NCBI RefSeq assembly: GCF_000143985.1
Contig: NC_014364.1
Coordinates: forward strand, 1,240,001 to 1,304,000
Direction: 5' to 3'
Length of the DNA stretch: 64,000 nt
DNA from: Sediminispirochaeta smaragdinae DSM 11293
GTDB lineage: Bacteria > Spirochaetota > Spirochaetia > DSM-16054 > Sediminispirochaetaceae
The translations under genes were made by a program, and so were the position numbers. How positions within the stretch are numbered: the first letter of the stretch is position 1; each line of letters begins with the position of its first letter. Positions 1 through 64,000 of this stretch are shown in pieces. The notes below the pieces were generated by a model. The model saw nothing but the letters and a program-made list of their open reading frames with translations. It was not told the origin of the DNA and searched no databases.

Positions 1-906
1 CTCATATTTACCGGACTCGGTTTCGCCGTTGCCAAACGGTGTGGGATGATCAACATCGGCGCAGAGGGGCAACTCTACATGGGCGGCCTTTTTGCCACCG
101 CCGTCGGGGTCTATTGGGATTTCCTGCCCCCCGGGATCCATCTGTTGGCTGCCCTTGCCGCCGGCGTTGTCGGAGGCGGGATGTGGGGCGCCCTTGCCGG
201 TTGGTTTAAGGTTCGTTTCGGTGCGAGCGAAATCATCACCACCATCATGCTCAATTATATCGCTAGCCTTTTTATCAGCTTTTTGGTGACCGGCCCCATG
301 AAGGAGCCCAAGGGAGAGTTTCCCCAGAGTTCCCAAATCGCCCATACGGCTCAGCTTCCCCGAATCCTGCCGGGAACGCGATTACACCTCGGCTTTATTG
401 TGGCCCTTCTTGCGCTTGCCTTTTTCTACTATTTTCTTTGGAAAACCGCCTCAGGCTACGAGATGAGGGTGGTGGGGATGAACCCGGAAGCGGCTCGCTA
501 TGCAGGAATGAACACTGCCAAAAGCAGTCTTCTTGCCATGTTTATGGCCGGGGGCTTCTCGGGCCTGGCCGGTGCCACGGAAATCCTCGGTGTCCAGTTC
601 AGGCTCTTTCAGAATTTCTCGCCCGGATACGGTTTCGACGGAATTGCCGTTGCCTTGTTGGGGCGGAACACCCCGATTGGTATTTTCCTTTCCGGCCTTT
701 TATTCGGCATGTTGCGGGCCGGGGCAAATATGATGCAGATGCTGGCCAAGGTTCCCGTTTCCGTTATTTCGATCATGCAGGCCTTTGTCATTCTTTTTGT
801 GGTTGGGCGGAGCTTTTTCGAGACACGGAAGAGTAGGGTGAATATCCTTGAATCGGAGTCTGAATCCGACCTCGAGGCAGAAGTGGGCGAGGGAGACAGG
901 GTATGA
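1..906 (+). CDS. ABC transporter permease, nucleoside/simple-sugar type (5' end outside window)
   Basis: Membrane permease of the BPD_transp_2 family, the NupP/YufP side of nucleoside ABC importers. The frame is open from base 1, so the true start lies upstream; the ATG at 46 sits inside the family motif (GMINIGAEGQLY) and is not the start. Several hydrophobic membrane segments and the ASEIITTIMLNY and GMNPEAARYAGM cytoplasmic motifs are visible. The C-terminus is an acidic tail. It overlaps the next permease by four bases (ATGA), so the two are probably translationally coupled. Together with the downstream second permease and double ATPase it forms one importer; the lipoprotein binding component should lie upstream. 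The substrate could be a nucleoside or another simple sugar compound; sequence alone does not decide. Confidence 0.9.
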   Translation, partial: LIFTGLGFAVAKRCGMINIGAEGQLYMGGLFATAVGVYWDFLPPGIHLLAALAAGVVGGGMWGALAGWFKVRFGASEIITTIMLNYIASLFISFLVTGPMKEPKGEFPQSSQIAHTAQLPRILPGTRLHLGFIVALLALAFFYYFLWKTASGYEMRVVGMNPEAARYAGMNTAKSSLLAMFMAGGFSGLAGATEILGVQFRLFQNFSPGYGFDGIAVALLGRNTPIGIFLSGLLFGMLRAGANMMQMLAKVPVSVISIMQAFVILFVVGRSFFETRKSRVNILESESESDLEAEVGEGDRV

Positions 907-1820
907 TGGAGTGGATATTTGAATTCATAGCCGCCGATCTGCGTACCATGACGCCGATTCTTCTTGCTGCCCTCGGTATGGCCTTCAGCGAACGGGCCGG
1001 TTCGGTCAATATCGGCGCCGAAGGCATCATGCTGATCGGAGCACTGGCAGGGGCTGCCGGCTCCTTTCTTTTCGGCAGCATCTGGGCCGGCGCCTTTGTG
1101 GCCATGGCAAGCGGGGCCCTTATTGCGCTTCTGTTTGCCTATCTTACGGTCACCCTCTACGCCGACCAGATTGTCGTCGGTGCCGGCTTAAATGTCCTGG
1201 GACTCGGTCTGAGTACAAGCATTGCAAGGGTCCTTTTCGGGGTTAATACTACTCCGCCACAGCTTGACGCCTATAAGATTGTCCCCATTCCCTTGCTTGA
1301 AAAGATCCCTCTGCTTGGCCCCGCCCTTTTTCAACAAAAACTGTTGGTCTATGTTGCCATAGTCTTGGTCCCTATCGTCCATTTTATTCTCTTTCGAACC
1401 AACATGGGCTTGAAAATACGGGCAGTGGGCGAGCATCCACAGGCTTGTGATACCCTTGGTATCAATGTCTACCGAACCCGCTATGCAACGCTTATCATCA
1501 GCGGGGTTTTTCTCGGCCTTGCAGGATCCTATGTAAGTTTGGGACTTTTGAGTTTTTTCACCGAGAACATGATATCGGGGCGCGGTTTTATTGCTCTGGC
1601 TGCGGTGGTGTTCGGAAAGTGGAAGCCAAAGGGCATTCTTTTTGCCGCCCTGCTCTTTGGGGCTGGGGATGCCCTTCAGTTTAGGCTGCAGGCCTCAGGG
1701 ACGGAAATCCCCTATCAATTTTTGCTAATGGTGCCCTATGTCCTTACGATAGCGGCGCTGATTGGTCTGGTCGGTAAGGCCAAGGGACCTGCGGCCAGGG
1801 GCAAGCCCTATTTAAAATGA
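903..1820 (+). CDS. ABC transporter permease, nucleoside/simple-sugar type (second permease)
   Basis: A 305-residue multi-spanning BPD_transp_2 permease, the NupQ/YufQ-like partner of the preceding permease. The family motif SVNIGAEGIMLIGA is near residues 35-48, and a cytoplasmic loop GEHPQACDTLGINV around residues 180-193 is the usual coupling region. The start at 903 overlaps the upstream stop; ATG codons at 903 and 906 are both possible, with a purine-rich stretch (GAGGGAGACAGG) just upstream. The stop is 16 bases before the ATPase gene, so all three are one operon. A heterodimeric permease pair plus a double ATPase is the standard architecture of nucleoside importers such as B. subtilis NupNOPQ. 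No ion or sugar specificity can be read from the sequence. Confidence 0.9.
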   Translation: MMEWIFEFIAADLRTMTPILLAALGMAFSERAGSVNIGAEGIMLIGALAGAAGSFLFGSIWAGAFVAMASGALIALLFAYLTVTLYADQIVVGAGLNVLGLGLSTSIARVLFGVNTTPPQLDAYKIVPIPLLEKIPLLGPALFQQKLLVYVAIVLVPIVHFILFRTNMGLKIRAVGEHPQACDTLGINVYRTRYATLIISGVFLGLAGSYVSLGLLSFFTENMISGRGFIALAAVVFGKWKPKGILFAALLFGAGDALQFRLQASGTEIPYQFLLMVPYVLTIAALIGLVGKAKGPAARGKPYLK

Positions 1821-1836
1821 AACAGAGAGGTAGAGT

Positions 1837-3372
1837 ATGAGTCCGGTTCTTGAGATGAACGGAATCGTTAAACGCTTTCCCGGGGTCCTTGCCAACGATC
1901 ATGTCGACCTCCGAGTGGAAAAGGGTGAGGTGCATGCCCTGCTCGGGGAAAATGGGGCGGGGAAGTCGACCCTGATGAATGTACTTTACGGCATGTATGA
2001 GGCCGACGAAGGAGATATTCGCTTTAAAGATCAAGAGGTGCATGTTAAGGGGCCCGGGGATGCTATCGCTCTCGGTATTGGTATGGTTCATCAGCATTTT
2101 ATGCTCGTTCCTGCCCTTACCGTGGTCGAAAATGTGATTCTCGGTATGAAGGATAACGGCAGGGTCCTCGATCTTAAAGCGGCCGCCGAGAAGATTACCG
2201 CCCTTGCAGAACGCTACACAATGAAAATCGAACCCTTTACCCTTGTCGGTCAGATGAGCGTAGGACAGCAGCAGCGCCTGGAGATTCTGAAGGCCCTCTA
2301 TCGAGGTGCCGAATTACTGATTCTGGACGAGCCGACAGCGGTGCTTACCCCACAAGAGGTAAAAGGTCTGTTCAATATGATTGGGGCCTTTACCTCGGAA
2401 GGGCGTACCGTCATCTTCATCAGCCACAAGTTGAAAGAGGTCATGGCCATAAGCGATCGGGTTACGGTGCTGCGCTCTGGCAAGGTGGCCCATACCCTTC
2501 ATACCTCGGATACCGATCCGAAGGAGTTGGCCCGTCTTATGGTCGGTAGAGAGATCGACCTTTCCTGTGAGAAATTTTCCTGTGCCGACAACAGAGAGGT
2601 ACTTCGTATGGAAAGGGTCTGCGCCGAGAACGAAAAGGGTATGGCCATCTTAAAGGAGCTTAACCTTACGATACGCGAAGGGGAAATCCTTGGGGTTGCA
2701 GGGGTAGATGGAAATGGGCAGGATGAACTCGCCGAGGTGCTTACGGGGCTGCGTCGGGTCACATCCGGTACCATCACCATGAATGAAAAGGATATCACCA
2801 ACGCCTCTTGCCGTCATATCCTCAATCAGGGAGTCAGCCACATCCCCGCCGACCGCCAGCTTCGGGGGATGATCGGCGACATGAACGTTGTCGAGAATTT
2901 GCTGCTCATGCGGTATCACGATCGCCCGTTTGCAAAGCCCTTTCATCTTGATTGGAAGCGCATAGAACACCGTGCCGAGACCCTTGTCAAGGAGTTTCAG
3001 GTCAAGACACCCGGTATTAAGGTTCCGATGGCAACCCTCTCCGGGGGAAACCAGCAGAAGGTTGTTCTCGGCAGGGAGATCGAGCGGAATCCGAAGCTAC
3101 TGGTTGCGATGCACCCTGTCCGGGGACTGGATATCGGCGCCACGGAATATATCCACAAGCGAATCATTGAACAGCGTGATCGCGGTTGTGCCATTCTCCT
3201 CATATCGACGGAACTGGAAGAGATTCTTGAGCTCTCCGATCGGATTGTTGTCATGTATGAGGGGGAGATCATGGGGAGTGTGGACTGTTCCTGTGTTACC
3301 ATTGAACAGCTTGGCTTGATGATGGCCGGACATCGCTGGGAAGAGGTTGCCGGCGAAAAGTCCGAAGGATGA
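1837..3372 (+). CDS. ABC transporter double ATP-binding protein, nucleoside/sugar type
   Basis: A 511-residue ATPase with two nucleotide-binding domains in tandem, as in RbsA/NupO proteins, powering the two permeases just upstream. Domain 1 has a normal Walker A (GENGAGKST, about residues 37-45), signature SVGQQQRLE and Walker B LLILDEPTAVLT. Domain 2 is degenerate: the P-loop reads GVDGNGQDEL, and the Walker B region reads LLVAMHPVRGLD, lacking the usual Asp-Glu pair although the signature LSGGNQQK is intact. Degeneracy of the second site is normal in this family, so only site 1 is likely to hydrolyse ATP. The start has an AGAGAGG-like ribosome site 5' of ATG 1837. The next gene begins 78 bases later and may be cotranscribed. 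Confidence 0.93.
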   Translation: MSPVLEMNGIVKRFPGVLANDHVDLRVEKGEVHALLGENGAGKSTLMNVLYGMYEADEGDIRFKDQEVHVKGPGDAIALGIGMVHQHFMLVPALTVVENVILGMKDNGRVLDLKAAAEKITALAERYTMKIEPFTLVGQMSVGQQQRLEILKALYRGAELLILDEPTAVLTPQEVKGLFNMIGAFTSEGRTVIFISHKLKEVMAISDRVTVLRSGKVAHTLHTSDTDPKELARLMVGREIDLSCEKFSCADNREVLRMERVCAENEKGMAILKELNLTIREGEILGVAGVDGNGQDELAEVLTGLRRVTSGTITMNEKDITNASCRHILNQGVSHIPADRQLRGMIGDMNVVENLLLMRYHDRPFAKPFHLDWKRIEHRAETLVKEFQVKTPGIKVPMATLSGGNQQKVVLGREIERNPKLLVAMHPVRGLDIGATEYIHKRIIEQRDRGCAILLISTELEEILELSDRIVVMYEGEIMGSVDCSCVTIEQLGLMMAGHRWEEVAGEKSEG

Positions 3373-3450
3373 TCCCGATACAAGCCGGCCGCAGCTTGAT
3401 TTTGCTTGTTAATCGTTTTACTGTTTCGTATTGTGAAGGAGGGACATTGT

Positions 3451-4116
3451 ATGGCGAAGATTCTTGGTATTTGCGGGAGCCCCCGAAACGGGGCAACGGA
3501 ATACGCATTGAAAGAAGCCTTGAAAGCAGCCGAATCGGTCGACGGCATAGAGACCGAATTCTGGACCATAAGGGGAAAGAAAATTCGCCCTTGTATCCAC
3601 TGTGATACCTGCATAAAAAAGAAGACGATGTGCGTGATAGCCGATGATCTGAAAGAGCTCGAAGCCCCCTTCCTTGAGGCCGATGGCCTACTTATCGCCT
3701 CTCCCGTCTATGACATGGGAATAACAAGCCAGTTGACCGCCCTTTTCAACCGTCTGCGGCCCATCTATCTCGTCCATCCCGGAAAATTGCGAGGCAAGCC
3801 TGGTGCGGCTCTTACCAGCGGCGGAACCCGCCATGGCGGTCAGGAGTTCACACTGCAGATCATTCATAACTTCTATCTGATGCATGAGATGTTTGCCTTT
3901 GGAGGACTGGGCGGTTGCTATAACGGTGGTACCATCTGGTCCAAAGACCGAAAGGCCGAAGGTGCTCGGGAAGATACCGTCGGTATGGATACTGTCCGCA
4001 GGGTGGGGCAGGGGCTTGCCGAGGCCGTTCTGGTTACCAGCCACGGAAGAGCATGGTATGAGAAGACCTTTGCTCCCATAAAGGAAGAGGACGCCTCACC
4101 CTTACGGGACCACTAA
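3451..4116 (+). CDS. NADPH-dependent FMN reductase / iron-sulfur flavoprotein
   Basis: A 221-residue flavodoxin-fold protein of the iron-sulfur flavoprotein type. The N-terminus MAKILGICGSPRNGATEYAL is the FMN phosphate-binding loop, followed by a cysteine cluster (CIHCDTCIKKKTMC, about residues 49-62) that typically binds a 4Fe-4S centre, and SPVYDMGITSQL. The start is ATG 3451 because a strong GGAGGG site lies eight bases upstream; an upstream in-frame codon at 3406 has none. It may act as an electron-transfer or quinone/oxygen-detoxifying flavoprotein; the physiological partner is unknown. It follows the nucleoside transporter on the same strand and ends in a four-base convergent overlap with the sensor kinase gene, leaving no room for a conventional terminator between them. 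Confidence 0.85.
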   Translation: MAKILGICGSPRNGATEYALKEALKAAESVDGIETEFWTIRGKKIRPCIHCDTCIKKKTMCVIADDLKELEAPFLEADGLLIASPVYDMGITSQLTALFNRLRPIYLVHPGKLRGKPGAALTSGGTRHGGQEFTLQIIHNFYLMHEMFAFGGLGGCYNGGTIWSKDRKAEGAREDTVGMDTVRRVGQGLAEAVLVTSHGRAWYEKTFAPIKEEDASPLRDH

Positions 4117-5708
4117 ATCTCGATGTCGATTATCACTTTGGGTTGCGGGCTATTAGCGAAGCTAAGGCTGCCGCCATGCTGCTGGGCAAGAGCGTTGACC
4201 ATGGTCAATCCGAAGCTCTTCTCTCCCTGAAGGACGGAGTCGGGAAAGCCGGGGCCGTTGTCCGTAACCTCAATCCTCAACCGATTTCCCTCCTGCTTCT
4301 TGATGCTAAGGGATATATCGACTATACCGTTTTCGTCTCCGGCATATTTTAGGGAATTGGTCACCAGCTCGTTGATAATAATGCCGATGGCGATGGCCTT
4401 TTGCCTCTGGCAGGTGATTTCGTCGATGGTGGTGTGTAACTGAAGCTCCTTACCGGATAGCCCTGTTCTGAGATTTTGTAACAGCCCACGGGCAAAAAAG
4501 GGAAGGTCGACCGATGAATAGTCGTCGGCGGCCTGGTAGAGGTATTCGTAGATCTTACTCATGGTCAAAATAGAACCCTGGGCATCGTGGAGAATTTCTT
4601 TTATCTTGGGATCATTGCTTTGGCTTTCGCGGATTGCAAGAAAGGATTGAACCATGTTGAGGTCGTTTTTTACCCGATGATGCACCTCCCGAACCAGCAG
4701 ATTAATCTCGCTTGTCCGCTCATCTACGAGACGACTAAGTTCTTCTGTTTCGGCAAGCGTCCTTCCCGATAGGAATCTCAAGGCAAGAATACTGAAGGCC
4801 AGTGCAATGATTCCGAGTGAAAAGATCACTGTGGCAAAAAGGCGACTCTGGCGTATGGATTCATGAAGCAGTTCATCTTCATCTCTTGCAACCAGCAGAT
4901 ACCAGTGATTGGTGATATGATACAGTTCGCCACGCTGCTCGACTCCCTGAAGAGAAAAGTGCAACTGACTCTTATGATTGAGGGGCTTTGGCAGGACTCC
5001 CCGTATGATGGGTTCCACATCCGTAAAACGGTAAGCCGTAAATCCGCTATTGGCGATGGGGGTCAGGCCCTCGCCCTCCGAGAAAAGAACGCTTTTCAGC
5101 CCTTTGGTGGCAAGGCTTGCCATCTGAAGTGTTTGGTTGAGTGCCTTCAATGAGATTGCCACCAGATCGAATCCTGCAAGGCCGAAGGAAGGGTCTGTGA
5201 TGGGAAGCATGATGAAAAATACGGGGTGATCATCAATCACCCCTGTCTCGGAAAGGATGAGAGTCTTCTCCGGATCAAAGTCGAGCGGAGGAAATTCTTC
5301 CTTATTCAGTCCTGCTCCGGTAATGGGAAAACCATCTGGTTGAAACCGATAGACTCCGGCAATTTCCGGGCTGGACAGGACTGCATCTTCTAATTTGGGA
5401 CGGGCAAATGTGATGTATGATTCAAGACTTCGTTTCCCTTCCCGAAGTGCAATCAGCTCCTCCCTGATCCTTGTTCTGCTTGGAATCTGGGCGGCGATTT
5501 GACTGCTCTGGTAGAGAAAAGAGTCGACGGCGTTACGGACCAACTCGCTTCTTGTCTGAAATTCGTGAAGGTCCCGTTCTATAAGTGCCGATCTGACGGG
5601 TCCGAAAAGTATTCCCATGAGAGCCGCCAGAAACAAAAAAAGAAGGAGAACCGTGAATCGCAGAATGGAAAGCTGGTTTTTTCTCGCTTGTTCCCACTTT
5701 GAATTCAT
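4113..5708 (-). CDS. Membrane-bound sensor histidine kinase, HisKA_2 family
   Basis: A 531-residue sensor kinase. Residues 16-36 are a first membrane segment; about 40-285 form an extracytoplasmic sensor region (probably Cache-like); about 290-312 are a second membrane segment. The kinase core begins with EVHHRVKNDL (His343/His344), the HisKA_2 phosphoacceptor box, followed by an HATPase_c domain with NELVTNSLKYAG (N box), DNGPGF (G1 box) and GEKSFGLTMV. No response regulator is next to it; the nearest receiver domain is inside the divergent hybrid kinase, a possible but unproven partner. The only good promoter sits about nine bases before the ATG and there is little ribosome-site signal, so the message may be nearly leaderless. 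The signal sensed is unknown. Confidence 0.88.
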   Translation of the reverse strand: MNSKWEQARKNQLSILRFTVLLLFLFLAALMGILFGPVRSALIERDLHEFQTRSELVRNAVDSFLYQSSQIAAQIPSRTRIREELIALREGKRSLESYITFARPKLEDAVLSSPEIAGVYRFQPDGFPITGAGLNKEEFPPLDFDPEKTLILSETGVIDDHPVFFIMLPITDPSFGLAGFDLVAISLKALNQTLQMASLATKGLKSVLFSEGEGLTPIANSGFTAYRFTDVEPIIRGVLPKPLNHKSQLHFSLQGVEQRGELYHITNHWYLLVARDEDELLHESIRQSRLFATVIFSLGIIALAFSILALRFLSGRTLAETEELSRLVDERTSEINLLVREVHHRVKNDLNMVQSFLAIRESQSNDPKIKEILHDAQGSILTMSKIYEYLYQAADDYSSVDLPFFARGLLQNLRTGLSGKELQLHTTIDEITCQRQKAIAIGIIINELVTNSLKYAGDENGIVDISLSIKKQEGNRLRIEVTDNGPGFPDSVLQGEKSFGLTMVNALAQQHGGSLSFANSPQPKVIIDIEI

Positions 5709-5716
5709 ATAGCCTA

Positions 5717-5745
5717 AGTGTAGGAAATCCCGATTTGGAAATCAA
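5717..5745 (-). promoter_or_regulatory. Predicted promoter of the HisKA_2 kinase
   Basis: On the minus strand TTGATT (5745-5740), a 17-base spacer and TACACT (5722-5717). The start codon begins at 5708, only nine bases after the -10 element, so the predicted transcript has a 5' leader of about two or three bases. Confidence 0.5.
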
Positions 5746-5785
5746 TTTCTCTCATAATGGATATACTGATTTTCCCATGTTTTTC

Positions 5786-5814
5786 TTGATCAGTCGGCCT
5801 ATTCGCCCTATAAT
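5786..5814 (+). promoter_or_regulatory. Predicted promoter of the hybrid propeller kinase
   Basis: TTGATC (5786-5791), a 17-base spacer and a perfect TATAAT (5809-5814). The first usable start codon (GTG 5824) is ten bases after the -10 element, so transcription would begin within a few bases of the start codon. Confidence 0.6.
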
Positions 5815-5823
5815 CGCCTTAGA

Positions 5824-8800
5824 GTGATTAGAGATATACACCGGATATTACTATTTTTGCTATTTTTGTATTCCGGCTTCCTGCTTCATGGCTTGGATCT
5901 GCCACGGCAGATTCGTTTTGATCCATTGACGACCAGGGAGGGGCTGAGTAGCTCTTCCGTCTCCGGCATCCTTCAGGACAAGGATGGGATTATCTGGATC
6001 GCCACTCAGGCGGGTCTGAATCGATACGATGGATACTCTTTCACCTATTATGAAAATGATCCCTTCAATCGAAACTCTCTCTCTCATAATCTGATTCAAA
6101 CGACCTATCTTGATGAGGCCGGTATCATCTGGCTCGGTACATACGGTGGTTTGAATCGTTTCGATCCCAAAAGCGGAGATTTCGATGCCTACATTCATGA
6201 CGCCCGGCGTCCCGATTCTCTCAGCAATAATGTTGTCGTGGCCATCACACGGGACAGAGACGGAAACCTTTGGGTCGGTACGCTTGACGGCTTAAATCGA
6301 CTCGACACGAAAACCGGAAGCTTTACCCGCTATTATCCCGATCCCGATGATCCCTCCTCCGTTCCCGATAAAGTGATCAGAACACTCCTTGTCGACGATT
6401 TCGGCCAGTTGTGGATTGGCAGTTACGGCGGGCTTTCCCGCTACCTCCCGGAAACGGATGCCTTTGAACAGATTCCGATCGACACTGCAGGAGACGGCAA
6501 TGGCCTGCTCTCTCCTTATGTCATGTCCTTGTGTAGGAATAATGAGGACTCATCGTCGATTTTTGTCGGAACCTGGGACGGAGGCATAAGCTCTTTGGAT
6601 GTAGCAAACGGCCGAATACATCATTATCCCATTCCTTCGGAGATGCTTTATCAGATAATGAACGACTCCAAGGGGCGTATTTGGGCCGCGACCTGGGGCG
6701 ATGGACTTATTGTCCTCAATCCGGAGAACGGAGAGACGATCCAATACCGCGACAAAGAATATGCGGTGGAGCAGAAGGGGCTGAGCCACAATGTTGTCTA
6801 CTCTCTCTTCGAGGATGACTCCGGTATCATCTGGATAGGGACAAATGGGGGTGGGGTCAACAAGTATGTCGAATGGTCGAACCGGTATCGCTTTATTGTC
6901 AATGAATCGGGGAATCCCAACTCACTGAGCGAGGGAAAGGTAACCTCAATCCTGGAAGATGAAGACGGCAGCCTCTGGATCGGTGTGTATTCCGGCGGTC
7001 TCAACCACTATGATCCTGCTACCGGTATGGTTCGCCGTTATAGCTTCGACAAGGAAGATACCCATAGCCTCAGCGACAATATTGTCAACGTACTTTTTCG
7101 CGATAGGGAGGATCATCTCTGGATCGGTACCAACGACGGACTAAATCGCTATCTTCCCGATAGTGACACGTTCGAACGCGTATATGCCGATGGTAGTGAT
7201 CGAACACCGCCGGAGAGCATCATCTATACCATGGCCGAAGACCGTAAGGGAAATCTCTGGATTGGAACAAACTCTTCGGGGGCTGCTGTCAAAAAGGCCG
7301 GAGAAGAGCGTTTTATCAACTATGCCTATGATGCTGCTGACCCCGGAAGCCTGAGCGACAATCTGGTCAGGACGGTCTTTGAGGATAGCTATGGGATACT
7401 ATGGATTGGCACCAATAACGGCCTGAACCGTTATCATGCCAATACAGGAACCTTTTCCCGCTACTATCATGATCCCGACCAACCGCAAACCTTGAGCAGT
7501 GACAATATCAGAGTGATCCTTGAAGATTCTTCCGGTACCCTTTGGATCGCAACTGCCGGAGGGGGCTTGAATCGCTATAACCGCAAAGATGATTCCTTTT
7601 CCGCAGTTTCCCGAAAGGATGGACTTCTTAGTAACCACATACTCGCCATGGTTGAACGAAATCCCGGTGAGTTGTGGCTCAGCACGAATCGAGGCTTATG
7701 CATCTATAATGTGGAGCAGGGGACCTTCCGCACAATAGATGCCGAAAACGGCCTTCTGACCAGCGAACTCACCACCGGCCTTACCCTCGGCCGGTCGGAA
7801 AACCTCTATGTCGGCGGGGTTCGCGGCGTTACCATCATCGACCGTGAAGATACCGCGGGGGATCCTTATATCCCTCCGCTAGTAGTGACGCACTTTGAGG
7901 TCCTCGGCGAAGAACGCAAGCTCCTGAAGTCCGGAGAGAAGAGCTATGAGGAGCTTCTCCTTTCACCTTCCGACAAGCTTTTCTCTCTCCAGGTCGCTGC
8001 ACTTGACTATTCCTCGCCGGAAAGAAATCAGTATGCATTTATGCTTGAAGGCTTTGATGATTCCCTCATCTACTCTGGCACCCGTAACTATGTCCGTTAT
8101 ACAAACATTGATCCCGGTCGTTATACCCTAAGAATTATCGGGGCTGGCAGCAGAGGAAACTGGAATGAAACTGGCTTGACGATTCCTATACGGGTCCTTC
8201 CCCCCTGGTGGCTGAGTCATCCGGCCTTTGCCGCTTACCTGCTTGTTTCTCTTCTCTTCGTGCTTTTACTGGTTAACCATTACCGAATACGCCGTCAGCG
8301 CCTTGAAGAACGTTATGCGGAGCAGGAGCGAATCAACCGAGAACTCGATCAGAAGGTAAAGGAGCGAACCGCAGAGATTGAGAAGGCCCGGAAGGTCGCG
8401 GAGGAAGCGACAAAGGCCAAGAGTCTCTTTCTTGCAAACATGAGCCACGAGATTCGTACCCCTCTGACGGGAATGCTTGGCATGTTTTCCCTGTTGGCAA
8501 AGACAAAGCTCAATCAGAACCAGCGCTCCTTCCTCGACTATTCACGCACTGCAGCAGAAAATCTGAATCAATTGGTGAATGATTTGTTGGATGTCGAGAG
8601 CATCGAATCAGGGACCCTGCCGCTGCATGAGACCCGTTTTGATCCTGAAAAGGCCCTTGCCTATGTCTACCATCTCTTTGAAGAGCGTGCAAAGGCTCAG
8701 GGGCTGGACTTCTTTCTGGATATTGAAGCCTCCGATCCCTCCTTAGAGGTACTTGGCGATCGAAACCGTTTCATACAGATCGTTACCAATCTTGTCTCCA

Positions 8801-9549
8801 ACGCCCTAAAGTATACCGAATCGGGCTCCATATCGCTAAAGCTAACCATTGCCCCGGCAGAACTTACTCAGGCAGAAGCGCAGAGAAGGCGGAGCTATAC
8901 TGTGACCGTATCCGATACCGGAATCGGAATCCCGAAGGATAAAACAGGCTCGATTTTTGAGAGCTTTACCCAGCTCGATACCGGATACGCAAAAAGTTCG
9001 AAAGGCGTGGGACTGGGCCTTGCCATCGTCAAACAGCTGGTCGATGCCATGGACGGAACCATTTCGGTGGAGAGCAGCCCCGGCGGCACATCTTTTACGG
9101 TCAGTCTTTCGTTTCCCGTTGCTCCCCCGCAGGAAGAAGCGGAAGAAACGGAGAGGACAACCGCATCGGATAACAACAGCGGTATCGGCAAAATCCTTGT
9201 CTGCGAAGACGAAGGCATCAACCGTTTCTATTTGGGAACGCTCCTTCAAAACAAAGGTTTTGCGGTCGATGTAGCGGCAAACGGGCGTGAGGCGGTTAGG
9301 CTGGCCGAAAGCAATGATTATTCGCTTATTTTGATGGACCTCGGTATGCCCGAGATCGACGGTCTTGAAGCGACCAGGATGATACGCGCGCAAGGAATTA
9401 CGGTACCGATCATTGCCCTTACCGCCCACTCATACAAGGAAGATATCGACAAGTGTCGTGAAGCCGGTATGGACGATTTCCTCGCAAAGCCGATCCTTGA
9501 GCCGCTGCTGTTTAAAAAGATCAGGACCTGGATCGGTGACAAGACATAA
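5824..9549 (+). CDS. Hybrid two-component sensor with beta-propeller sensor (HTCS-like): kinase plus receiver
   Basis: A 1241-residue one-protein signalling system. After a signal-anchor-like N-terminus (about residues 7-23) come some fourteen two-component propeller repeats (recurring IWIGTxxGLNRY) to about residue 690, a Y_Y_Y domain (about 700-790), one membrane helix (about 799-820), a coiled linker, HisKA (FLANMSHEIRTPL, His875), HATPase_c (NLVSNALKYTES, DTGIGIP, KGVGLGLAI) and a C-terminal receiver (LILMDLGMP, Asp1172). Unlike Bacteroides HTCS proteins it has no C-terminal AraC DNA-binding domain, so it needs a downstream partner. The periplasmic propellers suggest sensing of an oligosaccharide, but that is by analogy. 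GTG 5824 is the start that keeps the signal sequence; it has no clear ribosome site. Confidence 0.92.
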   Translation: MIRDIHRILLFLLFLYSGFLLHGLDLPRQIRFDPLTTREGLSSSSVSGILQDKDGIIWIATQAGLNRYDGYSFTYYENDPFNRNSLSHNLIQTTYLDEAGIIWLGTYGGLNRFDPKSGDFDAYIHDARRPDSLSNNVVVAITRDRDGNLWVGTLDGLNRLDTKTGSFTRYYPDPDDPSSVPDKVIRTLLVDDFGQLWIGSYGGLSRYLPETDAFEQIPIDTAGDGNGLLSPYVMSLCRNNEDSSSIFVGTWDGGISSLDVANGRIHHYPIPSEMLYQIMNDSKGRIWAATWGDGLIVLNPENGETIQYRDKEYAVEQKGLSHNVVYSLFEDDSGIIWIGTNGGGVNKYVEWSNRYRFIVNESGNPNSLSEGKVTSILEDEDGSLWIGVYSGGLNHYDPATGMVRRYSFDKEDTHSLSDNIVNVLFRDREDHLWIGTNDGLNRYLPDSDTFERVYADGSDRTPPESIIYTMAEDRKGNLWIGTNSSGAAVKKAGEERFINYAYDAADPGSLSDNLVRTVFEDSYGILWIGTNNGLNRYHANTGTFSRYYHDPDQPQTLSSDNIRVILEDSSGTLWIATAGGGLNRYNRKDDSFSAVSRKDGLLSNHILAMVERNPGELWLSTNRGLCIYNVEQGTFRTIDAENGLLTSELTTGLTLGRSENLYVGGVRGVTIIDREDTAGDPYIPPLVVTHFEVLGEERKLLKSGEKSYEELLLSPSDKLFSLQVAALDYSSPERNQYAFMLEGFDDSLIYSGTRNYVRYTNIDPGRYTLRIIGAGSRGNWNETGLTIPIRVLPPWWLSHPAFAAYLLVSLLFVLLLVNHYRIRRQRLEERYAEQERINRELDQKVKERTAEIEKARKVAEEATKAKSLFLANMSHEIRTPLTGMLGMFSLLAKTKLNQNQRSFLDYSRTAAENLNQLVNDLLDVESIESGTLPLHETRFDPEKALAYVYHLFEERAKAQGLDFFLDIEASDPSLEVLGDRNRFIQIVTNLVSNALKYTESGSISLKLTIAPAELTQAEAQRRRSYTVTVSDTGIGIPKDKTGSIFESFTQLDTGYAKSSKGVGLGLAIVKQLVDAMDGTISVESSPGGTSFTVSLSFPVAPPQEEAEETERTTASDNNSGIGKILVCEDEGINRFYLGTLLQNKGFAVDVAANGREAVRLAESNDYSLILMDLGMPEIDGLEATRMIRAQGITVPIIALTAHSYKEDIDKCREAGMDDFLAKPILEPLLFKKIRTWIGDKT

Positions 9550-9568
9550 ACTTCGAATTTGATGTTTT

Positions 9569-9691
9569 TGGGCGCATTTCTGCCTGCGGCAGAAACCGGG
9601 CTTTGCGGGGCTCCGCTGCTCGCTCCGGCCTCCTCGGGGCCCTTGGCCCCTGCGGGGTCTGCCTTCGGCACCCCTCCAATCCCTTGCGCGA
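9569..9691. repeat. G+C-rich multi-palindrome intergenic repeat element (REP-like)
   Basis: This stretch is far richer in G+C than its surroundings and is a chain of short perfect hairpins: TTTCTGCC/GGCAGAAA (9577-9595, 3-base loop), GGGGCC/GGCCCC (9636-9650, 3-base loop), and GGGGT/ACCCC (9654-9674) enclosing GCC/GGC around TTC. No credible reading frame crosses it. Such modular palindromic blocks are typical of dispersed intergenic repeats; only one copy lies in this window. It may also stop transcription from the hybrid kinase gene. The rest of the gap (9692-9878) shows nothing I can name. Confidence 0.55.
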
Positions 9692-9878
9692 AAGTCGAAG
9701 GCTACCGACAAGGGCTGTGTGAGGAGATACAATCCAAAAGCGGTTACCGTTTCACGTGTGATCATAGTCAAAGCTATCCACAATAAACCTATAACGTCAA
9801 TAAGCCATACCTATATGATATGCTGCCTTCAAAAGCTATATTAATGATACCAGAAGAAGCGGTAGGGGCCAGTAAAAA

Positions 9879-10454
9879 ATGAAACCGAGATCGAGAGAAT
9901 CCAATGTTCTGGACCGATGGGACAGCTATGTATATGAGTCACACTCAAAAGAAACCATCATAAACTGGGCCCTTCGGATGAAACTATTCCGTTTTTTTAG
10001 AGCATACGGGGGCCATGCAAACGATGGCGATTCCGTTGACGTGGCAATCCGGTACGCAGATAGTGAAGATTTAATCAGCATTTTTGAGAGGATCGGGATC
10101 AGATACAATCGATTTACAACGAAACCTGAGCAAGCTGTTCCGGGAACATCTTACACCGGAGATGAATTTTCAAGATTCCCGCGCTTGATTCCCGGAACGC
10201 GATGGATTGAGCAGCCGTGCCATACAGTACTATTTGGGGAGGAGGTCTTCATATGGTGTGACTTGGGCGGAATTAAAATATCAATTGGAACCGGTCGGTA
10301 TAATGTTGTTGAGGACGATATTCTTGTTGCAGAAAGATTGGAGAAAAGACTTATGCCGTTGAAGCTGTCGTATATCGATCCGCCGTGCAGAACACGGCAT
10401 TACATTTGCCCTCAGTACTATCCCGACTTATATGATAGAATGAACGGAAACTGA
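9879..10454 (+). CDS. Hypothetical protein
   Basis: A 191-residue soluble protein I do not recognise. It has no signal peptide or membrane helix, is rich in aromatic residues and arginine, and contains a motif-like stretch WIEQPCHTVLFGEEVFIW around residues 108-125. Charged and hydrophobic positions look like a real folded protein. The start ATG 9879 is preceded by a purine-rich AGGGGCC at a plausible distance. It lies 15 bases upstream of a small P-loop kinase and probably shares its message. Base composition is more A+T-rich than the flanking sensor kinase, and the pair follows a palindromic repeat, so it may be an acquired module. Confidence 0.65.
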   Translation: MKPRSRESNVLDRWDSYVYESHSKETIINWALRMKLFRFFRAYGGHANDGDSVDVAIRYADSEDLISIFERIGIRYNRFTTKPEQAVPGTSYTGDEFSRFPRLIPGTRWIEQPCHTVLFGEEVFIWCDLGGIKISIGTGRYNVVEDDILVAERLEKRLMPLKLSYIDPPCRTRHYICPQYYPDLYDRMNGN

Positions 10455-10469
10455 TAGCTGAAAGAAAAA

Positions 10470-10970
10470 ATGAAACCAAGGTTGTACATCTTTTCAGGGT
10501 TGCCTGCGACAGGGAAATCAACCCTTGCGAAACTACTGGCACAAAAGATTTCCGGTGCGTATCTAAGAATAGATACCATCGAACAGGGGCTGCGTGATCT
10601 CTGCTCGTGTGATGTCCAGGGGGAAGGGTATCGTTTGGCCTATAGCATTGCTGCCGATAATCTGAAATCAGGCATTCATGTCATTGCCGATTCTTGTAAT
10701 CCCTGGGTGTTAACCAGAAACGAATGGGAACACGTTGCGATGGAGAACGGTGCCGATTTTATTAATATTGAAGTTGTATGCAGTGATGCAGTGGAACATC
10801 AAAAAAGGGCGCAGCATCGAACCAACGAAATTGCCGGTTTGACCTTACCAGGATGGGAAGATATTCAGAAGCGAGTGTACCACCCATGGCATAAAGAGGT
10901 CATACGAGTTGACACCGCCGGTAAGAGGATACAGGACTCTTTTGATTTCTTAATGCGTATGATCAACTAA
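10470..10970 (+). CDS. Small P-loop ATPase/kinase (AAA_33 type)
   Basis: A 166-residue single-domain P-loop protein. The Walker A motif FSGLPATGKSTLA is at residues 7-19, DTIEQGLRD and HVIADSCNPW (a Walker-B-like strand followed by a substrate loop) follow, and KRAQHRTNEIAG resembles the LID region of small kinases. The AAA_33 group includes predicted nucleotide, sugar, antibiotic and polynucleotide kinases, so the substrate is open. It follows the hypothetical gene by 15 bases; ribosome-site signal is only GAAAGAAAA. A weak hairpin plus T run lies 11 bases after the stop. Confidence 0.75.
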   Translation: MKPRLYIFSGLPATGKSTLAKLLAQKISGAYLRIDTIEQGLRDLCSCDVQGEGYRLAYSIAADNLKSGIHVIADSCNPWVLTRNEWEHVAMENGADFINIEVVCSDAVEHQKRAQHRTNEIAGLTLPGWEDIQKRVYHPWHKEVIRVDTAGKRIQDSFDFLMRMIN

Positions 10971-10981
10971 AGGTACAGATC

Positions 10982-11004
10982 AAAAACGGCTGTCGTTTTT
11001 CGTT
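10982..11004 (+). terminator. Weak intrinsic terminator
   Basis: AAAAACG (10982-10988) and CGTTTTT (10994-11000) form a 7-bp stem around GCTGT, with further T residues downstream. It lies just after the small kinase gene. The stem is A+T-rich, so efficiency may be low. Confidence 0.4.
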
Positions 11005-11096
11005 TGATTGCATTGATGATAAAAACAAGTATTTTACCAGCAAAATGGCATACGTATCACCAGGATTCCGAACACTACAAAAATATCAACGAGTGA

Positions 11097-11126
11097 TTGA
11101 CAAATAGACAATAGAGTGTTTATATA
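11097..11126 (+). promoter_or_regulatory. Predicted promoter of the alcohol dehydrogenase gene
   Basis: Perfect TTGACA at 11097-11102, an 18-base spacer and TATATA at 11121-11126, followed by a leader of about 70 bases before ATG 11205. Confidence 0.55.
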
Positions 11127-11139
11127 TCGATATAAAATT

Positions 11140-11154
11140 ACTTATTAAATAAGT
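11140..11154. promoter_or_regulatory. Perfect inverted repeat, possible operator
   Basis: ACTTATT and AATAAGT (one central A) form a perfect 15-bp inverted repeat 13 bases after the predicted -10 of the alcohol dehydrogenase promoter. The position fits a repressor site. No regulator gene is adjacent. Confidence 0.4.
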
Positions 11155-11204
11155 ACTTCATGCAGGTAGACAGATTACATGTGGTATTTTAGGAGGCGCT
11201 TTAT

Positions 11205-12263
11205 ATGAAAGGTTTCGCAATGCGAAAAATAGGTAAAACCGGGTGGGTTGAAAAGGACACGCCTGAATGTGGACCGCTTGATGCAATCGTAAAACCACTG
11301 GCTGTTTCTCCATGTACTTCCGATGTGCATACCGTATGGGAAGGCGCCATCGGAGAAAGAACGGATATGATTCTGGGACATGAAGCCGTGGGAGAAGTAG
11401 TCGAAGTCGGTTCTCTGGTCAAAGATTTTACATCGGGTGACAAAGTGATTATACCCGCAATTACACCTGACTGGTCTTCCCCGGAATCTCAGGCCGGATT
11501 TTCCATGCATTCGGGAGGAATGCTGGCAGGCTGGAAGTTTTCTAATTTTAAAGATGGTGTTTTTGCAGATTACTTTCATGTAAACGACGCTGATGGAAAC
11601 CTTGCCCTTTTGCCTGATGAACTTGATGTTGCAGAAGCTGTCATGTTAAGTGATATGGTACCAACTGGTTTTCATGGTGTTGAATTAGCTGAAATCAAAT
11701 TTGGAGATGACGTATGTGTCGTCGGAATAGGGCCTGTTGGGTTAATGGCAGTTGCAGGAGCCGCCTTATCAGGTGCAGCCAATATATATGCAGTAGGTTC
11801 ACGTCCAGTTTGTTCGCAGGTTGCTAGAGAATATGGCGCAACGGATATTATTAATTATCGCGATGGTGATCTTGTTGAACAAATCATGGACAAAACCAAT
11901 GGGAAAGGTGTCGATAAGGCAATTGTAGCAGGCGGTACCGCAACGGAAACCTTTAATCAAGTATTAAAAATACTAAAGCCAGGCGGAAGAATTGGCAATG
12001 TTAATTATCTTGGCAGCGGAGAAAACGTTTTGATTAATAGACTTGACTGGGGTTGCGGGATGGGACACAAAGTTATTGCCGGAGGCTTGATGCCGGGCGG
12101 CAGGCTTAGGATGGAGAAACTTGCGGCGCTTGCCACAACAGGCAGAATTGATTTAGGCAAACTTATAACCCACAAATTCAATGGTATGGAGCATCTTGAA
12201 GAGGCATTGTTTCTGATGAAGGACAAACCTAAGGAATTAATAAAACCAGTAGTCATTGTTTAA
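11205..12263 (+). CDS. NADP-dependent secondary alcohol dehydrogenase, zinc type
   Basis: A 352-residue medium-chain dehydrogenase that closely follows the Clostridium beijerinckii/Thermoanaerobacter brockii secondary alcohol dehydrogenase pattern along its whole length. The catalytic zinc ligands Cys37, His59 and Asp150 are all present, the Rossmann motif GIGPVGL is at 174-180, and Gly198-Ser199-Arg200 with Tyr218 match the NADP-specificity residues of those enzymes. As in that family there is no four-cysteine structural zinc lobe. It should interconvert ketones or aldehydes and secondary alcohols. A strong AGGAGG site precedes ATG 11205. The gene stands alone with its own promoter, looks more A+T-rich than the core genes around it, and could have come from a Firmicute. 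Confidence 0.93.
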   Translation: MKGFAMRKIGKTGWVEKDTPECGPLDAIVKPLAVSPCTSDVHTVWEGAIGERTDMILGHEAVGEVVEVGSLVKDFTSGDKVIIPAITPDWSSPESQAGFSMHSGGMLAGWKFSNFKDGVFADYFHVNDADGNLALLPDELDVAEAVMLSDMVPTGFHGVELAEIKFGDDVCVVGIGPVGLMAVAGAALSGAANIYAVGSRPVCSQVAREYGATDIINYRDGDLVEQIMDKTNGKGVDKAIVAGGTATETFNQVLKILKPGGRIGNVNYLGSGENVLINRLDWGCGMGHKVIAGGLMPGGRLRMEKLAALATTGRIDLGKLITHKFNGMEHLEEALFLMKDKPKELIKPVVIV

Positions 12264-12281
12264 TAGAGGGAATTTATAGAT

Positions 12282-12331
12282 GCTCTTCCTCTGATTCTTT
12301 TGTTATAGCACAAGGAAATCAGAGGAAGAGC
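12282..12331. terminator. Long perfect hairpin after the alcohol dehydrogenase gene
   Basis: GCTCTTCCTCTGATT (12282-12296) is matched exactly by its reverse complement at 12317-12331, a 15-bp perfect stem with a 20-base loop, starting 18 bases after the stop codon. There is no T run on the plus strand, so it may protect the 3' end or act with Rho rather than be a simple intrinsic terminator. Confidence 0.5.
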
Positions 12332-12566
12332 GCAATAATTGAGAACGGTGAGGCTGAATGATCTTATACTCACGTCGCAACAATCTACTTCCGTTTTTCA
12401 CAATACGAATTATCATGTCCATACTGTTTCATACGCACCATCCTGTTATATTGCGTCGAGACATATAGCTCCGCTTATCTGACTTTACATAACCTGGCAA
12501 TGTGTCTATTGTATCGTTTGACAGTTTCGCAGGGAAAAAGAATAGATAAAAAAGGAAATAAAATAG
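12332..12566. other. Intergenic region without recognisable gene
   Basis: No protein-like frame was found. A TTGACA hexamer at 12518-12523 could be the -35 of the next gene, but no convincing -10 follows at the right spacing. An AAGGAA ribosome site at 12552 serves ATG 12567. Confidence 0.4.
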
Positions 12567-13763
12567 ATGATAAAAAACATACGGATTGTGGCAGCCTGTA
12601 TAGTCCTGCTTTTGCTGGTATGCGGAGCAGTATGTGCAGAACATGGTATTTCTGTCGGAGACTCGGGATCGCCCCTGCAGGAAACCCTTTCGGGGAAGCG
12701 TTTTTTCCGGATGTTCCACGATTTGGATGTAGAGAGCCTCTTCTTTGAGACGGATTCCGAGTCAGGCTTGCTGCAGTTTGAAATTCGAATAGAAGATTCC
12801 GGTGGTGCCGGTTTCTTTCCTGTGGATAAGGGTAGTGTTAGTATATCGGGTTCCCGGGTGACGCTTTCCGGCGAGGAGGGGACAACGATACTGATATTTT
12901 CCGATGAGCCGACCCTTGGAGCAACGTACCATCTTTCTCCCGAAAACTGCACCAACGAAGCTGATATCTATCATTCCACACCGCCTGAAGAGGGCGCGCA
13001 TGTCTTGATCGGCGGTTATGAATGCGTTGTGGCCTCCGCTCCCTATGTTGGAATAGAAGAACAGATCTTACATACTGCTCCGGATCGTTCATCTCCGGTG
13101 TATCACTATAATCAGATATATTATTCCGATCAGAACATGAGTACCGAAAACCTGTATGTATATCCCGGCTGCTGCCGCATACATCCCGGCGAGTACATTG
13201 GTGTGGAAGCTTATACCGTAAAAGAGGATACCATAGACGGTGTGACGGCGCACTGGTTTTTTGTACCTCGTTACGGTGTTGCCTCAAACACTCAAACAAG
13301 CCACGCTGCCTGGGTTTTTGGTGCTGCACTGGAAAAACGAACGGACAGTAGCAGGAGTGAATTCGACTATGCCTCGTTCGGCTATGTCGACCCAAAGCTG
13401 TTTTTCCCTGAGATTGTTTCCTGCGGAGCCCGGCGAATAAGCGCTGCCGAGAATAGTGCCATAGAGAAGCATAGTCACCCTGCAGTTCCCATGGATGTGG
13501 TGTATGCTTCGGATATCGATTGGAAGCAGAAGGGCATCTGTTCCTTGAAAATCGGCAAGGCAATGTGTACGACGGCAAATCTCCGTCTCCGTGCGGCTCC
13601 TGCTATCGAGAGTGATATCATCAGGACAATACCAAAAGATAGGGAGGTACGTATCTTGCAACTTGATAGCGAGGATACCATCGACGGCATTGCTGCAAGA
13701 TGGGTACAGGTTTCGCTGCCCGACGCACTGAGCGGCTGGTGCTTCGGCGGCTATTTGGAGTAG
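12567..13763 (+). CDS. Secreted protein with two bacterial SH3-like domains
   Basis: A 398-residue exported protein. A signal peptide (hydrophobic core IVAACIVLLLLVCGAV, cleavage probably after VCA near residue 24) is followed by an unknown beta-rich region and two SH3_3-like segments. The C-terminal one (about 330-398) has NLRLRAAP, then EDTIDGIAARWVQVS and GWCFGGYLE; the middle one (about 165-260) has the matching EDTIDGVTAHWFFV and AWVFGAALE with a longer insertion. Bacterial SH3 domains often bind cell-wall or envelope glycans. The start has an AAGGAA site. It is followed 14 bases later by another exported protein, suggesting a two-gene envelope operon. The exact function is unknown. Confidence 0.75.
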   Translation: MIKNIRIVAACIVLLLLVCGAVCAEHGISVGDSGSPLQETLSGKRFFRMFHDLDVESLFFETDSESGLLQFEIRIEDSGGAGFFPVDKGSVSISGSRVTLSGEEGTTILIFSDEPTLGATYHLSPENCTNEADIYHSTPPEEGAHVLIGGYECVVASAPYVGIEEQILHTAPDRSSPVYHYNQIYYSDQNMSTENLYVYPGCCRIHPGEYIGVEAYTVKEDTIDGVTAHWFFVPRYGVASNTQTSHAAWVFGAALEKRTDSSRSEFDYASFGYVDPKLFFPEIVSCGARRISAAENSAIEKHSHPAVPMDVVYASDIDWKQKGICSLKIGKAMCTTANLRLRAAPAIESDIIRTIPKDREVRILQLDSEDTIDGIAARWVQVSLPDALSGWCFGGYLE

Positions 13764-13777
13764 GAGTAACGAAAGCA

Positions 13778-14956
13778 ATGAAACGTTCCTGTCGGGTCCT
13801 TCTTTTCATGTACCTTGCTTTTTTATCTTCTGTCGTGCTGTATGCACAGCAGGGCGAATATATCGATATAAGCGAATATTATTACGACGAAAGCAATGAG
13901 ACGGACTGTACTGTCTTTGTAACTGCACTCTTCGATGCCGATGGTTATATAAGCTCCTTCAACCGTCATACGGTATGGGAAAAGACCGGAAGGATAGAAC
14001 ACCTTACCATTACGGGGAAGCGGGAGGGGGAAAACTATATTGTAAGCCGCAGCCTAAACGGGCTTGTCGGTGATCACGGTGAAACGCGAACCTTTATTCC
14101 CGGTACCGGCTGCTGGCATACCATAAATGATGATGGAACTCCCGGTGCCGATGTCTATTATTCCGATGATCCCCCTAATCTAACCTATGACCCCGATAGG
14201 CCTCACGACTATATTGTTTCGTACGATCAAAATACGATCACTGTCTCTAATATCCACGCCGAACCGGGACGCACCGTTTTTACCCTGGATGACGGCAGAA
14301 TCCGAACGTTTTATTTCAGTAGGTACCCGGATTCGGTCAATACGTATACCTATAAAAACAAATTCTGCATTATCTCCGATAACGATTCTTCATACTCCAG
14401 TGGTGCGATCATAACGACAAACCACAAGTTTCGTTCCTGGAAGGTGAATGCCGCCTTGGTGGATTTTCTACTCTGGTCGGAGGATGACTTGGCTTTTCCC
14501 CTCATTCTCGGTCTTCCCTTCGAGTATCCCATCTATACGGCAAGCTCACATCTCATCGAGGATGATGGGAGCACGGTCTATGATTCCGATAATCTGCACC
14601 ATGCAGGCAATCTTCCCTGGGCAAGCGCATACGGCAAGGGGATCGGCGATATCATCACGATCAATCTCGGAAAAGAAAGGAAAACGGCGCTTCATTTTAT
14701 CAACGGATATACCTTTGCGGAACGTCCCGATCTGTATGCAAAGAACAGCCGCTTACGATCGGCACGGGTAACGAACCGTGCGAACGGCAGGTCCCTTGTT
14801 CTCGATGTGGCGGATGTCGGCGATGAACAGCTCTTTGACCTTTCTTCGCTTTTTGATGACAGCGGGAACATGAACTGTTTAGACTTTGAAGTGATTTCGG
14901 TCTATCCGGGAAGTAAATATGATGATTTGTGCATCCAGATGATGAGCATGGAATGA
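13778..14956 (+). CDS. Secreted protein with NADase-type glycan-binding domain
   Basis: A 392-residue exported protein. The N-terminal signal peptide (RVLLFMYLAFLSSVVLYA, cleavage near residue 23) follows ATG 13778, which has a GGAG site at 13762-13765; a frame opening at 13700 has no such support and would overlap the upstream gene. The C-terminal 110 residues show the pattern HFINGY, NSRLRSARV, FDLSSLF, FEVISVYPGSKYDDLCI, which matches the NADase-type glycan-binding (galactose-binding-like) domain common in spirochaete exported proteins. The middle region is unassigned. It may dock to surface or wall glycans together with the upstream SH3 protein. Confidence 0.7.
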   Translation: MKRSCRVLLFMYLAFLSSVVLYAQQGEYIDISEYYYDESNETDCTVFVTALFDADGYISSFNRHTVWEKTGRIEHLTITGKREGENYIVSRSLNGLVGDHGETRTFIPGTGCWHTINDDGTPGADVYYSDDPPNLTYDPDRPHDYIVSYDQNTITVSNIHAEPGRTVFTLDDGRIRTFYFSRYPDSVNTYTYKNKFCIISDNDSSYSSGAIITTNHKFRSWKVNAALVDFLLWSEDDLAFPLILGLPFEYPIYTASSHLIEDDGSTVYDSDNLHHAGNLPWASAYGKGIGDIITINLGKERKTALHFINGYTFAERPDLYAKNSRLRSARVTNRANGRSLVLDVADVGDEQLFDLSSLFDDSGNMNCLDFEVISVYPGSKYDDLCIQMMSME

Positions 14957-15001
14957 AAGAAGAGTTGACCTGCACCTTTACCCTCATCATAATCAACCTA
15001 T

Positions 15002-15574
15002 ATGAGCTTTATACCTGAACCAATCTTTTCCTGGGTTGTGCTTCCTCTTCTCATTTTTTTTGCGCGAATTGCGGATGTTACCATTGGTACCATGCGCATC
15101 GTTTTTGTCGCCCGGGGACAGAAGCTTATTGCCCCGCTGCTCGGTTTCTTTGAGGTGCTGATATGGCTTATCGCCCTTACGAAGATTATGCAGAACCTGG
15201 GGAATCCCGTTACCTACTTTGCCTACGGAGCGGGGTTTGCTATGGGGAATTTTATCGGGATCACCCTTGAGGCGCGCCTTGCCTTTGGCATGTGTATTAT
15301 TCGGACCATAACACGCCAGGATGCCCATGACGTGGTGGAAAAGTTACGTGACGAAGGCTATGGGGTTACGGTCATCGATGCCAATGGGAATTTCGGTAAG
15401 GTATCCGTCTTTTACAGTGTGGTCAAACGTTCCCATATCGACCACTTCGTCGGTATTATCAAAAGTTACAATCCGAAAGCTTTTTATACCATTGAGGATG
15501 TCCGCGTTGTCAACGAGGGATTCTATCCGAAGCGAAGCAGCCTCCGGCGGAGGCCGCTTCGAAAAGGGAAATAG
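15002..15574 (+). CDS. UPF0316 family membrane protein (DUF5698/DUF2179)
   Basis: A 190-residue protein with three hydrophobic segments in the first 90 residues (starting LPLLIFFARIADVTIGTMRI) and a soluble C-terminal domain of about 75 residues (DAHDVVEKLRDEGYGVTVID). This is the UPF0316 arrangement; the C-terminal DUF2179-like domain is thought to bind a small ligand. The molecular role is not established. The tail is very basic (RSSLRRRPLRKGK). ATG 15002 lacks a good ribosome site, so the start is less certain than the frame. The GNAT gene starts ten bases after the stop. Confidence 0.82.
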   Translation: MSFIPEPIFSWVVLPLLIFFARIADVTIGTMRIVFVARGQKLIAPLLGFFEVLIWLIALTKIMQNLGNPVTYFAYGAGFAMGNFIGITLEARLAFGMCIIRTITRQDAHDVVEKLRDEGYGVTVIDANGNFGKVSVFYSVVKRSHIDHFVGIIKSYNPKAFYTIEDVRVVNEGFYPKRSSLRRRPLRKGK

Positions 15575-15584
15575 GGGAGGTCCC

Positions 15585-16046
15585 GTGAATAAAGGTGTCG
15601 AATATGAGGTGAGACAGGCGGGAATCGATGATCTCGCTTCCATTTTTCATCTCGGAGAAAAGGTTTTTACATCGCATGGTTACTCAAATCTGTACCGGAC
15701 CTGGGATGAATATGAGGTGACTACATTTTTTAACCAGGAATCAGAGAATGTCCTTGTTGCCGAAGACGATGGCAAGGTCGTTGGATTTGCAATGGGGACC
15801 ACGATCGAGAAGGCTCGATCGGCCTGGAGCTACGGTCACCTCGTTTGGCTGGGCGTGGAACCGGACTATGCCCGATCGGGACTGGGAAGCATGCTTTTCG
15901 ATCGGTTTAAGCGATTAATGAAAAAACAGGGTGTGAGAATGCTTATGGTCGATACACAGGCGGATAATGAACCTGCCATCTCTTTTTTCAGAAAAAAGGG
16001 GTTTGAAAATCCGACGCGTCATGTTTACCTCACCATGCAACTTTGA
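15585..16046 (+). CDS. GNAT family N-acetyltransferase
   Basis: A 153-residue acetyltransferase. The acetyl-CoA binding segment VEPDYARSGLGSMLFDRF (about residues 83-100) is the GNAT motif A with the R/Q-x-x-G-x-G/A pattern, and AISFFRKKGFE near the end is motif B. GTG 15585 is chosen because GGGGAGG lies five bases upstream; the same frame is open further back across the end of the preceding gene, but that part is a shadow. It resembles RimI-like protein or small-amine acetyltransferases. It is tightly packed between the UPF0316 gene and an M20 deacylase/peptidase gene (10-base gaps), so acetylation and deacylation of a common compound is conceivable but unproven. Confidence 0.85.
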   Translation: MNKGVEYEVRQAGIDDLASIFHLGEKVFTSHGYSNLYRTWDEYEVTTFFNQESENVLVAEDDGKVVGFAMGTTIEKARSAWSYGHLVWLGVEPDYARSGLGSMLFDRFKRLMKKQGVRMLMVDTQADNEPAISFFRKKGFENPTRHVYLTMQL

Positions 16047-16056
16047 GGAGGATGCA

Positions 16057-17163
16057 TTGAACGGTAATCTTGTGAATCGGGACAGGCTTTACACTCTTCT
16101 CCGTGATATGGTAGATATCTACTCGCCTTCGGGGAAAGAGGAACACCTCGCCAGATTCCTTGTCGACTATTGTGTGAAGCAGGGAATACCTGTAACCCTT
16201 CGGCAGGTGGACGAATCCCGCTTTAATCTCGAAATTTCGGCGGATGGGGCCACTCCCGAGTTGCTTTTCCTCGGGCATATCGATACCGTTCCCGCTTTCG
16301 ATATAGAAGAGTATTCATTTTTCGAGGAAAACGGACTTTGTAGGGGCTTGGGAACGGCGGACATGAAGGGAGGCTGCGCAGCCTTGATTGAGGCCTTTGT
16401 TACAGCCTTCGAAGGCGGCTTCCTTCCTTCGAATCTCCTGCTTTCTCTTGTCGTCGGGGAGGAGGAGAGTGGCGACGGAACGGAAGCCCTCCTCGATGCA
16501 TATCAATTCCGAGGGGCCCTCGTTGCGGAACCTACAGGACTTGTCCCCTGTACAAGTCATTACGGTTACCTGGAGACGATCATAACCATCTTCGGGTATC
16601 GCCGTCATGCGGCCATGTCGGACCGTGAGTCCCACGCGATCAGAACCATGCTCAGTCTGCTTCTGAGCCTCGAAGCGTTCATCGAGGCCTCGCAGAACGA
16701 CACGGTTTTGAATATCCGGGATCTTCATAGTTCGGAATCGGGTTTCGCCTCTCCCGACCGCTGTTCCTCTACCATTGATCTCCATATTGCTCCGGGCACC
16801 GATGCCGCACGTTATGCCCGGGAACTTGATCGCTTTCTTCGCGATCAGCTTTCCTCCATCTCGACAAGCGGCTACCAGCTGAGCATGCCCTTCATTGCCG
16901 ACGGCTATGTTATGGCCGAGAACGATCCATTATCCCTTCTTTTGAAAGATGTGTTTGATTCTCTATCGTTGCCCTGGATGCCGGGTTCCTTTCGTAGCCA
17001 TTCTGACGCTAATCTGCTTAGAGATGCGGGATGCCTTCCGATTATCCTTGGGCCGGGTACTCTTTCCGAGGCACACACCATGAACGAGTTTGTTGAATTC
17101 GATCAGGTATACAGGGCTGCCGACCTGTATACCCGTGTACTACACGCATTGAAACGAGCTTAG
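16057..17163 (+). CDS. M20 family metallopeptidase/deacylase
   Basis: A 368-residue zinc hydrolase of the M20 (ArgE/DapE/CPG2) family. The metal and catalytic residues are in order: His74 and Asp76 in LGHIDTVPA, Asp102 in GLGTADMKGG, and the Glu pair in VVGEEESGDG (about 134-141); a C-terminal HTMNEFVEF supplies the last ligand His. The dimerisation domain lies in between. The start is TTG 16057, seven bases after GAGGAGG; upstream in-frame ATGs lie inside the GNAT gene. Closest in style to acetyl-lysine/acetyl-ornithine type deacetylases, but the substrate cannot be fixed. It ends in a four-base convergent overlap with the beta-mannosidase gene. Confidence 0.85.
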   Translation: MNGNLVNRDRLYTLLRDMVDIYSPSGKEEHLARFLVDYCVKQGIPVTLRQVDESRFNLEISADGATPELLFLGHIDTVPAFDIEEYSFFEENGLCRGLGTADMKGGCAALIEAFVTAFEGGFLPSNLLLSLVVGEEESGDGTEALLDAYQFRGALVAEPTGLVPCTSHYGYLETIITIFGYRRHAAMSDRESHAIRTMLSLLLSLEAFIEASQNDTVLNIRDLHSSESGFASPDRCSSTIDLHIAPGTDAARYARELDRFLRDQLSSISTSGYQLSMPFIADGYVMAENDPLSLLLKDVFDSLSLPWMPGSFRSHSDANLLRDAGCLPIILGPGTLSEAHTMNEFVEFDQVYRAADLYTRVLHALKRA

Positions 17164-19637
17164 CACCCTTCATAATCATCACCAAGCGTTGTAATCCGAA
17201 GATCACAGGGGGTAAAATCCTTTGGAAGCCGCTTTTTCGAGAGGGTGATTCGTTTTTCTTCCCCTGCCATCAGATGAAAGCAGTTATCGGAAAACCTTCC
17301 CTTCCAGCCCGGAAGTTCCAGGACGACGTAAAACGCAGGCAGATCGCTTGATAGTATGATGCTCTGATTTTCCCCGTTCTCCTGTGCAAGACGTACCTCG
17401 ATATTGGGTTTCTTCAGGGCACAACGTTTGGGGGCAAGGGGGAGGAGGATGGTTTCAAGCGGGTCCCCTTTGTTCGCTTCTGTTTCCCTGTATGTCTGGA
17501 ATCTTGCTTTCAGAAAACTCTCCCCTTTTATCCATTGCTCATGGTTCCTGACCATTGCTTCAAGGGTAGTCGCGGATTGGGCTTCGATACAGGATTCGAC
17601 TCGAATGGTTTCGATAAGATTCCCGGCAAAATCGACAAACGAAATTTCGAGGCTTCCTGAAAGTGCTTGTTCGGTGTCGTTGATTCCCTTTATGGTGATC
17701 TTCCCATCCTCTTCCCGGTAGCTGATGAGGGCCGTCGGCGCAAAAAAGCGTTTTGCCGCATAATGGAGCGGTTTCCACCTTCCCCCGTATTCGATGGATG
17801 ACCATGATATGGCCGGCCAGGTGTCGTTAAGCTGCCAGTAGAGGGCACCCATGCAGATCGGACGCATGCCTCGCCAATACTCCACAGCACTTGATATGGC
17901 CATGACCTGCTGGACCTGGCTGAGGTAGACAATACGTTCGAACCCCTCGGGAAACCTGAAGTACCGGGCAATGGTTGATATGATGATGCTGTTTCCCCGA
18001 TCGTTCCGTTGCCGGTGTTCAAGAACCGGCGAGGTGAGATTTAACTGATCGCCATCACAAAAGCTCTCGATCAGAGAGAGGGAAGGAAACGACTGGAAAC
18101 CGAACTCGGAGCAGAAACGGGGGATCACCTCTCGGTATGCCTCGAACGGTTTACCTTCATGCCAAACGCTCCAATAGTGCATGTCGCCCTTGCTGTCGTC
18201 ATGCCAGCAATCGGAATAATCTCCCTCTCCGGCCGATGGAGAGGAGGGCCACCATGTGCGCTGGGGGTCGATTCTTTTGACTGCGTCTCCTATAACCCCT
18301 TCGTTAAGTCTGTCGTAGTCGATGATGTATCGATCACGGTTTGCCTTTGAAACATCGAACCAGGCCAGGGCGCCCACATCCTCATTGTTCCCGCACCAAA
18401 GTACAAGAGAGGGATGGTCCTTCAGACGCTTGATCTGGTATTCAACCTCGCTCCTTACATTTTCCAGAAACTCAGGTTGAGAAGGGTAGAGGGCACAGGC
18501 GAACATGAAGTCCTGCCAGACCATGATTCCTTTTTGATCGCAGAGCTGGTAGAAATAATCGCTTTCATATTCGCCGCCACCCCAAACCCTGATCATATTC
18601 ATGTTTGCCGCCGCTGCCGAATCGAGAAGTTCCGCTGTCCTCTCGTCGTCGTAACGTCCGGGGAGGGAATCGACGGGAATCCAGCTGGCTCCCTTGCAAA
18701 AGATATCTACTCCGTTTACCCGAAAGCGCATGGGAATGCCTCGTTCGTCCGGATCGGTAATCACCTCCACGCTTCTAAAGCCTATGAGCTTTTCCACCTC
18801 ATCGTTGTCCGTGGTTACTTTCAAGGAATAGCGTGCTTGTTTCCCATAACCGGCAGGCCACCACAACTCGGGGTTTTTAACGCTTATTGTTCTTCTGACG
18901 GTTGAACTTCCCCCTTGAAGCAGGAGCTTTTCCCGCAGGCTGGCACCTGCACAGCTGATATCCAGCGTCACGGTACCCTCCGATGGCGCATAGAGTTCCG
19001 TCACAACTTCAAGCTCCCACGCCCCTTTTTTTCGGAGCATATTCGTATGTACGGTCTCGATCCTTTCGAAGGTGCTGACGTTGACGGTAACGGGGGCATA
19101 GATCCCGCTGACCATGAGGCAAGGGCCCCAATCCCATCCTGCATGACACTGGGCCTTGCGAATGAGGTTCCTGCCCATGGCCTGGACAGGGTATATCATG
19201 TGGGGAACGGGATAGGGGAGCTTTTCGGTCAACTCGGCAGCACGTTTTATCGGGGCGTCGAAGAGGAAGGTAATTCGGTTGTTTCCCTCACAAGCCGCTG
19301 CCGAGAGGTCGAAACGATATCGTTTGAACATATTATCGCAACAACCGACCTCGACTTCATTGACAAGGACTCGAGCAAAGGTATCTATCCGTTCGATATC
19401 CAGAAAAAGCTGTGATGCATCGAGAAGGGCCTGTTCCAGTTGAAATGCCCCCTCCAGGCGCCACGGCTTTTCACCTATCCATTGAAGCTGTGTCTCATTT
19501 TGTCCGTAAAAGGGATCGGGAATTCTTCCCGCTTCAAAGAGTGCCGTTATATTATCACCTGGAACAGTGGCATCTACCAAGGTGTCGTCGGTATCACTTC
19601 TCCAGGTCCAATGCTCGACTATTATGCGTTGTTTCAT
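17160..19637 (-). CDS. Beta-mannosidase, glycoside hydrolase family 2
   Basis: An 825-residue GH2 enzyme with the beta-mannosidase plan: N-terminal jelly-roll, immunoglobulin-like domain, TIM barrel from about 300, and C-terminal beta domains. The barrel contains MIRVWGGGEYESD and the acid/base in LWCGNNED (Glu419); the nucleophile is in RFCSEFGFQSFPS (Glu511). No signal peptide, so it should act in the cytoplasm on imported beta-mannosides, such as Man-beta-1,4-GlcNAc units or manno-oligosaccharides. It is divergent from the ROK repressor gene, and an operator-like site begins nine bases upstream of its start, giving a direct reason to place it in the same regulon as the transporter, GH9 and GH20 genes. 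Confidence 0.92.
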   Translation of the reverse strand: MKQRIIVEHWTWRSDTDDTLVDATVPGDNITALFEAGRIPDPFYGQNETQLQWIGEKPWRLEGAFQLEQALLDASQLFLDIERIDTFARVLVNEVEVGCCDNMFKRYRFDLSAAACEGNNRITFLFDAPIKRAAELTEKLPYPVPHMIYPVQAMGRNLIRKAQCHAGWDWGPCLMVSGIYAPVTVNVSTFERIETVHTNMLRKKGAWELEVVTELYAPSEGTVTLDISCAGASLREKLLLQGGSSTVRRTISVKNPELWWPAGYGKQARYSLKVTTDNDEVEKLIGFRSVEVITDPDERGIPMRFRVNGVDIFCKGASWIPVDSLPGRYDDERTAELLDSAAAANMNMIRVWGGGEYESDYFYQLCDQKGIMVWQDFMFACALYPSQPEFLENVRSEVEYQIKRLKDHPSLVLWCGNNEDVGALAWFDVSKANRDRYIIDYDRLNEGVIGDAVKRIDPQRTWWPSSPSAGEGDYSDCWHDDSKGDMHYWSVWHEGKPFEAYREVIPRFCSEFGFQSFPSLSLIESFCDGDQLNLTSPVLEHRQRNDRGNSIIISTIARYFRFPEGFERIVYLSQVQQVMAISSAVEYWRGMRPICMGALYWQLNDTWPAISWSSIEYGGRWKPLHYAAKRFFAPTALISYREEDGKITIKGINDTEQALSGSLEISFVDFAGNLIETIRVESCIEAQSATTLEAMVRNHEQWIKGESFLKARFQTYRETEANKGDPLETILLPLAPKRCALKKPNIEVRLAQENGENQSIILSSDLPAFYVVLELPGWKGRFSDNCFHLMAGEEKRITLSKKRLPKDFTPCDLRITTLGDDYEGC

Positions 19638-19645
19638 GGTACATC

Positions 19646-19671
19646 CTTGGTTAGATTAAAAATCAACTAAC
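19646..19671. promoter_or_regulatory. Operator-like site 1 (likely ROK regulator target)
   Basis: A 26-bp imperfect inverted repeat (plus strand begins CTTGGTTAGATT and ends ATCAACTAAC). Aligned position by position with the site at 19779-19804, 22 of 26 bases agree. It spans the predicted transcription start of the beta-mannosidase gene. Confidence 0.7.
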
Positions 19672-19677
19672 GACATT

Positions 19678-19707
19678 ATTGTAGCGTGCTTTGTTTGAAG
19701 ATGACAA
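19678..19707 (-). promoter_or_regulatory. Predicted promoter of the beta-mannosidase gene
   Basis: Minus strand TTGTCA (19707-19702), 18-base spacer and TACAAT (19683-19678). The predicted start point falls at the edge of operator-like site 1. Confidence 0.5.
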
Positions 19708-19746
19708 GAAAAAACGGGGATAATTTCGAGTTTTTAGCGAAAAAGC

Positions 19747-19775
19747 TTGACAGTTTGGATAACCGATGGGAGAAT
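19747..19775 (+). promoter_or_regulatory. Predicted promoter of the ROK regulator gene
   Basis: Perfect TTGACA (19747-19752), 17-base spacer and a weak -10 GAGAAT (19770-19775). Operator-like site 2 begins four bases downstream, as expected for autorepression. Confidence 0.5.
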
Positions 19776-19778
19776 TGT

Positions 19779-19804
19779 GTTGGTTGGATGTAAAATCAAC
19801 CAAC
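19779..19804. promoter_or_regulatory. Operator-like site 2 (likely ROK regulator target)
   Basis: GTTGGTTG and CAACCAAC arms (8 bp, perfect) separated by ten bases, 26 bp in all. It matches the site at 19646-19671 at 22 of 26 positions and covers the expected transcription start of the ROK gene. Confidence 0.72.
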
Positions 19805-19817
19805 TAATAGGAAGCAT

Positions 19818-20990
19818 ATGTTGATGAAGCGAACAAAAATGATCAACCGATCACGGATTATGCGCGAGATCTGGATCAATCGCGAGACCAGTCGTGTGGA
19901 AATTGCCCGTTCCCTTGGTCTTGATAAGTCCACCATCTCTCACGCGGTAAACGAACTCATTGAAAAAGGTGTGATCATAGAGTCCTCGGAGGGATCTTCA
20001 GGGCCTCAAGGCGGTAGAAAACCTGTACATATAAAATTGAATAGAGAGTATGGAGCAGTTTTGGGGGTTGAATTCCGCCCCGATTCTTATACGGCCGTAG
20101 CAGTGGATCTTGAAGGTGATATTATTTATTCACGATTTGAACGGACTGCAATAGCTGGCGAGGAATTTACGTCTGTAGTGATCGAAATTCTTCATATGCT
20201 CATTGATGAGCTGGAGCGAAAAGAGGTCAACCTTCTGGGCATCGGTGTGGGGCTCTCTGGTGTTGTGAATGCCCAAAACGGGACCATTCGTTATTCCGAA
20301 CCCTTTGGGATCGACAGCACGTTTGATTTCTTCACCAATATTGCCTCTCGCTTTGATATTCCTTTATTTATTGATAACGATGCGAACGCTTGTGTCTGGG
20401 GTGAGCTTGCCTTTCATCGAAGGAAAGATCTGAAAGATTTCATCTTTCTTTTATTGGAGTTTCGGGAGACTGGAACCAACGAAGACCGGGATTGTACGAA
20501 AACCGGAAAAATAGGTGTAGGTATAGGCATTGTCATCAATGGCAATGTTCACTATGGACACCAGTACGCCGCAGGTGAGTTCCGCAGCCTTTTTCGTACT
20601 GAGGATTCTGTCGGTCAATTCTCATTAACCAGTGACGAGCATCGTCGTATTTTTGATGATGATGCGGTTATGAATAAGTTCTTGCATGAACTTGGCGCAC
20701 ATGCCGGCTTGCTTGTGAATGTCTTTAATATGAGTCACATCATTCTCGGGGGTGCTTTTGACGAATTGGGGCCTCGGGTCAAGGATATTTTTGAGCAGGA
20801 GATCAAGAAATCCTGGCCCTATCCGTACACCCCCGACATCAAAAAATCGATCTGGTACTCATCCTTTGCCGATAGGGCAGTGGCCTACGGTGCTGCGGGG
20901 ATGGTTCTCAATACTCTGTTCAGTGATCTGGAGGTAATGGAAGGAACCAGTTTGATGCGAAACCTTAGGGAGGGTTTGGTCGTATTTTAG
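19818..20990 (+). CDS. ROK family transcriptional regulator (NagC/XylR-like)
   Basis: A 390-residue repressor-type ROK protein. Residues 8-60 form a winged helix (SRVEIARSLGLDKSTISHAVNEL), then an actin-like ROK fold with IDNDANACVWGE. The cysteine zinc motif common in ROK proteins is not evident, and the segment after residue 210 has an insertion rich in charged residues (RETGTNEDRD), so the sugar pocket is unusual. ATG 19818 or 19824 can be the start; TAGGAAG at 19808-19814 suits the second slightly better. It is divergent from the beta-mannosidase gene and upstream of a transporter, GH9 and GH20 genes. The ligand is probably a monosaccharide or disaccharide released from the same glycan. 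Confidence 0.9.
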   Translation: MLMKRTKMINRSRIMREIWINRETSRVEIARSLGLDKSTISHAVNELIEKGVIIESSEGSSGPQGGRKPVHIKLNREYGAVLGVEFRPDSYTAVAVDLEGDIIYSRFERTAIAGEEFTSVVIEILHMLIDELERKEVNLLGIGVGLSGVVNAQNGTIRYSEPFGIDSTFDFFTNIASRFDIPLFIDNDANACVWGELAFHRRKDLKDFIFLLLEFRETGTNEDRDCTKTGKIGVGIGIVINGNVHYGHQYAAGEFRSLFRTEDSVGQFSLTSDEHRRIFDDDAVMNKFLHELGAHAGLLVNVFNMSHIILGGAFDELGPRVKDIFEQEIKKSWPYPYTPDIKKSIWYSSFADRAVAYGAAGMVLNTLFSDLEVMEGTSLMRNLREGLVVF

Positions 20991-21154
20991 TGATGTGTTT
21001 GGTCCTGAAGTGAGAAGGATGGAATATCGTCGAAGAGAAACTTGTAAATCGCCAATTCTTTTTGCGAATAAAAGAGCAGTAATAAAAGTTGTTGATCATA
21101 AAATCAGTCTTCTCTCTTCGTAAGGAAAGAAGACAAAAGAAGGAGCGTAAGGGT

Positions 21155-22444
21155 ATGAAAAGAGTATGTCTGGTTGTAATGGTTTCCCTCCTGTGTGTCC
21201 CGTTTTTGATTGCGGGCGGGAATCAGGAGGCAGAGAGAGCCGCCGAAGGGCAGATTGTGATTAAGACGATGGCTTACGGTAATAACTCAAACCCTGAAGG
21301 GGTTAACTGGGTTCGTATCGTGAAGGCCTTTGAGGAGCAGAATCCCGACATCAAGATCGACTATGAACTGCTGTACGATGAGGCGTACCATCAGAAGGTT
21401 GTTGCCCGGCTTGCCTCCGGTGATATTCCCGATCTTGCCTACATGGGTGCGGATGCCCGTTGGGGAGCCCCCTGGAAAGAGGCCGGTCAACAATTCGACC
21501 ACCGCGATTACATTGACAGCGATTTCTATGATCTCAATTTGATTCCTCCCATGGGACCAAAAGGTGAAGTCTTCGAGATTCCCCTCGGAACCAGCAACAT
21601 TACCACGGTTCTCTATATGAACGAAAAGTTGGTTACATCCCTTGGCTTTTCCGCTCCCCAAACCTACGAAGATATCGTTGCTATGGTTCCTGCGGCAAAG
21701 GCGGCCGGTTTGGATGTGATTAGCATCGATGGTGCCGACGGCTGGGCCTGGAATTCATGCCTGATGTCCATGGTTGCCGCCCGACTTTCGGGAAATCCGC
21801 GTTGGGTCTCCGAAGCTGTTCAGGGAAAACATCGGTTTGACGATCCGGTATTTGTCGATTCCCTTGCCTTTATCACCAAGATGATTGATGACGGAGTCCT
21901 TTCTTCCAAATCGGTACTGATAGACTATGGTGCCAATGTATCTAAGTTTAGTAATGAACAGGCCCTTTTCATGATCCAGGGGCAGTGGGTCGCAGGGGAA
22001 ATCCCGCCCGAGGTTGCCGATCATACAAAGCTGCTTGCCTGGCCCAAGCTCCCCGGAGAAAAACCCGAAACCGCCGGTTCTGTTGCGGCGGCAATTCAGG
22101 TTGGTTATGGGCTGACAAAACAAGGCGGAAGTGACCCTGCCGTTCGTGAGGCTGCCCTCAAATTCCTGCGCTACTTCTACAGCGTCGAAGAGTCGACCCA
22201 GCGTCTGCGTGACGGTTTAATTGTCGCTCCAATTCTGAAGAACTATCAGGTTCCCGAAGATCTTCCTTCAATCATGAAAAGCAAGGTTGCCCTTGCTCAG
22301 ACCGCAATGAATACCGATGTCATCGATGCCTACGTAAGCGGTAATGCGCTTGAGGCCCTGAATTCCGGTATGCAGCAGATTGCAAGCGGGTCGGCCACGG
22401 CTGAAGAGATAGCAGCAAAGGTCGAATCACTTATCCAGCGCTAA
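21155..22444 (+). CDS. Sugar ABC transporter substrate-binding protein (CUT1, family 1)
   Basis: A 429-residue extracellular solute-binding protein family 1. The signal peptide is RVCLVVMVSLLCVPFLIAGG, without a clear lipobox cysteine at the cleavage point. The mature part has the expected GDIPDLAYMGA ligand-domain motif and an aromatic-rich binding face. ATG 21155 has AGGAG 10 bases upstream; an earlier in-frame start would add a charged extension before the signal peptide. It begins the operon that continues with two permeases, GH9 and GH20, and is separated from the first permease by a strong stem-loop. By context the ligand is a beta-linked oligosaccharide containing mannose, glucosamine or N-acetylglucosamine. 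Confidence 0.9.
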   Translation: MKRVCLVVMVSLLCVPFLIAGGNQEAERAAEGQIVIKTMAYGNNSNPEGVNWVRIVKAFEEQNPDIKIDYELLYDEAYHQKVVARLASGDIPDLAYMGADARWGAPWKEAGQQFDHRDYIDSDFYDLNLIPPMGPKGEVFEIPLGTSNITTVLYMNEKLVTSLGFSAPQTYEDIVAMVPAAKAAGLDVISIDGADGWAWNSCLMSMVAARLSGNPRWVSEAVQGKHRFDDPVFVDSLAFITKMIDDGVLSSKSVLIDYGANVSKFSNEQALFMIQGQWVAGEIPPEVADHTKLLAWPKLPGEKPETAGSVAAAIQVGYGLTKQGGSDPAVREAALKFLRYFYSVEESTQRLRDGLIVAPILKNYQVPEDLPSIMKSKVALAQTAMNTDVIDAYVSGNALEALNSGMQQIASGSATAEEIAAKVESLIQR

Positions 22445-22463
22445 GAGGATCTTACCTGTTAGA

Positions 22464-22490
22464 GGAGGGGAGGAGACTCCCCTCCCTTTT
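22464..22490 (+). terminator. Intercistronic stem-loop between binding protein and permease
   Basis: GGAGGGGAG (22464-22472) and CTCCCCTCC (22477-22485) form a perfect 9-bp stem with a GAGA tetraloop, followed by CTTTT. It should partly end transcription or stabilise the upstream message, raising binding-protein output over permeases. Confidence 0.75.
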
Positions 22491-22510
22491 CTTCGAGGAG
22501 TGTTACCTAC

Positions 22511-23413
22511 GTGAAAAAAAGCGAACGACACATGCTGCCGGCCTTTTTTGCAATGGCCGCTCCGGCGATGTTGATCTATCTTTTCATCATTGCCTATCCG
22601 ATTATCTATTCGGTCTGGCTTAGTTTTACCGATTTCAACCCAAACCGGGGAGGGACGTGGAATTTTGTCGGACTGCTTCAATATAAGACGATGTTTTCCG
22701 ACCCGAATTTCTGGCATGCACTGAAAAACAACCTGATTGTCGTGGCTGTTTCCGTCTTCGGCCAGATTCCCATCGGATTCATTCTGGCATACCTTCTCTA
22801 CAGGAAGATGGTCCGGGGCGTAAATTTTTTCCAGACCATCGTGTTCCTTCCCAATTTCCTATCGACCATCGTCATCGGTACCATGTGGAAACGACTTTTC
22901 CAAGCCGACGGTCCTGTTTCGGTTCTTATTCAGAAGATGACAGGGGACCCTACGGCTCAGTTCGAGATGATGCTGCATCCGAATACGGTCATGATTCCCA
23001 TCGGCTTTGCACTGATCTGGATATATACCGGTTTGTATATGATCATCTTTCTCGCCAATCTTCAGAAGATCAATACAAGTCTGATCGAAGTAGCGAAAAT
23101 AGATGGTGCGACAGAGGGCCAGATATTCCGGAAGGTGATCGTTCCTCTGCTTTCGGGTACCATTTTGGTCTCGACCGTACTGGCGATTGCCGGTTCCCTC
23201 CGCGGCTTTGATCTGATTTTTTCCATCACCACCCAAGGCTTACAGAGAAACAATGCCATGGTTCTTCCCATTTTTATGTATCAGACGGCCTTTCAAAATT
23301 ATGCCAATGAAATGCGATTTGCCTATGGAGCGGCAATATCGAATGCCATCGTCCTGATCAGCCTGGTACTTATTGCCTTTAGTCGCATGATCAGTCGGAA
23401 AACCGATTATTAG
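22511..23413 (+). CDS. Sugar ABC transporter permease (MalF/UgpA-like)
   Basis: A 300-residue CUT1 permease with six membrane segments and the ATPase-docking EAA loop EVAKIDGATEGQIFRKVIVP around residues 195-214. GTG 22511 is the likely start, with GAGGAG 10 bases upstream just after the stem-loop. It pairs with the following permease. No ATPase gene is present in the operon. Confidence 0.9.
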   Translation: MKKSERHMLPAFFAMAAPAMLIYLFIIAYPIIYSVWLSFTDFNPNRGGTWNFVGLLQYKTMFSDPNFWHALKNNLIVVAVSVFGQIPIGFILAYLLYRKMVRGVNFFQTIVFLPNFLSTIVIGTMWKRLFQADGPVSVLIQKMTGDPTAQFEMMLHPNTVMIPIGFALIWIYTGLYMIIFLANLQKINTSLIEVAKIDGATEGQIFRKVIVPLLSGTILVSTVLAIAGSLRGFDLIFSITTQGLQRNNAMVLPIFMYQTAFQNYANEMRFAYGAAISNAIVLISLVLIAFSRMISRKTDY

Positions 23414-23426
23414 AAAGGACCATCTC

Positions 23427-24545
23427 ATGAACGATACGCTTACACGATCGCGCCAAGGAGAACGGGTAAAAGGCTTTGTCGGAAACCTCATCGCCTATAT
23501 TATTCTTGGTTCCTGGGCATTGATTACCATCCTGCCGCTTTTTTGGATGACCTACTCTTCCTTCAAATCGAATGAAGAGCTTACGAGGAGTATCTACGCT
23601 TTTCCAAAGGAGCTGTTCGATAATAAGTACGATGAATATGTTGTTATAAAGCCGCAACTGAATGTGGTTCCCGATTATGATGTGGAAAAGGACAAACGTC
23701 CGAGGCTCATTATCGAGTCGAAAACCATCGCGCCGGGGCGTCGGCTGATGGTTCATTTCCTGTTAAAGGAGGAACTTCCTGAAAAGATCGCGAGGCTTCA
23801 ACCCGGCGACACGTTGAACCTTTCCCAGCTTCCGCTTTCCCTACGAACGAAACTTGGCTGGCGCACCATCTGGTTCAACTATATTTCGGCAGTCGAACGG
23901 GGTGGTTTGGGGCGAAAATTCATCAACAGCATTATCTATGCGGGTGTTTCCACCTTTTTGATCAACCTTTTCGGCCTGATGATGGCTTTTGCCTTGAGCA
24001 AGTATCCCTTTAGGCGTCTTGCTATGGTTATGGGAGGATTGATCGGGCTGGGCTATCTCATTAGTATTAATTCCGTCATCATTCCGCTTTTTTTGATGCT
24101 TACCTCGGTCAATCTGACCGATACCCATTTGGGTATCATCCTCGTGTATACCGCTTTCGGCCTTCCTCTTGCGGTCATGTTGGATACCCAGTTTATTCAT
24201 GATTTGCCTACGAGTCTGATCGAATCTGCAAGAATCGACGGAGCAACCACGTTTAGATTGTTTCGCTCCATCATCGTTCCGATGTCGACTCCGGTCATCG
24301 TAACGGTGAGTATCATCAGTGCCCTGGGCATTTGGAATGAATTCCTGCTTGTACTGGTTCTTGCCAGTTCGGAGTTAACCAAATCGTTACCGGTAGGGGT
24401 CTACTCGTTTTCGAGCCTCACCAGTACGCAGCTTGGGTGGCAGATGGCGGCACTTGTCATTGCAACACTCCCGGCTATGATTGTCTATTTCATCTTCCAG
24501 CGTCGGCTTGCAGAAGGCGTGGTCGGAGGAGCCATAAAAGGATAG
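23427..24545 (+). CDS. Sugar ABC transporter permease (MalG-like) with an extra extracytoplasmic insert
   Basis: A 372-residue CUT1 permease, about 90 residues longer than its usual 275-290. The extra length lies between the first and second membrane segments (about residues 65-140, VVIKPQLNVVPDYDVEKDKR to LPLSLRTKLGW) and looks like a small beta-rich domain facing the outside. The EAA loop ESARIDGATTFRLFRSIIVP is normal (about 265-284). The insert could contact the binding protein or a bulky ligand. The start is 13 bases after the first permease and the GH9 gene begins five bases after this one, so it is clearly inside the operon. Confidence 0.88.
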   Translation: MNDTLTRSRQGERVKGFVGNLIAYIILGSWALITILPLFWMTYSSFKSNEELTRSIYAFPKELFDNKYDEYVVIKPQLNVVPDYDVEKDKRPRLIIESKTIAPGRRLMVHFLLKEELPEKIARLQPGDTLNLSQLPLSLRTKLGWRTIWFNYISAVERGGLGRKFINSIIYAGVSTFLINLFGLMMAFALSKYPFRRLAMVMGGLIGLGYLISINSVIIPLFLMLTSVNLTDTHLGIILVYTAFGLPLAVMLDTQFIHDLPTSLIESARIDGATTFRLFRSIIVPMSTPVIVTVSIISALGIWNEFLLVLVLASSELTKSLPVGVYSFSSLTSTQLGWQMAALVIATLPAMIVYFIFQRRLAEGVVGGAIKG

Positions 24546-24550
24546 AGCAG

Positions 24551-26299
24551 ATGCAAATTCTTACTAATCACATTGGATATCACACCGCTTCGGCTAAACG
24601 CATGATTCTTCAATGCTCCGAAGCACTTGCGCCGAATTTTCCCGCACCATCGGCTCAATTGATCGATCAAGATAGCGGTAGTGTGCTGCGTACCCTGCCG
24701 GTTACATCTTCCGGTTCCGTTCCCGGCTGGAAGGATCGCTACTTCTACCTCTTTGATTTTTCCGATTTTACCAGGAAGGGAGTTTTTCGCTTTGAGGTTG
24801 CGGCGGGGAATGCACAGATTCACGGTCTGCCTTTTACCATCGGCGATGAATTGCTGCAGGATAGCTGTATTTCGGACATCCTTTTTTATTTCAAGGGACA
24901 GCGTTCTTCCGGTCGATGGGACCTCGCGGACCGTTCGGCTTCTTTCTTCGGAGAACGGTCCGATCGGGTCGATGTTCACGGGGGATGGTACGATGCAGCC
25001 GGAGATTACAGTAAATATCTGTCTCATCTTTCCTATGCAAACTATCTCAATCCCCAACAGATTCCCTTGGTGGTGTGGTCGTTATATTCCCTTGGTGAGA
25101 TCCTTGCCTCCCGATCCCGGTATCGGGGAACATTGCTGGTTGAACGGGCCCTTGAGGAGGGGGCCTGGGGTGCCGACTTCCTGGTACGCATGCTGGATTC
25201 GGGAGGCTATTTTTATATGACCCTTTTTGATCAATGGAATAAAAAAAGTGATGCGAGGATGATCTGTGCTTTTAAAACAAAGCAGGGAGAGCGGCTCGAG
25301 GAATACCAGGCTGGTTTTCGGCAGGGGGGAGGGATGGCTATTGCCGCTCTTGCACGGGCCGCTCGTTTTCCCCGACAGGAAATTCCTTCCGACGGCTTTG
25401 ACTGTGATGCATATCGACAGGCGGCAGAAAAGGGCTACGAGCATCTTCTGCGTCACAACTGTGACTATCTGGACAATGGGCGCGAGAATATCATCGATTA
25501 CTATTGCGCCCTTCTGGCAAGCGTGGAGCTTTTTACTACAACGAAGGATGCCACGTATCTTGAAGGGGCTCGCAGTTGGGCCTGTAAGCTTTCTTCCCTC
25601 TTTTCCGATGAAAAAAAGTGCTGGTTTGCGGAAGCAGGCAATAGTCGTCCCTTTTTCCATGCTTCGGATTCCGGTATGCCCATTCTCTCTCTCCTCCGTT
25701 ATGCAGAGATCGAAGTGAATGCGTCCCTGAAGGCTGAGACGCTTGCTCTCGTGGAGCAGGCCTGCCGGGCGGAGCTTAGCCTCGCCTCGGAGGTTCATAA
25801 TCCTTTTGGCCTTGCCCGGCAGAAGGTTAAAGCCGTCGGTGGGAAAGAGCGTTCTTCCTTCTTTGTTCCCCATGAAAACGAGTCAGGTTATTGGTGGCAG
25901 GGGGAAAACGCCCGCCTTGCCTCTCTTGCCTGTGCGATGCGACAGGCTGCGGCTGCCCTTGCTGCCTGCGGGAGCAGTGAAGGGCTCCTGGAACAGATGC
26001 AAGCCTTTGCCACGGCCCAACTCGACTGGATCCTCGGCTTCAATCCCTTCGACACTTGTATGCTTGCCGGCCGGGGACGCAATAATCCCCGTTACGAATC
26101 CTTCTACCCCAATGCTCCCGGCGGGATCTGCAACGGTATTACCGCCGGGTTTTTTGACGAATCCGATATCGATTTTCTTCCCAAGGCGGCGATAGAGCGG
26201 GGTGACCATCGTTGGCGCTGGAGTGAGCAGTGGATTCCCCATGGCGCATGGTTTCTCATGGCACTTGCAGCCGAGATGGTCGACGGTGGAGATCAATGA
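24551..26299 (+). CDS. Glycoside hydrolase family 9 enzyme (exo-beta-glucosaminidase/cellulase-like)
   Basis: A 582-residue GH9 protein. An N-terminal CelD_N-type immunoglobulin domain (MQILTNHIGYHTASAKRM) is followed by an (alpha/alpha)6 barrel with GGWYDAAGDYSKYLSHLSY at 144-162, containing the catalytic Asp pair, and the acid Glu559 in WRWSEQWIPHGAWF. The SKYLSHLSYANYLNPQQ signature resembles Vibrio VC0615-type GH9 exo-glucosaminidases of the chitobiose cluster more than classical endoglucanases. No signal peptide, so it is cytoplasmic. ATG 24551 follows GATAGAG; an upstream in-frame extension lies inside the permease gene. Its stop overlaps the GH20 start by four bases. The exact bond cleaved (GlcN or Glc) needs assay. 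Confidence 0.85.
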   Translation: MQILTNHIGYHTASAKRMILQCSEALAPNFPAPSAQLIDQDSGSVLRTLPVTSSGSVPGWKDRYFYLFDFSDFTRKGVFRFEVAAGNAQIHGLPFTIGDELLQDSCISDILFYFKGQRSSGRWDLADRSASFFGERSDRVDVHGGWYDAAGDYSKYLSHLSYANYLNPQQIPLVVWSLYSLGEILASRSRYRGTLLVERALEEGAWGADFLVRMLDSGGYFYMTLFDQWNKKSDARMICAFKTKQGERLEEYQAGFRQGGGMAIAALARAARFPRQEIPSDGFDCDAYRQAAEKGYEHLLRHNCDYLDNGRENIIDYYCALLASVELFTTTKDATYLEGARSWACKLSSLFSDEKKCWFAEAGNSRPFFHASDSGMPILSLLRYAEIEVNASLKAETLALVEQACRAELSLASEVHNPFGLARQKVKAVGGKERSSFFVPHENESGYWWQGENARLASLACAMRQAAAALAACGSSEGLLEQMQAFATAQLDWILGFNPFDTCMLAGRGRNNPRYESFYPNAPGGICNGITAGFFDESDIDFLPKAAIERGDHRWRWSEQWIPHGAWFLMALAAEMVDGGDQ

Positions 26300-28089
26300 A
26301 TCTCTCTTTACTTGTTCCTCAGCCACAGATGGTCCGCTCCGGTTCCGGGAACTTCCGCTTCGACCGCGATTTTGAGGATCAAGTCCGTTCTTATCTTTTC
26401 TGTGATACGCTTCCTGAAGGGATTACAGAGCTTTCCCTTCCCCATGAGCTTCGGACCCTGCCGGAAAGCTATCGATTGGATATTCGTCCCGACAAAATTC
26501 TCCTTGCAACAGAAAGTAAAAGTGGGCGCTTTGCTGCCATGACCACCCTCAAGCAGCTTTTGCTTCAATGTCCTGGTGCCGTACTTCCCTGCATGACCAT
26601 CGATGACTGGGCACTTTTCTCGATTCGGGGGGTGATGATCGACATTAGTCGTAGCAGAGTACCTACAATGAATACGCTGCAGCACATGATCGATCTCCTT
26701 TCTCTCCTGAAATACAACCAGCTTCAGCTCTATATGGAGCACACCTTTGCCTACAAGGGGCACGAGGATGTATGGAAGGACTCTTCTCCGCTGACAGAGG
26801 CAGAGATCAGAGGACTTGATCTCTATTGCCTAAGGCGGGGAATCGAACTGGTGCCCAATCAGAACTCCCTTGGTCATATGGAGCGATGGCTTGCCCATCC
26901 TGCCTATAAGCAGTATGCCGAATGCCCCGAGGGCTTTACCGATTCCTGGGGCTTTTTTCGTCCCGTCTCTACAACCCTTGCCCCATCCTGCCGGGAGAGC
27001 TTTCTCTTTTTAGAGGGGCTCTACGATCAGCTACTGCCTCTTTTTTCCTCTAGGCTGTTCAATGCAGGGGGTGATGAACCCTTGGAGTTCGGTATGGGTC
27101 GTTCTCGAATGCTTTGTGAACGTGAGGGGCGTGATAATGTGTATGCAGCTTTCCTCGATCGACTGCATAGCCTTGCTGCTGAGCGGGGAAAACGGCTCAT
27201 GGTATGGGCCGATATCTTGCAAAAGTATCCTCACTTACTTAAAGATCTCCCCGAAGATATGATTTTCGTCGATTGGGGCTACCAGGAGGATCATCCTTTC
27301 GATGACGACTGCCGGAACCTTGCCGAATCCGGGCGCGATTTTATTGTCTGTTCTGGGACCTCTGCCTGGAACTCCATCGGCGGCAGGTGGGGCAATTGTC
27401 GAGGAAATATTCGAAACGCCGCAGCTGCCGCTCTCAAATGGGGTGCCCTTGGGATCATGGTGAGTGAATGGGGGGACAATGGCCATATGCAGCAATATCC
27501 GATACCCATGCCGGGCTACTTCCTCGGCGCGGCGACAGCGTGGAATCCCGAGGCTATCGATCTCCTCGACCTGAGCGGTGCTCTTTCACTCCTATTGTTC
27601 GGTCGGGAACAGAAGGTACTTGCGCAGGCCCTAATGCTGCTTGAAGAGGCGGGAAGCCCCAATGGCGTGAAGATTCATAATGCCTCTCTCCCCGGCATCA
27701 TGTTATTTGATCACCACCTTCCCCATTACCGCTCCCTTTTGGCCCAATATGCCGGATATGATTTTTCTTTCGAGTATGAACAGCTTGAAAAGGCCGAGGC
27801 CCTCCTGGCCTCCGTTGAGCCCGGAGAGACGCGAATCCTTTACGACGAAATACGCTTTACCGCTGCCCTGATGCACTTTGCCTGTGATCTGGGGCATTTG
27901 CGCCTGCAGGCTCCCCATTTCTTACTATCAGAGATCGATACGGCTGCAAGAGTGAAGCTTGCCGACCGCCTTGAAAAGCTCATCATCGAATATCGGCGTT
28001 TGTGGCTGCTGCGCAATCGCCCCGGAGGCTTGGAAGAAAGCGCCGGAATCTTGGAAGAACTGGTCAGGCTCCTAAGGAAACAGGGGTAA
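26296..28089 (+). CDS. Beta-N-acetylhexosaminidase-like protein, glycoside hydrolase family 20
   Basis: A 597-residue cytoplasmic protein with a GH20b-like N-terminal domain and a GH20 TIM barrel starting at FSIRGVMIDISRSRVPTM (about residue 108). The catalytic Asp-Glu pair is in FNAGGDEPLEFG (Asp260-Glu261). Downstream SAWNSIGGRWGN and SEWGDNGH line the active site. The C-terminal 150 residues are helical. It starts inside the GH9 stop (ATGA), so the two are translationally coupled. In Vibrio chitobiose clusters a GH20 and a GH9 enzyme also sit with an ABC importer, which supports a role in cutting imported GlcNAc/GlcN oligosaccharides. It is a divergent GH20, so the activity is probable and not proven. 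Confidence 0.85.
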   Translation: MNLSLLVPQPQMVRSGSGNFRFDRDFEDQVRSYLFCDTLPEGITELSLPHELRTLPESYRLDIRPDKILLATESKSGRFAAMTTLKQLLLQCPGAVLPCMTIDDWALFSIRGVMIDISRSRVPTMNTLQHMIDLLSLLKYNQLQLYMEHTFAYKGHEDVWKDSSPLTEAEIRGLDLYCLRRGIELVPNQNSLGHMERWLAHPAYKQYAECPEGFTDSWGFFRPVSTTLAPSCRESFLFLEGLYDQLLPLFSSRLFNAGGDEPLEFGMGRSRMLCEREGRDNVYAAFLDRLHSLAAERGKRLMVWADILQKYPHLLKDLPEDMIFVDWGYQEDHPFDDDCRNLAESGRDFIVCSGTSAWNSIGGRWGNCRGNIRNAAAAALKWGALGIMVSEWGDNGHMQQYPIPMPGYFLGAATAWNPEAIDLLDLSGALSLLLFGREQKVLAQALMLLEEAGSPNGVKIHNASLPGIMLFDHHLPHYRSLLAQYAGYDFSFEYEQLEKAEALLASVEPGETRILYDEIRFTAALMHFACDLGHLRLQAPHFLLSEIDTAARVKLADRLEKLIIEYRRLWLLRNRPGGLEESAGILEELVRLLRKQG

Positions 28090-28216
28090 AACGCCAAGAG
28101 AGGTGTTGCCAATCCTGGTGTTCGATACTGCTGCCTTTGTTTGCCGGAAAAACCTTCCTTTGGTGGTGTATTCAGTGTTGTGATGGTTGGTTGTGAATGC
28201 CGATTCGGCCAAGGGG

Positions 28217-30793
28217 CTATTTGGTTATAATCCCCTGGAGCCCTCCGGAGATGAGTGAGGCGATCTGAATAAAGATGAGGTAGTGACCGACACGAGGCGG
28301 CAGGGCGATATATCGAGACTCCCAATGTGGATGGAATTTTTCTTTGTACTGACGTACTCCCTGGAAATTATAGAAAGCCTCTCCATGTTGATAGATTAGA
28401 GCTCCCAACTTATTCCATCCCGGAGCGAGGGCCCTGTTTTCAAGGCCGGAAAGGGGCGCCATGCCCAGATTAAAACGGGAAAAAAGCTGCTCCTTTCCCC
28501 ATGCGAAAAGATTTAGAAAGAGATAATCCATGATATTATCCGAGACAGATGGTAGATAGCGCATGAGATCCACGGAGAGCTCATAGCCCGTCCCGTCTCG
28601 CCAGATATTGGCAAAGGCCACAAGTTCGTCGTTTTTGAAGACCAGGGCACAGGGGGTCTGCTTGAGATATGCTTCGTCAAAAAAGCCCATAGAGAACCCC
28701 TTCTCCTTGGCTTGTTTCGATTCGAGCCATGCATCGGAAACCTGCTTCAGCTTCTGCAGATGGTCGTTTACCTCCCCGGAGGGTAGCACCGTGAACCGAT
28801 ATCCCTCGGAGCCCAGTTTGTTGAGGGTATACCGATATTTCTTGGCTTCTTTACCCTCTAATGAGAAGTTTTTCAGATCGACTATCGCCTCTTCCCCGAT
28901 CTTGAAAAAGCTATACCCCATTTCGGCATAGGTGGAGAGGTTTGCGGTTCCCACCTCATAGAGTACCGGCCATCCCATATAGCGGTCACTGAGGTCCTTT
29001 AATCGCCATAGGAGTTCTCGTCCTTCTTGCTTATCGCCAACAGGGTCCCCCATGACCGCCCATGTCCTTCCCGAGATTCCATACATGAGAAAGCTCTTAC
29101 CGCTGGGAGAAAACAGCAACTCCTTATCTCCCAATAGTGCCAGCATGCCACCCGTCCCCTCAACTTCGGCAAGGATCTGCCGTACCTGTTCCATCTCCTT
29201 CTTGCCGGGCAAGGCAATTGAGGGGTTGGGAGAGCGGATGAGCATGACGATGCCGCTCCCTAAAAGGACCAGCATGATTCCCACCGTCGCCCGCAATGAA
29301 CGTGGGGCGTAGCCGTGAAGACTCACCTGCCAGAATAGGTCACTGGAGTATTCCACATGCTTATGGGAAAAAAAACCGAGCCACAGTACCGTGATGATGG
29401 TCATTGCTATGGCCACGATCCACTCGGTACTAAAGAATTGACTTGTCAGGGATGTTTCCCGGTAGAAATACTTGCGACAAGGCAACAGGAGAAGGAACAT
29501 GACGAAGAGGGTGATTGCCTCTTCGTAATCGAGGGCCTTTGTCAGAGAAAAGAGTGACCCCAACAAGAGCATCACCAGGGAGAGATAGTAAGCGGCATTC
29601 TTGCGTTTTAGCAGTCCATAGGCAAGTGGTAGGAGCATCGCTCCGGCACAACTGGCGAGGAAGTGGGTCATTTCTATTACCGGCAGGGGAATGACCTCTA
29701 TCAGCAGATTCATGCGCTGGTTAATCTCCGGAGTCACACCGGAAAAGAGAAGCACAATGCCCCCCACGAAGACAAGGGCAGCAAAAATCGGTGGGATCAG
29801 TGTCGTTATTCCCCGAAAGAAAAAACGTGGAACCCGTTCGAAAATTTCGGCTCTGGCCTTTATCTCGTGGATGACCAGCATGATCAGTGCGACCAGAAAG
29901 GGAAGGAGATAATAAAAGAGGCGATAGGCAAATACATAGGCCGCACTTTGCTGCGGGCCGACGAGAGGAGAAAGGTAGAGTATCAGAACCGAATCGAGAA
30001 CGCCGAGACCGCCGGGAACATTGGAGATGATGCCGAACACCTGTGCGGCCATAAAGACCCCGGTGATCATAAAAAAGGATATTCCCTCTACCGAATGCGG
30101 CAAAAGCACATAGAAGACCCCGACTGCCAGGAGCCAGTCGGCGCTGCTGACTACAAACTGCAGCAGGGCAAGCGGAAGCCTGGGCAGCGGAAACTGCAGC
30201 TTAGCTATTTTTATCTGACGACCTGATACGACCAGGACAAGATAGGCAACCACCAAAAGAAACATGACCACCCCGACGATGCGGACGCCCCATGGTGCCA
30301 AAGGAATCCAGTCCGGCAGCTGAACATTTCCCAGAGAGAATATTCCCGAACCGATGAGAAGAAATCCCAACCAAAAGGTGAGGGAACAAAGCGGGATGAT
30401 TTTACCTACATCGATAGGAAGCAAGCCGTAGCGTGAATAGAGTCGAAACCGAAGAGAACCGGAAGAAAGCAGGGTCATTCCCACGTTATAGGAAATAGCG
30501 GTACTGATAAAAGAGACCTGTGCCGTTTGGGAATATTTCAACCTTTTGCCGATAACATGTAATGACAGAACATCATAAAGGGTAAGCACGATATATCCGG
30601 CAAGGGTCAGCAGCAGGGCCAAGAGTATCCGATCTAAAGGAATAAAGGCAATTTGTCGTTTGATTTCTTCGATATGGACCTGATGAAGTTCCTTGCTTAT
30701 TACTACCAGTGAAAAAAGGAAAAACAGGAGGGGAATAACGGAAAATATGAACTTACGGAGATTCTTCCCCGCGAAAATAGTTGTTATCTGCAT
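28217..30793 (-). CDS. mprF: Phosphatidylglycerol lysyltransferase-like membrane protein (MprF family)
   Basis: An 858-residue protein with the MprF plan: an N-terminal integral membrane flippase region with about 14 hydrophobic segments (residues 15-520) and a C-terminal DUF2156 GNAT-like synthase domain (from about 545) with GISGRTWAVMGDPVG and NLGMAPLSG. MprF proteins transfer lysine or alanine from aminoacyl-tRNA to phosphatidylglycerol and flip the product, lowering the negative surface charge and giving resistance to cationic peptides. Aminoacyl specificity is not readable. The gene is monocistronic and convergent with the GH20 gene across 127 bases in which I see no terminator. Confidence 0.9.
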   Translation of the reverse strand: MQITTIFAGKNLRKFIFSVIPLLFFLFSLVVISKELHQVHIEEIKRQIAFIPLDRILLALLLTLAGYIVLTLYDVLSLHVIGKRLKYSQTAQVSFISTAISYNVGMTLLSSGSLRFRLYSRYGLLPIDVGKIIPLCSLTFWLGFLLIGSGIFSLGNVQLPDWIPLAPWGVRIVGVVMFLLVVAYLVLVVSGRQIKIAKLQFPLPRLPLALLQFVVSSADWLLAVGVFYVLLPHSVEGISFFMITGVFMAAQVFGIISNVPGGLGVLDSVLILYLSPLVGPQQSAAYVFAYRLFYYLLPFLVALIMLVIHEIKARAEIFERVPRFFFRGITTLIPPIFAALVFVGGIVLLFSGVTPEINQRMNLLIEVIPLPVIEMTHFLASCAGAMLLPLAYGLLKRKNAAYYLSLVMLLLGSLFSLTKALDYEEAITLFVMFLLLLPCRKYFYRETSLTSQFFSTEWIVAIAMTIITVLWLGFFSHKHVEYSSDLFWQVSLHGYAPRSLRATVGIMLVLLGSGIVMLIRSPNPSIALPGKKEMEQVRQILAEVEGTGGMLALLGDKELLFSPSGKSFLMYGISGRTWAVMGDPVGDKQEGRELLWRLKDLSDRYMGWPVLYEVGTANLSTYAEMGYSFFKIGEEAIVDLKNFSLEGKEAKKYRYTLNKLGSEGYRFTVLPSGEVNDHLQKLKQVSDAWLESKQAKEKGFSMGFFDEAYLKQTPCALVFKNDELVAFANIWRDGTGYELSVDLMRYLPSVSDNIMDYLFLNLFAWGKEQLFSRFNLGMAPLSGLENRALAPGWNKLGALIYQHGEAFYNFQGVRQYKEKFHPHWESRYIALPPRVGHYLIFIQIASLISGGLQGIITK

Positions 30794-30860
30794 GATATGC
30801 GTTCTTTACTATAGTATATAGCACAGTAAGTGGCAATTTGAAAAAATACGGACGCTTATG

Positions 30861-31658
30861 TTATGAGAATTGCCAGAGCCCATTTACTATCAAATAGATA
30901 AGGTAGCTTAATGCTATAATCCATATGGAAATATTAATACAGTAACCAATAAAAGGGACAGTATACGTATATGTTAATGTCCGTTTTGGATAAGCACCAA
31001 AGGCCCTTGATTCCATTGCGATTGCAGACATTTTGGCTTTTCGAAGCCCGCTGACTATAAGTGGCACGGCAAGGCATTTCAGTATTCGTAGCCTCCCTTT
31101 AAGTCCCTTCTCTATTTCAAGGGTTCCTCTGACAATATGTGCATTTCGTATGTTTATCGCTTCGACTTCCATTATCGGAATGTACCGAAATGCAGCATAA
31201 AACGCAAATGCAAATCGATAAGGAATCCCTGCGCGTGCTACCATATCGTAAATCATGCGACGAGGCTCTGTCGTAATAATATAGGTTAATGCACTACTTC
31301 CTACGACAAAGACTCGTAGACAAAGATTAATACCGTTTCTAAATCCTTCATGTCCTATCTTGAGGTATCCGACTTGAAAATAGATAAGGCTCTCTTCTCC
31401 TGAGTAAAAAACAATCTGCATGAGGAACATAATAAATCCGAAAATCAGGAATATCGTGAAAGCAGAGAAAAAGTTTTTGGGAGGAAGTTTCGCGAGGATA
31501 AGACCGTTTAGGACTATGCAGAAAAAGAGAATCAACTGCAGAACCGGTTCTGTTATAAAATATGACAAAACTGCTATTCCAATGAGCCAGAACATTTTAT
31601 TTATAGAGTCGATTTTTCCGAATATCGAATCGTTCTTTATGTACCCGAATTTTATCAT
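30861..31658 (-). CDS. ECF transporter transmembrane component (EcfT/YkoC-like)
   Basis: A 265-residue membrane protein with about five hydrophobic segments and the EcfT coupling motifs, including KAKMSAIAMESRAFGAYPKR near residues 206-225, whose A-x-x-x-R-x-F/G core binds the ATPase groove. It is the last gene of a five-gene minus-strand operon (Lrp, S component, creatininase, double ATPase, T component), starting seven bases after the ATPase stop with GGAG upstream. It should join the ATPase dimer to the substrate-binding S component in the membrane. The composition is markedly A+T-rich compared with neighbouring sugar clusters. Confidence 0.9.
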   Translation of the reverse strand: MIKFGYIKNDSIFGKIDSINKMFWLIGIAVLSYFITEPVLQLILFFCIVLNGLILAKLPPKNFFSAFTIFLIFGFIMFLMQIVFYSGEESLIYFQVGYLKIGHEGFRNGINLCLRVFVVGSSALTYIITTEPRRMIYDMVARAGIPYRFAFAFYAAFRYIPIMEVEAINIRNAHIVRGTLEIEKGLKGRLRILKCLAVPLIVSGLRKAKMSAIAMESRAFGAYPKRTLTYTYTVPFIGYCINISIWIIALSYLIYLIVNGLWQFS

Positions 31659-31665
31659 AATCGTA

Positions 31666-33390
31666 TCATCTCCGATTTAATGCCTCAATTAAGTCATCAG
31701 CAACCAAGCACTGATCCATAATTTTGCCTTTTGAATTTATACAGTCGAAGACTTTTAGGATTTCAGGCTTTTCAATCGCTTTTGTTTTTATTGCTTCAAG
31801 GTTATTAAAGAGGTCCTCAGGCTTTCCATCGAAAACCTTCTGCCCCTTGTCAAGAAGAATAACAGCATCGGCATATTTGGCAACCAGATAGGTGGTGTGT
31901 GTGATCATAATAATCGTAACACCCTCTTTGCACATTTTTAGTATGATATCCATCATATGTTTACAATTCTTATAGTCGAGACCTGCCGATGGCTCGTCAA
32001 GAATAAGAATCTGTGGTCTCTGTACAATCATTGTGGCAATACTAAGACGTCGTTTTTCTCCCATTCCCAAGGTTAAAGGGTGACGCTCCTCCAAACCTTC
32101 TAGTTCTACCGTTTTAAGTGTATCTTTTACAATGTCGTCGATCTGCTGTTGAGACAAAGACGTTTGTTTGAGCCCGTAAGCAATCTCTTCTGCGACCGAA
32201 TTAGTAATAAATTGATGATCGGGATATTGAAATACGTAGCCGATTTTTCGGCATCGGTGAGATACTTTTTGGTCGGTAATATCTTGGCTATCAAGAATGA
32301 TTGTGCCGGATTGTGATTTCAAGAGCCCAATAATGTTCATCGATAAAGTGGTTTTCCCTGAGCCGTTTTCCCCCATCACTGCGATAATAGACCCTTTATT
32401 GATTGAAAGAGAGAGATCTTGCAACAGCTTTTTTTGAGAAGAGTATCCAAAAGAGAGATCTTTGATTTCCAATGCTGTTTTCTTAGCGTAGTTTTCTTTC
32501 TTTTCTATCGTTTTCGTTGAAGATAAGCACGGAAACAGTATTTCTTTCTGTTCGACAAATTCTTGTACCGTAATCGGAAATCTATCAAATTCAAAACCTG
32601 TTTCTTCTATGGCAAAAGATAGTCTGCAAATTTCCGGAACCCATAGGCCATAATCCTGTTCAAGCTGCTGGCTCTTATGCCTGAAAATGTCTCTAGGGAC
32701 TCCACTTTCAATGACTTTGCCATCTTCCATAATAATCAGCTTGTCAACATATTTTATGAGTTCATCAATTTGATGTTCTATAAGAATGAGCGTTAATCCT
32801 GTTTCCTGGTTTAACTTATAGAGTGTCTCGTAAATATCTTCCTTTCCCGATGGGTCTAAATTTGCAGTCGGCTGATCTAAAATTAAGATTTCTGGTTCCA
32901 TCGCCAGGACCGAGGCTATGGCAACTCGTTGCTTTTGCCCTCCAGAGAGCTCTGCGATCTTTTTGTTATTGTACTTCGGTAGATTAACAAATTTTAGATA
33001 CTTATTGACCCGGTCTGAAATTTCGGTGGCCTTTACAAGGAGATTTTCAGGACCGAAAGCAACTTCTTCGTCAACGAATAGATTACAGAATTGACTGTCG
33101 GGATCTTGAAAGACAATGCCGGCTTTGGTCGAAATATCTTCTGTTTCCACCTTGTGAACGTTTAGGCCTCCGACTTTGATAGTACCGGAAGTGCTGCCGC
33201 CGAGTACTTTTGGATAAATCCCAACCAAACAAAGAGCAAGCGTACTTTTGCCGCTACTTGAGGGGCCGGTGATTATTACAAATTCCCCTTTATTGATCGA
33301 TATATCTATATTTTTTAGGAAGGGTGTCTCCGAATCGGGAAAAGCGAAGCAGAAATCCCTTAGATAAACAGAACCTTCGTATTCAGACAT
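31666..33390 (-). CDS. ECF transporter fused double ATPase (YkoD-like)
   Basis: A 574-residue protein with two ABC domains in one chain, the YkoD arrangement of the EcfA1/A2 pair. Domain 1: Walker A GPSSSGKST (42-50), signature LSGGQKQR, Walker B ILILDQPTANLD. Domain 2: Walker A GENGSGKTT (340-348), signature LGMGEKRRLS, Walker B ILILDEPSAGLD. The catalytic Glu after Walker B is Gln in domain 1 (codon CAG), so only one of the two sites may hydrolyse ATP efficiently. The start is the ATG for MSEYEG because GGAG lies 11-14 bases before it; a longer frame to 33408 would swallow that site. Confidence 0.92.
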   Translation of the reverse strand: MSEYEGSVYLRDFCFAFPDSETPFLKNIDISINKGEFVIITGPSSSGKSTLALCLVGIYPKVLGGSTSGTIKVGGLNVHKVETEDISTKAGIVFQDPDSQFCNLFVDEEVAFGPENLLVKATEISDRVNKYLKFVNLPKYNNKKIAELSGGQKQRVAIASVLAMEPEILILDQPTANLDPSGKEDIYETLYKLNQETGLTLILIEHQIDELIKYVDKLIIMEDGKVIESGVPRDIFRHKSQQLEQDYGLWVPEICRLSFAIEETGFEFDRFPITVQEFVEQKEILFPCLSSTKTIEKKENYAKKTALEIKDLSFGYSSQKKLLQDLSLSINKGSIIAVMGENGSGKTTLSMNIIGLLKSQSGTIILDSQDITDQKVSHRCRKIGYVFQYPDHQFITNSVAEEIAYGLKQTSLSQQQIDDIVKDTLKTVELEGLEERHPLTLGMGEKRRLSIATMIVQRPQILILDEPSAGLDYKNCKHMMDIILKMCKEGVTIIMITHTTYLVAKYADAVILLDKGQKVFDGKPEDLFNNLEAIKTKAIEKPEILKVFDCINSKGKIMDQCLVADDLIEALNRR

Positions 33391-33421
33391 GATACTGCTC
33401 TCCTGCAAAAGGTCATAGTCT

Positions 33422-34195
33422 CTACATTGCCCTGATTTCTTCCATAACCTTGAAAAGTGTTTGGGCGATTCCTGTAAGTAGTTTTTCCCCTTCTACTTGT
33501 GTTGCTTGTGAAGGATCTCCAATGACTCCATTTTCTGATACATCTTCTGTTATCCATCCAAAGGGAACACATTCCGAGAAATTGATAAACTCCTTCTGCT
33601 GCAAAAATTCCGGTATGGATGCCTTTATTTCTTTTTTACGAACAAGTTCAGGATCGATGTACAGAATAATCGAGGTTTCCATTCTTCCCGCGTGAATGCC
33701 GAACTTCCTTTCTGACTCAGAATATTCTCCGAAGTCGAAATTCTCCGGCATTATTTTTAGAAAGGGATGAAGAACAAATGTTTTTATCCCTGTCTGTATC
33801 CGTATTTCACGGCACATGAAATCCAAAACTTCATGATTACCCCCGTGACCGTTCAAAAACACCAATTTTCGAAAACCGGATCGCTGTAATGACGCTCCGA
33901 TATCCGACAGGATTCGGATAAGAGTTTCTACCTGCATGCAAACTGTCCCCGGAAAAGAATTATGTTCGTTACTTTTCCCATAGGGAATAAGCGGCAGAAA
34001 AACGGCTGGGTAATTTGCAGTTCGCATAATTTCTTTTAGCCCCTTGGAGATCGCTTCTGCTATAAGTGAATCGGTCCCTACGGGAAGGTGAGAACCATGT
34101 TGTTCTGTCGAACCAATTGGCTGTATAGCAATTAAAGAAGATGCTTCTTTCTCAATCTCTTTATATGTCTTATGCTGAAAAGTCAATTTATCCAT
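33422..34195 (-). CDS. Creatininase-family amidohydrolase
   Basis: A 257-residue metal-dependent amidohydrolase of the creatininase fold. The metal ligands are present: Glu31 and His33 in STEQHGSHLP, Asp42, His117/His121 in NGHGGNHE, and Glu173 in HAGRMETS. The family includes creatininase, the archaeal formamidopyrimidine deformylase ArfB and the mycofactocin protein MftE, so cleavage of a cyclic amide or a formamide is likely. It lies between the S component and the ATPase of a YkoE-type ECF importer, which suggests that it processes the imported compound, for example a formylated or ring-closed pyrimidine or thiazole vitamin precursor. A GGAGGAG site precedes ATG 34195. The substrate is unproven. 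Confidence 0.88.
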   Translation of the reverse strand: MDKLTFQHKTYKEIEKEASSLIAIQPIGSTEQHGSHLPVGTDSLIAEAISKGLKEIMRTANYPAVFLPLIPYGKSNEHNSFPGTVCMQVETLIRILSDIGASLQRSGFRKLVFLNGHGGNHEVLDFMCREIRIQTGIKTFVLHPFLKIMPENFDFGEYSESERKFGIHAGRMETSIILYIDPELVRKKEIKASIPEFLQQKEFINFSECVPFGWITEDVSENGVIGDPSQATQVEGEKLLTGIAQTLFKVMEEIRAM

Positions 34196-34241
34196 GCCAC
34201 TCCTCCGAATCCTGGAATATTTGATGATAGTCTGCTCAGCT

Positions 34242-34802
34242 CTACTTACGATTTACCACTCCCGCCCTTTCCAAAGCCCGAAAGACTCCCCAAGAGATAA
34301 GACCACAAACGATTGACCCTGCAAAAAAGGAATCGACAAGATAGAGCACTTTGAAACCGAACGTGAAATCTGAAAACCAATAGATCAAATCAATGAAAAA
34401 TGCAGTGACGGTGCCGCAGCCAGAAGCCAGCATTGTAATCCAGACTTTCGGACGATACCGTGCAGAAGAGAAGGCTATCTCCGAACCAAGTCCGTTACCA
34501 AATCCATACAAGATACACAAGGCCCCTGATGGATTTCCGAATAGCATTTGCAGTAGGCCATTCAGAAGCGCAGTAAACATTGTCGCTCCTGGTTTTCTGA
34601 CGATCAGACCTCCCATGATAACGGCAAAAAGATGAAGAGCTCCTGGCCACATAGACACAAAAGGCGATGCAATATTCAGTGCCCGAACTATTGGGTTTAT
34701 GACCAGAGAGCTAAGCACTGCGCCGATTGCCGCTATTACTGCTATCATGAGCAGATCTACAGAGGACAGCCATTTTTTCTTTTTTTTCATTTCCTCTTCC
34801 AC
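34242..34802 (-). CDS. ECF transporter substrate-specific component (YkoE-like)
   Basis: A 186-residue membrane protein with five or six hydrophobic segments. The pattern SSVDLLMIAVIAAIGAVLSS, FVSMWPGALHLFAVIMGG and GNPSGALCILYGFGNGLGSE matches YkoE-type S components, which bind thiamine or its pyrimidine precursor. It provides specificity to the T and ATPase subunits downstream. The start is GTG 34802, nine bases after AAGGAGG; the ATG four codons later is an alternative. No thiamine-pyrophosphate riboswitch is visible before the operon, so the ligand may not be thiamine, or control may be by the Lrp protein alone. Confidence 0.83.
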   Translation of the reverse strand: MEEEMKKKKKWLSSVDLLMIAVIAAIGAVLSSLVINPIVRALNIASPFVSMWPGALHLFAVIMGGLIVRKPGATMFTALLNGLLQMLFGNPSGALCILYGFGNGLGSEIAFSSARYRPKVWITMLASGCGTVTAFFIDLIYWFSDFTFGFKVLYLVDSFFAGSIVCGLISWGVFRALERAGVVNRK

Positions 34803-34826
34803 GTTGCAAAACCTCCTTATAGATAC

Positions 34827-35264
34827 TTAGAATGGAATTTTTTTACGTTTTTCCAATACGATGTTTGTTTTAATCTTTATGATCCCCTTTATTTGGTTTA
34901 TCTCTTCTTGGATTACGGTATTGAGAGATTGCATGCTTGGAAAATAGGCAAAGACAAAGAGCTTTGATTCTGAAGTTGTAAAAATTCTTTCAACATTCCT
35001 CAGTTTAAAAATCGTATCTCGAATCTCTGTATTTTCCTGGGGTGACGTCTCTATTTCCAACATGACATGAATTTCCTGTCCGATATTTTCGTAGTTGAGG
35101 TCAATGGTAAAATTGTTAATTACTTTATCCTCACACATCGCATTGACCTTATTCGTAACGACGGCCCTGGAAAGATCAAGATCCCTCGCTATTTCGGCAT
35201 AGGCTGTTCGACTGTCCTCGAATAGTATTTTTAGAATGCTAATATCTATGTCTTTAATCTTCAT
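34827..35264 (-). CDS. Lrp/AsnC family transcriptional regulator
   Basis: A 145-residue regulator with an N-terminal helix-turn-helix (ISILKILFEDSRTAYAEIARDLDLSRAVVTNKVNAM cluster, residues 7-44) and a C-terminal RAM ligand-sensing domain from about 65. It is the first gene of the ECF operon, 24 bases before the S-component gene, so it probably regulates that operon and itself. Lrp proteins usually sense amino acids; pairing with an ECF vitamin-type importer is less usual and may hint at the transported compound. AGGAG lies 12 bases before the ATG. Confidence 0.88.
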   Translation of the reverse strand: MKIKDIDISILKILFEDSRTAYAEIARDLDLSRAVVTNKVNAMCEDKVINNFTIDLNYENIGQEIHVMLEIETSPQENTEIRDTIFKLRNVERIFTTSESKLFVFAYFPSMQSLNTVIQEEINQIKGIIKIKTNIVLEKRKKIPF

Positions 35265-35296
35265 TTATACACGTGCTCCTATTTTGTGTCGTTTTC

Positions 35297-35339
35297 ATAC
35301 AAATGTCAATAAAAATATTATAATAAAGTACTTTTGTAT
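35297..35339 (-). promoter_or_regulatory. Probable promoter/operator of the Lrp-ECF operon
   Basis: A TATAAT -10 hexamer is present on the minus strand (35322-35317), in very A+T-rich DNA. It is flanked symmetrically by ATACAAA (35297-35303) and TTTGTAT (35333-35339), an inverted repeat with 29 bases between arms. A -35 element is not clear. Confidence 0.35.
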
Positions 35340-35494
35340 AAATATTGTCCTCCCTGTTGTAGTATCGTAAGAAACGCAGGACTCAGGTTAATTCCTTTCT
35401 CGCCTACTATCAATGGAATTTAGCAACGAAAATCCTTGCATTGATTTTTCATGATAGATACACTCTTTCCATCTTCTATGCGAGAGGCAAAAAC

Positions 35495-35950
35495 ATGATA
35501 CCGGAAAAAGTACGTTCAGTTCTTGATACCTATCAACTTACGGCACTGGAGTTCGAACCCGGCAGTACTCCCACCGCCCAAATGGCTGCCGATCGGATTG
35601 GTGTTGCTGTCGGGCAGATTGCGAAATCAATTCTTCTGAAGGGAAAAGATGACCGCTATTTTCTTGTGGTTTGCGCAGGAGATCGAAAAATCGCTTCCGG
35701 AAAGATGAAACGGCTGACCGGTGTCAAGTGTTCCATGGCCACTGGGGATGATACCCTTCGTGTTACCGGTTATTCTCCCGGTGGCGTTACGCCTTTCGGC
35801 GTTGAGGGGGTTGAGATTTTCCTCGATGAGAGTCTCCTTGCCTGGGACACGGTTTATCCTGCAGCAGGAACCGATGCCACCGGTGTGCCTGTTACCTTCG
35901 AGCTTCTTCAAAAGATTACCGGTGCCGAGACCGTCGATGTTACGGCCTAA
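35495..35950 (+). CDS. YbaK/EbsC family aminoacyl-tRNA deacylase
   Basis: A 151-residue single-domain protein of the YbaK/ProX editing family, which hydrolyses mischarged tRNA such as Cys-tRNA(Pro). Visible family features are the conserved lysine in GQIAKSILLK, VCAGDRKIASGKMKRLTG, the loop GYSPGGVTPFG and AAGTDATGVPVTF. The ATG at 35495, with GAGAGG upstream, is preferred over an in-frame codon at 35441. It stands alone, divergent from the Lrp operon. Free-standing family members differ in the amino acid they remove, so specificity is not claimed. Confidence 0.9.
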   Translation: MIPEKVRSVLDTYQLTALEFEPGSTPTAQMAADRIGVAVGQIAKSILLKGKDDRYFLVVCAGDRKIASGKMKRLTGVKCSMATGDDTLRVTGYSPGGVTPFGVEGVEIFLDESLLAWDTVYPAAGTDATGVPVTFELLQKITGAETVDVTA

Positions 35951-36106
35951 GCCTGACGATCAGCCTCTTGGGACCTCTTGGGAATAGTGCCGAGGGCCCT
36001 GGTGATTGCTATGTTTTTTCAATGTAAGATGAGATGCCGGTGAAATAGTTCTTCCGATGATCAAGTAGCGGTGGTGCCTTCGGCTCTGCTTGATAGGCCC
36101 ATGCAG

Positions 36107-36133
36107 ATAAAAAGCCGGGGGAAGGCCCCGGTT
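36107..36133 (-). terminator. Intrinsic terminator of the GLUG lipoprotein gene
   Basis: CCGGGG/CCCCGG stem (36131-36126 with 36120-36115) with a 5-base loop, followed on the minus strand by CTTTTTAT. It lies about 55 bases after the stop of the gene on that strand. The rest of 35951-36187 holds a 10-bp tandem duplication (CCTCTTGGGA twice, 35964-35983) and no gene. Confidence 0.7.
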
Positions 36134-36187
36134 GATAAAAAAATCCTTCCATCTTTTTGTATTGACGTTTATACACTAATCCATCCA

Positions 36188-37270
36188 TCAAAGATGGGGA
36201 TATTCATCTGCGTTGATGGCCCACACCGTGTCAAAATCCCAACCGGAAAAGGTCGATTGCGTCTTCATATCTGCCGTGCTAACTCCAGCCGCGCCGATGG
36301 TATCGTTCTTACCTGTCGTCTGTGTGTCGTAATAACAGGAGTCTATATTTCCTGGACTACCGCTAAATCCTCCCAGGTGCGAAGCACTTTCCGAACCAAT
36401 GATTTTTCCCGTTGCATAACAATTCTTAATGAAAAGAGAAGCATCAACTATCGAGCCCACGAAGCCCGCAAGATAATTCGCGCCATTGACATCTCCCGTT
36501 GCATAACAGTTTGTAATGCTTCCAGATGCATCTTTCAACAAAATCCCTACAAACCCGCCTTTAAAAGAACCGATTGAGCTTGTGGTTTTTACTGGGCCTG
36601 TAGCATAGGACTCGGATATTGTAACAAGTTGGTCGATATAGCCGATAAGGCCTCCGATACGCTCTTCTCCTGAGACAGAGGCTGAAGAATAGCACTGAGA
36701 AATTGTTCCTCCTGTCATACCGCCCACGAGTCCTCCACCGAAGCGCTCATCAGCTATTACCATACCGGTTGAATAGCAATGCGTGATCGTACCTTTCGAA
36801 GTTCCGGCAAGGGCCCCTACATAACGAGGCCCGATGACATTGACGTTTTCTATTCCAAGATTGGAAATCGATCCACTACTGTCAATAGATCTGAACAGTC
36901 CCTGGTAGTTTTCGGTGCCATATATCGTAAGACCCGTTATTTTGTGGCCATTTCCGTCAAAACTTCCGGTAAACGAGTTGCCAGCTTCTCCTATGGGATC
37001 CCATCCTGCACCTGTAGTATAACCACTCAAGTCGATATCCGCTGTGAGTTTGTAGCAGTCTGAAAGTGTCCAATCCTCATATCCTGTCTGTCCGCCCCGT
37101 ACGGCAGACAGCTGTTCTGCTGTAGAGATGCGATAGGGATTTGCTGGAGAACCGTCCCCTGGCTCCTCAATAAAAGGGCTGCCGGAATCAGAATTGGTTG
37201 GATTTGAACAGGATACCGCAAGTAAGAGTGATAAGAAAACTCCTACCGTATAAATGACTAGCTTCCTCAT
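36188..37270 (-). CDS. GLUG-repeat surface lipoprotein
   Basis: A 360-residue lipoprotein. The signal peptide ends in a lipobox (LLLAVSCSN, Cys near residue 21). After a short Ser/Gly-rich linker and GSPANPYRISTAEQLSAV, a repeated beta-helix-like region carries GLUG-type units such as YVGALAGTSKGTITHCYST, RFGGGLVGGMTGG and IGGLIGYID, spaced about 27-30 residues (about residues 125-330). GLUG repeats occur in surface proteins and IgA-protease-like adhesins. The start has AAGGAG upstream. It is monocistronic with its own terminator. The binding partner is unknown. Confidence 0.85.
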   Translation of the reverse strand: MRKLVIYTVGVFLSLLLAVSCSNPTNSDSGSPFIEEPGDGSPANPYRISTAEQLSAVRGGQTGYEDWTLSDCYKLTADIDLSGYTTGAGWDPIGEAGNSFTGSFDGNGHKITGLTIYGTENYQGLFRSIDSSGSISNLGIENVNVIGPRYVGALAGTSKGTITHCYSTGMVIADERFGGGLVGGMTGGTISQCYSSASVSGEERIGGLIGYIDQLVTISESYATGPVKTTSSIGSFKGGFVGILLKDASGSITNCYATGDVNGANYLAGFVGSIVDASLFIKNCYATGKIIGSESASHLGGFSGSPGNIDSCYYDTQTTGKNDTIGAAGVSTADMKTQSTFSGWDFDTVWAINADEYPHL

Positions 37271-37311
37271 GAATAATTACTCCTTAATGTAGTGTAAATA
37301 ATAATGATATT

Positions 37312-37326
37312 GTATACAGTGTATAC
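37312..37326. promoter_or_regulatory. GTATAC double palindrome upstream of the GLUG gene
   Basis: GTATAC, three bases (AGT), GTATAC: two copies of a self-complementary hexamer within 15 bp, about 42 bases before the GLUG start codon and beside a TACAAT -10-like hexamer on the minus strand. It may be a regulator site. Confidence 0.3.
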
Positions 37327-37344
37327 TAAATTCTAAAAAATTAC

Positions 37345-37362
37345 AGCCTCTTAGGCTTTTTT
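37345..37362 (+). terminator. Orphan terminator-like hairpin
   Basis: AGCCT (37345-37349), CTT loop, AGGCT (37353-37357) followed by TTTTTT. No plus-strand gene precedes it, since the GLUG gene runs the other way; it may be the leftover end of a lost gene. Confidence 0.4.
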
Positions 37363-37493
37363 ATTTCATTTTTTTGAACGACAATTTTTTAACATCATTA
37401 ACAAAATCAGAACTGGCGGGAGTAAGTTTCATTCCCTTCAAACAGGATAATTGGTAGTATGTAGTTATCAAACTATACAGGCGGTGGATTCTG

Positions 37494-37763
37494 ATGAAGG
37501 AGATCACGTATACAGACTTTGAAAGTGGAGATATCAGTTTTCTCGCAGATTTATGTAATGCGCTTATGAGTTTTCAAGCAAAGAAAGCAACGATAAAACC
37601 TGAAGTAATGAGCGCAATGAACTTTGAAAATCGTTTGATTCCTGATTTTCAAACAGCTAACGGAAACGAATCCGTAGGAACGTTCTATGAAAAAATCGGA
37701 TTTACCTTCAGCCACTCTGTATTTGATGGGTTTATACAGGCATATACAGAAAAACCGAGGTAA
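37494..37763 (+). pseudogene. GNAT acetyltransferase remnant with internal deletion
   Basis: An 89-residue frame whose first half (KEITYTDFESGDISFLADL, then MSAMNFENRLIPDF) looks like the N-terminus of a GNAT enzyme and whose second half (NGNESVGTFYEKIGFTFSHS) looks like the C-terminal motif B and last strand. The middle, including the acetyl-CoA loop, is missing: the two parts join near residue 53, where a normal enzyme would have about 60 more residues. Reading frame is kept, so this is an in-frame deletion. It cannot bind acetyl-CoA in the usual way. It sits among other broken genes. Confidence 0.6.
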
Positions 37764-37917
37764 AATCCTTGTTTTTGTGTCTGTGCTTACTTTTTTCCAC
37801 AGTTTTGCTTTCAATTGACTGCGGGGAAAAGAATTGTGCCCTTTCAATCACCAGGATTCGAAACAGTAGATTCAATTTTCTACCAATCTGGGCTGCTCGT
37901 AAGCATGAAGTGCTGAT

Positions 37918-38780
37918 GTGAGAAGACCATCAGATATGAAAAATATAAACGGACAACTTACGGAAGATCGAAAAATCACTTTTGATCAGGGTGATGTCAA
38001 CAGCGTATCGGTCCATGGTGATCTTGTTGCCGTAGCTGCTTCGGACAAGACTGCAAACGGCAGGGTTTATTTTATCAACGCAGATTCAGGCGAGAGACTA
38101 TGATTTGTCACTGTGGGAGCCTTGCCTGATATGGTGACCTTCTTTCCGAACGGCAAATATGTCTTGTCGGCAAACGAAGGAGAGCCCGTTGAGAAATATG
38201 AATCAGATCCTGCAGGTTCCGTTTCCATCATTGAGGTGGGCTACTCATCTCCTGCCGATTCGGTATGTACCACGTTAACGTTCTCTGAATCAGATAGTGA
38301 AAAAAGCAAAGATGGCGTTCCTGTCAGAACCCACGATTATCTGGGAAATTTTGAAACAGATTATTCTTTTGATAAGGATATTGAATCCGAATACATTGCC
38401 GTGGACGGTACATCCCAATATGCCTATGTATCCAGCCAGGAGAATCATGCCGTTGCTAAGATAGATATTGAGAGGAAAAAAATCCTGACGCTTAAATCCC
38501 TAGGATATAAAGATTACTCTCAGTGTGGAGTGGATTTTGTAGAGGATGGTAAAATCAATATCGTATCCGAGCCCTATTACGGTCTTTATATGCCCGATTC
38601 TTTGACCACGTTCGAAGTGGACGGAAAGACCTACATAGCCACCGCCAATGAAGGGGACGACAGGGGGGAGACATCAAATCTGAGTATAAGAATCTCAGAG
38701 TTTCTCCGTACGATAGCATAGATACCGATGGTGACGGAGCTATTGATATATTGTGGCCTTTGGATCACCAATATTCGTAA
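37918..38780 (+). pseudogene. Broken choice-of-anchor I domain protein
   Basis: A degraded copy of a choice-of-anchor I (alkaline-phosphatase-like, beta-propeller) protein. Family motifs appear in order: DVNSVSVHGDLVAVAASDK, VTVGALPDMVTFFPNGK, VLSANEGEP, SEYIAVDGTSQYAYVSSQEN, LTTFEVDGKTYIATANEGD. The frame is cut by a TGA at 38101-38103 and continues in the same frame; near 38660-38685 it shifts to another frame that carries LRVSPYDSIDTDGDGAIDIL and ends at 38780. There is no signal peptide and the C-terminal half is lost. Intact members are large exported proteins, so both ends are missing as well. Confidence 0.75.
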
Positions 38781-38862
38781 CACTACCATCAGCATAGGTC
38801 AAATCACCTATGCCAATCCGGGTTTTTTGTCCGCTGAACAAATCCATCCCATCCCTTAGAAT
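38729..38862 (-). pseudogene. Possible antisense coding remnant
   Basis: On the minus strand a 44-codon open stretch reads plausibly as protein (LRDGMDLFSGQKTRIGIGD, then LTYADGSVTNIGDP) and ends at a TAG. It has no start or ribosome site and overlaps the tail of the plus-strand pseudogene. It may be a fragment of another lost gene; I do not recognise the family. Confidence 0.25.
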
Positions 38863-38909
38863 TATTAATACCTGATTTTAATGTTGTAAAAAAACTGAGG
38901 AGGTTCTGT

Positions 38910-40208
38910 ATGAACAGACGTACAAGTATCACGATTTCACTTGTATTGTGCCTTGTTGTTACCGGATCGCTTTTTGCCGGTGGTGAAAGCGAGAAGAATG
39001 CCGAGAGTGGGAAAACAACTATTACATGGTGGGCTCTTTCCGGCGGTGGCGGTGCCGATGATGTGCGTGAAATCTATCGCCGCAATCTTATTAAAGAGTA
39101 CGAAACGGCACATCCTGACGTCGACATCGAACTGACCATGCTCGAAAACGAGGCTTTCAAACAAAAGGTCCAAGTTGCGATTCAAGCGGGCAATCCCCCG
39201 GATATCTTTCACTCCTGGGGTGGTGGCGTCATGGTTGAATACGCTCGGGTTGGAGCCCTCAAGGACATATCGAATTTTGTAGAGAATGAACTTTCTCCAT
39301 CAATTGGGTCCGGTGCCTTAGGCGTATACGGCTACGACGGGAAGTATTACGGGGCTCCCTACGACATGGGGGCGGTGGGCCTCTGGTATAACAAGGCGGT
39401 CTTTGCCGAACTTGGAGTCGATGTCCCGAAGACCTGGCCCGAATTACTCGACATCGTGAAGAAGGCAAAGGCCGCGGGATATATCCCCATTGCTCTCGGT
39501 GGCGGTGACCGCTGGCCGGCCCATTACTGGTGGGTCTATCTTGCCATGCGAATCGGCGGGCAAGAGGCCTTCAATGCCGCCTATGACGGATCGGGTTCTT
39601 TTAAGGATGAGACCTTTGTGAAGGCAGGAGAGATGCTTCTTGATCTTGCCGCTTTGGAACCCTTTCAGACCGGATTTCTCGGCTCTACCTATGATGACGA
39701 GAGCGCTCTGGTAGGAAACGGAAAGGCCGCCATGGAACTCATGGGCCAGTGGGCTCCGGCTGTCCAGGCTGCCAATTCCGAGAGCGGAAAGGGAATCGGC
39801 GACGATCTCGGCTGGTTCTCATTTCCTGCGATTCCCGGCGGTGTCGGTAAAAATAGCGATGTTATGGGAGGTGGCAACGGTTATGTGATCGGTGCAAACG
39901 CTCCCGATGCGGCTCTGGATTTCCTGAAGTTCTTTCTCTCCAGGGAGAACAACATGGAATTGCATAAGGTCGAAGGTATCATTCCCGTGGTAAAGGGGGC
40001 CGAAGAGGTTCTTGCATCGAATCCCAATGCAGTGAAAATCGCCCAGGCGGTTGCCGGTGCAGACTATTATCAGCTGTACTATGATCAGTTTCTGCCTCCA
40101 TCTGTAGGGGAGACAATCAAGGATGCGGTTATGGCCCTGCTTGCGGGAAAGGCAAGCCCGGAAGAAGCTGCGACCATGATCGACGACTCCTGGCAGGCCG
40201 AGAAATAG
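38910..40208 (+). CDS. Sugar ABC transporter substrate-binding protein (CUT1, family 1)
   Basis: A 432-residue family 1 solute-binding protein. The signal peptide (ITISLVLCLVVTGSLFAGG) is followed by a short acidic linker; WWALSGGGGADDV opens the mature lobe and AGNPPDIFHSWGGG is the ligand-domain motif. A strong GAGGAGG site precedes ATG 38910. It begins a run of binding protein, two permeases, GH3, a LacI-like sensor kinase and response regulator, all on one strand. By context it binds a beta-glucoside or beta-xyloside oligosaccharide. A stem-loop separates it from the first permease. Confidence 0.9.
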   Translation: MNRRTSITISLVLCLVVTGSLFAGGESEKNAESGKTTITWWALSGGGGADDVREIYRRNLIKEYETAHPDVDIELTMLENEAFKQKVQVAIQAGNPPDIFHSWGGGVMVEYARVGALKDISNFVENELSPSIGSGALGVYGYDGKYYGAPYDMGAVGLWYNKAVFAELGVDVPKTWPELLDIVKKAKAAGYIPIALGGGDRWPAHYWWVYLAMRIGGQEAFNAAYDGSGSFKDETFVKAGEMLLDLAALEPFQTGFLGSTYDDESALVGNGKAAMELMGQWAPAVQAANSESGKGIGDDLGWFSFPAIPGGVGKNSDVMGGGNGYVIGANAPDAALDFLKFFLSRENNMELHKVEGIIPVVKGAEEVLASNPNAVKIAQAVAGADYYQLYYDQFLPPSVGETIKDAVMALLAGKASPEEAATMIDDSWQAEK

Positions 40209-40220
40209 CCATGCTGTGAA

Positions 40221-40248
40221 AAAGAGGGCCTCCTTCGAGAGGTCCTCT
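40221..40248 (+). terminator. Intercistronic stem-loop between binding protein and permease
   Basis: AAGAGGGCCTC (40221-40231) pairs with GAGGTCCTCTT (40238-40248) through eleven positions with one G-U, around a CTTCGA loop. It is only 12 bases after the binding-protein stop. There is no long T run, so partial termination or 3'-end protection is more likely than full termination. Confidence 0.7.
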
Positions 40249-40272
40249 TGCCCACAAGGAAATACAATCACC

Positions 40273-41175
40273 ATGATGTCTTTAAACAATAAAACGATAT
40301 ACTCGGTGAAAAAAGCCGGCCTTGTTTTTCTGCTCATCACTCCTGCCTTTCTGCTTTTTTTGCTTTTTGTCGTCGTACCTGTCATACAGGCCGGTCATTA
40401 CTCCGTGTATAGATGGAAGGGACTCGGCCCTCTGGAGCAGTTCGTCGGATTGGGGAACTTTTTTCGAATGTTCGGCGAGGATATATTCCTGACCGCTCTT
40501 TGGAACAATCTGAAAGTGGTAATCCTGTCCCTGCTTTTGCAGCTCCCGGTCGCCTTCTTTTTTGCACTCTTGATCGGTAGAAAGCGATTCCCCGGTTCCA
40601 TGCTTTTTCGTGGTATCTATTTTTTCCCCTATATTTTGGCAGAAATCGCAATCGGTATCATCTGGAAATTTATCTATAATCCGGAATTCGGACTTCCGAC
40701 CATGATCGCCTCCTTTGTAAGCGGTGGAGAGACGAAGATTGCCCTGCTTGGAAGTACCGAACACGCCTTTACCGCGATTTTTATCGTCATTTTCTGGAAA
40801 TATATCGGTTTCCACATGATTCTCTACATAGCAGGTCTTCAGAATGTTCCCGATGAGTTGGAGGAGGCTGCGATTATCGATGGGGCATCGAAATTACAGG
40901 TTGTTTTTCATGTCATCATTCCCTGCATGCGCAATACCATAGTCATATCCGTTTTCCTCTCCGTTGTCGGCGCCTTCAATATCTTTGATGTTGTCTGGGC
41001 CATGGGACAGGGCGGGCCGGTCCATTCGACCGAAACCTTGGTGACCTACCTGTATAACTTCGGATTCAAACGTTTTGCCTTCGGATACGGAAGCGCTGTG
41101 GCAATTGTTATCTTCCTGATTTGCCTGGTGTTTAACCTCTTTTATCAAAAATACATCGTGGGAGAGTCGAAGTAA
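40273..41175 (+). CDS. Sugar ABC transporter permease (MalF/UgpA-like)
   Basis: A 300-residue CUT1 permease with six membrane segments and the EAA loop EAAIIDGASKLQVVFHVIIP. The ATG pair at 40273/40276 follows AAGGAA and the stem-loop; an upstream in-frame GTG at 40216 lies inside the hairpin arm and is unlikely. The next permease starts on the base after the stop codon. Confidence 0.9.
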   Translation: MMSLNNKTIYSVKKAGLVFLLITPAFLLFLLFVVVPVIQAGHYSVYRWKGLGPLEQFVGLGNFFRMFGEDIFLTALWNNLKVVILSLLLQLPVAFFFALLIGRKRFPGSMLFRGIYFFPYILAEIAIGIIWKFIYNPEFGLPTMIASFVSGGETKIALLGSTEHAFTAIFIVIFWKYIGFHMILYIAGLQNVPDELEEAAIIDGASKLQVVFHVIIPCMRNTIVISVFLSVVGAFNIFDVVWAMGQGGPVHSTETLVTYLYNFGFKRFAFGYGSAVAIVIFLICLVFNLFYQKYIVGESK

Positions 41176-42057
41176 ATGAGCAGCAAGAGTTTATCTTTAA
41201 CAACGCCGCACATGCGATCACGGCATCGATTATCCGGAAAAAATCATTCGACCATGAAATTCCTGCTTGGATTTTTCATCGCCTTGATCATGTTCTTTCC
41301 CATGTATGCCGTCATCATCTGCAGTGTTAAAACAAACGGACAGGTGTTGTCCGATCCTTTCGGCATTCCGCATCCCTTTGATCTTACGGCCTTCGGCCTT
41401 GTCCTTGGAAAGTCGGGAGAGTTTTGGGGCTTTCTTTACAACTCGATTGTCATAGCGGTTTCGACAATCGTTATTGTTGACCTTTTTGCCATGGCCGCCG
41501 GTATTGCACTCTCGCGGATACGCTTCAAGGGACGGCCCCTGATTTACAATTTTTTCATCATGGGAATGTTGTTTCCCATAACGGTTGCTGTCCTCCCGCT
41601 CTATCTTCAGCTGAGAGATTTGGGGCTGCTTGGCACTCAGGGGGGAGTAATACTGGCCGAAGCGGCCTTCGGACTCCCCATGGCCATCTTTTTATTTACC
41701 GGCTTTTTTAAGGATATTCCCCAGGAATTACAAGATGCCTGCCAGATGGACGGCGGCGGCATGTTTACCTTTTTTTTCAAGATTGTCATTCCGATATCCA
41801 GACCTGTGGTCGCCACCGTTTCGATCATTACATTTATCCAGAGTTGGAACCAATTTCTCTTTCCTCTTCTTGTTCTGGATGATTCGAGTAAGTTTACGAT
41901 TCCCTTGGGAATCATGCAATTTCAGGGACAGTTTACCACCGGGTGGAACCAGGTTATGGCGTTCATCACCATTTCGATTATCCCGATGGCTGCCTTCTAC
42001 TTTTCGGCTCAGCGCTATATTGTTGCCGGCCTGACGGCCGGAGCCGTAAAAGGTTAA
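41176..42057 (+). CDS. Sugar ABC transporter permease (MalG-like)
   Basis: A 293-residue CUT1 permease of normal length. Its EAA loop reads DACQMDGGGMFTFFFKIVIP, with Gly in place of the usual Ala after the Asp-Gly pair, a mild deviation. It ends in the typical VAGLTAGAVKG. Spacing of zero bases to the upstream permease and 17 to the GH3 gene shows an operon. No ATPase gene is nearby. Confidence 0.9.
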   Translation: MSSKSLSLTTPHMRSRHRLSGKNHSTMKFLLGFFIALIMFFPMYAVIICSVKTNGQVLSDPFGIPHPFDLTAFGLVLGKSGEFWGFLYNSIVIAVSTIVIVDLFAMAAGIALSRIRFKGRPLIYNFFIMGMLFPITVAVLPLYLQLRDLGLLGTQGGVILAEAAFGLPMAIFLFTGFFKDIPQELQDACQMDGGGMFTFFFKIVIPISRPVVATVSIITFIQSWNQFLFPLLVLDDSSKFTIPLGIMQFQGQFTTGWNQVMAFITISIIPMAAFYFSAQRYIVAGLTAGAVKG

Positions 42058-42074
42058 CGTTTAGGAGTACTACC

Positions 42075-44429
42075 TTGCAGGATTATCATGATCAGGCTTT
42101 GACATTATGTAAAAAGATGACGATTCATGAGAAGCTGGCCCAGATGTATTCGGTCTGGTTTAACATCAGGCCGGACGGAAGTCTTTGGTTGAAGGATCAC
42201 ACGGGTATGATCGTGACCGAATCCCCTGTTCGTTTTGAAGAGCTGCTGAAAGATGGCGTAGGGGAAATAACCCGGCCGCTGGGAAGCCAGCCGATTGATG
42301 CCCGCACCGCCGTGAAGGCGCTCAATTCGATACAGGAGTTTCTCGTTAAAGGGACGCGTCTCGGTATCCCGGCACTTGCGCACGAGGAGTGTCTTGCGGG
42401 GCTCATGGCAAAGGGGGCAACTTTGTTCCCGTCGGGTATCAGTCTTGGGGCCCTATGGGATGAAGGATTGGTGGAAAAAATCGCAAGGGCCATTGGCGAT
42501 GAGCTCTACTCGGTAGGGAGCAGGCAGGGCTTAGCTCCGGTGCTCGATGTCAGCAGGGATGCCCGTTGGGGCCGGACCGAAGAGTCCATGGGAGAAGACC
42601 CTTATCTTGTCGGTACCCTTGCCACTGCATATGTACGGGGCTTCCAGGGAAATGACGGAAGACTTCTTGCAACATTGAAACATTATGTTGGTCATTCCTT
42701 TTCCGAGGGGGCGAGGAATCATGCACCGGTGAGAATGGGAGAAGACGAGTTGAGTGATGTTATGCTGCTTCCCTTTGAGATGGCGGTAAAACTGGCACAT
42801 GCGGCCTCCGTCATGCCGGCATATCACGATATCGACGGCATTCCCATGCACGCCTCTCTCACCTATCTGCGGGATATCCTTCGCGAAAAGTGGGGCTTCG
42901 ACGGGATTATCGTTTCTGATTATTCGGGTATCGGACAGCTTTGCCACGATCATCGGGTCGCCGAGGATCTCGCCTCTGCCGCTTGTCTTGCAATAGAGGC
43001 TGGAGTCGATGTCGAATTACCCGGGCACGAATGTTATAAAAGCGGGGCCCTTGCTGCGATCGAACGGGGGGATCTTCCCGTCGCCCTTGTCGACGGGTGT
43101 GTGACGAGGGTGCTTGAGCAAAAAATCAGAATAGGACTCTTTGAGCATCCCTACGCCGACGTCGATGCGATCTCCCTGCGGAGTGATGAACATCTCGCTC
43201 TTGCCTACGAGGCTGCGGTTAAATCGATGGTGCTTCTCAAGAATGACGGAATACTCCCCCTCACCACGGGAAAGAAGATCGCCTTGATAGGTCCCCTTGC
43301 CGATGATCCGCTCTGTTTTTTCGGCGGCTATTCCTTCCCCGTACACCATATTCTCAGCTCCCTGGAAGATCGGGATGAGGGGGCTATGACACTGAAGGAG
43401 GTTTTTGAATCAGTTCCTGGAGCACTCTTTTCTTATGCAAAGGGCTGCGACATTCTTTCTCAGCGGCCGAAGGATGCTCCGGTATTTCCCGGTGATGTTC
43501 ACCTCGACGGTAGTGCCCAGCACTCCTATGTCAGCCACGATAAATCGGGATTCCCTTCGGCCATAGAGGTTGCTCGCTCTGCCGATGTTGTTGTCCTTGC
43601 CCTCGGCGATCTTGCCGGACTCTTTCTGGCGGGGACCGTCGGTGAGGGGTCGGATGCCAGTTCCCTCGTATTGCCCGGGGTTCAGCAGGAACTTCTTGAG
43701 GAGCTACTCGGTCTGGGGAAACCGGTGGTGCTCGTTTTGCTGAGTGGAAGACCTTATAGCCTGAAGATTGCGGCCGAGCGATGCAGTGCCATCCTTCAGG
43801 CGTGGCTTCCCGGGCAGAAGGGGGGGCAGGCAGTCGTCGATATCCTGTACGGCAGGCAGAACCCATCCGGCAGACTCCCCGTTTCCATTCCCAAAGCAGC
43901 AGGGGCGATGCCCTTCTTCTACAACCATAAAATCAAATCGGCAGGTACCCCCATTCAGCTCGATTTCGGAGCCACCTATCCCTTCGGCCACGGACTGAAC
44001 TACACCAGCTTTTCCTTCGATGCGTTCCGGCTTGATGATAAAAGGGTGGCCATCGAGGGGGAAATTACCGGAAGCTTTATCGTGAGAAACAGCGGTGAGC
44101 GGGATGGGGAAGAGGTGATTCAGATATATGTCCGCGACCTGTATGCATCCCGGGTGCGTCCCGTAGAGGAGCTTAAGGGGTTTAAACGGGTACACCTCGC
44201 AAAAGGGGAGTCGGCGCTTGTTCGCTTTACCGTTCCTGTCGATATGCTGAACTTCACCAAGGGGAATTTCGTCAGGGTTGTCGAGGCGGGAGCCTTTGAG
44301 ATCTCCATTGGAAGATCTTCCAAGGATATTCTCTTTACCGATACCGTTCAGGTGACAGGCGAGGACCGGATTCTTCCTGAGCAGTGGAATATGCAATCGT
44401 CGATCACGCTATCCCCTTGCGCCTTTTAA
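42075..44429 (+). CDS. Glycoside hydrolase family 3 (beta-glucosidase/beta-xylosidase-like)
   Basis: A 784-residue GH3 enzyme with the three-domain plan: TIM barrel (with GLAPVLDVSRDARWGRTEE, ATLKHYVGHS), alpha/beta sandwich (LLKNDGILPL, RPYSLKIAAE) and a C-terminal fibronectin-III-like domain (NSGERDGEEVIQIYV). The nucleophile is Asp282 in IIVSDYSGIGQL. TTG 42075 is the start because AGGAG lies eight bases before it; an upstream frame from 41943 is inside the permease gene. No signal peptide, so it hydrolyses imported oligosaccharides. Glucoside or xyloside preference is not fixed by the motifs I can see. The sensor kinase gene follows within about 50 bases. Confidence 0.92.
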   Translation: MQDYHDQALTLCKKMTIHEKLAQMYSVWFNIRPDGSLWLKDHTGMIVTESPVRFEELLKDGVGEITRPLGSQPIDARTAVKALNSIQEFLVKGTRLGIPALAHEECLAGLMAKGATLFPSGISLGALWDEGLVEKIARAIGDELYSVGSRQGLAPVLDVSRDARWGRTEESMGEDPYLVGTLATAYVRGFQGNDGRLLATLKHYVGHSFSEGARNHAPVRMGEDELSDVMLLPFEMAVKLAHAASVMPAYHDIDGIPMHASLTYLRDILREKWGFDGIIVSDYSGIGQLCHDHRVAEDLASAACLAIEAGVDVELPGHECYKSGALAAIERGDLPVALVDGCVTRVLEQKIRIGLFEHPYADVDAISLRSDEHLALAYEAAVKSMVLLKNDGILPLTTGKKIALIGPLADDPLCFFGGYSFPVHHILSSLEDRDEGAMTLKEVFESVPGALFSYAKGCDILSQRPKDAPVFPGDVHLDGSAQHSYVSHDKSGFPSAIEVARSADVVVLALGDLAGLFLAGTVGEGSDASSLVLPGVQQELLEELLGLGKPVVLVLLSGRPYSLKIAAERCSAILQAWLPGQKGGQAVVDILYGRQNPSGRLPVSIPKAAGAMPFFYNHKIKSAGTPIQLDFGATYPFGHGLNYTSFSFDAFRLDDKRVAIEGEITGSFIVRNSGERDGEEVIQIYVRDLYASRVRPVEELKGFKRVHLAKGESALVRFTVPVDMLNFTKGNFVRVVEAGAFEISIGRSSKDILFTDTVQVTGEDRILPEQWNMQSSITLSPCAF

Positions 44430-44481
44430 TTGTTTGTCCGACTATTGTGGAGTGCTTGTACGCCGAAGGTCGAAGAGAGAC

Positions 44482-46818
44482 GTGAATAAGAATATTGGTG
44501 TTTTCACCGCTGAGTTGAATGATGCCTACCAGTCGGCCGTCTGGAAGGGCATCGTTTCTCAGGCCCAGACCCGTGAACTGGGTCTGGTCTGCTTCCTTGG
44601 TTCCAGGGTCAAGTCGCCCATCGCAACGGAACAATGTTCGAATATTGCATATTCCCTTGCGGATAAGGAGAATATCGACGGCTTAATCATCATTTCATCG
44701 GCGATTTCCACCTATCTCGATTTTCAGGCGGTTACGGAGCTTTTCCGCATACGAAGCGACCTTCCGCAGGTCTCTGTTGGCTTGGGAATACCCGGGATTC
44801 CAAGCATTATCGTGGACGGCAGAATCGGTATGGTCTCTGTCATACGACATCTGATAGAAGTTCATGCCAAGCGTTCCTTTGCCCTTATCTCGGGACCTTC
44901 CGGGCATCTTGAAGCAGATGCCCGGAAGAAGGCCTTTTTCGATACCCTGGCCGATTATGATATCACCTTCGACCGGCGGCTCATGGTCGAAGGAAGTTTT
45001 GAGCAGCGGTCCGGAAGCAGGGGGGTAAGAGCCCTGCTTGCCGAAGGTATCCCCTTTGATGCGCTGGTTTGTCTGAATGATAAAATGGCCTTGGGAGCAT
45101 TGGACGAGCTGTCGAGGCATGGTATTTCCGTCCCTGATGATGTGGCCCTGGTAGGATTCGACGGCATCGAGGAAGCCCTTTTTTGCCAGCCCCCGCTGAC
45201 GACGGTTCGTCAGCCCTTATTTGAACTTGGTGCGGCCGCAGTAGAAGAGGTGTGTGCACTCATCCAGGGAGGCAAGGGGCAGAATCGCTATCTTAACAGC
45301 AGTGTTAGGGTCGGTGAATCCTGTGGCTGTCGCCATAGCTGGATTCCCGAGGCTGCAGCGATGGACTCCTTCTCGAAAGATCTGGATGAACCGGACCGTG
45401 ATACCATGGCCCTGCTGCGTTCTCTCATCTTTGAAGAAAATGCACCGGCATTTCTGGAGTTCCTGGAAAGGGAAGCGACGTCCGATACCTACAGCGGGCG
45501 GGACCTGCGGCGACTTCATACTCTCTTGTATGCCGTACAGGAAGAGCTCCTGTCGGACGATGAATCCGGAGATCGGTCTATCCTGCGTCGACGGCTGCGG
45601 CTTATATCGACGGGCCTGAGCCGCCTTGCGGAGCTGACAACGAGGATTCTCTCTTCCCGGAGACTTAAGGAGATGGAACGTAATTTCCTCGCACGCTCGA
45701 TCGGTGCCGCCCTTGCCGAGGCCTTTGAGATGGACAGTATTGTCAAAACCCTCTCAAAAGGCTTGGTGAGCCTTGGTTTTTCCGAAGCCTATCTTGTCAT
45801 CTTTCTTGATTCCCGGGATGGCAAGGAGCTCTCAAGGGTCTTTCCCCTGCCCCTTGAAGGGGATGACCCGACGGCGAAGGGCTATGTTTTCAAGACCACC
45901 TCACTCCTTCCTGATCAAATTGATTTCGACTGGAAGCGAAAACAGTGGGTTCTCAAACCTCTTGTCTACCAGCATGAGCCTCTGGGCTATATCCTTTTAC
46001 CGGTGGCGGTGGATGATCCGGCCCTTTACGATCTCTTGAGTAAACAGATATCCAGTACCGTAAAGGGAGCCCGGCTCCTTGAGCAGGTACGCACTCATGA
46101 GAAGAGCCTGGAAGAAGAGGTTTCGCGGCGGACCGCGGAGTTGACCAAGACCAATGAGTGTTTACAAACCGAGGTGGATAAGCGCATCAGGCTTGAGCAG
46201 GAAGTGATCGATATCTCTAACAATACCATGAACCGTATAGGCCAGGATCTTCATGACGACCTGTGTCAGCACCTTGCCGGGATCTCTATGATCACCGAAG
46301 CACTGAAGAATTCGCTGGATCCCGGCAGCCACCCCTACGAGGTATGCACTCAAATAAACGACTTGATTAGCAACTCTGTCGACCGGGCGAAGGGCATAGC
46401 GAGGGGACTCGTTCCTGTGGGACTGAAGGAGAACGGATTTATCGCGGCTGTCGATACCCTGCTTGCGGCCTTGGGAAAGGGGAATACGATTGATATGCGT
46501 CTTGAGCGCTCCCCGGATTTTTTCCTGAAAAACGACGATCGTGCCCTCCAGCTTTATAGAATTGTTCAGGAAGCTTTATCAAATTCAATAAAGCATGCAA
46601 ACTGCTCGCATATTGTGGTAAAACTACATACGCAGCAAAAGGGAAACGGGCGGCTGATTGAGATTATCGATGACGGCACAGGCTTTTCCGATAAAGGTGA
46701 AGGTGATGGCATGGGATTGAAGATTATGCGATATCGTGCCGAGAAGGCTCAGGTGCATCTGCTGATCAGGAATATGGAACCTGGGACAACTATTTCCTGT
46801 CTGATACCACAAGGATAA
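44482..46818 (+). CDS. Cytoplasmic sensor histidine kinase with LacI-type sugar-binding domain
   Basis: A 778-residue soluble kinase of unusual build. Residues 1-290 are a periplasmic-binding-protein-like fold of the LacI/GalR type (NIGVFTAELNDAYQSAVWKG, VPDDVALVGFDGIEEA, LTTVRQP) without the LacI DNA-binding headpiece, followed by ESCGC at about 278-282. A helical and GAF-like region and a coiled coil (RTHEKSLEEEVSRRTAEL) lead to a HisKA_3 core (IGQDLHDDLCQHLAG, His591) and HATPase_c (EALSNSIKHA, DDGTGF, GLKIMRYRA). No membrane helix or signal peptide is visible. It should sense an imported sugar in the cytoplasm and phosphorylate the NarL-type regulator next to it. GTG 44482 is my choice; an upstream TTG at 44434 is possible. 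Confidence 0.85.
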   Translation: MNKNIGVFTAELNDAYQSAVWKGIVSQAQTRELGLVCFLGSRVKSPIATEQCSNIAYSLADKENIDGLIIISSAISTYLDFQAVTELFRIRSDLPQVSVGLGIPGIPSIIVDGRIGMVSVIRHLIEVHAKRSFALISGPSGHLEADARKKAFFDTLADYDITFDRRLMVEGSFEQRSGSRGVRALLAEGIPFDALVCLNDKMALGALDELSRHGISVPDDVALVGFDGIEEALFCQPPLTTVRQPLFELGAAAVEEVCALIQGGKGQNRYLNSSVRVGESCGCRHSWIPEAAAMDSFSKDLDEPDRDTMALLRSLIFEENAPAFLEFLEREATSDTYSGRDLRRLHTLLYAVQEELLSDDESGDRSILRRRLRLISTGLSRLAELTTRILSSRRLKEMERNFLARSIGAALAEAFEMDSIVKTLSKGLVSLGFSEAYLVIFLDSRDGKELSRVFPLPLEGDDPTAKGYVFKTTSLLPDQIDFDWKRKQWVLKPLVYQHEPLGYILLPVAVDDPALYDLLSKQISSTVKGARLLEQVRTHEKSLEEEVSRRTAELTKTNECLQTEVDKRIRLEQEVIDISNNTMNRIGQDLHDDLCQHLAGISMITEALKNSLDPGSHPYEVCTQINDLISNSVDRAKGIARGLVPVGLKENGFIAAVDTLLAALGKGNTIDMRLERSPDFFLKNDDRALQLYRIVQEALSNSIKHANCSHIVVKLHTQQKGNGRLIEIIDDGTGFSDKGEGDGMGLKIMRYRAEKAQVHLLIRNMEPGTTISCLIPQG

Positions 46819-46827
46819 TAAAAAGAT

Positions 46828-47481
46828 ATGAGAAACAGCGTCAGATTCTTGGTTGTTGATGATCATCCTGTTTTCCGACAGGGGCTTGTTGTCCTTCTTT
46901 CCAGTAATCCCCGTTATGAAATTTGTGGTCAGGCCGGGACAATTGAAGAGGCTCTCGATATCTGTCGGGACAAGCTCCCTGATATTGCCCTTGTCGACAT
47001 ATCCCTTTCCCATCAGAATGGACTCGATTTGATTCATCGCTTTAAGTCTTTAGATCCCGATATGCCGATTCTCATTATTTCTATGCATGATGAATTGGTG
47101 TATGCCGAACGGGCCTTAAAATCGGGTGCAAGCGGTTATGTCATGAAGCAGGAGGCCGCGGCCGTGATGCTCGACGCCGTGAAAACGGTTCTTGCGGGGA
47201 AGATTTATGTGTCGCCGGTCATGAACGAACGGCTGCTTGCAACTGTTTTTGGCCAGAGAGAAGAGCGGGACGACCTAGTCAATCTGTTGAGCGATCGGGA
47301 ATTCGAGGTTCTGGAATATATCGGCCAAGGCTATGGGGCTAGTGAGATATCACGAATTCTCAATCTTTCGGTGAAGACGGTAAACACCTATAGAGACCAT
47401 ATCAAAGAAAAGATGAATTTCGACACCGCAGCGGCGATACGCAGATATGCTGTAAAATGGTGGCAGAGTCGCAGGCCTTGA
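46828..47481 (+). CDS. NarL/LuxR-family response regulator
   Basis: A 217-residue response regulator: receiver domain with acidic pair Asp11-Asp12 and phosphoacceptor Asp57 (IALVDISLS), then a LuxR-type helix-turn-helix (LSDREFEVLEYIGQGYGASE, NLSVKTVNTYRDHIKEK, about 152-200). It starts nine bases after the LacI-like kinase and is surely its partner; it probably activates the transporter/GH3 operon in which it lies. Confidence 0.93.
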   Translation: MRNSVRFLVVDDHPVFRQGLVVLLSSNPRYEICGQAGTIEEALDICRDKLPDIALVDISLSHQNGLDLIHRFKSLDPDMPILIISMHDELVYAERALKSGASGYVMKQEAAAVMLDAVKTVLAGKIYVSPVMNERLLATVFGQREERDDLVNLLSDREFEVLEYIGQGYGASEISRILNLSVKTVNTYRDHIKEKMNFDTAAAIRRYAVKWWQSRRP

Positions 47482-47483
47482 TC

Positions 47484-48116
47484 ATGGAAAAGCTTTGCGC
47501 CCTCACCTTTGATGACGGCCCCGATACCGAAAAGAGTTCGAAGGTTCTTGATCGTCTCGAAACCTATGGTATTCCTGCCTCTTTTTTTGTCGTCGGCAAC
47601 CTTATTAGCGACGAAAGCCGTCCTGTTCTGCAGCGTGCCCGCTCTCTTTCGTGTGAGATCGAAAATCACGGCTGGAGTTACGATCCCATGGATACAATGA
47701 ATGCCGAAGAGATCGTACATTCGGTTTCCGCATGTTCGAATGCAATCAGGAAGGCCATCGGTGAGGAGCCCTGTTTTTTCCGTCCCCCAAATCTCGCTCT
47801 TTCTGCTGCCATGTTTGAAGTCGTGCCCTATCCCATGATCGGCGGAATTGCAGCTATGGACTGGCAAGGATGTCATACCACGGCCCGGCAGCGGGCGGAC
47901 AAGATCCTTTCTCAGATCTGCGACGGTGCCATCCTTCTTTTACACGATGTCCAGCCCGACCCGCATCCGACCCCCCAGGCCCTTGATCTGCTGCTTCCCG
48001 CGTTAGGTCATCTCGATTACCGTTGTGTGAGTCTTCGAACCCTTTTTTCCCTTAGGGGAGGGCTTCCCCCCCCGGGAGAGAGGACGCTGTGGAAGATAGT
48101 TCCTCCGCTCTGCTGA
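47484..48116 (+). CDS. Polysaccharide deacetylase-like protein (CE4) with altered metal motif
   Basis: A 210-residue NodB-fold protein. Motif 1 TFDDGPD (Asp10-Asp11), motif 3 RPPN, motif 4 MDWQG and motif 5 ILLLHDVQPD are present. Motif 2, normally H-S/T-x-x-H, here reads ENHGWSYDPMD, so the second histidine metal ligand is not at its usual place and the active metal site may be changed. No signal peptide is visible, whereas most CE4 enzymes are exported. The start is ATG 47484, two bases after the regulator stop; ribosome-site signal is weak (GCAGG), pointing to coupled translation. It may deacetylate an imported, acetylated oligosaccharide. An upstream in-frame ATG at 47457 is an alternative. 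Confidence 0.78.
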   Translation: MEKLCALTFDDGPDTEKSSKVLDRLETYGIPASFFVVGNLISDESRPVLQRARSLSCEIENHGWSYDPMDTMNAEEIVHSVSACSNAIRKAIGEEPCFFRPPNLALSAAMFEVVPYPMIGGIAAMDWQGCHTTARQRADKILSQICDGAILLLHDVQPDPHPTPQALDLLLPALGHLDYRCVSLRTLFSLRGGLPPPGERTLWKIVPPLC

Positions 48117-48167
48117 TCTTGTAAGCTGGTCTATCTTTGAGACGCGTAGGCGTGAAGGGCGGGGGGC

Positions 48168-49550
48168 TTACGCATTCCTGATCACCCTGTCGCAGACCCG
48201 TTCGGCCTCTTGCGCAACCGTTTCCTCCTCGATACCGGTGAGCCTTCCCTCGGCATAGACAACCCTGCCATGTACCATGGTGAGCCAGACCGGACCGGTG
48301 ACAGCGACCCTGGCAAGAAGGTTTGCCGGATCGTGGAGAGCCCCCGCAAGTTCGAGGCTCCGGGCATCGACAAGAAACAAATCCGCCCCCTTTCCCTCTT
48401 CGATGCTTCCGATATCCTCTCTTCCCATCATGGCGGCACCTTCGACAGTGGCGATTTTCAGCATCTCGTATGCACTTACCGCGCCGCCCCGCTGCTTACT
48501 GTGGTAGCTCTGCATCAAATAGGCCATGCGCAGGGAATCAAGCAGGTTCGATCCGTCGTTTGTTGCCGAACCATCGCAGCCGAGACTCACTCTCATTCCC
48601 GCTTTCTGCATCGCCTTCATATCGATGATGGGAAAACCTCCCAGGGTGGCAGGAGCAGGGCAGTGGGACAGGCCCGTTCCGCTTTCCGCCATTACCCTAT
48701 ACTCCGCAGGCGTAAGCTCCCAGCCGTGGGCGAACCAGACGTCGGGTCCGAGAAAGCCGAGCTCCCGGCACCAGGCAAGGCTCCTTGTTCCCCATCGGTC
48801 GACCATCATCTCGTTTTCCCCCTCACCCAGATGGGTATGGAGAAAGACCCCTTTGTCCCGGGCAAGGCGCAGGGATTCGGTAAAGGTCTCCTTGCTGCAA
48901 TTGATCGGCTGGCAGGGAGCGACGACGATTTGTCGCATGCTATAGGGGTTCGGATCGTGATAGATATCGATGAGCCGCTGGCAATCCTCAAGAAATTCAT
49001 CGGTGGTTTCGATCATCTCTTCCGGAACATTGCTTCCCTGATTTTGAGGCAGGGTGTTGGCGCCCCGTCCTGCATGGAAACGGATACCGATCTGGGCGGC
49101 GGCCTCCATTTGCCGGTCTATCAGATTTTTTCCTGCCGATCGCGGAAAACAGTACTGGTGATCGAAGGCCGTGGTACAGCCGTGTTTTACCAGATCGGCC
49201 ATGGCCGTAAGGGATGAGTAGTAGATGACATCGGCATCGACACGCTTGAAGGTCTGATAGATCTTTCCGATCCAGTCGGGAACGGTCATGTTGGGATAAT
49301 CGATGGAGGTGAGGTTTCTCACAAAGGTCTGGAAGAAGTGATGGTGGGTGTTGATCAGTCCCGGGTAGAGAAATTTCCCCTTTGCCTCAATACACTGTGC
49401 GCCTTCTGCCTCCGGGGATTTCTCCAGATCCTTTCCAATACGGAGGATGCGACCTCCCTCTATCAGGATATCGCTGTCACGGTATATGGTATCCTTCTTA
49501 TCGCAGCTTACGATTGCCAGGGCGTCTTTGATGAGCGTTTTCTTTTTCAC
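48168..49550 (-). CDS. 8-oxoguanine deaminase-like amidohydrolase (ATZ/TRZ family)
   Basis: A 460-residue metal-dependent deaminase of the amidohydrolase superfamily. Metal and substrate residues are in order: His69/His71 in INTHHHFF, HTHLGEGENEMM, FAHGWELTPAE and LGCDGSATNDGS. These match the 8-oxoguanine deaminase / hydroxychlorotriazine hydrolase group. The GTG at 49550 with GGAGG eight bases upstream is chosen; the frame extends to 49595 without support. It is flanked by sugar operons but related in purpose to none of them; purine salvage is the best guess. The region 49551-49774 between it and the next operon contains a TACAAT hexamer (49674-49679) on the plus strand but no clear -35. 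Confidence 0.88.
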   Translation of the reverse strand: MKKKTLIKDALAIVSCDKKDTIYRDSDILIEGGRILRIGKDLEKSPEAEGAQCIEAKGKFLYPGLINTHHHFFQTFVRNLTSIDYPNMTVPDWIGKIYQTFKRVDADVIYYSSLTAMADLVKHGCTTAFDHQYCFPRSAGKNLIDRQMEAAAQIGIRFHAGRGANTLPQNQGSNVPEEMIETTDEFLEDCQRLIDIYHDPNPYSMRQIVVAPCQPINCSKETFTESLRLARDKGVFLHTHLGEGENEMMVDRWGTRSLAWCRELGFLGPDVWFAHGWELTPAEYRVMAESGTGLSHCPAPATLGGFPIIDMKAMQKAGMRVSLGCDGSATNDGSNLLDSLRMAYLMQSYHSKQRGGAVSAYEMLKIATVEGAAMMGREDIGSIEEGKGADLFLVDARSLELAGALHDPANLLARVAVTGPVWLTMVHGRVVYAEGRLTGIEEETVAQEAERVCDRVIRNA

Positions 49551-49774
49551 GAAGCTTTCCTCCGATACATCCTTGAATTTGCGGCAGGCAGACAAAGGGG
49601 GGAGGAGCCGTATGTGAGGCTATGCCAAAAGGGGGAAAGCTGTCAAGGTGCCGCCAAAACTGTTCGGTTTTTCCGCTACAATATCACAAAATGTATATTT
49701 TCCCATTAAAAAATGGAATGAAATTGCTGTATTGCCCATGCTATTTTTATTCAAGCGGCAGAAAGGAGGATGAG

Positions 49775-50662
49775 ATGGGGAGAGGGGTGCGTCAGAACAG
49801 CATATGGGAGCATCTGTTTTTTCTCGGTCCGGCGACGATTCTGTTTTTTGTTATTGTTTTTGTTCCCTTTGTGACGGGCTTTATTCATTCATTTAGTGAT
49901 TGGAACGGTATAACAAAAGAACTATCGTTTATCGGCCTTGAAAATTATAAGAATATCTTTACACGGCAGTCTGATTTTCTGCGTACCTTTTGGTTTACCT
50001 TACGTTTTGCCGTTGTGCAGGTTTTCCTGGTCATGGTTATCGGTGTGGCACTTGCCGTGGTTTTGGTCAGGCCCCTTAAATTTCGTGATGCACTGAGGGC
50101 CTCTTTTTATCTTCCCCAAACGATCGGGGGCCTGGTCCTCGGTTTTATCTGGCAGTTCATCTTCATCAACGGTTTCCCCGCTTTCGGGACCCTTTTTCAT
50201 CTTGATTTTATGCAGCTTCCCTGGCTCGGGACCGAAGAGACCGCCTTTACCGCCTTGATCATTGTCAGTACCTGGCAAAATGTGGGGTATGTCATGGTCA
50301 TCATGACCGCCGCTCTCATGGGAATTTCTCGGGATGTTCTGGAATCAGCCGAGATCGACGGTGCCGGTACCTTTCGTACCCTTTTCAGAATCAAACTTCC
50401 CATCTGCATGCCTTTCATCACGGTGGCGCTGTTCTGGAGTACCGCAAATGTTTTCAAGATGTTCGAGCTCAATCTATCACTGACAAAGGGAGGGCCCTAT
50501 GGTTCAACGGTATCCATGGCCCTGGGGATCTACAACGATGCCTTCGTCAAGAATCGCTACGGCCTGGCGTCCGCCGAATCTGTCATATTTTTCCTCATCA
50601 TATTGATCATTACCTCGATTCAGTTGCTTGTGACTAGAAAGAAAGAGGAGGCCTACGCATGA
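49775..50662 (+). CDS. Sugar ABC transporter permease (MalF/UgpA-like)
   Basis: A 295-residue CUT1 permease with six membrane segments and the EAA loop ESAEIDGAGTFRTLFRIKLP. ATG 49775 follows AAGGAGGA; a longer frame reaching 49622 lacks membrane logic and ribosome signal. It is the first gene of a permease, permease, binding protein, GH3 operon, an order unlike the other three clusters, where the binding protein comes first. It overlaps the next permease by four bases. Confidence 0.9.
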   Translation: MGRGVRQNSIWEHLFFLGPATILFFVIVFVPFVTGFIHSFSDWNGITKELSFIGLENYKNIFTRQSDFLRTFWFTLRFAVVQVFLVMVIGVALAVVLVRPLKFRDALRASFYLPQTIGGLVLGFIWQFIFINGFPAFGTLFHLDFMQLPWLGTEETAFTALIIVSTWQNVGYVMVIMTAALMGISRDVLESAEIDGAGTFRTLFRIKLPICMPFITVALFWSTANVFKMFELNLSLTKGGPYGSTVSMALGIYNDAFVKNRYGLASAESVIFFLIILIITSIQLLVTRKKEEAYA

Positions 50663-51498
50663 ACGGCATGAACGGGAGGCAGACCATCTCGTCGATGATC
50701 CTCTATGTGATTATGTTTATAGCGGCCTTTCTTTTTCTTTTCCCGCTACTGTTCGTCTTTCTCAACTCTTTAAAACCATTGCAGGAGATCATTTCTCATC
50801 CCCTTTCTCTGCCAACGAAACTTGTATGGAGCAATTATACGAACGCCTGGAAGATCGTGAATTTCCCTCTTCTGTTCAAGAATACCTTTATCGTCACCCT
50901 CTTTTCCCTTTTGGGAATCATCCTTTTTGCCACGATGGTGGCCTGGTGGCATGTCAGGCATCCTTCTCGCTATTCGAAGATTTTGACGACGGCCATCATC
51001 ATGTCGATCCTGATTCCCTTTGCATCCATCATGATTCCCCTTGTGCAGGTCCTCGGTCGTATCGGCATAAACAATACCCTCTTCGGGGCTGTGCTTACCT
51101 ATTGGGGGATCGGACTGGCCTTTGCCTATTTTCTGATGAGGGGAGCTGTCATGGCTCTTCCCGCTGAACTTGAAGAGGCTGCAAAGATCGACGGATATGG
51201 GACCATCCCTATCTTCTTTACCATCGTTCTGCCGCTTTTGGCTCCCACAATGATGAGTGTCCTTGTGATGGACGGGTTCTGGATCTGGAATGACGTCATG
51301 GTGCCCCTGATCGTTATCAATAACCATGCCCTGAGTACGATCCAGCTTGGTATCAATAGATTATTCGGCATGTATAACAGTAGATGGGAGGTCGCATTGC
51401 CCGCTTTGGTCTTGAGTATGATTCCCATCCTGGTGGTTTTCATTGCCGCTCAGAAAAAGATTATGGCGGGAATCCTCTCTGGTGCGGTGAAAGGATAG
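50659..51498 (+). CDS. Sugar ABC transporter permease (MalG-like)
   Basis: A 279-residue CUT1 permease, partner of the preceding one, with the EAA loop EAAKIDGYGTIPIFFTIVLP and the C-terminal GILSGAVKG. Its start overlaps the upstream stop (ATGA). The binding-protein gene follows after 31 bases. No hairpin is seen in that gap. Confidence 0.9.
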   Translation: MNGMNGRQTISSMILYVIMFIAAFLFLFPLLFVFLNSLKPLQEIISHPLSLPTKLVWSNYTNAWKIVNFPLLFKNTFIVTLFSLLGIILFATMVAWWHVRHPSRYSKILTTAIIMSILIPFASIMIPLVQVLGRIGINNTLFGAVLTYWGIGLAFAYFLMRGAVMALPAELEEAAKIDGYGTIPIFFTIVLPLLAPTMMSVLVMDGFWIWNDVMVPLIVINNHALSTIQLGINRLFGMYNSRWEVALPALVLSMIPILVVFIAAQKKIMAGILSGAVKG

Positions 51499-51529
51499 TG
51501 TTGGAAATGCTATTTCAAAGGAGGAATAT

Positions 51530-52795
51530 ATGAAAATAGCTAAGGGTCTATGCCTAGTATGCTTTGCAGCGGTGTTGCTTTCGCCGCTCATGGCCGGAGG
51601 TCAGGCCGATTCGTCGCAGGCCTCGGGTGGCAAAACGACGATCTTTCTCTCTCAGAGCAAAATCGAGATTGATCAGGCCCTTCGTGATGTAACTACACGC
51701 TATAGCGAGTTGCATCCGAATGTGGAATTTGTCATCGAGTCTTTGAGTGACAATTATACGACCAGCCTTCGTACCAAATTCGCCGGAGGCCAGGCCCCTG
51801 ATATCTTTATGATATTGGGTGGTTCGGAACTCGATCTCTGGCAGTCCCGTCTTGAGGACCTCAGCGATCAGCCTTGGGTTTCCGATATGGTACCGCTGGC
51901 AAAAGAGGGCATAAGCGCCGCCGACGGTACGGTGTACGGCTTTCCCGTATCGGTAGAGGGCTACGGCTATGTCTACAACAAGCGGCTCTTTGCCGAGGCG
52001 GGCATCACCTCGGTCCCGAAGACCTTCACCGAATTACAGCGTGCCGTTGAAAAACTGAAGCAGGCGGGAATACAGCCCCTTGCAGGTACCTACATGGATT
52101 GGTATCAGGCGGGAATGTTTCTGGTAAATATGGGAATTGCCAGGCAGCCCGATCCCCTTGCCTTCATACAGGGCTTAAACGATGGAAGCGAAACCTTTGT
52201 CGGAAACGAAATCTTCGAGGAGGTTGCCAATTTCATCCTCTACGATTTCTCTCAGTGCGAATCTCCCCTGAACACCGGCTTTAATCAGCAGACAGCCCTC
52301 CTGTTCAGTGAGTCTATTGCCATGACCCTTGGAGGAAACTGGCTTCAGCCCTCCATCGATAGTGCCAACCCCGATATGCAGGTTGGTTTGATACCGATGC
52401 CGATCAACGATGATGTTGCAAGCAACGACAAGCTCTATGCCGGAGTTACGGGATACTGGGTCATTAATAAAGAATCTCCGGCGAAAGAAGAGGCCAAAGC
52501 CTTCCTTACCTGGCTTGCAACGAGCGAAGAGGGACGGAAAGCGATGACGGACCAGCTCCTTTTTATCCCGGCCTTCACCAGCTTCGAAGCAAATCCCGAC
52601 AAGGTAGGGGCCTTGAGTTCGGATCTCTCCCGCTATGCAAGCCAGGGGAAGGTCTATGGCATCTACAATTCCATGTACCCGGCAGGCGGGGCGGAATACT
52701 TCGGAAATGCGGTTCAGAAGCTTGTGGCGGGAAAACTCGATGTCCCCGGCTTTCTCGAAGAGCTGCAAACACGCTGGGATCAGTTAAAGAGATAG
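51530..52795 (+). CDS. Sugar ABC transporter substrate-binding protein (CUT1, family 1)
   Basis: A 421-residue family 1 solute-binding protein. Signal peptide GLCLVCFAAVLLSPLMAGG; mature part with FAGGQAPDIFMILGGSE and a C-terminal lobe motif GKLDVPGFLEELQTRW. AAAGGAGG lies eight bases before ATG 51530. It follows the two permease genes and precedes a GH3 gene by 23 bases. By context it binds a beta-glucoside-type oligosaccharide. The lack of a stem-loop on either side distinguishes it from the other three binding-protein genes. Confidence 0.9.
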   Translation: MKIAKGLCLVCFAAVLLSPLMAGGQADSSQASGGKTTIFLSQSKIEIDQALRDVTTRYSELHPNVEFVIESLSDNYTTSLRTKFAGGQAPDIFMILGGSELDLWQSRLEDLSDQPWVSDMVPLAKEGISAADGTVYGFPVSVEGYGYVYNKRLFAEAGITSVPKTFTELQRAVEKLKQAGIQPLAGTYMDWYQAGMFLVNMGIARQPDPLAFIQGLNDGSETFVGNEIFEEVANFILYDFSQCESPLNTGFNQQTALLFSESIAMTLGGNWLQPSIDSANPDMQVGLIPMPINDDVASNDKLYAGVTGYWVINKESPAKEEAKAFLTWLATSEEGRKAMTDQLLFIPAFTSFEANPDKVGALSSDLSRYASQGKVYGIYNSMYPAGGAEYFGNAVQKLVAGKLDVPGFLEELQTRWDQLKR

Positions 52796-52818
52796 GATAA
52801 AGGGATAGGAACAGAGGA

Positions 52819-55188
52819 ATGACGGGAACAAGAGCAATCGAAACGATTCTTGGGCAGATGAGCCTTGATGAAAAACTTCGCTTATGCACCGGTGACGGGC
52901 TATGGCATACGGCAGCGTTCCCCAGCCTTGGGGTTCCCGCTGTGCTGATGAGCGACGGGACCAGCGGAGTACGGCTGCAAAAGGAGTCTAAAGGGCCTGA
53001 TGATACCGATTTTGCCTATAATGCGATCAACAGCAGCTTTGACAGCGATGAGGCTCTGACCTGTACCTATGCCGCAACCTGCTTTCCCTCCGGATCGACG
53101 ATCTCTTGTTCCTGGGATACCGAGCTTATACAGGAGGTGGGCCGAGCCATTGCCGAGGAGTGCAGGGCCTTAGGCATCCGTCTTCTGCTGGGGCCCGGAA
53201 TCAATATCCGCAGACATCCCCTCACCGCACGTAATTTCGAATACTATTCCGAGGATCCCTTTCTGACCGGCCGTATGGGTGCGGCCATGGTGAAGGGGCT
53301 TGCGGAAAGGGGGGTGGGTGCGGTCGTCAAACACTTTGCCTGCCATCACAGCGACAGTAACAGAACCAGGGTTGATGAGATCTGTGACCGTCGTACGCTC
53401 CACGAGATATACCTTGCCGCCTTTGAGTATATTGTCAAGACGGCGCACCCTGTCGGGGTGATGAGCTCCTACAACAAGATAAACGGGGTCTATGCCTCTG
53501 CGAACCATTGGCTTTTGACCGAGGTTCTGCGGGACCGTTGGGGCTTCGACGGGTTCGTTATCAGCGACTGGGGAGGGGTGCCGGATCCTGTGGCCGCTTC
53601 AAAGGCGGGTTTGGACCTGCAGATGCCGGAGTCCCTCGGCTCTAAAGCGTATCTGCGTGAGCGTATCCTGGCAGGCGAACTCGATGAGGCGCACATCGAC
53701 GGGCGGGTGCGTAACATCCTCAGGATGGTATTTCGCCTTGAGGCGATGCGGCAGGAAGGCGGTCAGGTCGACACCCGTATGCATCATGATCTTGCCAGAA
53801 GGGCCGCTGCAGAGTCGATCGTGCTTTTGCGAAATGAGAACCATGTGCTACCGCTTTCGGCCTCCTGCGGCACGATTGCCGTTATCGGTGAGCTTGCCCT
53901 CTCTCCCCTTTACCAGGGGACAGGCTGTGCGATTGTGAACAGCAGGCGGGTGGATACCCCTCTCGACTGCATCAAGGAGCAGGCGCCGGCTGAGACAAAG
54001 GTGCTCTTCAGCCGGGGGTACCGCGGCGCCGGAGAGGACGACGGAGGGGGTGCCGGAGGGGAGGATACTTCCATGGTGGAGGAGGCGAGGGCCTGTGCCG
54101 CCTCCTCCGATGTCGTCGTATTCTTTCTTGGAAGCTTTCTGCCTCCGGAATCCGATCACTACAATCGGGAGCATATGCGCGTTGAAGCCAGCCATGAGCG
54201 TGTGCTGGAAGCGGTGCTCTCCACGGGAAAACCGGTAGTTGTCATTTTGCAGTCAGGCGATGCTGTTGAAATGGCCTGGAGCGACCGGGTCGATGCACTG
54301 CTGATGACGGGATTCGGCGGTGAGGGTGTGGGGGATGCGATTGCCAGGGTGCTCTTTGGAACGGTTAATCCCAGCGGAAGGTTGCCGGTAACAATCCCCA
54401 AAAGCCTCCGGCAAACCCCCGCTTTTACCAGCTTTCCCGGTGACGGTTTCAACCTTGTCGTCGGTGAAGGTATATTCACCGGCTACCGTTACTATGATTA
54501 CCGGGGACTGGAACCCCTTTTTCCCTTCGGCTACGGTCTCTCCTACACCAGATTTACCTATGGTGATGTGAAACTCTCTTCCGAAACCGTCAGGCTACCG
54601 GAATGCCTCGAGATAGCGGTGGAGGTGGAAAACAGCGGGGAGTTCTTCGGAAAAGAGGTCGTTCAACTCTATCTTTCGCAAAGCTCTCCACGAATACCCC
54701 GTCCGGTGCGGGAATTGAAGGGCTTTGCAAAGCTCTCCCTTGCCCCGGGAGAGAAAAAACGTGCCTGCTTTACCCTATGTGAACGGGATTTTTCCTATTT
54801 CGATGAAAGTCGGGATGGATGGAGCGCCGACAGCGACGCCTTCCTTATCGAGATCGGTTCTTCAAGTCGGAATATCAAGGCCTCTGTCCCGGTCCGGATT
54901 ATCGCCCCTCCGAAGCCTTTACGGATACTGAATGCCGAAAGTGGCTTTTCCGAGATTCTTGAGAGCCCGATAAGCCGGGATATGCTCTTCGAGTTTCTTA
55001 TCGACCGGGGAATCATCGCCAGATCCGATGTAACGGAAGCCCTCGAACATGCCTTGCGCAAAAGTTTCTGGGGACTTTACTCGTATCTCGATATGAATGG
55101 AAATGGCAAGGTCTCGCTTCCCATGGTCAGGGATTTGACCGGGACCATGAACCGCGCCATCGAAGCGGCCGCACAGGGTGCCGTCTAA
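52819..55188 (+). CDS. Glycoside hydrolase family 3 beta-glucosidase-like, with C-terminal extension
   Basis: A 789-residue cytoplasmic GH3 enzyme. TIM barrel with GPGINIRRHPLTARNFEYYSED and KHFACHHSDSNRT; nucleophile Asp250 in FVISDWGGVPDPV; alpha/beta sandwich with VILQSGDAVEMAW and a fibronectin-like domain ending near 685. The last 95 residues are an additional helical part that contains DMNGNGKVSLPM (about 754-765), which resembles a calcium-binding EF-hand loop but lacks the Glu at its last position. It differs clearly from the GH3 gene at 42075, so the two clusters serve different substrates. AGAGG precedes ATG 52819. Its stop overlaps the convergent AraC gene by four bases. Confidence 0.92.
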   Translation: MTGTRAIETILGQMSLDEKLRLCTGDGLWHTAAFPSLGVPAVLMSDGTSGVRLQKESKGPDDTDFAYNAINSSFDSDEALTCTYAATCFPSGSTISCSWDTELIQEVGRAIAEECRALGIRLLLGPGINIRRHPLTARNFEYYSEDPFLTGRMGAAMVKGLAERGVGAVVKHFACHHSDSNRTRVDEICDRRTLHEIYLAAFEYIVKTAHPVGVMSSYNKINGVYASANHWLLTEVLRDRWGFDGFVISDWGGVPDPVAASKAGLDLQMPESLGSKAYLRERILAGELDEAHIDGRVRNILRMVFRLEAMRQEGGQVDTRMHHDLARRAAAESIVLLRNENHVLPLSASCGTIAVIGELALSPLYQGTGCAIVNSRRVDTPLDCIKEQAPAETKVLFSRGYRGAGEDDGGGAGGEDTSMVEEARACAASSDVVVFFLGSFLPPESDHYNREHMRVEASHERVLEAVLSTGKPVVVILQSGDAVEMAWSDRVDALLMTGFGGEGVGDAIARVLFGTVNPSGRLPVTIPKSLRQTPAFTSFPGDGFNLVVGEGIFTGYRYYDYRGLEPLFPFGYGLSYTRFTYGDVKLSSETVRLPECLEIAVEVENSGEFFGKEVVQLYLSQSSPRIPRPVRELKGFAKLSLAPGEKKRACFTLCERDFSYFDESRDGWSADSDAFLIEIGSSSRNIKASVPVRIIAPPKPLRILNAESGFSEILESPISRDMLFEFLIDRGIIARSDVTEALEHALRKSFWGLYSYLDMNGNGKVSLPMVRDLTGTMNRAIEAAAQGAV

Positions 55189-56066
55189 TAGAGGCCGATA
55201 ACGAATTTCTTGTGATCAAGATTACTCACATGCTCGTGATTCTTACGGTATTGCAGTGGAGTAACGCCGTACAGCTCTTTGAAGCTTTTGATAAATGCCC
55301 TGGTGTCGGGAAAACCCTGTTCCAGGGCGATATCGATGATCGACATGTCTGTGGTGATAAGTTCGATGTAGGCGTAGTACATGCGAATACTGGTGAGATA
55401 GTGTTTGAAGGTCGTTCCCATGTTGCTTTTAAATATACGTGAAAGATGCTCCCTGCTGATGCCCATGTGCTGCGCAAGCAACTCAAGGGTAATGGGCTCC
55501 TGATACTGTTTGTCGATAAATCTGATGATCCTTTCGCACTGCTGCAGGTTGCGTTGCGATAGAACATTGCAGTGGGGATAGCTGCTGTCGCTGAAGTAGT
55601 TTATCAGTAGAAAAATAATCCGGTACACAATGCTGTTGAGCATGAGCTGATAATTGGGAATTTCCTCTCTGCGGACGAATATGGCATACATTTCATCCAT
55701 GGCCTCTTTCAGCTCTCGATACGTTTCTTTCGTTCCCCGATCCAGAGAGAAGGTGAGGAAATCTATGTTCTCGCATGCCTTTTTGAGGAATTCATGAGGG
55801 AAAATGATGGAAAGGGCATCGCTGCGCTGAGGCTCGACGGCTTCGCAGGCATGCACATTTCCCGAGTTGATAAGCAAAATGTCACCTGGCTTCACCGTGA
55901 AAAGACGATTGTTGATCCTGTATCGATAGGAGCCTTTGAGGCCCATGGTGATTTCCAGGCTGAGATGCCAGTGATCGGATACATGATACACTTGATTTTC
56001 CGAGAGAAGATATACCCAAGCTAAAAGCGCTTTCGGGGTCTTGATAATCTCATGCTCTGTAGCCAT
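55185..56066 (-). CDS. AraC family transcriptional regulator
   Basis: A 293-residue regulator with an N-terminal cupin-like sugar-sensing domain (VSDHWHLSLEITMGLKGSYR, KPGDILLINSGNVHACE) and two helix-turn-helices in the C-terminal 100 residues (LELLAQHMGISREHLSRIF, IIDIALEQGFPDTRAFIKSF). ATG 56066 is used because GAGGGG lies about ten bases before it; a frame extending to 56120 has no such signal. It is divergent from the binding-protein gene at 56353 across an A+T-rich 286-base region and most likely controls that operon. Confidence 0.9.
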   Translation of the reverse strand: MATEHEIIKTPKALLAWVYLLSENQVYHVSDHWHLSLEITMGLKGSYRYRINNRLFTVKPGDILLINSGNVHACEAVEPQRSDALSIIFPHEFLKKACENIDFLTFSLDRGTKETYRELKEAMDEMYAIFVRREEIPNYQLMLNSIVYRIIFLLINYFSDSSYPHCNVLSQRNLQQCERIIRFIDKQYQEPITLELLAQHMGISREHLSRIFKSNMGTTFKHYLTSIRMYYAYIELITTDMSIIDIALEQGFPDTRAFIKSFKELYGVTPLQYRKNHEHVSNLDHKKFVIGLY

Positions 56067-56301
56067 ATAGCATGCACCCCTCTTTACTATAGCAAAGAAG
56101 CGTTGTTGTAACAAGTTCACGGGTTTGGGGAATCGTGGTAAATCAAGATACCGGACTAAATGGAATATGCATCAAAATGTAACCTTATTTTTATATAAAT
56201 TCAGAAAAAGTAATAAATTAGATAATAACTATTGTTTATTTGAGTAATATATTTCTATTACACAAGTAATTATTTTTTAACATAGAAAATATAATAATAA
56301 T

Positions 56302-56330
56302 TTGACAATAATATAAAACGGTCTGATAAT
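56302..56330 (+). promoter_or_regulatory. Strong predicted promoter of the fourth sugar-transport operon
   Basis: Perfect TTGACA (56302-56307), 17-base spacer and GATAAT (56325-56330) with a preceding TG-like extension, downstream of about 140 bases of very A+T-rich DNA that could act as an UP element or AraC-binding region. ATG 56353 follows after 22 bases with AAGGAGAGG. Confidence 0.7.
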
Positions 56331-56352
56331 ACGAGACCTAAGGAGAGGTGAC

Positions 56353-57738
56353 ATGAAAAAACAGCTATTTTTATGTAAGGGCTACGTGTTGGTGCTGCTG
56401 CTTGCGGTATGTGCCCTTAACCTTTGGGCGCAAGGAGAGAAAGAAGAAGAGAAGGTGATCTGGGTTACCTCCGTTCAAGGCGGCCGGGAACCTGAGGAAA
56501 ATGTTCTATTTGAGAATGAGGTCAAGCGTTTGACAGGGGTCGAGGTATCCATGATCAAACCGCCTTCCAGCGAGTACAGCACAAAGTTGACGGCGATGCT
56601 GGCAACGGGAGAACCCCTTGATATTGTCTACATCGATTCTTCCCTGATGGCAAGCCTGAAAGACCAGGATCTCTTTGAACCACTTACCGATAGGATCGAG
56701 GCGTCGAAAGTCTTACATGATCCTTCGATTATCGATCCGGCCGAATGGGAACGCATTCGTGATAAGGACGGGGAGATCTACGGGGTATTTAATAAATTTG
56801 AGCAGGGAACCTTACCGATTATCCGGTACGATTGGCTTGAGAATCTGGAACTGGAAGTGCCGACCACCTTGGATGAATACTACAGGGTATTGAAGGCGTT
56901 TACCTTTGACGATCCCGACGGCAACGGAGAAGACGATACCTATGGCCTCGCCGTCGGTTATAGCCTTTACGATCTCTCGAGCCTCTTCGGTGCCTACGGT
57001 CTTGCCCGGGGCTTTGTAAAAGATGAGACGGGAAACCTTTACTCCCCGTATGCCACGGAAGCGGCAATTCCTGTCTATGAATTCCTGGCCAGATTATATC
57101 GAGAGGGAATCCTTGAACCGAATTTCATTACAAACAAATCTTCCAATTTTCGCGACATGTTCATGACCGGTAAAGCCGGCATGACCTTCTACTGGGCCGC
57201 ATGGGTGGGCCTGTTTAATCAAACGGTAAAGGCTGAACGGCCCGATTCTCCGTTCAAGGCCAGAGGCATTACTCCCCCCAAGGGGCCCGATGGAACGATC
57301 ATGTGCCGTGCGGGCAACGACGGCCTTATGGCTATCCCACGGGTATCAAAACATAAAGATGCGGCATTCAAGGTGATTGAGTTTTGGCATAGCTATGATG
57401 GAAATATCCTCTCGACCTTGGGCATAAAAGATCATGATTACACCTTTGATAATGGGACTTATGAGCTGACCGAGCTGGGCAAGGCCCATGCCATGGATCA
57501 CGGTGCTCCACAACCGAAGTCTCTTGCCTGGGTAAATCCCTTTGGCGAGTTAGAAGGATTTGAGAAGGCGGCCGAAATTGTCAGAACATATGGAAAGCCT
57601 CAGTATGTTACCGCATACGACAAACAGTGGGAAGAGATATCGCGGGCGGAAGCCGCTAAAATCATTCTGGGAAAGATTTCTCCCGAAGAGGGAATCGCAA
57701 ACATGAATAAACGCTTCGAACAAGAAGGCATATTCTAA
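56353..57738 (+). CDS. Sugar ABC transporter substrate-binding protein (LplA-like)
   Basis: A 461-residue family 1 solute-binding protein of the longer LplA type, which partners LplB/YtcP-like permeases. Signal peptide GYVLVLLLAVCALNLWAQG, with cleavage around residue 27. A motif DDPDGNGEDDTYGLAV around residue 190 is the calcium-like loop typical of this subgroup. A strong AAGGAGAGG site precedes ATG 56353. These systems often take up complex or acidic oligosaccharides. It is the first gene of an operon with two permeases, a GntR/LacI repressor, a PHP protein and a GH38-like protein. A stem-loop follows. Confidence 0.9.
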   Translation: MKKQLFLCKGYVLVLLLAVCALNLWAQGEKEEEKVIWVTSVQGGREPEENVLFENEVKRLTGVEVSMIKPPSSEYSTKLTAMLATGEPLDIVYIDSSLMASLKDQDLFEPLTDRIEASKVLHDPSIIDPAEWERIRDKDGEIYGVFNKFEQGTLPIIRYDWLENLELEVPTTLDEYYRVLKAFTFDDPDGNGEDDTYGLAVGYSLYDLSSLFGAYGLARGFVKDETGNLYSPYATEAAIPVYEFLARLYREGILEPNFITNKSSNFRDMFMTGKAGMTFYWAAWVGLFNQTVKAERPDSPFKARGITPPKGPDGTIMCRAGNDGLMAIPRVSKHKDAAFKVIEFWHSYDGNILSTLGIKDHDYTFDNGTYELTELGKAHAMDHGAPQPKSLAWVNPFGELEGFEKAAEIVRTYGKPQYVTAYDKQWEEISRAEAAKIILGKISPEEGIANMNKRFEQEGIF

Positions 57739-57772
57739 ATATCAAAATCTCACGTACCATCATTATTGTATC

Positions 57773-57802
57773 GCAGTGTGCTTGTTTCTTTGAGCACACT
57801 GC
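57773..57802 (+). terminator. Intercistronic stem-loop between binding protein and permease
   Basis: GCAGTGTGCT (57773-57782) and AGCACACTGC (57793-57802) form a perfect 10-bp stem around a ten-base loop, 34 bases after the binding-protein stop. No T run follows, so it may cap the 3' end of a processed message. Confidence 0.7.
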
Positions 57803-57827
57803 ATCGCATTATATATAAGGAGAGGAT

Positions 57828-58715
57828 ATGAAGAGGCGGAGTGCATTACAGCAGCAGTTCAATCGATATAGGGTACTTTACCTCATGATTCTTCCGACGT
57901 TGCTTTACTTTATTCTCTTTTCAATATTTCCGCTTGCCGACGGAATCAAGATGAGCTTTCAGGATTTTCGTTTCGTCGGAGCAAGCTCCTTCGTCGGCAT
58001 AAAAAATTACCAGAAAATGTTTACAACCCCGGGCTTTTGGAACGTCTTCGGTAATACGCTTATCCTGGGCTTGAGCAATGTTGTTCTAACGGCCTTCGTT
58101 CCCATGGTTATTGCCTTGTCTCTAAATGAGGTGGTGCATTTGCCGCTCAAGCGGGGCTTTCAGTCTATTCTCTATTTGCCCCACATCCTTTCATGGGTTG
58201 TGGTCGGGGGAATCTGGACCTTCATTCTTGCGCCCGGCGGATTGGTAAATAACATCGGTGCGATCTTTGGGAAAGAATCGGTATACTTTTTGGCTATTAG
58301 TTCCTATGCCAGAGGACTTTTTATCGGCATTAATCTTTGGAAGCAGGCCGGCTATGTTTGTATTCTCTACCTGGCGGCGATCGCCGGCATCAATCCCGCC
58401 GTTTATGAGGCCGCCCTGATAGACGGTGCCAACGGATTCCAGCGGGCCTGGTTCATTACGGTTCCCGAACTGGTCAACACCTTGAAAGTCGTTCTGCTGC
58501 TGAATGTTATGGGGGCCTTGAGGATTTTCGATCAGGTGTATGTCCTGCGAAACGAGGTTATAGCCGAAAAGGTAGATGTTCTTATGTACTATGTCTATAC
58601 CCATGGTTTGGAGAAATTCAATATCGGATATGCATCTGCAGTCTCTATTTTTATCTTTTCAGTTACCTTTGTTATTACCCTGCTTGTGAGGAAGGTTTCG
58701 AAATACCATGTCTAA
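57828..58715 (+). CDS. Sugar ABC transporter permease (LplB-like)
   Basis: A 295-residue permease with six membrane segments, the LplB-type partner of the preceding binding protein. Its EAA loop reads EAALIDGANGFQRAWFITVP. AAGGAGAGG precedes ATG 57828. It overlaps the next permease by eight bases. Confidence 0.9.
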   Translation: MKRRSALQQQFNRYRVLYLMILPTLLYFILFSIFPLADGIKMSFQDFRFVGASSFVGIKNYQKMFTTPGFWNVFGNTLILGLSNVVLTAFVPMVIALSLNEVVHLPLKRGFQSILYLPHILSWVVVGGIWTFILAPGGLVNNIGAIFGKESVYFLAISSYARGLFIGINLWKQAGYVCILYLAAIAGINPAVYEAALIDGANGFQRAWFITVPELVNTLKVVLLLNVMGALRIFDQVYVLRNEVIAEKVDVLMYYVYTHGLEKFNIGYASAVSIFIFSVTFVITLLVRKVSKYHV

Positions 58716-59571
58716 CTACCATATGTTCCGATCAAGAAATATATTTCTTCTTTGCAATGTGCTGTTTCTCACGCTGCTCGCCATGACCATGATCGTTCCC
58801 TTTTTGAATGTTCTGGCGGTTTCATTTTCGACGGACCTCGAATCATACGAAAATACGATTAAGCTGTTTCCCAAGACCCTGAGCCTCAGCGGATACGTGA
58901 ACCTGTTCCGGCGCGTCGCCATCCTGACTCCCTTGCTGAATAATACCTTCGTAACGGTAATCGGTACCCTCTCCCACGTACTGCTCTGCTCCATGGCCGG
59001 TTTTGTTCTGATACGCAGCAGCTTCCCCGGCAAGAGCTTTGTGGTGCTTCTTGTCACGATCCCGATGATGATTCCCTTTCAAATGATTATCATTCCGGTC
59101 TATGTAACCATGAAAAAGATCGGTCTGATCGATACCCTTTGGTCTCTGATCCTCATTGATATCGTTTCGACCTTCAGTATCTTTCTGATGAAAAACTATT
59201 TCGAGGGAATTCCACGCTCCTTGGAGGAGTCCGCAATTATAGAGGGAGCAAACGAATGGATCGTGTTTTCCAAGGTGTATCTGCCCCTGGCAAAACCGGG
59301 GATAGCAACGATAGCCATCTTTCAGTTCGTCAGCAGGTGGAACCATTTCCTCCCCGCGGTCTTGTTCATCAACTCAACGAAAAAATATACGCTTCAGATA
59401 GCTCTGAAAAGTCTGGTTGTCTCTTCAGAGCTTACCAGTACGACGCAATCTGTCGCCAATAATGCAAGGATGGCCGGTATCGTTGTCTCTGTCATCCCGT
59501 TGCTTATTGTGTACATCTTTGCGCAACGCTATTTTACAACAGGTATTATGGTCGGCTCGGTAAAGGAATAG
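58708..59571 (+). CDS. Sugar ABC transporter permease (YtcP-like)
   Basis: A 287-residue permease paired with the LplB-like one. Its EAA loop reads ESAIIEGANEWIVFSKVYLP, with Glu replacing the usual Asp before Gly-Ala, a subtle change. It ends with TTGIMVGSVKE. The GntR-type repressor starts on the very next base, so it is in the same transcript. Confidence 0.9.
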   Translation: MSNYHMFRSRNIFLLCNVLFLTLLAMTMIVPFLNVLAVSFSTDLESYENTIKLFPKTLSLSGYVNLFRRVAILTPLLNNTFVTVIGTLSHVLLCSMAGFVLIRSSFPGKSFVVLLVTIPMMIPFQMIIIPVYVTMKKIGLIDTLWSLILIDIVSTFSIFLMKNYFEGIPRSLEESAIIEGANEWIVFSKVYLPLAKPGIATIAIFQFVSRWNHFLPAVLFINSTKKYTLQIALKSLVVSSELTSTTQSVANNARMAGIVVSVIPLLIVYIFAQRYFTTGIMVGSVKE

Positions 59572-60645
59572 ATGATGAAAAAATATGAACAGGTTGAACA
59601 CTATATTCTCGAGAAGATCGAAAGCGGTAGGTTTCCGGTGGGAAGCAAGATTCCTTCCGAAGATGAGCTTATTGAACGGCTCCAAGTGAGTAGAAATCCC
59701 GTACGCCGTGCCCTTGAAAATCTGATGAAGGATGGGGTGGTCTATAAGATTCAGGGGAGCGGAAGTTTCGTCAAGGATGTTTCCATACCCCAGGCAATAG
59801 ACCTTTATGCCATTCTCCCATCCGAAAGTTTCAATCTCGAGTCAGCCATCATCGAGGGGATGAGAAAGGCCCTTGACGATAATCACCATAAGCATGTCCA
59901 TCTGATCCTCCAGCGTCCGGGAAAGAATACCATGGAACAGATCGACATTCTCAATCTCATCCCTAAGGATCGTAAGGGGGGGATTATTTTTCTACCCGCC
60001 GTTTCCGTCAATCGTGCCGCCAATCGTCTTCTTGCCGCGAATATCAGAAAATTCGAAAAGGCACAATTTCCGGTTATTCAGGTGGACAACTACATTCCGG
60101 AATATGAGGGTAACTACATCATCACCGATCACCGCAAAGCGTCCTGTCAGATGACGGAATATCTTTTGTCGATGGGGCATAAGCATATTGCGGTCCTCTA
60201 TCAGAATCAGCATAAGCCGTCGGTGAAGCTTCGGCTGCAGGGAATCAAACAGGCGTATGAGCAGCAGGAGATAGCTCCGACCATGCTACACCGCTTTGAT
60301 CTTTCCGGAAAACCTATCACCAGAGAGTTCGTCGAAGAATTGCTTGAGAGCGGCTGCAGCGCAGCCTTTGGGCTTGAGTGTGGTTTTATCTACGATCTGT
60401 ATCGGCAGTGCCTCTCTATGGGACTGGAGATTCCCAAGGACCTTTCTCTCTGTTCATTCGACAACCATAGCTATCCCCCTTCAGAGCGCGATTTTTTTGC
60501 CGCCGTCATTCAGAAGCTCAATACCATCGGATACTATTCCGTACAAATACTGCTTGATTTAATCAACAAGAAAACCCAGGGCAATATTGAATTGCTGATC
60601 AATGCACAGCTACATCAAGGACGAAGCATTGGAAAAATTACTTAG
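59572..60645 (+). CDS. GntR-family transcriptional regulator with LacI-type sensor domain (AraR-like)
   Basis: A 357-residue repressor combining an N-terminal GntR winged helix (KYEQVEHYILEKIESGRF, SEDELIERLQVSRNPVRRAL, residues 3-65) with a C-terminal LacI/GalR-type periplasmic-binding fold (about 80-357). This is the AraR architecture. It should bind a sugar from the pathway and release its operator. It starts right after the permease stop (ATG ATG at 59572), so it regulates from inside its own operon, while the AraC gene upstream gives a second layer of control. The PHP gene begins inside or at its 3' end. Confidence 0.9.
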   Translation: MMKKYEQVEHYILEKIESGRFPVGSKIPSEDELIERLQVSRNPVRRALENLMKDGVVYKIQGSGSFVKDVSIPQAIDLYAILPSESFNLESAIIEGMRKALDDNHHKHVHLILQRPGKNTMEQIDILNLIPKDRKGGIIFLPAVSVNRAANRLLAANIRKFEKAQFPVIQVDNYIPEYEGNYIITDHRKASCQMTEYLLSMGHKHIAVLYQNQHKPSVKLRLQGIKQAYEQQEIAPTMLHRFDLSGKPITREFVEELLESGCSAAFGLECGFIYDLYRQCLSMGLEIPKDLSLCSFDNHSYPPSERDFFAAVIQKLNTIGYYSVQILLDLINKKTQGNIELLINAQLHQGRSIGKIT

Positions 60646-62095
60646 ATATGCCGACTACCATTTCCATACCGCTTATTCAGATAACAGGGACCGTGCCACG
60701 ATACGGCAGATGGTTGATGCTGGATTAGCCTGCGGCATTACGGCATTCGGGACAGGTGATCACAACCATAATCTCAGCCTCGAAAGCTGGACGAGACAGC
60801 GAGCCGAAACGGAAAAGCTGGGAAGCCTGATTCCTGATGTCTCCATTGTAAATAATTGTGAGATCACATTTCGAATCGGCCATGCCCTCGTTATTGAGCC
60901 CTCCCGTATCGAAGGCTCTGCACGAGAGGGCTTTTTCTATCTCTTATCCGGCCAAAAGCAAAACCTCGTTATTGTAAACCATCCCTATCTTCCTTCGGAT
61001 AGGTTCCGGGGCACCTTCCTTCCCCATGCGGCAGGTATCGAGGCCATAAACGGCTCCACACTCAGGAGCTTGTTACGGGATGGGGTCCTCGATGCCTGGA
61101 TCGAAGATGAGTCACAGGACTCCCTTATCGCATACCCTCATATCGCCTGTTATGCCGCGTATCTCGATCGGGGCTTTCCTGTGAGTGTTCTTGGAAACAG
61201 CGATGCCCATACCGTCGATGAGATCGGTCTGGGGGTTACCGGTTTCATCGACGAGAGCTGCAGCAGGAGTATCCGCAATTGGAACACCTTTGCGGCGACG
61301 GATACCGGGATCGCACTCCATTGGCGTTTCGACAAAGAAGGGGGGAGGGTGGACTACAAGGCGCTTTGCGACGGCGGACCGGTCCCTGTCCAGTGGTATC
61401 GGGGCTCCCTGCCTCTCGGTCTCTTTCCTGCTTCCGGTTCCCTTGACCTTACTACGCCGGGATTATATTGGTTCGGATTTCACCGCCATACCCGCTTTGC
61501 GCTCTCCTCGCCCATTGCCGTTGGCCAACCACCCTCCCTCTCTGGAGACGGAAGCTACAATCATCTGTGGGCCCTCTATTATAACTGTGTGAACGAGGAG
61601 AAGGTCTCTCATCCGATTTGGTTCTACGGTTCCGATAAGAGCCGATTCAAAAACCGTGAGGGGGCAGAGGTATCTGTAACATTCGCTTTTGTCGAACATG
61701 ATGTGGTCATCGATAAATCCGGGCCATTATCCATTCTGGATGAACTCTATCTTTGGCTTGATCGCAATGAGATTCATGAATATCGATTTTTCGATCTGCA
61801 ATATCTGCTTGATCGGGGGACCTTATCGGTAAAGGCCCACCTGATTCCCAGCCTCCTGATCGAAGATAAACAGGCGGCCAACCGATACCGGGAGGCGAGC
61901 GATGCCATCCGCACAATGCGGGAGCAGGCAAGAGGAGCCGAAATCTATATAGATGTACTTCCGCTCTTCCGGCTTGAAACAGAAGCGTCTGATTTAGTGG
62001 CTGAAGATCCTGTTTATCACGTAACCAGCCATATCGTGTCGGATGTAGGAACCGGCAACCTTACTCAGAAATTCTTTGATGATATACAGGAATAA
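60629..62095 (+). CDS. PHP-domain metal-dependent hydrolase-like protein
   Basis: A protein of about 488 residues with an N-terminal PHP domain. Metal-binding motifs are intact: DYHFHTAYSDN, GTGDHNHN, IVNHPYLP and GNSDAHTVDEIGLG (within the first 220 residues). The second half is beta-rich and unassigned. PHP domains are phosphoesterases or related hydrolases. The start is uncertain: TTG 60629 has AAGGA seven bases upstream, whereas ATG 60602 has no ribosome site; both overlap the repressor gene. Its position between a GntR repressor and a GH38-like gene suggests a role in catabolism of the same imported glycan. No specific reaction is claimed. Confidence 0.8.
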   Translation: MEKLLRYADYHFHTAYSDNRDRATIRQMVDAGLACGITAFGTGDHNHNLSLESWTRQRAETEKLGSLIPDVSIVNNCEITFRIGHALVIEPSRIEGSAREGFFYLLSGQKQNLVIVNHPYLPSDRFRGTFLPHAAGIEAINGSTLRSLLRDGVLDAWIEDESQDSLIAYPHIACYAAYLDRGFPVSVLGNSDAHTVDEIGLGVTGFIDESCSRSIRNWNTFAATDTGIALHWRFDKEGGRVDYKALCDGGPVPVQWYRGSLPLGLFPASGSLDLTTPGLYWFGFHRHTRFALSSPIAVGQPPSLSGDGSYNHLWALYYNCVNEEKVSHPIWFYGSDKSRFKNREGAEVSVTFAFVEHDVVIDKSGPLSILDELYLWLDRNEIHEYRFFDLQYLLDRGTLSVKAHLIPSLLIEDKQAANRYREASDAIRTMREQARGAEIYIDVLPLFRLETEASDLVAEDPVYHVTSHIVSDVGTGNLTQKFFDDIQE

Positions 62096-62096
62096 C

Positions 62097-64000
62097 ATGG
62101 ACACCACGAAGCAAACTCACGTTCACATCGTTTTTAAATCACATCTTGATATTGGATTTACCGATCTGGCTCATCAGGTCGTTGATCAATATCTCCATTC
62201 GTATATACCGGCGGCCCTCGAATTGATTGAGATGCTGGAAGAGGTTCCCGATGTCGATTTTTCCTGGACCACCGGATCCTGGTTGATCCAGCGCTTTTAT
62301 GCATCTGCTACAACTTCCTGGAGATCTCGACTTGAGAAGGCGATAGCCGCACATAAGATCCACTGGCATGCGCTTCCCTTTACCATGCATAGCGAACTTG
62401 CCACGGTGGATTTGTATAAAGAGGGGCTTGAAATTTCTAAGGAGCTGGACAGGCGTTTTGATAGGCACACCATCGCCGCGAAATGTACGGATGTACCCGG
62501 TCATACGAAGGCGATCGTTCCTTTACTCAAAGCGTATGGGATCGAATACCTGCATATCGGTATTAATGCGGCCTGCTCCCCCGCAGAGGTTCCTGAACTT
62601 TTTCGTTGGCACGCTGACGGAAAGGAGATCATTGTCAATTACCAATCGGGATACGGGAGCATCACCGAATTTGATCCGGCGCATACAGTCTTATATTTTT
62701 CACATCAGCACGACAATGAACGACCTCCTTCGATTGGAGAGCTGAAAAAGCTGTATGAAACAATCCGTTTGCGATATCCCGATGCCCGTATCATCGCTTC
62801 GGATCTTTCAAGTTTTGCAGAAACGATTCTTCCCTTTGCCGGGCAGCTTCCCGTGGTAAAGGGCGAAATCGGGGATACCTGGATTCACGGCGCCGCTTCC
62901 GATCCCTTGAAGGTGGCAAGGTACCGTGCCCTGGCACGTTCTATTCCACAAATAAGAGAAACGGGCGATCCGGGAGAGCGGACGTTCACAAGGACCCTGC
63001 TGCTTGTTCCTGAACACACCTGGGGTATGGACCAGAAGCGTTTTCTTCCCGATTTCCTTTCCTGGAGCAAACCGGCGTTTCAAGCCGCCAGGAAGCGTGA
63101 TCTCATACCGCAAGATACGCTGCAAGAGGGTGTGCTAAGCTATACAAAGATTCCGCTTTCCTTTTATGACGAGCTCAAAGGCCGGTTGAGTTATCGCCTT
63201 TTCGAGCGCTCGTGGAAGGAACAGCGAGGCTATCTTGAGCAGGCGGTGGCGGCCTTGCAAACCGATCGTGCCCGGGATATAGCCTCAAAGGCCCTGAGAG
63301 AAACGGAGCCGAAGTGGCCGGATAACAGGGGCTTCACCCATTCGGAAGAGAAAAGAAGTTTTTCTTCAGGGAAGTGGCAGATTGAGGTAGACGCTGCAAC
63401 GGGGGCCCTGCTTCGCTGTTATCACGGCGGCTCACGGCTTGAGCTTGCATCCCCCGGGGAACCCTTTTGCCGATACCGATACCATGTCCACGATCACAGG
63501 GAGTTTTCCCGGTTCTTTTCCTCCTATCTTCTGCCCGACGAGAGCCATCACGAGTGGTCTCTGCCCGATTATACAAAGCCGGGCCTCTCCCGGGTCGCCG
63601 ACCTGCGATCTCTTCAGTTCCTTCCTATCCGGGCCGCCATATGGTATCGCGAGGGTGAAGAGTGCTTTACACTTCATGTATGTACGCAGATGCCCGAGGA
63701 GGCGGTAGAGACGTACGGGGCGCCGGCGGAGGTGGCTCTCTCTTATCAGTTTAGCCACAGAAAACCGACCTGCCTGGCGGCGCTTCACTGGAGGAAGAAA
63801 GAGGCATCCAGAATTCCTGAATCCTCATGGCTTGAATTCCATCTGCCTAGCTGCTTTCAGTCACTCAAACTCTCGAAAATGGGAATGCAGATCGACCCTG
63901 CCGAGGTCGTTCGGCAGGGAAATCGAGCTTTGCATGCCATAGACGACCACCTCGATATCACGCTGCGCGATAGGCAGGACCTTTTGCGGGTTTGCTCTCT
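62097..64000 (+). CDS. GH38-like glycoside hydrolase / DUF5054-type protein (3' end outside window)
   Basis: A frame open to the end of the window, at least 634 residues. The N-terminus has the alpha-mannosidase-like pattern HVHIVFKSHLDIGFTD (H-x-D of GH38), then WTTGSWLIQRF, HWHALPFTMHSEL and KCTDVPGHTKAIVPLLKAYG, with the Asp and His positions expected for the GH38 zinc site. Overall it resembles the DUF5054 group, a GH38-related family whose activity is not settled. ATG 62097 comes right after the PHP stop with a weak CAGGAA site. No signal peptide, so it is cytoplasmic. It probably cleaves the imported oligosaccharide of this operon. Confidence 0.82.
   Translation, partial: MDTTKQTHVHIVFKSHLDIGFTDLAHQVVDQYLHSYIPAALELIEMLEEVPDVDFSWTTGSWLIQRFYASATTSWRSRLEKAIAAHKIHWHALPFTMHSELATVDLYKEGLEISKELDRRFDRHTIAAKCTDVPGHTKAIVPLLKAYGIEYLHIGINAACSPAEVPELFRWHADGKEIIVNYQSGYGSITEFDPAHTVLYFSHQHDNERPPSIGELKKLYETIRLRYPDARIIASDLSSFAETILPFAGQLPVVKGEIGDTWIHGAASDPLKVARYRALARSIPQIRETGDPGERTFTRTLLLVPEHTWGMDQKRFLPDFLSWSKPAFQAARKRDLIPQDTLQEGVLSYTKIPLSFYDELKGRLSYRLFERSWKEQRGYLEQAVAALQTDRARDIASKALRETEPKWPDNRGFTHSEEKRSFSSGKWQIEVDAATGALLRCYHGGSRLELASPGEPFCRYRYHVHDHREFSRFFSSYLLPDESHHEWSLPDYTKPGLSRVADLRSLQFLPIRAAIWYREGEECFTLHVCTQMPEEAVETYGAPAEVALSYQFSHRKPTCLAALHWRKKEASRIPESSWLEFHLPSCFQSLKLSKMGMQIDPAEVVRQGNRALHAIDDHLDITLRDRQDLLRVCS

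Follow-up and report, generated by a model that had tools for sequence, protein, structure and literature searches.

The product of the ORF at 44434-46818 in the window (the whole 64-kb stretch of DNA analysed) is a soluble histidine kinase with a LacI-type ligand domain, but no DNA-binding headpiece, at its N-terminus. With the response regulator encoded next to it, this kinase forms a NarL-type two-component system in which the LacI ligand domain is the sensor. Computation established the architecture, solubility, and fold, the gene linkage, and a conserved operator with its spacing; comparative evidence supports the circuit well. It is rather likely that the system senses an imported xylan-derived sugar (xylobiose, a longer xylo-oligosaccharide, or xylose) and activates its own operon. 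We infer the ligand and the direction of signalling, together with phosphotransfer and activation.

Architecture, fold and solubility of the kinase

44482-46818, + strand: soluble LacI-domain histidine kinase, 778 aa, in an ORF opening at TTG 44434 (domains, hydropathy, model, fold search)
44482-45318, + strand: LacI/GalR-type ligand-binding domain, residues 1-279 (Pfam, profile, AlphaFold, Foldseek)
45319-45330, + strand: SCGC motif, residues 280-283 (sequence, alignment, count over modules)
45334-46086, + strand: helical linker and GAF-like domain, residues 285-535 (predicted model and fold search)
46231-46422, + strand: HisKA_3 dimerisation/phosphoacceptor domain (Pfam; His591, codon 46252-46254, invariant)
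46543-46809, + strand: HATPase_c kinase domain (Pfam, conserved residues in alignment)
46828-47481, + strand: NarL/FixJ-type response regulator, Asp57 (Pfam, receiver inspection)

The original prediction placed the kinase and its regulator at 44434-47481. Both ORFs are present, and the ORF list of the window gives the kinase 794 aa counted from the TTG; however, the start is probably GTG 44482, because AAGAGAG lies directly 5' of it and the sister species retains the same GTG. All residue numbers refer to this 778-aa form. The domains follow in the order LacI ligand domain, SCGC, GAF-like domain, coiled coil, HisKA_3, and HATPase_c. The Pfam search matched Peripla_BP_3 (E 2.4e-25), Peripla_BP_1, HisKA_3, and HATPase_c; the NCBIfam match was also of the LacI type. 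The expected ESCGC motif is present, as RVGESCGCRH.

The kinase was predicted to lack membrane helices, and the hydropathy scan and inspection of the N-terminus found neither a membrane helix nor a signal peptide. Its hydropathy peak (19-residue window) is 1.45, compared with 3.08 and 2.57 in the adjoining permeases and 2.09 in the signal region of the sugar-binding protein. An AlphaFold model built from 14 orthologues (pLDDT 80.8) had as its best Foldseek match the LacI ancestor 9nt4, with D-fucose (E 1.6e-18), and the top matches of the N-terminal part are LacI-family ligand domains. Residues 1-280 thus have a clear LacI fold, as had been proposed. The headpiece is absent, also as proposed: the fold starts at residue 4, and a headpiece cannot hide upstream because the last base of the stop codon of the GH3 gene is 44429. 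In the ligand domain, R148, N199, and D227, which line up by eye with sugar-contact pocket residues of LacI, are invariant in the 14 orthologues. The assignment as a HisKA_3 kinase was borne out by Pfam and the alignment, in which the phosphoacceptor His591 (in HDxLCQ) and the ATP-site catalytic residues are invariant in the same set.

The middle region of the kinase had no match to Pfam GAF, and a profile search against PDB sequences gave chance-level matches only, so that a fold search was required. Modelled from 22 sequences (pLDDT 89), this region consists of helices plus a GAF-like fold. Nearly all the top Foldseek matches of residues 285-535 are GAF domains, with weak E-values near 1e-3 (best 8e-4); the GAF assignment, which comes from fold similarity, is therefore marginal.

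Several known systems share parts of this architecture. NarX/NarQ, UhpB, DegS, and NreB have the same HisKA_3 and HATPase_c core with a Response_reg and GerE partner, and soluble HisKA_3 kinases are known in DegS and NreB; here, by contrast, the sensor consists of a LacI-type ligand domain and a GAF-like domain. The repressors CytR, RbsR, CcpA, and CelR share the fold and sequence of the ligand domain, whereas the present protein has no DNA-binding headpiece, has a kinase output, and belongs with ligand domains on a separate branch. In E. coli XylR and B. subtilis AraR a LacI-type ligand domain is likewise fused to a foreign output, but these are one-component DNA-binding proteins without a GAF-like domain, kinase, or partner. 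The XylFII-LytS/YesN system of clostridia also uses a periplasmic-binding-protein fold for two-component control related to xylose; it senses xylose extracellularly through a membrane kinase, whereas a single soluble protein is used here. The Peripla_BP domain has also been recorded on GGDEF/EAL signalling outputs, the same idea of a domain placed on an output, in a review that takes the clan as periplasmic and whose consulted passages do not mention a LacI-kinase family (PMC8846402). A literature search restricted to papers open without subscription found none on this kinase architecture, an absence that is weak evidence.

The protein at 59572-60645 in the window was expected to be a one-component repressor with the same ligand fold. 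It does contain a LacI ligand domain, but a very divergent one joined to a GntR-type HTH (Pfam); it is an AraR-like chimera and not a classical LacI repressor.

Gene linkage and the probable ligand

38910-40208, + strand: ABC sugar-binding protein, SBP_bac_1 (Pfam, NCBIfam)
40216-41175, + strand: ABC permease (Pfam)
41176-42057, + strand: ABC permease (Pfam)
42075-44429, + strand: GH3 enzyme, beta-xylosidase/alpha-L-arabinosidase-like, probable TTG start (Pfam, NCBIfam, nearest structure)

The kinase gene follows the GH3 gene and precedes the regulator gene in a GH3/ABC operon, in agreement with the original prediction; the order is sugar-binding protein, two permeases, GH3, kinase, and regulator. 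Pfam found GH3 N- and C-terminal and Fn3-like domains in the gene upstream of the kinase. The listed GH3 ORF opens at 41943 and overlaps the permease; a TTG at 42075, preceded by AGGAG, is more probable as the start. Other spirochaetes have relatives of the kinase that are about 30-43% identical to it over the full length. In the clusters L073-L079 the genes run kinase, regulator, sugar-binding protein, permease, permease, and GH3, relative to which the order in the window is rotated. Sugar permeases lie nearby in 12 of the 13 window-type loci. The families of the binding protein and permeases vary from cluster to cluster; the enzyme role is stable.

For the window GH3 enzyme, the nearest solved structure is a beta-xylosidase and the best model is NF052329 (beta-xylosidase/alpha-L-arabinosidase, NCBIfam), at 801 bits, below the equivalog cut-off of 1050. 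The cluster GH3 enzymes of this kind score best against a beta-xylosidase model. None of the model scores reaches its curated cut-off, so that beta-xylosidase is the probable rather than the established activity. In four clusters (L081-L084), a GH52 enzyme replaces or joins the GH3; to our knowledge, beta-xylosidase is the only activity in this CAZy family. The same cluster position is occupied by three beta-xylosidase types (GH3 types and GH52), which are either unrelated or only distantly related to one another. The case for a xylan-derived ligand rests chiefly on this interchange of unrelated enzymes with a common activity. The cluster enzymes would favour xylo-oligosaccharides or xylose over cellobiose or glucose, and the ligand of the kinase is probably a xylo-oligosaccharide or xylose. 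The organism uses D-xylose (Spirochaeta smaragdinae SEBR 4228; PMC3035371).

The same soluble relay and operon might instead respond to an arabino- or gluco-oligosaccharide or a phosphorylated intermediate. Mixed activities are frequent among GH3 enzymes, and the best GH3 model also covers arabinosidase. Different clusters carry importers of different families, so that the transported sugar could differ. The organism grows on several sugars (PMC3035371). We nevertheless regard such a ligand as unlikely, given the three beta-xylosidase types at one position, and prefer the xylan-derived sugar. Among the genes flanking the clusters (TrkA/TrkH, Amt, NifA-like), no link to xylan was found.

A polysaccharide deacetylase-like gene (47457-48116), kept in the sister species, overlaps the end of the regulator gene. 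A second ABC importer and GH3 set is located at 49622-55188; the best model of its GH3 is an arabinopyranosidase, below the cut-off.

Predicted operator and proposed signal relay

38793-38812, no strand: predicted operator of the response regulator, CATAGGTCAAATCACCTATG (motif learned from other genomes; exact-match search)
38835-38862, + strand: promoter-like site TGAACA-16-TAGAAT, whose -10-like hexamer begins 44 bp 3' of the operator (conserved spacing)

The regulator ORF (217 aa; Pfam Response_reg and GerE) lies directly after the kinase and contains the receiver phospho-Asp and a GerE HTH, consistent with the proposed NarL-type partner. A regulator adjoins the kinase in 19 of the 22 HisKA_3 loci examined and is two genes off in one more. 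The sequences preceding the binding-protein genes of the clusters have a palindrome in common. The Gibbs motif learned from 12 regions of other genomes, with the window left out of training, scored 250, against 165-177 in shuffles. Its best site in the window is 38793-38812 (24.7, against 18.2 at the next place), 97 bases 5' of the binding-protein start. The exact pattern has five matches in 13 genomes, each before importer genes of a kinase cluster, and this site is the only one in its own genome.

In eight clusters, not independent since some are related, 44-45 bp separate the operator end from a TAGNRT hexamer. This gap is 42 bp in a ninth cluster and 22 bp in two others; L073 and L079 lack such a hexamer at the common distance. 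Scanning with the promoter consensus by itself did not outperform shuffled sequences, and the window match is weak, so that the promoter-like site is argued from the conserved spacing, not from the consensus match. From the hexamer spacing, the operator centre would lie near -67 or -44, a position usual for activators, which suggests an activator site. In L082 two operator copies (11207-11226 and 13398-13417) were found in the same cluster, one preceding GH52 and the other the importer genes.

The soluble architecture, conserved catalytic residues, adjacent regulator, and shared operator in front of the import and enzyme genes all fit the earlier proposal that sugar is sensed inside the cell through a two-component relay. 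The bound sugar would close the ligand domain; the SCGC hinge, then the GAF-like domain and the coiled coil, might relay this change to the HisKA_3 core. The core would autophosphorylate at His591 and then phosphorylate Asp57 of the regulator, which could bind the palindrome at 38793-38812 and activate a single operon of binding protein, two permeases, beta-xylosidase, kinase, and regulator. Activation of one operon holding importer, enzyme, kinase, and regulator would give positive feedback on uptake. Alternatively, the phosphorylated regulator may repress, or the sugar-bound kinase may act mainly as a phosphatase, so that the operon is released rather than activated. LacI ligand domains are best known from repressors, and kinases of the HisKA_3 type may be bifunctional; however, an operator 5' of the -35 region at near-constant phase is the typical placement of an activator, and release seems improbable. 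A repressor sugar pocket that feeds a phosphorelay would let intracellular sugar sensing gain amplification as well as phosphatase control, and the circuit is complete enough to be tested, from ligand class, kinase, and regulator to operator and operon.

A LacI-SCGC-GAF-like module with many outputs

The suggested survey found LacI-domain kinases in other spirochaetes. In addition, this ligand domain, in most cases accompanied by SCGC and the GAF-like region, occurs joined to other outputs: AraC-type HTH, LuxR-type HTH, GGDEF, HisKA, the MCP signalling domain, HD-GYP, and GGDEF-EAL. The 117 distinct module proteins comprise AraC (29), HisKA_3 (29), GGDEF (22), HisKA (13), MCP (9), GerE (4), HD-GYP (3), and GGDEF-EAL (2) types, the remainder being truncated or without assigned output. 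Hosts include spirochaetes, genomes of the phylum of Butyrivibrio, and Deinococcus peraridilitoris. The SCGC motif is present in 103 of the 117. It is enriched rather than exclusive, since RRSCGC is also the ending of a Bacillota repressor (L132), and other repressors end in RESCG or RASCG. A pattern scan of genome contigs matched only an ordinary Butyrivibrio LacI repressor.

Phylogenetic trees were built from modules collected by similarity to this kinase and repressors from few genomes. In the quick tree (164 domains), a branch with support 99 separates every module from 47 repressors, and there are 17 output changes. The mixture-model tree (86 domains) split the modules from 33 sampled repressors (100/100), with about 16 output changes; the trees are unrooted and the bootstrap is not fully settled. 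We see an even chance that the LacI ligand domain, SCGC, and GAF-like unit form an ancient intracellular sugar-sensor module that split once from the LacI repressors and has moved among at least eight outputs including soluble chemoreceptors, such that imported sugar steers transcription, c-di-GMP, and swimming. SCGC could be required as a metal, redox, or hinge element wherever the domain controls an output other than its own headpiece. Conservation of SCGC and the GAF-like domain across many outputs could also mean that the ligand domain has lost sugar binding and makes only dimer or protein contacts, the true input being received by the GAF-like domain, but this is very improbable given the invariant R148, N199, and D227 and a clade nearly always next to sugar genes. 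The broader module is more surprising than the kinase/regulator circuit, and offers a natural domain-swap set for learning how one ligand fold drives many outputs.

MCP chemoreceptors with the same LacI ligand domain and SCGC were found in L086, L070, L105, L109, and L111, and the four checked have no membrane helix. Chemotaxis toward intracellular sugar is possible for these soluble proteins; the module suggests that spirochaetes may swim toward sugar already taken up. A 1270-aa protein (L088:3014-6826) combines the LacI domain with GAF-like, HisKA, receiver, and SpoIIE phosphatase domains. L091:4383-9550 and L110:158-5367 each encode two LacI-domain signalling proteins, head to tail with overlapping ends. 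In the organism's own genome, a 675-aa protein (L026:487-2514) has a LacI headpiece followed by apparently two tandem ligand domains.
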